Positions 1-34,362 of a stretch of 34,362 nt of DNA are shown here, in pieces (positions within the stretch are counted from its first letter, which is position 1; every line of letters begins with the position of its first letter). The DNA comes from Candidatus Hydrogenedentota bacterium (GTDB taxonomy: Bacteria; Hydrogenedentota; Hydrogenedentia; Hydrogenedentales; SLHB01), in contig JACRLJ010000020.1 of the NCBI GenBank assembly GCA_016215105.1, positions 7,786-42,147 of the forward strand, written 5' to 3'. Below the pieces are notes generated by a model. It was given only the letters and a program-made list of their open reading frames with translations, did not search any database and was not told where the DNA came from. The position numbers and the translations under genes were made by a program.

Positions 1-753
1 ATGGCGCGCGAAACCGGGCTCGCCGAGGGCATACCGGTGGCCGTGGCCTGCGGTGACAATCAAGCCAGCTTTGCCGGGAGCGTTGCGGAAAGCCGGGACA
101 GCGTTCTGGTAAATGTCGGCACCGGGGGACAGGTTTCCGCGTTCGCTGACGAAGCCTATATTTCTACAGCGCTGGACGTGCGGCCATACCTGCAGGGCGG
201 ATTTCTGCTGGTTGGCCCGGAATTGTGCGGCGGGAAATCCTATCAAGTGTTGCGCGACTTCATTGGCCACGTGGGCGCGCAGGTGTTCGGCGTGAGCGAA
301 ATGCCCGACGTCTACGAACGGCTCAATACCTTGGCCGCGGCGGCGCCGCCGGGCGCGGACGGATTGCGGTGCGACCCGGTGTTTGCCGGCTCGCGCGCCG
401 AACCGGGCGCACGGGCCAAATGGCATGGCATGAGTGACACCAATTTCACGCCAGGACACATGGCTCGTGCGCTCCTGGAAGGGCTGGCCGATCGCTTCCA
501 CGGGCTTTATGAGGAAATGCTGCGAGCCGGCGTCAGCCGCCGCGAGCGCTTGGTAGGCGCAGGCAACGGCGTCCGCCACAACATCTTGCTGCGCGAAATC
601 CTTGGGTCGCGGTTCTCCATGCCCGTCAATGTCGCGAATCACACGGAGGAGGCCGCCACGGGCGCCGCACTCTGCGCCGCCGTCGCCGCGGGTGAATTCA
701 CGACGATTCACGAGGCCAGCCGGCGGTTCGTGCGGGAAGGTATGGTCTCCTGA
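1..753 (+). CDS. FGGY-family carbohydrate kinase, sedoheptulokinase-like, C-terminal part
   Basis: The reading frame is open from the first base and stops at 751-753, so the 250 visible residues are the C-terminal part of a longer gene; FGGY kinases are usually about 450-550 residues. The ATG at base 1 is probably an internal Met. Visible are the GDNQ segment near residue 18 that opens the second actin-like ATPase lobe, a VNVGTGGQ phosphate-loop-like segment near residue 38, and a Gly-rich GAGNGV segment near residue 187 that fits the adenosine-binding motif. The family phosphorylates sugars with ATP in the cytoplasm. The spacing and the PELCGGK segment look more like sedoheptulokinases than xylulo- or glycerol kinases, but the substrate is inferred. 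The N-terminal sugar-binding lobe is outside the window. Confidence 0.85.
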   Translation: MARETGLAEGIPVAVACGDNQASFAGSVAESRDSVLVNVGTGGQVSAFADEAYISTALDVRPYLQGGFLLVGPELCGGKSYQVLRDFIGHVGAQVFGVSEMPDVYERLNTLAAAAPPGADGLRCDPVFAGSRAEPGARAKWHGMSDTNFTPGHMARALLEGLADRFHGLYEEMLRAGVSRRERLVGAGNGVRHNILLREILGSRFSMPVNVANHTEEAATGAALCAAVAAGEFTTIHEASRRFVREGMVS

Positions 754-1081
754 AGAATCACCTCCATAATCCGAAACCCACTCTCATTTCCGAAACCCTC
801 CGTGAGCTATTGGCCTAGGCGTTCGGCCAGAAAACGTCTCTAAGTCGTTTAGTATCAATGTTGGCTCCTGCGGAGTCTTGCTATACGGAGGCCTTCTGAC
901 CGAGCTTCCGGATCAGTCCGAATTTCGACCTCGACTCTTCGTTGGGGCGACTTGCCGTTGAAGTCCAATCCAGTGTTGCCATGCACCCGTATTGACATGC
1001 CCCCACTGGTATCCGTTACAGTCAAGTGCGCGCTACTAGGCGCCGAGTAGGGTTGGCGCCAAAACCAAGGAGTACTATCTC
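754..1081. other. Intergenic region, leader of the dockerin/PKD gene
   Basis: No convincing gene is present in these 328 bases. A TTGACA hexamer at 992-997 matches a sigma-70 -35 box, but at 17-bp spacing the -10 position (1015-1020, GTTACA) is poor, so the promoter is only tentative. A short 5-bp stem at 811-829 has no following T-run and is not a convincing terminator. AAGGAG at 1067-1072 is the ribosome binding site of the next gene, 9 bases before its ATG. Confidence 0.4.
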
Positions 1082-2842
1082 ATGCGTCGTTTCCAGTTGG
1101 TGGCCGGTTCCGTGGTCTGTCTGTTCGCGCTTTCGCTAGGGCCGACCGTCAAAGCGTTGCTTGGGGACATCGATAGTTCCGGCGCTGTCGACGCGGTTGA
1201 TGTGCAGCTCGTCATCAACGCCGCGCTCGGCGTCGATATCGGCGGTCTCAACGCGGATGTCAACGGTGTTGACGGGGTGAACGCCGTGGATGTGCAGCGT
1301 GTCATTAACACCGCACTGGGAGTCGGCGGGGAAGGACCCACGGCGGCGTTCTCCGCGAATCCGGTTTCCGGCGCCGCGCCCCTCACGGTGCAGTTCACCG
1401 ATGAATCGATTCCGGGAAGCAGCGCCATCACGGCGTGGGCGTGGGACTTCGGGGATGGTCTCACGAGCAGTAACGCCAGCGGCGCCCACATTTTTGGGGC
1501 GCCAGGCACGTACACCGTGACGCTTACCGTGACAACGGCGGCGGGCAGCGACAGCGAAATAAAAACTAACTTGATTACGGTTGGAGCGGACCCGAACTGG
1601 GCGGCGAACTCCTCGACATTCAATGTTACGCTAGCGCCGGGCATGCAGTTTGTTCCCGACAACGAATTGAACAACTTAATTAACCAGTATGACCCGGACG
1701 GACACGCGTACTTGCTGGATCCAGCCACCGCGACACGCTTGGGCCTGTCCCTGAACGTCGGTGACCCGATCATCCTTGCGGGGATAGAGATAGGCCGAAT
1801 CACACGCTCTGAGACCGACGCGACTGGTACCTATATCGAAACGACGACCATCCCACTCAACGAGGTCTTTACCAATGGCGATATCGCGTGGGACTACGGG
1901 GTGGAGTTCACGCCGGATATCGTGAAGAGCATTGTGATCGAGGGCGTGGGTGAATTTCCCGTGAAGGTTGGCACGCCTATCAACATTACCTTCGAACAAG
2001 GCGAGTTGAAGTATGAACTCAAGGCAACGCTGGACGTCGCCACCGCCGATTTCGACTTTACGGTGACCAAAGGCGTCGGCCCAGGAATCACAGCGCGCTT
2101 CACCGCCAAAGGTCAAATCGTCCGCTTCCGCAACAAGAACCACATAACGATTGCGTCGGGTCAGGTCACCGACTTCGGGCATGAACTGAACGGAATGCGC
2201 GGTCACACCGACCTCAAACTTGTCGTCGCGGGCTCGGGAAGCGACGCTGTTGACTTCAAGATTCCTGTGCCCCTCATGAAGATACCCTTCGTGGTTGGCT
2301 ACATTCCGGCGGTGCTGAGCATCGGCGCGCAATTTGTGGTGAACGCGCAGGTTCCGTTGGAGGGCAGCGCCCAGGTCGGATCGAGCTTCGACTACGACAG
2401 CGATCTCGGCTTCACGTTCAACGGCGCCACGGTTCAGGCGGGCGGCCGCGCCGGCAACACCACCTTTGGCGATCCGCTCCACCAGACCGGCGCCGCGACC
2501 GCGATTGGCGCGAACTTCGGCATTGGCTATCCGCGGGTTACGCTGAGCATCGCGGGCGGCACGCTCGTGCCGTGGGCGCAAACGGCCTTCCTCGTGGGCG
2601 GTTCCTACACCTTCACGCCGCCCTGCCAGACCGCCGATGCCCAGTTCATCGGCGCCGTTGGCTACAACCTGGGCATACTGGGCTTCGATTTGGCCTCGGG
2701 CAGCAAGACGCTGTTCACGCAGAAGAAGGAACTCCTGCGCGCGGGGCAGTGTCCCCCGAAGAAGTCCGCAGTATTCACGGCGGACGCGCTTTCCGGTTGG
2801 GACCTGCCTAACCTGGAACAGCAGGCTCAAGTGGCGGAGTGA
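1082..2842 (+). CDS. Secreted protein with N-terminal dockerin repeats and a PKD domain
   Basis: This 586-residue protein begins with an Arg-Arg n-region and a hydrophobic stretch (about 5-25), a Sec signal peptide. Two dockerin-type calcium-binding repeats follow at about 28-50 and 58-80; each has a D-x-D/N-x-x-x-x-V-x-A-x-D loop and a VINxALG helix. A PKD fold spans about 86-167, with the WAWDFGDG signature near 119-126 and a GTYTVTLTV strand. Residues 170-586 look beta-rich and are not recognised. Dockerins usually bind cohesins, but no cohesin is visible here, and the module sits at the N terminus, directly after the signal, instead of the usual C terminus. It may be a surface or matrix protein. 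Start choice: AAGGAG nine bases upstream of ATG. It converges on the minus-strand gene ending at 2889. Confidence 0.8.
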   Translation: MRRFQLVAGSVVCLFALSLGPTVKALLGDIDSSGAVDAVDVQLVINAALGVDIGGLNADVNGVDGVNAVDVQRVINTALGVGGEGPTAAFSANPVSGAAPLTVQFTDESIPGSSAITAWAWDFGDGLTSSNASGAHIFGAPGTYTVTLTVTTAAGSDSEIKTNLITVGADPNWAANSSTFNVTLAPGMQFVPDNELNNLINQYDPDGHAYLLDPATATRLGLSLNVGDPIILAGIEIGRITRSETDATGTYIETTTIPLNEVFTNGDIAWDYGVEFTPDIVKSIVIEGVGEFPVKVGTPINITFEQGELKYELKATLDVATADFDFTVTKGVGPGITARFTAKGQIVRFRNKNHITIASGQVTDFGHELNGMRGHTDLKLVVAGSGSDAVDFKIPVPLMKIPFVVGYIPAVLSIGAQFVVNAQVPLEGSAQVGSSFDYDSDLGFTFNGATVQAGGRAGNTTFGDPLHQTGAATAIGANFGIGYPRVTLSIAGGTLVPWAQTAFLVGGSYTFTPPCQTADAQFIGAVGYNLGILGFDLASGSKTLFTQKKELLRAGQCPPKKSAVFTADALSGWDLPNLEQQAQVAE

Positions 2843-2888
2843 CTTAGCTAGCGATAAGAGGGCCTTCAACAAACGGCCGCCGCCGGAG

Positions 2889-5186
2889 TCAGTGCGCCGG
2901 CGCGGCGGCGCCAATGTGCCAGCCCTTTGCCAGTTCGCCCGCGGTGAGCGAGTCGCTCGTGAGAAAGATGGGTGAGTCTCCGAGCGCGAGCTTACCGGGG
3001 AGTTCGTTACCGACGATATTGCAGGCCGTGACGGCAGGGGGCAGGGCGACCCCATCGAGGGGCACGTTAGTCCCGGGTGACCACACAATCGCGACCGCCT
3101 TCGCGCCGCACTGGAAGACGTAGCCAATGGGCCGGGCGCCGGTATTCGACACAACGGCAGGAAACGTGGCCTCGCATTCATACCGCGGCGCAGGACCCAG
3201 CAGGTTCGCCAAGGCGGACAGCGCGACATACGTCTTCTTTGGTACGCCTTCCTCAGCCAAGAACGGGTTCTCGATGTCCATTGCCCCATTGTTTACAGCG
3301 CCGTGAATCGGTTCGTGGTAGAAGAGTTTCTCAACGCCGTGGGCCAGGAGAATGATGGCGTGCCGCACGACATACTCGGCGGCAACGCGCTCGTTCGGCA
3401 AGAGCAGCGCCGCGGAGAAGTGTCCCTTCGGAACTGCCCACGGTTGCCACGGTTTGTCGTCCACGGCGTAGTACCCCGTTTCCGTGGCCCAGATCGGTTT
3501 GCGCCCGCCGTGGGCATCCATAGCGGCCTGAACGCGCTCCATGTCTTTGATGAATTCCTCGGGTACGGTCAGGCTTCCATAGGGATGAAGGTTCAGGATG
3601 TCGCAGAGGCGCAACCCGCCGGCGGTGATAAACTCGTCGCCCAGCGGCATTCTCGGTTCGATGGACAGTCCCGCGATTATTCTGCCGTCCGGGTCCGCCT
3701 CCCGAATGGCCTTTGAAGCCCCTTCGAGTAGCGAGATGTAGTCAGATACGTTGTAGCCGGCGCTCGCGGGCAGGCAGAAGTCCGGTACCCAGAGGGGTTC
3801 GTTCAAGAATTCCCAATAGCGGCACTTGTCCTTATATCGCCGGACTGCGGCGCCAATGAAGCCGCACAGCAATTGAGGGTCCTTGGGGGCATAGGCCATG
3901 CGCCCCCACATCGGATTACTCACCGCCTCCGGAGCGGACGAGTCCCAGTTCGTCGACGGGTTCGGGAACACGATAAGGTTCTTGAGGCCCGTGGGGACCA
4001 TGAAATCGAATTGGGCATCCTGCGTTTCCCAGGAGACGTTGCCGGGCGTGGACTCGACCCATTGCCAATTGACGGACCAGTTGCGCACCCAGCGCAGGCC
4101 CGCGCGGGAAAGAAGCTCGAGTTGACGCGTGGTAGTCGCCGGATGGTTCAGCCCGAACGGCGAGTCATCGTGCTTATACGATTCGACCACCGCGAACTTT
4201 AGGGGGTACGAATGCTCGATCCCGCCTGCTGACCAAAGGATGCGAGCGCGATAGTGGCCCTTGCCGTGCGCCGGGAGAGTCCAGTCCTGCTCGGTCTGTC
4301 CCGCGGCGGGAACATGAATTGAGAAGGACCGCGGTTCGAGGGCCGCGCCGAAAAAGTCCTCCCACTCGAGTTTCAAAGAAACATCCGCGGCGTTCCCGCC
4401 GCGATTGTGCGCGTATACCCTGATTGTCGCCGGTTGACCGGCCTCAAAGACATTCCCATAGCGGGATGTGCTGAAACCCAGTTCAAGGGGTTCGCGCGTC
4501 TCGAAAGGCGTGGCGGCAGAACCGGCCTCGAGTTGAACGGCATCGATTCGGAAGACCACATCGGTCTTGGGCATGGCGGTCATGTCCGGGCCAATCGCAA
4601 TACATACATCTTCGTCAAGCGCCGTTTGAGTGACCGAGTAGCGTTTCCATTCCGTGGACACGACTCTCTCCTCGGCGGACTGTTGGACCGCGCCGAGGGC
4701 GTTGCTCGCGTAGCGGAACAAGAACCGGGCTTTAGTGTCGGGCACGCTCGATTTCAGATAGGCCGACAACGTGATGGGTTGCCCGCGAGGAACGGTCATC
4801 CAGCCGATTTCGGCGGTCAGCGGCGCATGTTGCACGACACGCTTCGGCGGCCAAACATCGAAGCAGGTCTCCGGTGTCTTGCGAGGACCCAGCTCGATGA
4901 CGAGACAACTTCGGCCGTCCGCGGCGTCGTCGCTCTGAACACGACCGTACAGCCCAGACAGGTCACCGCCCCACCCCGTGGGGGCGCCGAGGCTGGACCA
5001 GTGATCGTCACCGCACTCGAACGACGCGTTCCTCACCAGGTTCTTTGCCGCGACCACATCGACTCGCGGTTGGAATCGCGGGGCGACCGAAGGCTCGGAC
5101 TTCTCTTCGGACATGGCGCTGGTTGTGAATAAGGCCGCCGTCGCGATGAGCGCGCATCGAAGCTGCAGGCGCCGCGCGCCGTTCAT
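2889..5186 (-). CDS. Secreted clan GH-A glycoside hydrolase with N-terminal carbohydrate-binding-like domain
   Basis: The 765-residue product starts with MNGARRLQLRCALIATAALF, a Sec signal peptide. A beta-sandwich segment at about 45-180 (NLVRNASFECG... with a C-terminal VQLEAG strand) resembles a CBM4/9-type carbohydrate-binding module. A TIM-barrel domain spans about 310-640. WEFLNEP (Glu463) fits the acid/base and WATETGY (Glu569) the nucleophile of clan GH-A retaining glycosidases; the 106-residue spacing fits families such as GH39 and GH5, though I cannot fix the family. Start choice: an open frame continues upstream to 5537, but that stretch lies over the PIG-L gene and is Arg/Gly-rich shadow. 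The ATG at 5186 gives a signal peptide and an ATGA overlap with the PIG-L stop, which implies translational coupling. Substrate unknown; exported polysaccharide degradation is inferred. Confidence 0.8.
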   Translation of the reverse strand: MNGARRLQLRCALIATAALFTTSAMSEEKSEPSVAPRFQPRVDVVAAKNLVRNASFECGDDHWSSLGAPTGWGGDLSGLYGRVQSDDAADGRSCLVIELGPRKTPETCFDVWPPKRVVQHAPLTAEIGWMTVPRGQPITLSAYLKSSVPDTKARFLFRYASNALGAVQQSAEERVVSTEWKRYSVTQTALDEDVCIAIGPDMTAMPKTDVVFRIDAVQLEAGSAATPFETREPLELGFSTSRYGNVFEAGQPATIRVYAHNRGGNAADVSLKLEWEDFFGAALEPRSFSIHVPAAGQTEQDWTLPAHGKGHYRARILWSAGGIEHSYPLKFAVVESYKHDDSPFGLNHPATTTRQLELLSRAGLRWVRNWSVNWQWVESTPGNVSWETQDAQFDFMVPTGLKNLIVFPNPSTNWDSSAPEAVSNPMWGRMAYAPKDPQLLCGFIGAAVRRYKDKCRYWEFLNEPLWVPDFCLPASAGYNVSDYISLLEGASKAIREADPDGRIIAGLSIEPRMPLGDEFITAGGLRLCDILNLHPYGSLTVPEEFIKDMERVQAAMDAHGGRKPIWATETGYYAVDDKPWQPWAVPKGHFSAALLLPNERVAAEYVVRHAIILLAHGVEKLFYHEPIHGAVNNGAMDIENPFLAEEGVPKKTYVALSALANLLGPAPRYECEATFPAVVSNTGARPIGYVFQCGAKAVAIVWSPGTNVPLDGVALPPAVTACNIVGNELPGKLALGDSPIFLTSDSLTAGELAKGWHIGAAAPAH

Positions 5187-5902
5187 CCGAAAGCCGTCGG
5201 CAACAACGCGGTTCGCGAGACGGCCTGGGGAGTCATGCGGGCCTTCCGAAAGGCTTCCGCGTAGCGGCATCCACATTGATGTCCACGGAACCGGCCTTGG
5301 ACGTCCAGAAGGTACGAGACCGGGTAGCCATACAGGTGCTGCAGCCAGTCGTTCTGGCTCTTGTGGCATTCCGCCATCTTGACCTTGGTATCCCAGACGT
5401 CGGTGATGTCCACGTAGGTTTCCGGTTCGAAGCCAATGCCGCTCGGGGTATCGTAGTACCAAATCTCGTGAATGCGCCCGACGGCGGGATGAGCCGTGGG
5501 AATGAGTGGGACCGCCGCCATCACGTGCGTATCCCAAACAATCTGGCCCGTACGGACGTGGTCGGGGTGATAGTCGTTGTCTTTATCTGGACACAGCACG
5601 ACATCGGGTTTGAACTGACGCAGCACGTCGATAACGTGGCGGCGAACTTCCGGAGTGTCGTAGAGAAACTCGTCGTCATATCCCAGCCAGAAGAATTCCG
5701 CGCCGATAATAGCGGCTGCGCCCCGCGCTTCTTTTTCGCGGATCGCGGCAATTTCCTCCCGGCTGAGGGTTGGGGAACCTACATCGCCTCGCGTCATTAC
5801 CGCGATTCCGATGTCGTGTCCCTGTGACTTGTACTTCGCGAGCGTTCCGGAACAGAAGATCTCCACATCATCGGGGTGAGGCCCGAACGCCATCACGCGC
5901 AT
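5183..5902 (-). CDS. PIG-L family (LmbE-like) deacetylase
   Basis: This 239-residue protein has the PIG-L/LmbE fold signatures: HPDDVE at residues 9-14 near the N terminus and HPDH at 112-115. His9, Asp12 and His115 are the expected zinc ligands and Asp11 the likely catalytic base. Known relatives remove N-acetyl groups from GlcNAc-containing substrates (MshB, BshB, GlcNAc-PI deacetylase). No signal peptide is present, so it probably acts in the cytoplasm. An AGGAG ribosome binding site lies just before the ATG. The gene sits 68 bases downstream of the GH2 gene, and its stop overlaps the start of the secreted glycosidase by 4 bp, so the three are probably co-transcribed. Family is clear; the substrate, perhaps an N-acetylated sugar released by the neighbours, is inference. 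Confidence 0.87.
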   Translation of the reverse strand: MRVMAFGPHPDDVEIFCSGTLAKYKSQGHDIGIAVMTRGDVGSPTLSREEIAAIREKEARGAAAIIGAEFFWLGYDDEFLYDTPEVRRHVIDVLRQFKPDVVLCPDKDNDYHPDHVRTGQIVWDTHVMAAVPLIPTAHPAVGRIHEIWYYDTPSGIGFEPETYVDITDVWDTKVKMAECHKSQNDWLQHLYGYPVSYLLDVQGRFRGHQCGCRYAEAFRKARMTPQAVSRTALLPTAFG

Positions 5903-5970
5903 GTTCCTTTTCTCCTCCTGTTGAATTGCAGGTCTCGGTGAACCGCCTTGAGCGCGTTCCTCCGCCTGTG

Positions 5971-8900
5971 TTAAGGCAAATCAGTATACGGATTCAACGC
6001 AAACCATCGCTTGTTGTCAGCGCCCCGTGAACGGACTTCGAAAGCGCACGGCTTGCCCGGCGTTGTCAATTCGCCGGGGACGCTCAAATAGAAGAGGCCG
6101 GCGGTCTCGCTCCAGGAGGGTTGCACATGCCCCGGTACGTAGAGAAGCGCGCTTCGTCCGTCGGCGCTTGTCCAGCGCGTCTGCGTCTTCGTCGTGTCAA
6201 AGTCCACGACTCGAGTCCCGTTTAACGCCAGCGTGAAGCCGGGATTTGTGGCTGGCGGTTCCATGAAAGGAAACCCGCCCGCGAATACGAACACTATCGA
6301 CGAGGCCGGTGGAACCGTGTCCGTTTCCCACGCAATCCGGTGCATGGGCTCTTCCTGCCGTATGCGGAGTGTTTCAGCATTGAGTTCGCGGCACGACTGG
6401 CCGGTGACTTTCTCGCCCCGGTGGAAGGTCAGGCGCTTGAATCCGAAGACGACCGGCCCTTTGGTGAAGGGCGAGCGGGCGACTAGATCCTCAACAAATG
6501 CCACCGGCCACTTGGCGGACGGGCGCGGGAAAGTCGAAGCGTATTCCAGGATCCGACCGAGCACGTAGGCCGCTTCGGGGCCGCCATTGTGTAAGGCCGC
6601 ATCGAAGTTGAGGCCGCTGAGGATGAGCGAGCCGCGGCCAACCTTCGCCTGCATCAGAAGCGCCTTGTTTCGCCACACGTACTCGAAGTCAACGTAGCGC
6701 GAAAAGCCGTGGGGCGCTCCGTGAGTATTTAGCGCGCGGATCAGTGTCTCGGGTTGCGAGGGAAGGTCGTCCAACAGAAACGTTTGCGCGCCCTGAAGAA
6801 GATGGAACCAGGAGGCGTCGCACCACTTCTCCGGTGTGAGGCCTCGCGTGACGGGGTTGTCGTGGACGTAGGTTCCGGCGTTTGAGTCACCCTCGAATAC
6901 GCCAAGCCACCATGCCGTCTTGTAGGTCGTGCAGTCCGTAGGGATCACTCCCGCCGGCGAAAGCAACACGACGCAACTTCCCCGTTCCGCTGCCTGCGCC
7001 AGCGCTTCCGTGGGCTGATGGGCGACGTAAACGGCTCGTTTGAGCGTCCGCCCGTCCGAAGGCATGGGCGCCGCGCCAAATGACGCGACCATACCCAATG
7101 CGTCAGGCGTCGCGTATACCGGTACGCCGACGGCCGGTTGGGGTGTCCGCGCGGGATAGACCCAGGTGGTCCACTCGTTGGATTGCCGCGCGGTGGCGGA
7201 TTCGAGTTGAGCTTTCACCTTGATTCGTTGCGGCTCTTTGGGCTCGGGCAGAGCGACCTTCACGTCTCCCACGATGCCCAACTGACCATTCGGCAATGCG
7301 GCGACGTTAAGGGTCCGGTCGTCAAGTGTGACACCTTCGCCCGATACCACGACGTGTACGACGCCGTTCTCAATCGGACCGCCGGAGTAGTTGGACAGCC
7401 GAAGCGAGAACGTTAGCGGTTCTCCGCTCCGATAGGTGAGATTGATTCCGTCTTGAAGCAATACGACCGGCGCGTTGAACTGACGCACTTCGTCCGGCGT
7501 TACTGAATTGGGGCGGCGATGCGCGTCGAGCAGTCCGTTGGCGCCGACGTACCACGGTTGAAGCAGCCACCAGTGATAGCCGGAGATGTAGGGGTTCTTT
7601 CGCAGCGCCTCGATGTTGCTCTTGTGGCAAAGCAGGTACAGTCGTTCAGAGACTTCGGACCAGGCGGGCGTCTCGTCGAGCAGGCCGGCGCGCGCCACAC
7701 GGTCCCGGCAATCGGTCAGCCAAAACGGTTTGAAGGTCGTCCTATACAAATCAATTTCGTCCAGCCGCGGAAAGTGGGTGTAGTTGCCTTCCTCGTGGGT
7801 AATCATGGGCTTGAGCGGCTTGCCGGTCTTGAACTTGTCGGGATTGTCCAACGGCGACGTCAGAATTCCGAACATGACCGGCAGGAAATCGAGCGTCGGA
7901 CGGTCCTTGGTTCCGTCGATGAAACCCGTCGAGAACACGCCGTCCGAATCAATGACGGGCCGGGTCGTATCCAACTCCTTGGCGATCCGGTACAGGTCCG
8001 GGCCGACACGCGGCATGCCTTCCCACTGTTCGTTGGCCATGCACCAGTCGAAGATAGACGGATGGTTCCGGTAGCGCCGGATGGCGGCGGACCATTCCGT
8101 CTTATAGAGTTCGATTGCCGCGCCGTGCGCGCGCTCGTAGAAGCGCGGATACGCGATGGGTAATTCAGGCGACACGAACATTCCCACTTCGTCGCACGCT
8201 TCATAGTATTCGGGGGCCACGAAGTGGCTGTGGTGGCGTACGTAGTTGAATCCGTACGATTTCGCAACCCGCAGGCGGTCGATGTAGAACTGTTTGTCGG
8301 CCGGTGGCGCAATCGTGTCCGGATAGACGCAGTCGTCGCCGTATCCCGCCAGGTAGTATTTTACGCCGTTGACCAGGAAATCCGTGCCGCAAAGTTCAAT
8401 CGATCGAACGCCGAAGCGGTCTCGCACACGGTCCAGTGCATTGCCCGACGCGTCGAGCAGCGTCAGTTCGGCCGCGTATAGGTAGGGCGATTCCGGTGTC
8501 CACGTGCGAGCTTTCGGCAGCTCGAGGTCCGCGCGGATACTTCCGTCGTTGCCGAGATTAATTTGCCGGGTAGCCACCGACGCTCCGTCCGCGTCGAGCA
8601 CGTCCAGTTTCGCGGCGGACGCGCGCGCGGCTTCGCCGCCAATGTGAGCCGTGACGGTGCAACCGGTCGCGGGGGCCGTGCGCGGGGCGATGAACAGGTC
8701 TTCGAGCCAGGCCGCGGACCGTGCCTCGATATCGACGTGACCCCAGATACCGCCCCAGTACGTATAGAGATGATCGATCACGTCGAGACAGCCTTGAAGC
8801 GCATCTTCCTCCCATCGCTGTTCGGAGTCAACCTGCACGACCACGCGGTTCTTTGCGTCAAACGTGACGAGTGGCGTAATGTCGAACTCGAAATCCGACA

Positions 8901-9309
8901 CGTAGCCGAGATGCCGGCCCGCAGGCTTTCCGTTCACCCACACCTTGGCGGCACGATAGACGCCACCGAAGCGCAGAAACACACGGCGGTCGCGCCAAAT
9001 CTCCGGAACATCGACGTCGCGGGCGTACCAGCCTTTGCCGATAAAATTGTGCTGGAGCTTGTCGGTCTCCGGGCCAAACCCTTGTGCATCCCAGGCCCCG
9101 GGTACTGGAATTGAATCCGCGAAAGAGGCGTTTGGAAGGTACCATTCCTTGGTTTCTCCCACGCTGTCCGGGTCCAAGCGAAACGACCAAGTACCGTCCA
9201 AATTCGTAACCGGACGTGCGCCTGCGCTGTCGCCGGCCACCGGAGAGGCGCTTGCAGAGAGGATACAGCAGAGCGACAGAACGAGCTTACCGAAAGTCTT
9301 TGTAGACAA
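5971..9309 (-). CDS. GH2-family glycosidase (beta-galactosidase/beta-glucuronidase-like), secreted
   Basis: The 1112-residue product begins with a signal peptide (hydrophobic LVLSLCCILSASAS, residues 9-22). The GH2 order follows: jelly-roll sugar-binding domain at about 32-200 (LDGTWSFRLDPD, then VWVNGKPAGRHLGY), an immunoglobulin-like domain at about 205-310, and a TIM barrel at about 315-620. In the barrel, NYVRHHSHF, DWCMANEQWEG (Asn426-Glu427, acid/base) and THEEGNY (Glu506/507, nucleophile region) are canonical GH2 sites with normal spacing. The C-terminal 480 residues include a glutamine-amidotransferase-like or accessory part that I cannot assign firmly. The start is TTG, not ATG: a strong AAGGAGG at 9325-9319 lies 9 bases upstream and the signal peptide begins there. 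Beta-galactosidase, glucuronidase and mannosidase activities all occur in GH2, so specificity is open. Confidence 0.88.
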   Translation of the reverse strand: MSTKTFGKLVLSLCCILSASASPVAGDSAGARPVTNLDGTWSFRLDPDSVGETKEWYLPNASFADSIPVPGAWDAQGFGPETDKLQHNFIGKGWYARDVDVPEIWRDRRVFLRFGGVYRAAKVWVNGKPAGRHLGYVSDFEFDITPLVTFDAKNRVVVQVDSEQRWEEDALQGCLDVIDHLYTYWGGIWGHVDIEARSAAWLEDLFIAPRTAPATGCTVTAHIGGEAARASAAKLDVLDADGASVATRQINLGNDGSIRADLELPKARTWTPESPYLYAAELTLLDASGNALDRVRDRFGVRSIELCGTDFLVNGVKYYLAGYGDDCVYPDTIAPPADKQFYIDRLRVAKSYGFNYVRHHSHFVAPEYYEACDEVGMFVSPELPIAYPRFYERAHGAAIELYKTEWSAAIRRYRNHPSIFDWCMANEQWEGMPRVGPDLYRIAKELDTTRPVIDSDGVFSTGFIDGTKDRPTLDFLPVMFGILTSPLDNPDKFKTGKPLKPMITHEEGNYTHFPRLDEIDLYRTTFKPFWLTDCRDRVARAGLLDETPAWSEVSERLYLLCHKSNIEALRKNPYISGYHWWLLQPWYVGANGLLDAHRRPNSVTPDEVRQFNAPVVLLQDGINLTYRSGEPLTFSLRLSNYSGGPIENGVVHVVVSGEGVTLDDRTLNVAALPNGQLGIVGDVKVALPEPKEPQRIKVKAQLESATARQSNEWTTWVYPARTPQPAVGVPVYATPDALGMVASFGAAPMPSDGRTLKRAVYVAHQPTEALAQAAERGSCVVLLSPAGVIPTDCTTYKTAWWLGVFEGDSNAGTYVHDNPVTRGLTPEKWCDASWFHLLQGAQTFLLDDLPSQPETLIRALNTHGAPHGFSRYVDFEYVWRNKALLMQAKVGRGSLILSGLNFDAALHNGGPEAAYVLGRILEYASTFPRPSAKWPVAFVEDLVARSPFTKGPVVFGFKRLTFHRGEKVTGQSCRELNAETLRIRQEEPMHRIAWETDTVPPASSIVFVFAGGFPFMEPPATNPGFTLALNGTRVVDFDTTKTQTRWTSADGRSALLYVPGHVQPSWSETAGLFYLSVPGELTTPGKPCAFEVRSRGADNKRWFALNPYTDLP

Positions 9310-9318
9310 CGTGGCGGG

Positions 9319-9325
9319 CCTCCTT
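9319..9325 (-). promoter_or_regulatory. Strong ribosome binding site fixing a TTG start
   Basis: On the minus strand this reads AAGGAGG, a full match to the anti-Shine-Dalgarno core, and lies 9 bases before TTG at 9309. No in-frame ATG lies at a suitable distance, and the TTG opens directly into a signal peptide, so this site decides the start of the GH2 gene. Confidence 0.75.
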
Positions 9326-9430
9326 ACTGGTTCGTATACCTCGTGTGACCTCGTCTGCGGTTAAAGATACATCTTCTCGTAAGAACGAAATACGGTGTTT
9401 GGAGCAACGAATTCCCTTTCGACCCGCGCT

Positions 9431-12400
9431 CTAAAAGCGGCACACGATCTGTTGATGTCCTTTAGGTTCTTTGAGCGCCACGATCGCATCGCGCAAAGAA
9501 CTCTCGACGCCATTGACGGTTATCTTCGTGGGCGGCTTCGCGCCTGGATGGCGTAGGACCACGCGCAGTTCCGTGGACGGATTTCCTTGCGGCGGATCGA
9601 TGTCGATCACAATTGCGCCGTCTTCGGCGCGAGTGCATAGCGCCATCGTGCCTGCATAGGTGGGGGCGTCCTCAACGACAATCGACTGTCCCGGCGCGAA
9701 CCAACGGCGGGGGCAGCCGCGCAGAAGCCAGATCACCCCCGGGTCCTGGTCGTCGATGACCATGCGCCGGATCATGTCGAGCAGCCGGCCGTTTCCCGAG
9801 GCGTTTGGCTGGAACGGCGAGTAGTTCGCATCGCTGACATGAATGCGCTCGACGGTTTGGTAACAGTCTTGCGAGAGACCATAGGCCAGATTCGAGTAGA
9901 AGATGAGCAGACCCTTTTCGACTTCGCCCCGCGCTAACAGGTTCTGAAAGTAGCCGCGCTCCGAGCAGTTGACGTACCAGAACGGGTTTCGCCGTCCCAA
10001 TTCCACGGGCTCGTCCATGCGATTAGTCAAGCCAATCATCGTGCCCCACGTCTGTTGGAGATAGCTGAACATGGCGCCGAACCGCGGGTCGGTCCGCGCG
10101 TCGAGCAAGCCGGTCGCGAACATGCAGGCCGGCCCATCCGCCCACCAAAGCCCGCCATGCTCGCCTTCGTAGGTGGGAACGAGATTCGGCACGAAATCCA
10201 GATTCGTGGCGGGGTCTTTGTACTCGGCCCGGTGTATCGCTGCGAGCAGGCATTCACGGTATTCATCGGCCTCCTGCTGTAGACGCGCGGCGTGGGGAAG
10301 TTCCGCGGACTGGAACGCAGCGGCCATTTCCGCCATCCCCTTCCAAGTGAAGACATCCGAGAAGAACACGTAATGCCATCCTTCCCAATCGTGGACGCGG
10401 CCTTTTGGCATGAGGCCGTAGTACGGAACTCGTTCGCCCGCGTTGGTGAAGCGCCGCGTCCGCGCGCGCTCCCCCTGAATCCAATCCCAGGCGGCGAGGA
10501 TGCAGTCCTTGTTCTGCTTCAGCCAGTCCCCGTCACGCGAGTACCGGTACTTGGCCGCCATGGCCCAGAGTACGGACCCCGTTTCACAGGTCCACCGCAA
10601 CAGAAAGTTGCCGGTATAGCAGCCGTAGGCGGACTTCGTTTCCCCCTCCGGTTTGCGGCCCGGCTCGGCGTATTGGCCGATGCCGCTCTGGCGTTCCGTG
10701 AAGAATCGAAGCGTTGGTTCGAGTTCGCGGTGATATCCGAGCGCGCACATCGGAACGATCACGTGGGCGCACTCCCAGGGCCACACGCCTTCCCAAACCG
10801 GCGACTGAAAGGGTTCGTGCCACGGCCGGTTCGGATTCTTTCGCAGGTTGCCCAAGCACGAGAGAATCAAGCTCCGGTAAACATCGTTCAAACGCGGTTC
10901 CGGCGTGGTCAGCTTCATGCCGGCCTCAAGACCTTTGTCCCAATACTTCTCCGCGCGAGCCAGCGCGCCGTCAAACGTAGTCTGGCGCGTCGAGCCGGTT
11001 TCGTCGGACGGGAAGCGCTCCGGCGTAGCCACAACCACCAGATCGACTGTAGCTGTTTCGTTGGGCGCCAGTTCGAAATCGAACCTAAGCACATTTCGCA
11101 GCGCTTCGGGCAGGAGCGGATCCGTCGTTCCTGTCGAGAACTCCGGGACGAACATGGCCTTCACATCCGGTTTCGTGCGAATTGTCATCAGGGGGTGACC
11201 GTCAAGGAGTACGGCATCCTTTTCCACCGTGATGGGAAGAACAGGCTCTAGCCATCGCGATGCGGACCCGAGAAAGGGAGCGTAGTTTGTGTTCTGGGTA
11301 TCGTGCAGCCGGCCCATGAGGACGAAGAGTGGCGTCTTCCGCGCCTGCGCGGTCGTGTTACGCACCGCCATCCTCACCACAACGTACTGCGGTTCCTTAC
11401 CCGTGACGGTTTCTTCGTCTCGCGGCAGAATCGTGAAGGCGGTCTGGCCGATTTCGCATGAGTCCATCGTCCACCGGCTTTCTACGATGGGCTGATACCC
11501 CTGATGGAGTTTGCGCGTGACGGTGTACATGTCGGGAAGTTGAAAGGGATCGCCACAGGCAAACCCGAGGCCATACGCCTCATTAGCTCGTCCTAGCGCA
11601 ATCGACAGATCCGGGTGGACATAGACGACATCCGAGTAGTAGCGCGGCTCAATGGGAACACGCTGCGTCATCGGCGCGGCCATCCCTGCAAGCTCGTCCC
11701 ATGTCGCTTCGTGACGCTGTTCGGCCACGCCATCGAGTGTAGGCGCGGCAAGAAACCGTTCCCGCGCGCTTTCGTACGCGGGTTGCGCCTTCTCTCGGGA
11801 CTGCTGGTTCCGCGATGCCGCCTTCTCATCTTCGCGCGCGGCCTGCCGCACAAGCCCAAAGCCCGGCATCTCAATTGTGGTCGAGAGCGTGAGGTCGTCA
11901 ATGGCCGCGTCCGCCTCGTGGCCGTCGGGTACGCCCATCCAGCGCGTTGTGCAGGGGAGCGACCCCACGTGGAATACCGTTGCCTTGTCCGGCATCCGGG
12001 CCGTCGTGTGGATGCGGTGGCGAAGCCTGCCGTCGATGTAAAGCGCGCGGCACTTGGCGGCCTGGTCCCAGCACACGGTCAGTTGATGCCATTCCCCCGC
12101 GCGCCAGTCGACCGGCGCCGCGAGACCCATCAAGGCGCCGTCGCCCCCAAAGTACACCACGCCAAGACCGTCCTTTCCCAGGAAGCCGAGCACGGTTCTC
12201 TCGTTTGCGCCCGGGTTGGCGATTCCCCAGAAGAACCGATCACCAAACGAGTGGACGCTATCCCAGTTCGGGCGCACCCACATGCTCAGCGTGCCGCAGG
12301 CGGGGTCATAGTGTCCCGTAGTGGGATACGTGAGTACGGCGCCCTTCACAAACTCCGCCGCCAACGCGGAATGGCCGGCGACGAAGCGTACCAGCTCGTT

Positions 12401-12526
12401 CGTGACGGGTTCTATGTCACCCGCCGCCGTCAAGCCTGCGTCAAAGGAGAGTTGAAATTGTGAGGCGCCACCCTGGTTTGCGTCCGAGGCGGCCAGTCCG
12501 GCGAGCACGATGGCAACAAGCGGCAT
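9431..12526 (-). CDS. LamG-domain six-hairpin glycosidase-like protein, probably secreted
   Basis: With the ATG at 12526 the product has 1031 residues. It starts with the hydrophobic stretch MPLVAIVLAGLAAS, a short signal-like sequence. A concanavalin/LamG-like beta-sandwich follows at about 20-220 (LSMWVRPNWDS, GEWHQLTVCWD, LYIDGRL, AAIDDLTL), typical of carbohydrate-recognition modules. The C-terminal half (about 530-900) has the helical, Trp- and Glu-rich character of (alpha/alpha)6 glycosidases, e.g. VWEGVWPWECAH and SVLWAMAAKYRY. I cannot assign a GH family or the catalytic acids. An open frame reaches ATG at 12607, but that start lacks a ribosome binding site and would sit on the putative -10 box; the 12526 ATG has AGGA 8 bases upstream. 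It lies 121 bases upstream of the GH2 gene on the same strand, so co-transcription is plausible. Confidence 0.72.
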   Translation of the reverse strand: MPLVAIVLAGLAASDANQGGASQFQLSFDAGLTAAGDIEPVTNELVRFVAGHSALAAEFVKGAVLTYPTTGHYDPACGTLSMWVRPNWDSVHSFGDRFFWGIANPGANERTVLGFLGKDGLGVVYFGGDGALMGLAAPVDWRAGEWHQLTVCWDQAAKCRALYIDGRLRHRIHTTARMPDKATVFHVGSLPCTTRWMGVPDGHEADAAIDDLTLSTTIEMPGFGLVRQAAREDEKAASRNQQSREKAQPAYESARERFLAAPTLDGVAEQRHEATWDELAGMAAPMTQRVPIEPRYYSDVVYVHPDLSIALGRANEAYGLGFACGDPFQLPDMYTVTRKLHQGYQPIVESRWTMDSCEIGQTAFTILPRDEETVTGKEPQYVVVRMAVRNTTAQARKTPLFVLMGRLHDTQNTNYAPFLGSASRWLEPVLPITVEKDAVLLDGHPLMTIRTKPDVKAMFVPEFSTGTTDPLLPEALRNVLRFDFELAPNETATVDLVVVATPERFPSDETGSTRQTTFDGALARAEKYWDKGLEAGMKLTTPEPRLNDVYRSLILSCLGNLRKNPNRPWHEPFQSPVWEGVWPWECAHVIVPMCALGYHRELEPTLRFFTERQSGIGQYAEPGRKPEGETKSAYGCYTGNFLLRWTCETGSVLWAMAAKYRYSRDGDWLKQNKDCILAAWDWIQGERARTRRFTNAGERVPYYGLMPKGRVHDWEGWHYVFFSDVFTWKGMAEMAAAFQSAELPHAARLQQEADEYRECLLAAIHRAEYKDPATNLDFVPNLVPTYEGEHGGLWWADGPACMFATGLLDARTDPRFGAMFSYLQQTWGTMIGLTNRMDEPVELGRRNPFWYVNCSERGYFQNLLARGEVEKGLLIFYSNLAYGLSQDCYQTVERIHVSDANYSPFQPNASGNGRLLDMIRRMVIDDQDPGVIWLLRGCPRRWFAPGQSIVVEDAPTYAGTMALCTRAEDGAIVIDIDPPQGNPSTELRVVLRHPGAKPPTKITVNGVESSLRDAIVALKEPKGHQQIVCRF

Positions 12527-12607
12527 CTTCGTAGTCCTGTTTGTCCTGCCAGCCCTGCGCGCAAACCAGCACGTTCGAGCCGGCAAAACGGCGTCCGTAA
12601 GAGACAT

Positions 12608-12636
12608 ACTATACTGTTATGGCCTCATAATGACCA
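12608..12636 (-). promoter_or_regulatory. Putative sigma-70 promoter of the glycosidase operon
   Basis: On the minus strand TGGTCA (12636-12631) and TATAGT (12613-12608) are separated by 17 bases, matching 4/6 and 5/6 positions of the consensus. Transcription would begin near 12600. That would exclude the ATG at 12607 and support the internal start at 12526. Read by eye only. Confidence 0.35.
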
Positions 12637-12705
12637 AAAAAAGCCATCGGATCGAGCCGCCGGAGACCTGCCAGTAATCTTGGTGACAAATTCTCAGCGG
12701 GTGTC

Positions 12706-12734
12706 TTGACGGAAATCCGAATTCGGAGCAGAAT
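12706..12734 (+). promoter_or_regulatory. Putative promoter with palindromic operator, upstream of the redox operon
   Basis: TTGACG (12706-12711) and CAGAAT (12729-12734) are spaced by 17 bases, a plausible sigma-70 pair (5/6 and 4/6 matches). The perfect 12-bp palindrome TCCGAATTCGGA at 12716-12727 fills the spacer, where a bound dimeric repressor or a MerR-type activator would act. It lies about 100 bases before the first gene of the plus-strand operon. No regulator gene is adjacent, so the binding protein is unknown. Confidence 0.4.
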
Positions 12735-12835
12735 GAAGCTGAACATGCAGTTCGGCTGTTATCATCGCGCCGAATTGGACGGCGACGCGGTCTTTTCGGC
12801 GCTATGCCCGCGATGTTGAAATAGGGGCCGGAACT

Positions 12836-13807
12836 ATGGACGTGCAGTGCGAACTATGCCCTAAAGGGTGTGTCATTTCTCCAGGGCAGAGTGGGGACTG
12901 CCGCATTCGTGTCAATCTCAATGGAAAACTGGTTGCGGTGACGTACGGCCATCCGTGCGCGGTTCACGTCGATCCGGTAGAAAAGAAACCGCTATTTCAT
13001 TTCCTGCCTGGCTCCAAAGCCTTTTCCATTGCTACCGTTGGCTGCAATCTACACTGCAAATTCTGTCAGAACTGGGAGATTTCACAGGAAAACCCGGAGA
13101 ACATGGCGGCTCAATCGCTGCCGCCGCAGTCCATTCCGGAAGCCGCGCGCCGATCGGGGTGCCGTTCCGTGGCGTACACCTACAGCGAACCTCTCGCGTA
13201 CTACGAATACACGCTGGATAGTTGCATTAAAAGTCGCGAAGCAGGTCTCAAGAACTTGCTGATTACGGCAGGATATATCAACCAACCTCCGTTGGAGAGG
13301 CTATGCGCCTACCTGGACGCGGCCAACATCGATGTGAAGGCGTATTCCGAGACGTTTTACAGGGATATCTGCGGCGCGACACTAAAGCCGGTACTGGACG
13401 GACTTGTACTTACCAAGTCAAAGGGTGTGTTGGTGGAAGTTACGAATCTCGTGGTGCCGACCCTGAACGACAGTGACGACGACCTGCGAAACCTATGTCG
13501 TTGGATTGTCGAGAATCTCGGTCGAGAAACACCGCTACACTTCTCCAGGTTCTTTCCTCTATACCGTATGGATCACCTTCCGCCGACTCCCGCGGCCACG
13601 CTGGCTCGGGCGCGCGAGATTGCAGGAAGCGAAGGGCTGTTTCACGTGTATATCGGAAACATAGAAACCGCCGGCGCGGAAGATACCTACTGTAGCTCCT
13701 GCGGGAGGAAGCTCGTTGAACGGCGCCAGTACACCATTCTGAAGGATGACGTGGCGGACGGCGCTTGTCCGTATTGTAGCACGAAGGTCCACGGCCTATG
13801 GAACTGA
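12836..13807 (+). CDS. amrS: AmmeMemoRadiSam system radical SAM enzyme
   Basis: The 323-residue protein has the N-terminal Cys motif CELCPKGCVISPGQSGDC of AmrS/pyruvate-formate-lyase-activase-like proteins, the radical SAM cluster motif CNLHCKFC (Cys70, Cys74, Cys77), and a C-terminal Cys4 knuckle (CSSCGRKL ... CPYC). Length and architecture match the AmmeMemoRadiSam radical SAM family, which is defined by co-occurrence with Memo and AMMECR1 proteins; both domains are encoded by the second gene downstream. The family's reaction is not established. It has no signal peptide and must act in the cytoplasm, where SAM and reductant are available. Start choice: AGGGG 8 bases before ATG; the frame is closed upstream by TAG. 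Its last 10 bases overlap the next small gene. It opens a run of six same-strand genes. Confidence 0.9.
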   Translation: MDVQCELCPKGCVISPGQSGDCRIRVNLNGKLVAVTYGHPCAVHVDPVEKKPLFHFLPGSKAFSIATVGCNLHCKFCQNWEISQENPENMAAQSLPPQSIPEAARRSGCRSVAYTYSEPLAYYEYTLDSCIKSREAGLKNLLITAGYINQPPLERLCAYLDAANIDVKAYSETFYRDICGATLKPVLDGLVLTKSKGVLVEVTNLVVPTLNDSDDDLRNLCRWIVENLGRETPLHFSRFFPLYRMDHLPPTPAATLARAREIAGSEGLFHVYIGNIETAGAEDTYCSSCGRKLVERRQYTILKDDVADGACPYCSTKVHGLWN

Positions 13808-13992
13808 GACGACGGACATTTCTATCATCGCTCGGAAGGTCTGCTCTAGTCTTCTTGGCCGGCGCGTTGGCCCCGGCCATACGGATTGCGCCAAGGCGAT
13901 TTGTCGAGGCCGTGCGCGGGCGCTGGTATCCTGGCCCCGTGGTTGCAGGCGCTAGCCGACGAGTAAGGGAACAGGGCAAATGGGCGGGGTAG
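13798..13992 (+). CDS. Tat-signal miniprotein in the AmmeMemoRadiSam operon
   Basis: This 64-residue frame begins with MELRRRTFLSSLGRSALVFL: a twin-arginine motif (R5-R6-T-F-L) followed by a hydrophobic stretch, a typical Tat leader. The predicted mature part is only about 30 residues, basic, with WYPGPVV near position 43 and ending in GKWAG. The start overlaps the amrS stop by 10 bp and the stop lies 4 bases before the next gene, so the frame fills the space exactly, as expected of a real, coupled gene. No catalytic motif is visible. It could be a small exported subunit or a retained Tat anchor for the Memo-AMMECR1 lipoprotein or the flavoprotein. Function unknown; that it is a gene rests on the leader and the packing. 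Confidence 0.6.
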   Translation: MELRRRTFLSSLGRSALVFLAGALAPAIRIAPRRFVEAVRGRWYPGPVVAGASRRVREQGKWAG

Positions 13993-13996
13993 TCCA

Positions 13997-15604
13997 ATGA
14001 TGCGCAAAACAATCCTGCGGTGTCGTCCTGCTTCGGTATTCGTCAGTATTGTGGCGATCTCCGTAGCGCTGACGGGTTGTTCTCCCGAAGCGCCGAAAAC
14101 CGGCGGAGAGTCAGAGGCGGCAGTCGCGCCAACTCCCGCGCCAACTCCCGCGGCAACGCCGCCCGCCAAGACGATGGTGTCGCCATTGGCTGGGACGTGG
14201 TACAGCGCAGACCGTCAAACCCTGCACAATGAGATCGCAGGTTACTTCGACAACGTAGCGGCAAACGAACTGCCAAATGTCCAGGCGTTGATTCTGCCGC
14301 ACGCTGGATACCGGTATTCAGCCGCAACGGCGGCCTATGGCGTCAAACTGGTTATGGGGCGCAAATTCAGCCGCGTCGTTATCCTCGGCCCGAGTCATCG
14401 TGTAAACCTAACTAACGCGGCGAGTTTGCCCGCTTACGACCGCCTCGAGACGCCGTTGGGGGCCATATCCGTGGACAAGGCCTTCGTCACCGCGCTGAAA
14501 TCCAACCCGATGTTCAAGACAGTGTCATCGGTCGATGAAGTGGAACACAGCGTACAGATACAAGCGCCCCTGCTGCAGCAGGCGCTTGGCGAGTTTGCAG
14601 TAGTACCCATTGTGGTTGGCAGTCTGAATCGAGAAACGGTGTCGGCAATGGCCAAGACGCTGCTCGCGCTTGTGGACGAACAGACACTGGTTGTGGCGAG
14701 CAGCGACTTCACGCACTACGGTCCGAATTACGACTATGCGCCATTCAAAGATAATGTCGCGGAGAACTTGAAGCAACTGGATATGGCGGCGTTTGACACT
14801 ATCCGGAAGAAAAGCGTTGACGCTTTCGATGACCATATTCAAAAGACGGGCGACACCATCTGTGGCCGCTATCCAATAGGAATCCTTCTGACCATGCTGC
14901 CGAAGGACTCCGAACCGCACTTGATGCGCTATGAGACCTCCGGTCAGAACACGGGGGATTTCACCAACTCCGTGAGTTACCTGAGTATCGCCTTTACCGG
15001 CGCATGGCCCGCGAGCCCGCGCGCTGAGTCTTCTTCAGCCGGTCCGGCCCTCAGTCAGGAAGACAAGAGCCGCCTGTTGAAGCTGGCCCGAAAGACCCTT
15101 GAGCGTTACCTGATTGACCACAACGCGCCGGATCTCGCATCGCTGGGCATCGACATTACGCCCGCGATGAACTCCGTGATGGGCGGATTCGTGACGCTCA
15201 AAGAAGATGGAGAGCTGCGAGGCTGCATCGGAGAGATCGAACCCCGGCGTCCGTTGTCCCGTGTCGTAATGGACCATGCCATCGACGCGGCCATCCGCGA
15301 TCCGCGTTTTCCTCCGGTGACGGTGGACGACCTTGCGCGGCTCCAAATCGAAATCTCCGCGCTTACGCCTCCGCGCAGTGTGGCCTCGTATCGGGAGATC
15401 GTAATCGGAAAACACGGCGTGACGCTGGAGAAAGGGTTTAACCGCGCCGTCTTTCTGCCGCAAGTGGCGCCGGAGCAGGGTTGGAACATCGAGCAGACGC
15501 TAGGCCACTTAGCCGTCAAAGCGGGACTGTCTGAGGAAGCATGGAAAGAAGGGGCGTCTTTCCAGGTGTTCGAGGCCGTGGTCTTCGGCGAAGACAGCAC
15601 ATGA
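13997..15604 (+). CDS. amrB/amrA: Memo-AMMECR1 fusion lipoprotein (AmmeMemoRadiSam proteins B and A)
   Basis: The 535-residue product starts with a signal ending in the lipobox LTGC (Cys28) and a Pro/Ala/Thr-rich linker to about 58, so it is predicted to be an exported, lipid-anchored protein. A Memo domain spans about 60-345: PHAGYRYS (His102), GPSH, VEHSVQIQ, SSDFTHYG and TICGR. The His, His and Cys positions that bind iron or copper in human MEMO1 appear conserved. An AMMECR1 domain spans about 355-533 with its hallmark LRGCIG at 407-412 (Cys410). Memo and AMMECR1 are usually discussed as cytoplasmic proteins; here both are on one polypeptide with an export signal while the radical SAM partner is cytoplasmic. 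The stop overlaps the next ATG (ATGA). Domains are certain, function is not. Confidence 0.9.
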   Translation: MMRKTILRCRPASVFVSIVAISVALTGCSPEAPKTGGESEAAVAPTPAPTPAATPPAKTMVSPLAGTWYSADRQTLHNEIAGYFDNVAANELPNVQALILPHAGYRYSAATAAYGVKLVMGRKFSRVVILGPSHRVNLTNAASLPAYDRLETPLGAISVDKAFVTALKSNPMFKTVSSVDEVEHSVQIQAPLLQQALGEFAVVPIVVGSLNRETVSAMAKTLLALVDEQTLVVASSDFTHYGPNYDYAPFKDNVAENLKQLDMAAFDTIRKKSVDAFDDHIQKTGDTICGRYPIGILLTMLPKDSEPHLMRYETSGQNTGDFTNSVSYLSIAFTGAWPASPRAESSSAGPALSQEDKSRLLKLARKTLERYLIDHNAPDLASLGIDITPAMNSVMGGFVTLKEDGELRGCIGEIEPRRPLSRVVMDHAIDAAIRDPRFPPVTVDDLARLQIEISALTPPRSVASYREIVIGKHGVTLEKGFNRAVFLPQVAPEQGWNIEQTLGHLAVKAGLSEEAWKEGASFQVFEAVVFGEDST

Positions 15605-18600
15605 GCTCTACTCCGGGCGCGACAGCCGATACGAACCCGGAATCGATGGCGCCCATCAAGCTAAGCGTCCTATCGCAAACCGCCACGATGTTGGCGCTGG
15701 GTTTCTTTCCTATTGTGGCGCAGACACTCCTGTTTCGCGTCTTCCTTGGGGCGTTCGAATCCGGTGAACTCGCTGTCGGATGCTTCTTTGGCTCGTGGTT
15801 GCTCTGGGTTGCTCTGGGCGCCGCGTTGGCCCGCATTGAGACGAGGTGGCGCGCGCGGCTCATGGGCTCATTTGCGTGGCTTCCATTGCTGTACATCCCC
15901 GCCTACCTCCTTCAGGATCGGTTGATCGTCTGCGCCCGCATTATCGCGGGCGTACAGAGTTACGAGGTGTTGCCACTAGGTTCGATGGTGGGCCTGTCCC
16001 TGATCGTAAACGCTCCGGTATGCTTCCTTACTGGGTATCTCTTCGCGTTGGCGTGTAGCTGGCTCGCGACGGGAGGCGGCCTGCCCGTAGCGAGGGCGTA
16101 CGTACTCGAGACACTTGGAGGCTTTCTAGGCGGGGTTAGCGTTACGGTTCTACTGGCCAACGCCGTTCCGGCGCAAGTCGTGTTCCTCGTCGCTGCTAGT
16201 ACTGCCGCCATTTCCGTAGCCCTGCACCGCCCACGGTCGTGGCGCTACGTGGCGCCGGCCGCAATTCTGATTGTGTTGACGGCCTCAGGCGCCGGGATAC
16301 GATGGGCGGAAGGGGAACGGCGGGCGACATGGAAGCGGCTGCTGCCGTCGGAGGCGTATGTTGGCGGTTTCGCTACGGCTCAAGGCGAGTACCTGTACGG
16401 CGAGCGTGAAGGGCAGTTCCTGGCCGTTACGTGCGGCGGCGTACGTGAGTCGTTGCCGGATACCGACCACGTTTCGACGGTTGCGGCGGTGAATCTCGCC
16501 CAGAATCCATCGTCGTCGCGGGTTCTGGTCATAGGGCCCGGGTCGCTTGCGCTGTGTCTACGACTTACGGCGTTTCCCAATATCCATCGCACCGTATGGA
16601 TCGATCCCGACCCGGAACTGGCCGGTCGACTGCTGTCGTTGTTGCCTATCCGCTATTCTAGGGACGCGGAGAAACTGGAAACGCCGAAGCACGATGCGGC
16701 GGCGTTTCTGCGGGAGAATCCAGGCGCGTTCGATCTCGTCGTCCTCAATTTGCCGGAGCCAACGAGTCTCGTAGTGAATCGTTACGCGACGCGGGAGTTC
16801 CTCTTCGATGTCAAGTCCTCTCTTGCGGATGGGGGGGTAGTTTCAGCACGAGTAACCGGTGGCGCCAACTACGTTGGCAGCGAACTGGCGTTTCTGGGGG
16901 CGTCCCTCCGGAAAACACTCGGATCCGTCTACCACAACGTCGTAATCAAACCAGGAGAAGAGACGTGGCTGATCGCATCCGATGCCTCAGGTCTTACTGA
17001 GGCGCCCGCCGTACTGCGTGACCGCTTCGCAAGCATAGCAGGGGTGGCGGCGCTTTACCCGCCGGAAGGCTTACTATCTCAGTATGTTCCTGATCGAGCG
17101 GCCTACCAAGCGCGTATATACGGCGATGTCGAGTCCACTGTTCCAGAGCGGCTCCTGCTAAACGTGGCCAGCCGTCCAAAAGCGCTGCTGTACGGCTTGA
17201 TGCTTGCGCGCCGGCGTGGCGGCGAACAAGCCGCTCCATTTCAAACGCCGCTGCTCTTGGAAAGCGGCTTCTGGATTGCTGTCATTGCGTTGGCGGTATT
17301 GGTGGCTGTGCGGACCGTGTATGTATTGAAATCTTCGCGGGTCTCGCGTGGCGCGCCACCGTGGCCATTTGACGCCGGATTCCTTGTCTTCTCCACCGGC
17401 TTGGCGGGCATGTCTCTCAGCGTCATCCTGATGTTGCTCTACCAGTCCGCGTTTGGCACATTGTATTTGCACGTGGGGCTCATCACGTCACTGTTTATGC
17501 TCGGAAGCTTTGCGGGGAGTTTCATAGGTGAGCGCCTATTGGCTTCACGGAATTCGGAACCATCTGCCCTGCTTCCTACTTGCGTGTTCCTGCATTTGGC
17601 GGCTATCGGCGCCGTCGGGATGTTGACTACGGCCAGTCCCAAGGCTGCGTTTGGGGTCTTGTTCGTTATCGCCGGCGCATTTACCGGGATCTACTTTCCA
17701 ATTGCTGCGAAGCGCTTGGCGCTGGCCGACCGGAAGCCTACACCGGCGGGATCCTTCCTCGAGGCGCTCGACACCTTGGGAGGAGCGGCCGGAGCGGCCT
17801 GCGCGGGCCTGGTATTGGCGCCCGTGCTAGGGACACGAGACACGCTGGTCTTACTTGCGATCGTCGTTGTAGCGAATACAGCGGAGCTGTTGACGCGGCG
17901 CCGAATTCCAGCCTCCAGTCGAAGCGCCGACTTCTTCAAGAGAACCAGCCGGGTTGCCGGGTATGCCATGTTCGGCGCCGGGGTGATTTTCTTGGCCGCA
18001 TCGCATATAGCCGCTCATGCCGTTGCGGTGGCCGAAGGCCCGCGCTTGGCCGCCGCTGCTCGAGCCTTGGCGGGTCGAAGCGAACCGGAGCCGACAGAGG
18101 CCCGCTTAGCCGACGGAAAGGAGGTGCTCTACTACCAAGTTCCGTCGTCACCGGAGGACGAGGGGGGGTATGTGTTTTCCACAAGCCATTTCAGTAGCAA
18201 GATTCAAGGGTATGGTGGTCCGATAGAATTGGTGGTCTACGTGAATCAAGACGGCATTCTTCGTGATTTTGAGTTCTTCCGGTCTTCCGAGACGCCGGCA
18301 TACGTGGCGCGGCTTCGTCAGTGGAGGGACGGACTGAATGGCGCCAACTTGTTTGAGCCGAGTCCGTTCGCGCATGTGGACGCTGTGAGCGGGGCAACGC
18401 TCACTTCGGCGGCCATACTGAAGACGCTCGAAGAGTCCGGACGCCGGTTTGCGGCGGAGATCCTCCGTCGCGAGGTGGCTCCGGTGGTACCGGCGTTCGC
18501 CCGCTCCACGCGTGACTGGGGATTCATTTCGCTCGCGGGCTTGGCCGTCTTGGCTACGTTGCTGCGCTTTCGTCCCAGCAGACCACTCCGGCGCGTGGTC

Positions 18601-19206
18601 CTGGCGCTCACCGTCATAGTCCTAGGATGGCAGTTGAACATTCAGTACTCGATGCAGCATACGATCGCGCTTCTTGACCTAAACTGGCCAGCCGCGGCGA
18701 TTACGGCGCCGTTTGCTCTGGTCGTCCTGATCCCGCTTTTCGCCGCCTTCTTCGGTAACGTGTACTGCGGCAGTCTCTGTCCCTTCGGGGCGTTACAGGA
18801 GCTGGTGGGTGATATCTGTCCGGTAAAGTGGGGCCGCAATCCGGACAACGTTGTGTGGCGTTACGGGCGTTTCGTGAAGTATGTTCTGCTCTTCCTGGTC
18901 ATTGCCCTGTACGCGCGTTACCGCGACGCATCGGTGCTATCCGCCGACCCGCTCATCACCCTGTTCGGCCCCGCGCGCAGCGATTCCGCGCTTGTCCTAT
19001 TCGGGGGCGTACTGGTGGCATGTGTCTTCTACCGCCGGTTTTGGTGCCGTAATCTCTGTCCTGCGGGCGCTTTTCTAGCGCTGGTTGGCGGCCTAAATCT
19101 GCTGAAGCGGTTTCTACCGCACGTGCGTCCTGTAAAGTGTGACATGGGTGTCCGGAAAGCGGCCGAGCTTGACTGTCTTCGATGCGACAGGTGCCGTAAT
19201 GCTTAG
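15601..19206 (+). CDS. Membrane fusion: spermidine-synthase-like + FMN-binding + NosR/NapH-like polyferredoxin
   Basis: Starting at the ATG that overlaps the previous stop, the product has 1201 residues. Order: a first set of membrane helices (about 20-240); a spermidine-synthase-like Rossmann domain (about 300-470; VLVIGPGS, then LNLPEPTSLVVNR); a second helix set (about 550-805); an FMN-binding domain (about 850-960) with the flavinylation motif DAVSGAT, predicted to carry FMN on Thr933; and a NosR/NapH-like membrane domain with CX3CP motifs at Cys1056/1060 and Cys1149/1153 plus Cys1180, 1192, 1195 and 1198 for Fe-S binding. In the synthase domain the usual GGGDG is GPGS and the usual catalytic Asp position is Asn, so polyamine synthesis is doubtful. 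Membrane electron transfer to an external flavin is the likely role. The flavin transferase ApbE is two genes downstream. Confidence 0.87.
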   Translation: MSSTPGATADTNPESMAPIKLSVLSQTATMLALGFFPIVAQTLLFRVFLGAFESGELAVGCFFGSWLLWVALGAALARIETRWRARLMGSFAWLPLLYIPAYLLQDRLIVCARIIAGVQSYEVLPLGSMVGLSLIVNAPVCFLTGYLFALACSWLATGGGLPVARAYVLETLGGFLGGVSVTVLLANAVPAQVVFLVAASTAAISVALHRPRSWRYVAPAAILIVLTASGAGIRWAEGERRATWKRLLPSEAYVGGFATAQGEYLYGEREGQFLAVTCGGVRESLPDTDHVSTVAAVNLAQNPSSSRVLVIGPGSLALCLRLTAFPNIHRTVWIDPDPELAGRLLSLLPIRYSRDAEKLETPKHDAAAFLRENPGAFDLVVLNLPEPTSLVVNRYATREFLFDVKSSLADGGVVSARVTGGANYVGSELAFLGASLRKTLGSVYHNVVIKPGEETWLIASDASGLTEAPAVLRDRFASIAGVAALYPPEGLLSQYVPDRAAYQARIYGDVESTVPERLLLNVASRPKALLYGLMLARRRGGEQAAPFQTPLLLESGFWIAVIALAVLVAVRTVYVLKSSRVSRGAPPWPFDAGFLVFSTGLAGMSLSVILMLLYQSAFGTLYLHVGLITSLFMLGSFAGSFIGERLLASRNSEPSALLPTCVFLHLAAIGAVGMLTTASPKAAFGVLFVIAGAFTGIYFPIAAKRLALADRKPTPAGSFLEALDTLGGAAGAACAGLVLAPVLGTRDTLVLLAIVVVANTAELLTRRRIPASSRSADFFKRTSRVAGYAMFGAGVIFLAASHIAAHAVAVAEGPRLAAAARALAGRSEPEPTEARLADGKEVLYYQVPSSPEDEGGYVFSTSHFSSKIQGYGGPIELVVYVNQDGILRDFEFFRSSETPAYVARLRQWRDGLNGANLFEPSPFAHVDAVSGATLTSAAILKTLEESGRRFAAEILRREVAPVVPAFARSTRDWGFISLAGLAVLATLLRFRPSRPLRRVVLALTVIVLGWQLNIQYSMQHTIALLDLNWPAAAITAPFALVVLIPLFAAFFGNVYCGSLCPFGALQELVGDICPVKWGRNPDNVVWRYGRFVKYVLLFLVIALYARYRDASVLSADPLITLFGPARSDSALVLFGGVLVACVFYRRFWCRNLCPAGAFLALVGGLNLLKRFLPHVRPVKCDMGVRKAAELDCLRCDRCRNA

Positions 19207-19495
19207 GTCCGAGAAGATATTTCTTTGCGTTGTACTGGCGTTTGCGTTGGCGTTCGCCGGGATAACGCTACAAGCGGTTCCAGGCTCCGAGAGCAATGGC
19301 GCGACGGCCGTGCGGACCGGGGCAGGTGGACAATCCCGCGATGTGGACATGGTCAAGTTGGAACGGCTCATGCGTGAACAATCCTTGTCGGACCATGAGG
19401 CCCAGTTCTACCGCCGCACGGAGTCGCGTGAAGCGCCTCCAAATCCTCGCGCGCCCGTGAACCCTCGCGAGACTACCGGCGCGGACGCACAGTAG
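19199..19495 (+). CDS. Small membrane-anchored protein between the flavoprotein and ApbE
   Basis: This 98-residue product starts MLRSEKIFLCVVLAFALAFA: a short basic n-region and one hydrophobic helix at about 7-27, a signal anchor or signal peptide. The remainder is hydrophilic, with a central acidic/basic helix-like segment containing LSDHEAQFYRR and a Pro/Arg-rich tail. The frame is open back to 19139, but the ATG at 19199 overlaps the preceding stop by 8 bp and its own stop is directly followed by the apbE ATG, so this start fits the operon. I do not recognise a family. The position suggests an extracytoplasmic accessory subunit of the flavin/Fe-S complex. Confidence 0.68.
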   Translation: MLRSEKIFLCVVLAFALAFAGITLQAVPGSESNGATAVRTGAGGQSRDVDMVKLERLMREQSLSDHEAQFYRRTESREAPPNPRAPVNPRETTGADAQ

Positions 19496-20581
19496 ATGCG
19501 CGGGCGGGCGAGCGTTTATGGGATTTGCCTGTCGGTGGTATTGACGGCCGCGTATTCAACGGTTGGTCTGTGCGGCGTCTCGGCCATCTTGGCCGGCTGT
19601 GACTTCTCCGCCTCGCGCGCGCCGGACGGCGTGGTCACATTCGCTGGCGCGACGATGGGCACGACCTATTCAGTCAAGATCGCCGCGGAAAGCATGACCG
19701 TCGGCGCCCGGCAGCGCATCGAGCATGCGATCTCGGAAGTATTGCAGGGAATCGACCGCGAAATGTCCACGTGGCGGAGCGACTCGGAATTATCGCAGTT
19801 CAACGCCTCAGAGAACGCAGCGGCTTTCAATGTTTCCCGGAATCTCATCGAAGTGCTCTTGTGCGCGCAACGAATAAGCGAACAGTCCGGTGGCGCGTTT
19901 GACGTGACGGTCGGTCCGCTCGTCAATGCTTGGGGCTTTGGTCCCGCCGGGGGAAGGGAACGTGTCCCGGAGGACGGCGAGATTGCCCGTCTCAAGCCCT
20001 CGGTGGGATACCAGAAGTTGGTCATCGATTCTGGCGCAGGAGCGCTACGCAAGACCGCGCAAGGCATGTACGTCGACGTTGCCGCAATCGCCCCTGGATA
20101 CGCTTGCGATAAACTCGGGGTGGCGATCGAGACTCTTGGCTACCCGAATTATCTTATCGAGCTTGGCGGTGAGGTGCGCGCGCGTGGAGCCAAGCTCGAC
20201 GGTAAAGGCTGGACCATTGGTGTCGAGAGGCCGGATGCGCCGGGCCGTGCCCTCTATACGCCGGTGACGTTGGATGGTATGTCGCTTTCCACATCCGGCG
20301 ATTACCGGGAGTATTTTGAAAAGAGCGGTGTGCGCTACTCACACACGGTCGACCCAAGAACAGGACGCCCGATTACGCACCATCTGGCGTCGGTCACCGT
20401 CATTAATCGCGACTGCATGTGGGCCGACGCGTATGCCACCGCAATCGAGGTATTGGGACCCGAGGAGGGGTACCAACTGGCCGTCCGGGAGAAGCTGCCA
20501 GCCCTCCTCCTCGTGCGGGAAGCGCCTGGCGTTTTCCGTGAGAAGCAAACACCGGCGTACACGGCGATGTTCGGTCGCTAG
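19496..20581 (+). CDS. apbE: FAD:protein FMN transferase ApbE (lipoprotein)
   Basis: The 361-residue product has a signal ending in the lipobox LAGC (Cys35), as is usual for ApbE. Family motifs are clear: ATMGTTYSVKI near 52, the STWRSDSELSQFN segment, GGAFDVTVGPLVNAWGFG, YVDVAAIAPGYACD, ELGGEVRARG, HTVDPRTGRPI and ADAYATAIEVLG near the C terminus. ApbE uses FAD to attach FMN through a phosphoester to Thr in the Dxx(S/T)GAT motif of exported flavoproteins and needs Mg. A matching motif, DAVSGAT, occurs in the membrane fusion protein encoded two genes upstream, the obvious substrate. The ATG follows the previous stop without a gap, so it is translated from the same message. It closes the six-gene run. 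Confidence 0.93.
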   Translation: MRGRASVYGICLSVVLTAAYSTVGLCGVSAILAGCDFSASRAPDGVVTFAGATMGTTYSVKIAAESMTVGARQRIEHAISEVLQGIDREMSTWRSDSELSQFNASENAAAFNVSRNLIEVLLCAQRISEQSGGAFDVTVGPLVNAWGFGPAGGRERVPEDGEIARLKPSVGYQKLVIDSGAGALRKTAQGMYVDVAAIAPGYACDKLGVAIETLGYPNYLIELGGEVRARGAKLDGKGWTIGVERPDAPGRALYTPVTLDGMSLSTSGDYREYFEKSGVRYSHTVDPRTGRPITHHLASVTVINRDCMWADAYATAIEVLGPEEGYQLAVREKLPALLLVREAPGVFREKQTPAYTAMFGR

Positions 20582-20784
20582 CTAGTGTGGCGGTGAGTCA
20601 ATTGCCGGAAATGACGATGGCGTTTTTTCGGTGGCGCGGGGTGTATGATGGTTCGACGCCACCATCTTACGTCATCCTTGGTGGGAGCGAGTGATTGTGA
20701 TTGCGTGAGCAAATGGGAAACGCGGCTTGCGGGCCGTTAGTTCAGAGCTACGGGTTGATACGGACATGGGGAGGAGCAACAGTC

Positions 20785-21615
20785 ATGGGAAAGATCGGCA
20801 TTGGCGTGAATTTGGAGTTTGTACGGCATGAGGACAAACCCTTCGAGTGGGGAGTGCAGAAGGCGGCGGAATTGGGCTATGAATACGTCGAACCTATGGT
20901 CCATTGGGGCCGCGAACTTCTTAGTGAGGCGGGCTACTTCCACAGTGTCTCCATGCTCGACGACCCCTACCGGGTAAAGCGGGCCTGCGCGAACGCGGGC
21001 GTCAAAGTGTCCGGTCTGTCCACGCACACCCCGCTCTGCAAGCCGGAAATAAGCCTCGAGTATCTCAAGCAGGCGATCCGGTTTGCTGCGGAATGCGGCG
21101 CCCCGGTCGTCAATACCGACGAAGGGCCGAAGCCGGCGTGGACTACCGTCGAGGAGGACCACGTGCTCATGCGGTACGTGCTGCACGAAGCCGCGGCCGT
21201 GGCGGAACCGCGCGGCATTCTCATTGGCATCGAGCCGCACCAGCAATACAGCAAGACCCCTGCCGGCCTCGACCGCATTCACGGGTTGGTGGCTTCCGAG
21301 GCGATTGGGATCAACTTCGACACGGGCAACAGTTATCTTTCCGGCGAGGATCCCATCGTTTGGCTCAAGCGCGTGTTGGATCGTCTAGTCCACTTGCACG
21401 CCAAGGACATATCCATACAGCAATCCGCCGCCGAACGCGGCAAAGTGACGGGTACCCCGGTGGGGTGTGCGTGCGGCGACGGCGTGATAAACTGGGCTGA
21501 AGTCATCAAGGTCTGCAAGACCGCGCCGCGGGACATTGTGCTATCGGTGGAATGCGGCACCGTCGAGCAGGCGGGCCGGAGTATCGGCCATCTTAAGCAA
21601 CTGCTCAAGAGCTGA
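20785..21615 (+). CDS. Sugar phosphate isomerase/epimerase-like TIM-barrel protein
   Basis: The 276-residue product belongs to the AP-endonuclease-2/xylose-isomerase-like TIM-barrel superfamily. Visible are GIGVNLEF at the start, KAAELGYEYVEPM, the metal-ligand strand IGIEPH near 150, GINFDTGNSYL, LHAKDI and LSVECGT near the end. Members bind a divalent metal and isomerise or epimerise sugars or related polyols; the exact substrate cannot be read from sequence. Start choice: the frame is open to a TTG at 20701, but AGGAG 8 bases before the ATG at 20785 and the first barrel strand mark this start. No signal peptide. It leads a tight operon, with 11 bases to the ThuA-PmoA gene. A TATGAT at 20644-20649 could be a -10 box, but no good -35 accompanies it. 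Confidence 0.82.
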   Translation: MGKIGIGVNLEFVRHEDKPFEWGVQKAAELGYEYVEPMVHWGRELLSEAGYFHSVSMLDDPYRVKRACANAGVKVSGLSTHTPLCKPEISLEYLKQAIRFAAECGAPVVNTDEGPKPAWTTVEEDHVLMRYVLHEAAAVAEPRGILIGIEPHQQYSKTPAGLDRIHGLVASEAIGINFDTGNSYLSGEDPIVWLKRVLDRLVHLHAKDISIQQSAAERGKVTGTPVGCACGDGVINWAEVIKVCKTAPRDIVLSVECGTVEQAGRSIGHLKQLLKS

Positions 21616-21626
21616 GGACACGTAGA

Positions 21627-23270
21627 ATGCCTAAGTACGTCGCCGGTTTGCTGTGGGCGGGTGTGATTGTGCTCTTGGCGCGCCCCGCGGGAGGTGAGCC
21701 TTTGCACGCGCTGATTCTTACTGGCCAGAACAACCATGCTTGGCAGGAAACGACGCCCGTCTTGCGCCAGATACTCGAGCAAAGCGGCCGCTTTACCGTG
21801 GAGACCCTCGAGCGCCCAGAGACGATGACCGCCGCGTTTGTGTCCAAGTTCGATGTGATTGTTAGCAACTGGAACTCGTGGGGGACAGACGCAAAGGTCA
21901 AAGACTGGCCCGAGGCCGCGCGCGCGGCGTTTATCGAGTTCGTCAAGCAGGGAAAAGGCTACGTTTCCATCCATGCAGGGTCGTCATCGTTCTACGATTG
22001 GGGCGCCTACCAGGAGATGGTGATCGCCGCGTGGAAGCTAGGCGAAACGGGCCACGGAAGCCCGCACAATTTCCGCGTGACACCCACCGCGGAGACTCAC
22101 CCAATCACCCAGGATCTGCCGCCATTCACAACATTCGACGAGCTTTGGCACAGCGTGCCGTTAGCGCAAGGCGCTAAGGTCCTGGCCACGGCGTACTCCG
22201 CAAAGGAGTCCGGCGGAACGGGCCGTGACGAGCCGGTGGTAATGACGAAGGAGTTCGGTCAAGGCCGCAGCGTCAACATCCTTCTTGGTCACGACGCGCG
22301 CGCGATGAGCGCTCCATCGTTCGGAATCCTCGTGTCGCGCTCCGCGGAATGGGCGGCGACCGGCAAAGTCACGCTTGCTGCGCGCACGATTGACTGGTCT
22401 CGGGACGAGAACCACCTCGCGCTCAAGCTAAACGGTGAGACCGTGTGGCAGTTGAACTTCGGAAAGGACGCCGCAAAGCCATACTTCCATCCGCTTGCGT
22501 TGGCGGGTGGTCCGATTCTGAGTTGGAATGCTCCACCGGATCACGCGTGGCATCACGGCCTGTGGTTTTCGTGGAAGTTCATTAATGGGGTCAATTTCTG
22601 GGAGGAAGACCCCAAAACGGGGCGAGCCGCGGGACTAACTGTCTGGGACCCGCCCGACATCACGACCAAGCCTGACGGAGGCGCCGAGATTCGATTCCAC
22701 GTACGGTACGAATTGCCGAGCGGCGAAAAACTGCTCACGGAACTGCGCACGCTCACCGTATCCCCGCCAGATAAGAGCGGTGGCTACCACATTGACTGGA
22801 CGTCGGCCTTCGAGGCGACCGCGCCGGAGGCGTTACTTGACCGGACTCCTCTAACGGGCGAACCCGAGGGACAATCTTGGGGAGGATACGCTGGGCTATC
22901 CATGCGGTTCAGCGCGATGAGCAATCCTGAAGTCCGTTCGGATGCAGCCGTGGTGGCGCTGGACAAGGAACGCGCCAGTGTGGACGCCGAGGCGCTTGAT
23001 TATAGCGGCGTATGGGACGGGTGTGCGGCCGGTGTCGCACTACTGCAATTCCCAGGCAACCCCTTAGCCCCAACGCCGTGGTACGTGATTGCACAGGCGA
23101 AGGGTCCCTTCTACTACTTCAGCCCCGCCGTCCTTTATCGCTCGCCACGTACGCTGAAGCAAGGAGAGAAATTGACGTTACGCTATCGGATTGTGGCGCA
23201 CGCTGATGCCTGGGACAGTTCGAAGCTGCGCGGGGCGCTGAAAGAACTTGGCGGAGTGGCGAAACCGTAA
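21627..23270 (+). CDS. Exported ThuA-PmoA (DUF6807) fusion protein
   Basis: The 547-residue protein begins with a signal peptide (about 1-23, LLWAGVIVLLARPAGG). A ThuA-like domain (glutamine-amidotransferase fold) spans about 25-245: ALILTGQNNHAWQETTPVL, VIVSNWNSWG, GYVSIHAGSSSF, TTFDELWHSVPL, ILLGHDARAM. The second half (about 260-545) matches the PmoA/DUF6807 family (YFHPLALAGGPILSWNAPPD, HAWHHGLWFSWKFINGVNFW). ThuA proteins are linked to trehalose/keto-sugar metabolism; the name PmoA in databases does not make this a methane monooxygenase subunit. Between a sugar isomerase and a Tat Gfo/Idh oxidoreductase in one operon, a periplasmic role in carbohydrate processing is the best inference. 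Stop is 24 bases before the next start. Confidence 0.85.
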   Translation: MPKYVAGLLWAGVIVLLARPAGGEPLHALILTGQNNHAWQETTPVLRQILEQSGRFTVETLERPETMTAAFVSKFDVIVSNWNSWGTDAKVKDWPEAARAAFIEFVKQGKGYVSIHAGSSSFYDWGAYQEMVIAAWKLGETGHGSPHNFRVTPTAETHPITQDLPPFTTFDELWHSVPLAQGAKVLATAYSAKESGGTGRDEPVVMTKEFGQGRSVNILLGHDARAMSAPSFGILVSRSAEWAATGKVTLAARTIDWSRDENHLALKLNGETVWQLNFGKDAAKPYFHPLALAGGPILSWNAPPDHAWHHGLWFSWKFINGVNFWEEDPKTGRAAGLTVWDPPDITTKPDGGAEIRFHVRYELPSGEKLLTELRTLTVSPPDKSGGYHIDWTSAFEATAPEALLDRTPLTGEPEGQSWGGYAGLSMRFSAMSNPEVRSDAAVVALDKERASVDAEALDYSGVWDGCAAGVALLQFPGNPLAPTPWYVIAQAKGPFYYFSPAVLYRSPRTLKQGEKLTLRYRIVAHADAWDSSKLRGALKELGGVAKP

Positions 23271-23294
23271 GAGCACATGCTCGGGGAGAGCACA

Positions 23295-24650
23295 ATGAGA
23301 ATGGTAAACACGACACGAAGAGAATTCCTCAAACGGACTGCCGCGGCCATCACGGCGCCCGTGATTCTTCGGTCCACGGCATTGGGCAAGAACGCGCCGA
23401 GCAACCGTGTCAACCTGGCCCTGATTGGCGCCGGCGGCCGCGGCAATCAATTGCTCAACGACTTTTCGCACGTTCAGGATGCACAGGTCATCGCGGTATG
23501 CGATTGTTTCAAAGAGCGCCGCGAAACTACGCGAGACAAGCTTAACAAGACGTACAACGGCGAGGTAGTCACGGCCTATGCGGATTTCCGCGAGCTGCTT
23601 GCTCTGAAGGATATCGATGGCGTCATTGTGGCCACTCCGGACCACTGGCATGTGCCGATTGCGATCGCCGCGGCGCGCGCCGGCAAGGATACGTACGTGG
23701 AGAAGCCACTCGGCGTGAGCATGGAGTGGGCCTGGAAGCTGCGGAAAGCGGCGCGCCGCGCGAAGACGGTCTTCCAGTACGGAACACAGCAGCGGTCCTC
23801 GCCACTATTCCGGAAGGCATGCGAGTTGGTTCGCAACGGGTACATTGGCGAGGTGAGGCGTATCGAGGCGTGGTGCCCCGACATTTCCAGCCAATACGCC
23901 GCGTTTCACGTTCCGCAGTATGGCTCCACCGACACCGCCCCGGTCCCGGAGGGCTTCGATTACGATCGATGGCTTGGGCCGGCTCAGCAGAAACCCTATA
24001 CGGTGGATCGCTGCACGAATTTCGGCGCGTATCATATCTACGACTACGCGCTGGGCTTTATCGCGGGCTGGGGCGCGCATCCCCTGGACATCGCCCAGTG
24101 GGGTTTGAATGTGGATCACACCAGTCCCGTTCGATACGAGGGCACGGGTTCGATTCCGGCCAAAGGGCTGTATGACACGATTGACTCGTGGGATATGGAA
24201 TGCACGTACGCCACCGGAGTGAAGATGAGATTCATGGGACACCGGGTAGCGCAGCCAGTGGTGTCGGCCTACCGCAAGTGGAACGATCACGGCACGACCT
24301 TCCACGGCGGCAACGGCTGGATTAGCGTGGATCGCGGCGGCATCTATGCCAGCGATCCCAAACTGCTGGAGATCACCCTCAAGGCGGACGATGTCCATCT
24401 CCGGCGAGAGGATAGTCACGCTCACGATTTCGTGATGTGCATGAAGTCGCGGCAATTACCGCTCAGTCACCTCGAAGCGGCCATTCGGTCGGACACCATC
24501 AGCCACCTTTGCGATATCGCCATCCGGCTGCGCAAGCCTATCGAGTGGGATCCGGAGAAGGAGCGCATCGTGGGAGACAAGGAAGCGGCAAAGATGCTGG
24601 CGCGCCCGCTCCGGAAACCGTGGAATCTCAACAAGCGAATGCTAACCTGA
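23295..24650 (+). CDS. Tat-exported Gfo/Idh/MocA family oxidoreductase
   Basis: The 451-residue protein starts with NTTRREFLKRTAAAITAPVI, a twin-arginine signal with the TRREFLK motif. An N-terminal Rossmann fold follows (NLALIGAGGRGNQLL near 45, VIVATPDHWH, then YVEKPLG with the catalytic Lys of the family), and a C-terminal alpha/beta substrate domain with GYIGEVRRIEAW and GAHPLDIAQWG. The family oxidises or reduces sugars and inositols with tightly bound NAD(P). Tat export is expected for a protein folded with its nucleotide cofactor before transport. Start choice: an ATG at 23277 is in frame, but GGAG 6 bases before the ATG at 23295 and the compact Tat n-region favour the latter. Last gene of the operon; it converges on the truncated radical SAM gene 14 bases away. 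Confidence 0.9.
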   Translation: MRMVNTTRREFLKRTAAAITAPVILRSTALGKNAPSNRVNLALIGAGGRGNQLLNDFSHVQDAQVIAVCDCFKERRETTRDKLNKTYNGEVVTAYADFRELLALKDIDGVIVATPDHWHVPIAIAAARAGKDTYVEKPLGVSMEWAWKLRKAARRAKTVFQYGTQQRSSPLFRKACELVRNGYIGEVRRIEAWCPDISSQYAAFHVPQYGSTDTAPVPEGFDYDRWLGPAQQKPYTVDRCTNFGAYHIYDYALGFIAGWGAHPLDIAQWGLNVDHTSPVRYEGTGSIPAKGLYDTIDSWDMECTYATGVKMRFMGHRVAQPVVSAYRKWNDHGTTFHGGNGWISVDRGGIYASDPKLLEITLKADDVHLRREDSHAHDFVMCMKSRQLPLSHLEAAIRSDTISHLCDIAIRLRKPIEWDPEKERIVGDKEAAKMLARPLRKPWNLNKRMLT

Positions 24651-24664
24651 CCGCCACGGGCGCA

Positions 24665-25342
24665 TCAGGCGCAACCTTCCATTCGGTCGGCGATGTGGAA
24701 CCGGTGTGCGGCGCGGGCGGCGCGCTCCCGGATTGCCTTAAGGTAGGCGGCGCGCACCGGGGGCGAGAAGAGAACTCGACGATAGCGCTCGAGTAATTCG
24801 GGGAATTCGCGAAGGAGCAGCGCTTTTACCGACTCCCAGACCTTCGGACGCGGGTTGAGGGCATCGACCCAAATCACGTCAATGTCCAAGGCGGCCGCGC
24901 GTTCAAACAGGTCATCCACGCACTTCTGGTCGTCGGAGAGAAACGGCAAGAGCGGCCCAAACATGATAGCAGTATCGAGGCCCGCGTCGCGCGCCGCCTG
25001 GATCACCTCAAACCGTTCATCCACACTGCTCGCCCCCGGTTCCCAGAGTTCTTGGAGGCGGGCATCGAGCGTGGTGACCGTTACGCCGATTCGGCCGGCG
25101 CGGTCCTCGAAGAGATCCAGGTCTCGCAAAACCAAGGCGCTCTTGGTAAGCACATTGACCTGAAATCCGTGTTCGAGCAATAGCCGCGCGCACTCCCGCG
25201 TCAGGCGGCGCTCCTGCTCGAGCGGCTGCCAGCCGTCGCACGCGCTGCTCATGAACACCTCGCCGGGGCGCGCCGTACGCAACTGCCGCTGCAACGCGTC
25301 TACCGCATTGATCTTGATGTCTACGAACTCACCCCAGGGCAA
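24665..25342 (-). pseudogene. SPL-type radical SAM protein lacking its Fe-S motif, probably a truncated remnant
   Basis: The readable frame from a TTG gives 225 residues that match the middle and C-terminal part of spore-photoproduct-lyase-like radical SAM proteins (PWGEFVDIKIN, SSACDGWQPLEQE, TKSALVLRDLDL, VTVTTLDARLQELWEPGAS, MFGPLLPFLSD). In complete relatives the segment before PWGEF carries the CX3CX2C cluster motif. Here the frame is closed by TAG at 25399-25397, and none of the three frames of this strand just upstream encodes CX3CX2C. Without it the enzyme could not bind the iron-sulfur cluster or cleave SAM. I therefore call it a 5'-truncated remnant; a missed distant start cannot restore the motif. 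No ribosome binding site was found at the TTG. Confidence 0.55.
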
Positions 25343-25775
25343 ACCGTTTCCCGTACGACAGGTCCAGATTCGGTATCGTGTGCGGTATGCGCTGCGCTAT
25401 GCTTGGTTCCCACAATGAGGACTCCAATTCCGGCTCCCTATAGTGTAATCCCAAGCATCGCGTTTCGTCACGGGTTTTTTGCGGCCAAATTACGCCGATC
25501 CGGCGGAAATCAGCCCACTGTTGGCGAGACTGCCGTAACGAGCGCCATGGTGTCCGAGAGGGGATCGAAGGTGGTGACTTCCAGGTTTCCACGGCGCGCG
25601 TTAGGGGGAGCGGACGCCATCACGAGACTCGTGCCGAGTATTGTGCAGCCGCTCGGGCCTCAGATAATCCAAGTGATATCGATAGCGAAGATGACTTTGT
25701 GGACGGACGCCAGATGCATTCACCGATTCTCCCTCCGGAATGTTCGCTGCAATCAGGCGGCATTCTGGATACGGC
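25343..25775. other. Intergenic region, no convincing gene
   Basis: These 433 bases contain open frames of up to about 137 codons on the plus strand and 87 on the minus strand, but neither has a ribosome binding site, recognisable motif or sensible composition. The stretch next to 25343 may include decayed 5' sequence of the radical SAM gene: the same frame beyond the TAG reads WDYTIGS near 25450, faintly like the DYTINP segment of intact relatives. No promoter, terminator or RNA was recognised. Confidence 0.4.
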
Positions 25776-28700
25776 TCACTGAGTTACCTGTAGAATCTGC
25801 GCTGACTGAAGAGTAACCGGTCCGATTAGCCCGGACTCCTGCAATGGCGAGTCCTTCTTCCAGAGCCGCCACGTGGTAAAGGCGATTCGGCCCGTGGGAC
25901 TGGGTTTGCCTTCGTTCACCCACTGCGGCCATTCCTTGAGCGTGCCTTCGGGATTGCGCGCACTGTCCTCGGGGAGTTGCTCGTCACCAATCAGGCGGTT
26001 CACCCAGAGGTTGACGACGCTTACCTCCAGCGTGTTATCACCCGGTTTAGCGGCGGCGGTGATGTCCACGCGATAGGGCGGTTTCCAGAGGACGCCGAGA
26101 TCTTTCCCGTTGAGCTTTACCTGGGCCATCACTTGGACTTTTCCGAGATCCAGGTACAGGCGGCGGCCAGCGCCAAGCAGTTCGTTGGGCGCGTTGATGG
26201 TCTTGGTGTACGTCGCCGTGCCGGAGAAGTATTTGACACCAGGGTCGCTGTGTTCGCTCCACGAGATGAGCTTATCGAGAGTGACCTTTTCCGGAGCGCC
26301 CGAGTTCGGCGAAAACCGGACTTCCCAGGGGCCGGCCACATCAACTTGTGTCTTGGGCAGCGCCGCATCGACCGTCTGAGTTTGGCCGGATGCGAGTTTC
26401 ACGTCGTACCGTCCGGGCTGCCACGCCTCCAACAGAAGTTTGCCGTCCGCGCCTATGTAGACGTTGGCGATTTGTTCGGCCCCCTTGGGCACCGGGAGGA
26501 GATGGACAGTATCCATATCCGTCCCTGTCGCCGTGAGATGCTTTCCGTCCGTGGTGTACTCCACCACGAGCGTCTTCACCACATTGACGGCCGGATCGTC
26601 ACCCTGCGCCATTCGGGGCACCTCAAAGCTGGACTCTCCCGCGTCCACAATTTGCTGGAGCTTGGACTTGACGTCGCGTGTGCGGCTGGCGTCGCTGGGT
26701 ACGCCGTACGTAGCCTTGTCCACAGTGATCTTCGGCAAGACGTTGTTCAGATACACCGTATCCGGATCCGCTCCCGTCACCGTACAATGCTGATCGCCGA
26801 CGGTGTACTCGATCACGGCGCGTTTCTCTTTATTCGGCGCCGGGTCCTTCGTCTCGGCCAACAGTGAAACCCGCAAGGCCGTGTCGCCGCTGTCGATTCG
26901 TTTCTGTACCTCGTCTTTGACATCGCGCGTCAATTGTGCGTCTGTCAGAATTCCATACGTGGCCTTCGTCACCACAACCTTCGGCGCCGGATCGTCAACC
27001 GACAGGAGCGGCTTACCGTCGCGGGCGACGGCGGTGACCGAGCCGGTGCCCGGCGCAGCGGCGTTACGGAAGACAACGAACACCGATCCGCCCGGATCTA
27101 ACCGAAACGAGACACTCGTGACGCCGCCGTTCTCGGTGTACATGCCTGCCGGTTCGGTACGGCCCGTGTCAGGCCACCAAAGCTCCGGCGCTTTGCCGCT
27201 GACCCGGAACGTGCAACTAGTTTCCATGGAAGCCGCCTCCGGGTTCGCCACGAAATAGATATCTGCGTTCGCAGTCGAGCGATGGATGAAATTCAGGTTA
27301 CCACGATTCGCAAAGTCCGGCCGCGTTCCTGAACTAGACAGCGCCTTCTCCGGCGTAACGCCGCAGAGCACGCGCCCTTGGCCGAAGCGGTGTTCCTTGA
27401 CCGACTTTCCATCGCAGTCCGCCCAGACCTCGTTCGCAATCTGTTTCACCTCGTCGTCGCACTTCGGATAGTCCGTCAGACTGGGCGACTTGGTGGGCCG
27501 TGGACCAACGACGGTGGCGCCGGCTTGGACCAGTTCCTTGATCTTACGCAGCAGCGGCGGCGTCATGATGGCCTCGTCAGGCAGGACCAGAATCCGATAG
27601 CTCATGCCGTCCGGCAACACGATACGCCCATCCTTGACCGTCATGCGCGTGAGAACCACCTCGGCGCCGCAATTATCGTAGTCGTAACCCCGCCGATTGT
27701 GCGGCCGAAACCCTTGCGGCGCGAATTCCGGCTGCAGGTAACAGATGTCCGCTACAAACAGTCCCTGGCGCAGCATGTACTGGCAACGCGCCAAGTACTG
27801 GTGCCAGGCAGGGCTCATATCCCACCACGTTTCGGTCCGCTCGTAGTGGAGGCCCCAGGGCCCCATGGTCATTCCGGGTCGGCGATCCGCCCAGGGTTGC
27901 AGCGCGTAGCGGTGAAACACAAAGCGGTTCACACCATCACAGAATGCGCGATCCCCGAGCGCCTTGATGGAAGCCGGATGCTGCTGCCACTTTTCACGAT
28001 CGTCCGCGGTAAACGCCTCCGCACCGAGGATCGGTTTGCCATAGGTGTGCGCGGCCGACGCCATTTCTTTTGGAGTGGGGAAGCCGGCTCCACCGATCCA
28101 GAACTCGCACATAGGCTCATCGGCGCGGCCACCGTAGGCGATATCGTCGGTCGGCCCGCCGTAGGCCTCGATCGACAGCTTCATGCCGTGTTGGCGGGCC
28201 AGCTCTTGCATACGCCCCGCGTAATTGTCAGCCACCATCTCCGCGATGGTCATCCGGAGATCCCACAGAAAGCGTTCGGAGATTTCCAGACTCCCGACAA
28301 CGCGTCCGGTGAACGCGGGAAGGAACGGGGTCATGTCGTAGCCGCGCCGTTTCTGGAATTCCTCACGCATTCGCGCGGTCCAATTCTGCGCGCCGTTCTC
28401 CCAGCTATCGATGTGCGTGGTCACCAGGGTCTTGCCCGCGGCGGCGCCGACGTCCGCGATGAGCGGGCCCATCATGCCCGCGAAGTTCGCCTCAATGCCT
28501 TCCTTGCTCAGCTTGTCGCATTCGAGACCTCGCCCGCTTTCCGGGGCTGGAGCGTTCTCCATACCGGTGCTGGTGTGACCAAAGCGGACGACTGTCCACT
28601 TGCCGGCCGGCGCGTCCCACACGAGGTGTCCGTCCTTGTCCATCTTCGGGGTCAGGTCAATCATTTTCCCGCGGTCGATTACCATTTCAGCCAGAAGGTC

Positions 28701-29312
28701 CTTCGGACTAGCCCATCCACCAAAACCCACCGCATAGCCCGCCTTGTTGGGGAGGTTCTCGATTCGGTACGCGCCGGTTGCGGGGAAGGCCTGCACGGCG
28801 ATGTCGCGATAGAATCCGGCGACCGCCTGGGCTTGAGGAAGTTTCGCGTCAAAATGCTGTGGCCCCTCGACGTTAGTCTCGGTGAAGACCACCTTCTGCA
28901 TGGATTGTTCGGGTTTGATCCAAGGGCCGCCGCTGCCGTTCCAGCCCGCATCGTCATTCATATTCACTTCGAGACCGAGCCGTTGGGCCTCCGTGACGAC
29001 AAACTTGAACAAGTCCCGCCACTGCGCGCTCATGAACGGTATCGGGCCCTTGGGAATGCCCTGGTCCACTTCCATGATCAGCACTCCGCCAATTCCCACT
29101 CGTTTCATGGCCTCGAGGTCCGCGGTAATGCCTTCGCGGGTGATGTTGCCGTTCAGCCAGAACCAATACACCCACGGCCGGGCCGTATCAGGCGGTTTCG
29201 CAAAGCCGTTTTCCAGGTCGTCCGCGCGGACCACTGCGTTGAAGACTAGCGAGAGCGCGGCAACCACACACGCCGCGGCGATTCGGTTTCCAGTTCGCGA
29301 ACTCATTTTCAT
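25776..29312 (-). CDS. GH106-like alpha-L-rhamnosidase with tandem DUF3395-like repeats, secreted
   Basis: The 1178-residue product has a Sec signal (about 1-30; RIAAACVVAALSLVFNAVV). It then shows the GH106 N-terminal signature: PPDTARPWVYWFWLNGNI, ADLEAMKRVGIGGVLIME and VNMNDDAGWNGSGGPW, leading into a long TIM-barrel region (about 40-700) with GKTLVTTHIDSWENG and a LSIEAYGGPTDD segment. A galactose-binding-like beta-sandwich lies at about 1010-1170 (YLDLGKVQVMAQVKLNGKDL, WVNRLIGDEQLPED). Between these, residues 777-859 and 860-940 are two copies of an approximately 83-residue repeat (PKxxVxKATYG ... TRDVK ... VEYT ... TGxDxDTVxL) resembling DUF3395. GH106 enzymes remove alpha-L-rhamnose from pectin-type or other rhamnosides. 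AAGGAG lies 5 bases before the ATG. A rhamnose transporter is divergently oriented next to it. Confidence 0.85.
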   Translation of the reverse strand: MKMSSRTGNRIAAACVVAALSLVFNAVVRADDLENGFAKPPDTARPWVYWFWLNGNITREGITADLEAMKRVGIGGVLIMEVDQGIPKGPIPFMSAQWRDLFKFVVTEAQRLGLEVNMNDDAGWNGSGGPWIKPEQSMQKVVFTETNVEGPQHFDAKLPQAQAVAGFYRDIAVQAFPATGAYRIENLPNKAGYAVGFGGWASPKDLLAEMVIDRGKMIDLTPKMDKDGHLVWDAPAGKWTVVRFGHTSTGMENAPAPESGRGLECDKLSKEGIEANFAGMMGPLIADVGAAAGKTLVTTHIDSWENGAQNWTARMREEFQKRRGYDMTPFLPAFTGRVVGSLEISERFLWDLRMTIAEMVADNYAGRMQELARQHGMKLSIEAYGGPTDDIAYGGRADEPMCEFWIGGAGFPTPKEMASAAHTYGKPILGAEAFTADDREKWQQHPASIKALGDRAFCDGVNRFVFHRYALQPWADRRPGMTMGPWGLHYERTETWWDMSPAWHQYLARCQYMLRQGLFVADICYLQPEFAPQGFRPHNRRGYDYDNCGAEVVLTRMTVKDGRIVLPDGMSYRILVLPDEAIMTPPLLRKIKELVQAGATVVGPRPTKSPSLTDYPKCDDEVKQIANEVWADCDGKSVKEHRFGQGRVLCGVTPEKALSSSGTRPDFANRGNLNFIHRSTANADIYFVANPEAASMETSCTFRVSGKAPELWWPDTGRTEPAGMYTENGGVTSVSFRLDPGGSVFVVFRNAAAPGTGSVTAVARDGKPLLSVDDPAPKVVVTKATYGILTDAQLTRDVKDEVQKRIDSGDTALRVSLLAETKDPAPNKEKRAVIEYTVGDQHCTVTGADPDTVYLNNVLPKITVDKATYGVPSDASRTRDVKSKLQQIVDAGESSFEVPRMAQGDDPAVNVVKTLVVEYTTDGKHLTATGTDMDTVHLLPVPKGAEQIANVYIGADGKLLLEAWQPGRYDVKLASGQTQTVDAALPKTQVDVAGPWEVRFSPNSGAPEKVTLDKLISWSEHSDPGVKYFSGTATYTKTINAPNELLGAGRRLYLDLGKVQVMAQVKLNGKDLGVLWKPPYRVDITAAAKPGDNTLEVSVVNLWVNRLIGDEQLPEDSARNPEGTLKEWPQWVNEGKPSPTGRIAFTTWRLWKKDSPLQESGLIGPVTLQSAQILQVTQ
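26497..26984 (-). repeat. Intragenic tandem repeat, two copies of about 83 codons
   Basis: Within the GH106 gene the segment encoding residues 777-859 is followed directly by a second, diverged copy (860-940). Shared positions: PK-x-x-V-x-KATYG at the start, a TRDVK core, a DPA segment, a VEYT strand and a final DTVYL/DTVHL. The copies differ enough that duplication is old. They form an accessory domain pair inserted before the C-terminal beta-sandwich. Confidence 0.7.
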
Positions 29313-29785
29313 GAAGGCTCCTTTTCACCGTCCCCAAGAGAGAGGCTCATGCTTGCACGATACCCTTGCGAGTTTCCCACGCCCCGGCACACCGCGAGTC
29401 CAATACGTCCGGTCACCATGGTAGTCCCCAAAACATAGCCGTTCAACGCATCTCCAGGCCAGACAAGAATCGCCGCCAAGAGCCGCTCGGACGCTCGGCT
29501 AAAGTAGGCGCGGTGTCTCGCCGCGCTGTCGGGACGCAAAGGACTCGAATGTTTGTAGCGCCTACTCTGGGCGCGTCGTACAAGTTAGGCGCTGGCGCCC
29601 GGACGGCGCGGAGAGACACCGCGCCTACTTTTGGCCGATTCGGTTCGGCTCAGAGCAGTCCCGTCTCCGCGTTAATCGCCAGTTGCGCGGCCGCCGCCTC
29701 CGACAGACTTGCATCCTCCGCGCGTATTCGCCAAAGTAGGTCTCGGCGGGAACCAGGGGATTGTGCGAAAGGAGCAGGCGTTGAC
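29313..29785. other. Divergent intergenic region with inverted repeats
   Basis: This 473-base gap separates the divergent GH106 and RhaT genes and must hold both promoters, though I could not place either with confidence. A plus-strand frame runs through it into rhaT from 29366 but is Arg/Ser/Ala-rich and crosses the repeat cluster, so it is not taken as coding. AAAGGAG at 29768-29774 is the rhaT ribosome binding site. Confidence 0.5.
29501..29631. repeat. Imperfect 30-bp inverted repeat with nested shorter copies (REP/MITE-like)
   Basis: Bases 29501-29530 and 29602-29631 are reverse complements at 28 of 30 positions; the shared core is AAAGTAGGCGCGGTGTCTC, and similarity continues a few bases outward with one indel. 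Inside the 71-base centre, AGCGCCTA (29557-29564) pairs with TAGGCGCT (29586-29593). A degenerate third copy, CCAAAGTAGGTCTC, lies at 29731-29744 and lacks 7 bases of the core. There is no transposase and no T-run, so a terminator or complete insertion sequence is unlikely. It could be a small palindromic mobile element or a large transcript hairpin. Confidence 0.75.
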
Positions 29786-30838
29786 ATGAATCCAAACCCT
29801 GTACTGGGGGTAATTCTGCATGCCATCGGTGGCTTGGCTGCGGGGAGTTTCTATATTCCCTATAAGGGCGTGCGGCGTTGGGCTTGGGAAAGCTACTGGC
29901 TGGTGGGCGGGTTCTTCAGTTGGATTATTGCGCCGTGGGTGGCCGCGCTCTTGCTCATCCCGGAACTAGGAAACGTGTTCAGGACCGCGCCGGTCAGCAG
30001 TCTGGTGTGGACGTACGTCTTCGGTGTCCTGTGGGGCATCGGCGGGCTGACATTTGGCTTGTCTATGCGGTATTTGGGCCTGTCACTAGGATACGCGCTG
30101 GCCTTAGGCTTCTGCGCCGCCTTTGGAACAATCATCCCGCCAGTCTTCTTTGGGACTTTTCCCGAGCTGCTTTCCACTGTCTCCGGGGCCGTCACGCTCT
30201 TCGGTGTCTTCGTATGCCTGGGGGGGATTGCCGTGAGCGGGCGCGCGGGCGTTCTAAAAGAGAAGGAAATGTCCGATAGCGCGAAGAGAGAGTCCATCGA
30301 GGAATTCAGTTTTGCCAAGGGACTCTGGATTGCGATCTTCGCCGGGGTCATGAGCGCGTGTATGGCCTTCGCGATGGCGGCCGGCAAGCCGATTGCCGCG
30401 TGCGCGGTCGACCACGGCGCGGCCGACTTGTGGAAGAACATGCCGGTTCTGATTGTGGCGCTGTTGGGCGGGTTCACGACGAACTTTGTGTGGTGTCTGT
30501 ACTTAAACCTGAAGAACGGCACGTTTCTCGACTATACCAGCGGTGGAAAACATGCTTTGCCCAACTATGTTCTAAGCGCCACGGCGGGCGTGATATGGTA
30601 CCTGCAATTCTTCTTCTACAGCATGGGCACGACGAAGATGGGCAAGTACGACTTCTCGAGTTGGACCATACACATGGCCTTCATCATCGTGTTCAGTACG
30701 ATGTGGGGCCTCTTCTTCCGCGAATGGCGCGGCGCCAGCCCGCGCGCCCGCGGGCTGGTGTTCACCGGTATCGCGGTCCTGGTGCTCTCAACCATTGTGA
30801 TTGGCGCGGGGAACTATCTGGAAAGCGCCGCCAAGTAA
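29786..30838 (+). CDS. rhaT: L-rhamnose-proton symporter RhaT-like transporter
   Basis: The 350-residue product is close to the length of E. coli RhaT (344) and consists almost entirely of hydrophobic helices, about ten. Family-like segments are HAIGGLAAGSFYIPYKGVRR at the N terminus, SYWLVGGFFSWIIAPW, WGIGGLTFGLSMRYLGLSLG and GKYDFSSWTIHMAF near the end. RhaT imports L-rhamnose with a proton across the inner membrane. Start choice: the open frame extends to 29366, but the upstream part is Arg-rich and non-membrane; the ATG at 29786 has AAAGGAG 11 bases before it and opens directly into the first helix. Flanked by GH106 and GH78 rhamnosidase genes, which supports rhamnose as substrate. Confidence 0.85.
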   Translation: MNPNPVLGVILHAIGGLAAGSFYIPYKGVRRWAWESYWLVGGFFSWIIAPWVAALLLIPELGNVFRTAPVSSLVWTYVFGVLWGIGGLTFGLSMRYLGLSLGYALALGFCAAFGTIIPPVFFGTFPELLSTVSGAVTLFGVFVCLGGIAVSGRAGVLKEKEMSDSAKRESIEEFSFAKGLWIAIFAGVMSACMAFAMAAGKPIAACAVDHGAADLWKNMPVLIVALLGGFTTNFVWCLYLNLKNGTFLDYTSGGKHALPNYVLSATAGVIWYLQFFFYSMGTTKMGKYDFSSWTIHMAFIIVFSTMWGLFFREWRGASPRARGLVFTGIAVLVLSTIVIGAGNYLESAAK

Positions 30839-30949
30839 CAGACGGATTACCATCTGGATATTGAACCCGCAACGTGTCATTCTGCGCCGCGACCCCGGCA
30901 TGGAGCTGTTTATGACAAGAAGACTGAGCAAAGGCGCCGTCGCCGGGAG

Positions 30950-30969
30950 GGCGGATGTCCTCATCCGCC
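30950..30969. repeat. Perfect 8-bp stem hairpin in the rhaT/URO-D gap
   Basis: GGCGGATG (30950-30957) and CATCCGCC (30962-30969) form a perfect stem with a TCCT loop. No T-run follows, so it is not a classic intrinsic terminator. It may be a dispersed palindromic repeat or an RNA stem affecting the downstream gene. The surrounding 255-base gap (30839-31093) has only a 91-codon open frame that I do not consider coding. Confidence 0.5.
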
Positions 30970-31093
30970 GGTCGGAGCGTCTAGACCGATACCTACTCGA
31001 GTGTGGCCTTAGGGGCTGTCTTCGTAGTGAAGAAGGAAACGAGGAGGGCCGGGTGGATTCACGTCGGCCGAGCTGACGGACTGGATTGATATA

Positions 31094-32260
31094 ATGAGAG
31101 AAACCATGACATCGCGGCAACGCGTGCAGGCCGCGCTCAATCACGAAGCGCCGGATCGTGTGCCGATAGATCTGGGCGGGTTCCAGACGGGCATCCACCG
31201 AATCCCGTACACCTGTCTTCTTGAACACCTCGGCATCCGCGATGAGGTGACGATCCTTGATCCCGTCCAGCAACTGGCCAAGCCATGTGAGGCGGTGCTG
31301 GAACGCTTCCACGTGGATACGCGCTACGTCGTGGCGGGCGCGCCGGAAAGTTTCAAGGGCGGCATCGAACAGCACACGCGCGACGGACGGCTATGGCACG
31401 ATCTGCGGGACGAATTTGGCGTCGTCTGGTCCATGCCGGACGACCAACCATTGTACATGGACATCTCGCACCATCCGCTGGAAGACGCGGCCATCCGCGA
31501 TGTGACTGCATATTCCTTCCCGCGCGGCAACGATCCTACCCGATTTCGTGGATTGCGCGAGCGGGCGCTGGAATTACGAGACCACACGCCCTATGCCATC
31601 TGCACGGGTATCGGCGGCGTGGTCTATGAGTACTGCTGGTACTTGCGCGGCCTTGCGCGGTGGCTGACGGATATGCTCGAGAACCCGGCCTTCTGCGAAG
31701 CCCTGCTGGATCAGACGCTGAGATTTTGGCTGGACTACTACACCGGTTTCATGCGCGAGGTGGGCGATATCGTGGACGTCGTGATGATCGGCGACGACCT
31801 GGCCGGACAAGCCGGTCCGCTGTTTGCGCCGGAATTCTATCGGGCCGTGGTCAAGCCGCGTCAGAAGCGGTTGGTGCAACACATCAAGTCGCTGACCAGC
31901 GCGCACGTCTGGTACCACACCTGCGGATCATGCGTGACGTACATTCCCGATCTGCTGGACAACGGCATCGATATTCTGAACCCCGTGCAAATCAGCGCCG
32001 AGGGAATGGACACGCGAATGTTGAAAGAGCGCTTCGGCCAGCGCCTCACGTTCTGGGGCGGCGGCATTGACGCGCAACATGTGTTGCCGTCGGAGTCGCC
32101 GGAAGTCATCCGAGAGCACGTCCGGCGCAATCTCGAGGTGTTCAAACCCGGCGGAGGCTACGTCTTCAACAATTGCCACAACATACAGGCGGGAGTTCCT
32201 CCGGAAAATATTCTGGCGCTCTTCGACGCCGCGTACGAGTTCGGATTCTACGAAGAGTAG
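31094..32260 (+). CDS. Uroporphyrinogen decarboxylase family protein (URO-D/MtaA-like)
   Basis: The 388-residue protein belongs to the URO-D superfamily: SRQRVQAALNHEAPDRVPID at the start, a barrel with GDDLAGQAGPLFAPEFYRAV near 240, the HTCGSCVTYIPDLLDNGIDILNPVQ segment and FWGGGIDAQHVLP. Besides heme enzymes this fold includes corrinoid-protein methyltransferases (MtaA/CmuA). The HxCGS segment lies where zinc-binding His/Cys residues occur in those methyltransferases, which favours a methyltransferase-like role over heme synthesis; the neighbours also make heme synthesis unlikely. No corrinoid protein is encoded in the window. The ATG at 31094 lacks a clear ribosome binding site; the ATG at 31106 (Met5) is an alternative. 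It lies 60 bases upstream of the GH78 gene and may be co-transcribed with it. Confidence 0.8.
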   Translation: MRETMTSRQRVQAALNHEAPDRVPIDLGGFQTGIHRIPYTCLLEHLGIRDEVTILDPVQQLAKPCEAVLERFHVDTRYVVAGAPESFKGGIEQHTRDGRLWHDLRDEFGVVWSMPDDQPLYMDISHHPLEDAAIRDVTAYSFPRGNDPTRFRGLRERALELRDHTPYAICTGIGGVVYEYCWYLRGLARWLTDMLENPAFCEALLDQTLRFWLDYYTGFMREVGDIVDVVMIGDDLAGQAGPLFAPEFYRAVVKPRQKRLVQHIKSLTSAHVWYHTCGSCVTYIPDLLDNGIDILNPVQISAEGMDTRMLKERFGQRLTFWGGGIDAQHVLPSESPEVIREHVRRNLEVFKPGGGYVFNNCHNIQAGVPPENILALFDAAYEFGFYEE

Positions 32261-32320
32261 ATCGCGACCTGCTGCGCCGCGGCTTCTGTACCTGGATAGC
32301 GAGTCAACAAGGAACAATTC

Positions 32321-34362
32321 ATGTCATTTATGAGACTAATCGTATTGGTCGCGCTGACTGCTTGTAGCTTTGTTTATGCGGAGGCCCAGCCGATGGTTCC
32401 GAAAGCGTTGAAGTGCGAGTATCGAGTGGACCCTGCCGGAGTGGACGCGGCGCCACCACGTCTGAGTTGGACCTTGGAATCGGACGAGCGTGGGGCGCGG
32501 CAGCATGCCTATCAAGTTCTTGTCGCTTCGACCGAAGCGGCGCTCTCCAAAGACCAAGGTGACCTGTGGGACAGTGGCAGGGTGACGTCTGCCGACAGCG
32601 CGTTGGTTTCGTATGCCGGCAAACCGCTCCCGTCGCGGCAGAAGTGCTATTGGAAAGCGCGGGTGTGGAGTGAAGCCGACCGCGAACATCCCGGTCCGTG
32701 GAGCGCCGTGGCGCGTTGGAGCATTGGGCTGTTGAACCCCTCGGATTGGCAATGCGCGTACGTCGGCATGGACCCCGCCAACGGCGATCCGAATTTCCCC
32801 TGGCTGCGAAAGACGTTCTCGCTGGACGCCGCGCCGGAAGACGCGCGAGTCTATGTCAACTCGTTGGGCTACTACGAACTCTATGTCAACGGCGCGAAGA
32901 TCGATGAACACCCCTTTAGTCCTGCGGCGACGCAACTGTCGAAGCGCTCGTATTACCTCGTTCATGACGTCACGCGCTATTTGAAGCCCGGCAAGAATTG
33001 CATCGCCTTGTGGCTCGGACGCGGTTGGTATTTGCCCGATCTTCCGGGTGTGACACGGCAAGGTCCCGTCGTTCGCGCGCAACTCGAAATCACTGGTCCC
33101 GCTGGGAAGGCGCAGACCATTGGCACGGGCGCGGACTGGAATACGCGCGCGAGCAGTATCACCGCGGTTGATACCGGCACGAGCGGTCACTACGGCGGCG
33201 AGCGCGTTGACGCCGCCAAACACGAACCCTTGTGGGCCGATGCCGGCCTGGACGACAGCGCCTGGCCGGCCGCCCAAGTAGTCGACGTGCCTGCCCATAC
33301 TGTCTGCGCGCAACGCGTCGGTCCCAATCTCGTCCAGAAGCGGTATTCTCCGAGGGTGATTCGCCCGTTCGGAGAGAAGACGTGGCTTGTCGACTTCGGC
33401 ACGAATCTTACGGGCTCGTTTGATATCCGATTCAAGGCCCCGAAGGCGGGCGAGGAAGTCGCCTTTGACTACTACGATCGCATCGTCGAAAGGGAGCAGT
33501 TGCGCAATTTCAGCCAGCACGACGTCTACGTGAGCGATGGCGCCGCAGACGGCCATTTCGCTACGCGCTTCAACTACCACGCGTACCGTTATGTGAGAAT
33601 CACCGGCCTCGAAGCGCCGCCGCGCGAAGACGATGTATCCGCTGCGCTGATCCATTCGGATGGTGAGCCGCTATCGGCGTTTGCATGCTCAAATTCGCTG
33701 CTGAATGATATTCACGACATGGTCTTCCACACGTTCCGCTGCTTGAGCCTCGGCGGCTTCCTCGTGGACTGCCCGCACATCGAACGCCTGGGCTACGGCG
33801 GTGACGGTCTTGCGAGCACGCCAACCGCGTTGACCATGTTCAACATGGGCGCGTTGTACACCGGCTGGATCGAGGATTGGCGGGATTGCCAACGCGAAGA
33901 CGGCGATATGCCGCACACCGCGCCGAACCCGTGGAACGCGGGCGGCGGGCCCTTCTGGTGTTCGTTTATCATTGGCGCCTCGTCGCGCATGGCCACGCTC
34001 TACAACGACCGCGGGGTTCTGGACGCCAACTACGCCGCCATGCAGCGCTGGCTCGACGGCTGGGTCGAGAGCAACTGCAAAGACGGCCTTCTCATGGGAT
34101 GGGACAACAAGCCCTACCGGAACTGGTACTTGGGCGATTGGGCGCAGCCGAGCCGCCTGGAAAAGGAACGTCAGAAATCTACCCACTTGGTGAACAATTG
34201 CGTGCGTATCCAGTCGTACGACGCGATTGCGAAGATCGCGGCCAAGTTAGGCAAAGACGCGGATGCGAAACGATATCAGGCGAAGGCTGACGCTTTGCGT
34301 CCCAAGGTACACACGGAGTTCTACGACGCCGAACACGACACCTATGCCGACGACACGCAGAT
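32321..34362 (+). CDS. GH78 alpha-L-rhamnosidase, exported, cut by window end
   Basis: From the ATG at 32321 (AAGGAA 6 bases upstream) the frame stays open to the window end, giving 680 residues of a protein usually 900-1100 long. The signal peptide ends near VYA (residue 20); LTAC at 12-15 could alternatively act as a lipobox. GH78 order is visible: an N-terminal fibronectin-like domain (about 25-140; PPRLSWTLESDERGARQHAY), beta-sandwich domains (about 145-470; YYELYVNGAKID, IALWLGRGWY, VDFGTNLTGSF) and the start of the (alpha/alpha)6 barrel. DCPHIERLGYGGD (Asp483, Glu488, Asp495) is the conserved acidic cluster at the catalytic centre. The C-terminal catalytic Glu and closing beta-domain lie beyond the window. 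The enzyme removes terminal alpha-L-rhamnose. Confidence 0.9.
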   Translation, partial: MSFMRLIVLVALTACSFVYAEAQPMVPKALKCEYRVDPAGVDAAPPRLSWTLESDERGARQHAYQVLVASTEAALSKDQGDLWDSGRVTSADSALVSYAGKPLPSRQKCYWKARVWSEADREHPGPWSAVARWSIGLLNPSDWQCAYVGMDPANGDPNFPWLRKTFSLDAAPEDARVYVNSLGYYELYVNGAKIDEHPFSPAATQLSKRSYYLVHDVTRYLKPGKNCIALWLGRGWYLPDLPGVTRQGPVVRAQLEITGPAGKAQTIGTGADWNTRASSITAVDTGTSGHYGGERVDAAKHEPLWADAGLDDSAWPAAQVVDVPAHTVCAQRVGPNLVQKRYSPRVIRPFGEKTWLVDFGTNLTGSFDIRFKAPKAGEEVAFDYYDRIVEREQLRNFSQHDVYVSDGAADGHFATRFNYHAYRYVRITGLEAPPREDDVSAALIHSDGEPLSAFACSNSLLNDIHDMVFHTFRCLSLGGFLVDCPHIERLGYGGDGLASTPTALTMFNMGALYTGWIEDWRDCQREDGDMPHTAPNPWNAGGGPFWCSFIIGASSRMATLYNDRGVLDANYAAMQRWLDGWVESNCKDGLLMGWDNKPYRNWYLGDWAQPSRLEKERQKSTHLVNNCVRIQSYDAIAKIAAKLGKDADAKRYQAKADALRPKVHTEFYDAEHDTYADDTQ

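Follow-up and report, generated by a model that had tools for sequence, protein, structure and literature searches.

The six tightly packed open reading frames between positions 12836 and 20581 of the window (the whole stretch of 34,362 nucleotides of Candidatus Hydrogenedentota DNA that was analysed), all of them on the + strand, are read here, with moderate confidence, as encoding an AmmeMemoRadiSam system that operates outside the cytoplasm, in which the radical-SAM enzyme AmrS would be exported through the Tat pathway by a tiny escort protein and would be served by a membrane protein of the same operon. The wider proposition, that the exported-AmrS clade acts outside the cytoplasm by virtue of its own Tat signal or of an escort of 60-70 residues, and obtains electrons and SAM from a membrane protein in which a domain of SAM-binding fold is combined with covalent FMN and with Fe-S centres, seems to us evenly poised between right and wrong. 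The evidence is wholly one of sequence, and what it shows directly is the AmrS clade, the mutually exclusive occurrence of an own Tat signal and a miniprotein, the leaders on Memo-AMMECR1 and the arrangement of domains. The steps of this scheme differ in strength: the export of AmrS, its best-supported step, is strongly suggested by the sequences; the docking of AmrS on the tail of the membrane protein is probable and is backed by motif statistics; and we infer that AmrS is exported together with the miniprotein and that the membrane partner supplies it with electrons and SAM. Exported AmmeMemoRadiSam is apparently a widespread and hitherto undescribed variant of a known family, for which we know of no function.

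The operon and its distribution

The locus comprises the following features.

12836..13807, + strand: amrS, the AmmeMemoRadiSam radical-SAM enzyme, of the exported clade and leaderless (TIGR04337, 377 bits against a cut-off of 220; tree; start-codon survey)
13043..13066, + strand: CxxxCxxC radical-SAM cluster motif of AmrS (C70, C74, C77), without variation across all 150 AmrS rows counted, whether of the exported or of the cytosolic kind
13798..13992, + strand: tiny Tat protein of 64 residues, the proposed AmrS escort (RRRTFL Tat signal, YPG motif, C-terminal W-A-G; conserved family)
13981..13989, + strand: C-terminal Trp-x-Gly signature of the miniprotein (TatMini-HMM hits; census of W-x-G open reading frames in 80 loci)
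13997..15604, + strand: Memo-AMMECR1 fusion lipoprotein (family matches; leaders on relatives)
13997..14077, + strand: lipoprotein signal peptide of Memo-AMMECR1 (...ISVALTG^C; from the sequence)
14186..14989, + strand: Memo domain, the MEMO1 iron ligands (His, His, Cys) kept (PF01875; alignment with 7kq8)
15077..15586, + strand: AMMECR1 domain (PF01871)
15601..19206, + strand: membrane protein, with 7 TM helices, a spermidine-synthase-like domain, 8 TM helices, an FMN-binding domain and a NapH/NosR-like Fe-S domain
16333..17190, + strand: spermidine-synthase-like domain, catalytic Asp replaced (mostly by Asn), predicted to lie outside the cytoplasm
18208..18432, + strand: FMN-binding domain with the flavinylation motif DAVSGATLT (PF04205)
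18577..19203, + strand: NapH/NosR-like 5-TM domain with two CxxxCP motifs and a C-terminal CxxCxxC cluster motif (PF12801, alignment)
19199..19495, + strand: small protein, corresponding to the C-terminal domain of the membrane protein and detached from it here, with one TM helix and a tail predicted outside
19385..19417, + strand: tail LSDHEAQFYRR of the small protein, similar to the EAxFYxKLE segment at the N-terminus of other AmrS (PSSM test)
19496..20581, + strand: apbE, FAD:protein FMN transferase, a local addition to the operon (PF02424, 292 bits)

A preliminary description of this DNA had given the same six frames and their junctions (an overlap of 10 bp, a gap of 4 bp, ATGA at 15601, an overlap of 8 bp and a gap of 0), all of which are present, and had tied AmmeMemoRadiSam to an exported flavin/Fe-S chain, naming recurrence elsewhere as support; the association is real and recurs across phyla. 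The conserved set of six families that it proposed holds for the core of amrS, miniprotein, Memo-AMMECR1 and membrane protein and does not hold for apbE, which adjoins the operon only in the window, L107 and L110 and, being adjacent in these three loci only, was rejected as a core member. Likewise, the small anchored protein, counted there as a separate member, is in about half of the loci possessing it part of a fusion, as the C-terminus of the membrane protein, and was rejected as a subunit of its own.

The full-length Memo-AMMECR1 fusion of the window type occurs in about 21 of 68 Hydrogenedentota genomes, and wherever the contig permits the order in this phylum is amrS, miniprotein, Memo-AMMECR1, membrane protein, small protein. 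A search with a profile of the fusion yielded 80 loci in Planctomycetota, Lentisphaerae, Kiritimatiellae, Verrucomicrobia, Spirochaetales, Fibrobacteria, "delta" and Bacteriovoracaceae MAGs, and most of these 80 named loci having amrS in view keep the gene order of the window; the relatives compared come mostly from metagenome-assembled genomes. Since the fusion and the order recur both in the genomes of the phylum and in most loci elsewhere, the operon exceeds chance, and since the core is found in many phyla it is not specific to one lineage, confinement to which had been named beforehand as a refutation. Viral spread of the operon was rejected, a scan of viral contigs having returned zero relatives. 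Sigma-70-type promoters at the locus show no excess over shuffled sequences.

Export signals of the trio

The three AmmeMemoRadiSam families are encoded adjacently and all score above their curated cut-offs (Memo, TIGR04336, 206 bits against 26; AMMECR1, TIGR04335, 166 bits against 99; AmrS as listed). A cytosolic trio would carry no export signals and would include an AmrS with the usual N-terminal segment, and the window departs from it in both respects. Its AmrS starts only 4 residues before the first Cys motif, and according to the start-codon survey this distance is 4-10 residues in AmrS of the same operon type, which are devoid of the N-terminal segment of other AmrS. An additional cysteine, C41, is kept in most AmrS of the exported clade and is not among the common residues of cytosolic AmrS. 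Memo-AMMECR1 has a lipobox, LTGC, at residues 25-28 and as a lipoprotein is thus expected to be exported; by a crude rule, leaders occur on 68 of the 77 fusions with amrS in the locus, whereas in the few cases of Memo beside a cytosolic AmrS no leader was seen.

While the AmrS of the window has no leader, an own Tat signal is present on AmrS of L173, L175, L176, L203 and many loci of Desulfobacterota and of the Fibrobacteria phylum. A survey of 151 distinct AmrS, which took the W-x-G ending as the criterion for a miniprotein and simple heuristics as Tat and leader rules, found 65 leaderless enzymes whose gene is directly followed by that of a miniprotein and 29 enzymes that by the strict rule bear a Tat signal themselves, and no enzyme combined the two; inspection by hand gave 69 with a miniprotein and 36 with a signal of their own, the latter including one N-terminal membrane anchor (L207). 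The AmrS tree separates exported from cytosolic groups (SH-aLRT 95), and by its core the AmrS of the window belongs to a clade distinct from the cytosolic enzymes. The leaderless group with miniproteins is nested within the group with own Tat signals, its first branches being three Desulfobacterota AmrS with FMN-NapH upstream, and the labels change 4 times in all over the tree as against 67 in shuffles. The two exceptions are L207 (own signal), which falls on the cytosolic side, and L278 (no visible signal, at a contig edge), which falls on the exported side.

A held-out sample of 69 AmrS, assigned to clades from the core alone, repeats this pattern with exceptions. A miniprotein or credible Tat signal accompanies 0 of the 33 cytosolic-clade members, and among the 36 of the exported clade there are 18 with a miniprotein (one counted by eye), 8 with an own Tat signal and 3 with an N-terminal membrane anchor. 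In the remaining 7, most of them Pontiella-like, neither leader nor miniprotein is visible, and the same holds for Pontiella itself; the Pontiella-like group breaks the pattern.

The miniprotein matches no Pfam or NCBIfam family (0 families at E<=1), nor does the small protein. The Tat motif RR.F[LIVFMC] is found in 62 of 65 miniproteins, which usually also contain YPG and terminate in W-x-G. Because the survey of 151 AmrS took this ending as a criterion, the independent figures for it are two, namely the TatMini-HMM hits, all of which end in W-x-G where judged real, and a census of 16,571 open reading frames in the 80 loci, in which 57 were Tat-like with a W-x-G end, 57/57 of them at the end of amrS. 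No miniprotein was found beside stand-alone amrS genes. The counts of 65, 29 and 0, together with the held-out set, follow the pattern of a Tat hitchhiker, in which an untagged protein is encoded beside a Tat-tagged partner and the two are never both tagged, and TatC is encoded in the genome of the window and in 62 of the 68 genomes of the phylum.

The same small protein could play other parts. AmrS might stay in the cytosol and modify the miniprotein, which Tat would export as a RiPP-like redox peptide to be finished outside by Memo-AMMECR1; the position of the miniprotein gene next after amrS, its W-x-G end and the relationship of AmrS to glycyl-radical activases are in keeping with this, but the presence of the miniprotein tracks the absence of a Tat signal on AmrS, and its loss would be left unexplained. 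Moreover, the miniprotein cannot be a universal substrate of AmrS, because in sister lineages AmrS bears a Tat signal itself and the miniprotein is lacking, and we regard this reading, the main alternative, as unlikely. Less likely still appears a further alternative, in which AmrS is cytosolic and Tat inserts the miniprotein into the membrane as an independent subunit of the redox complex. Tiny Tat proteins are known beside redox enzymes (small Tat proteins adjoin formate dehydrogenases), and the miniprotein lies near a redox membrane protein; however, it accompanies leaderless AmrS even where the NapH or FMN domains are missing from that membrane protein (L075, L091, L113, L120), and it does not occur beside AmrS that bear a Tat signal themselves. 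Export of AmrS with the miniprotein as its escort is the interpretation we retain.

The membrane protein, its tail and its predicted flavin

The membrane protein has FMN_bind, Fer4_5 and Spermine_synth domains. Its N-terminal two thirds consist of the spermidine-synthase-like domain set between two membrane halves, and AF2 models residues 10-815 with confidence (pLDDT 90.6), the fold of the soluble domain matching the spermidine synthases 3anx and 1uir. The Asp of the nucleoside site is invariant, and the catalytic Asp is replaced, by Asn in 29 of 42 sequences; the score for the spermidine synthase equivalog (35.6 of 260 bits) lies below the cut-off, as do those for the NCBIfam equivalogs NosR (52 of 1000) and NapH (22.6 of 234). 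Over the 42 sequences K+R make up 16.5% of the predicted inside loops and 8.0% of the outside ones, and on this positive-inside rule alone the spermidine-synthase-like and FMN domains are predicted to lie outside the cytoplasm, as is, from K+R around the last helix and by the same rule alone, the C-terminal tail.

With its consensus LSxxEAxFYxKLE this tail is similar to the segment found at the N-terminus of other AmrS, and in a test with a PSSM of AmrS N-termini 51% of 47 tails scored above the 99th percentile, whether this was taken from shuffled tails or from unrelated C-termini; the window's own tail scored below it. Since AmrS of this operon type are without that segment, the tail may complete the enzyme in trans. 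A docking groove on the AF2 model of AmrS was dropped, the N-terminus (residues 1-52) being too poorly modelled. The miniprotein, considered as carrier of the segment, is suggestive by eye in L295-L297 (...KEAQFYKRGDRWAG), but with P 0.12-0.35; the similarity of miniproteins to this segment of AmrS is not significant, and the other 65 give no signal of it.

The flavinylation motif DxxSGATxT is present as DAVSGATLT, its GAT is invariant in 24 sequences, and ApbE is encoded somewhere in 66 of the 68 genomes of the phylum; covalent FMN on the membrane protein is predicted. The redox domains are nevertheless variable companions of the spermidine-synthase-like membrane part. NapH is absent, or FMN is on a separate protein, in Lentisphaerae loci L075, L091, L113, L120, L122, L128 and L134; NapH or FMN is missing from L075, L091, L113, L120 and L298-L301. 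The last four, from the phylum of the Fibrobacteria MAG, represent a minimal version with a Tat-AmrS, a secreted Memo-AMMECR1 and a spermidine-synthase-like membrane protein, FMN and Fe-S being absent. The electron source therefore cannot be identical in all members.

This variation also bears on the direction of the relationship. The preliminary description had suggested that the trio modifies or matures the redox chain, and in its explicit form, in which the trio matures or repairs an exported FMN/Fe-S membrane protein that does something else, the proposal can appeal to tight coupling and conserved gene order. We judge it improbable, and less likely than the reverse, in which the chain serves an exported AmrS, because the trio itself would be exported, because the same exported trio pairs in L298-L301 with a membrane protein that has neither FMN nor Fe-S centres (Tat-AmrS likewise occurs without the redox membrane protein), and because the tail resembles the segment that is missing from AmrS of the window type.

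Proposed mechanism and relation to known systems

In the scheme in which the chain serves AmrS, the enzyme would fold and receive its Fe-S cluster in the cytoplasm, where the miniprotein would bind it, and would then cross the membrane folded, through Tat, as a signal-less passenger of the miniprotein. Outside, it would act together with the lipid-anchored Memo-AMMECR1 and would dock on the membrane protein, probably through the outside C-terminal tail of the latter. The NapH/NosR-like part, with its Fe-S centres on the inner side, would pass electrons to the covalent FMN on the outer side, which would hand them on to AmrS, while the outer spermidine-synthase-like domain would handle SAM or a nucleoside product and the membrane halves might pass SAM outward.

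We know of no other radical-SAM enzyme that acts outside the cytoplasm, and of no experiment showing such an enzyme, or SAM, there. If the scheme is true, this would to our knowledge be the first case; it would overturn the assumption that confines radical-SAM chemistry to sites with cytosolic SAM and reductants, and it would imply the export of SAM. Placing the trio outside the cytoplasm would reduce the number of candidate substrates and electron donors, and would offer a genetic handle in Tat dependence, the escort and the docking tail. In the literature searched, with subscription papers outside it and an earlier mention elsewhere possible, the phrases periplasmic, exported or extracytoplasmic radical SAM were not found, and AmmeMemoRadiSam has passing mentions only, in five papers.

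With the cytosolic AmmeMemoRadiSam (TIGR04335/04336/04337) the locus shares three adjacent families, the metal ligands and the radical-SAM motif, but it has a dedicated membrane protein as well, its Memo and AMMECR1 are joined in one lipid-anchored protein, and its AmrS, which lacks the N-terminal segment, falls in a separate clade tied to a Tat signal, whether in cis or in trans. Similarly, the FMN motif domain, the NapH/NosR-like Fe-S membrane domain and an ApbE in the genome are features of ApbE-flavinylated extracytosolic electron transfer (PMC8238504, PMC11334425), whereas the client would here be a radical-SAM trio; the main texts of both papers are silent on AMMECR1, Memo, radical SAM and spermidine synthase. 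Tat hitchhiking is established for NiFe hydrogenases and formate dehydrogenases (PMC10924467), where, as here, an untagged cofactor enzyme is encoded beside a Tat-tagged partner; in contrast to the known cases the tagged partner is of only about 64 residues without a cofactor domain, and the putative passenger is a radical-SAM enzyme. The fold, the nucleoside-site residues of a SAM-type pocket and the TM halves are shared with spermidine synthase and the fused MFS-spermidine synthase (NF037959), from which the membrane protein differs in its replaced catalytic Asp, in scores far below the curated cut-offs and in its fusion to FMN and Fe-S domains.

AmrS itself scores below the cut-offs of the glycyl-radical activase equivalogs (PFLA, 47.5 of 232 bits; YjjW, 50.8 of 250 bits). 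Both Memo and AMMECR1 are represented in humans, by MEMO1 and AMMECR1. In the alignment of Memo with 7kq8 the metal ligands are kept, and they are invariant in 19 sequences; those of human MEMO1, which bind iron, are H49, H81 and C244 (PMC11081632).

Flanks of the window operon

The operon (window 12836-20581) is bordered on both sides mainly by carbohydrate genes, which bear no relation to it:

1-12607 and 20701-29312: FGGY kinase, PKD/dockerin, GH2, sugar isomerase-like, ThuA/DUF6807, Gfo/Idh/MocA and GH106 genes

AmrS and its miniprotein

The GxW at the C-termini of AmrS, the AmmeMemoRadiSam radical SAM enzyme, resembles the GxWxG that ends the tiny Tat miniprotein encoded directly after it (window 12836-13992). 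At four Desulfobacterota loci (L295-L297, L270) a variant combines FMN-NapH, a separate tail protein and a leaderless AmrS, with membrane-anchored Memo and AMMECR1, and its miniprotein terminates in KEAQFYKRGDRWAG or ...RKGDRLAG. The Pontiella-like AmrS of loci L191, L228, L343, L349, L362, L363, L365 and L372 is leaderless and of the exported clade; within view, Tat signal, miniprotein and adjacent Memo are all absent.

Unfused pairs and multiple copies

Many Hydrogenedentota genomes (loci L057-L073) carry Memo and AMMECR1 as separate paired genes, the products of which have leaders of Sec type, and no amrS lies near these pairs. Matches to the AmrS family TIGR04337 number up to nine per genome in the phylum of locus L094 (genomes G186-G332).
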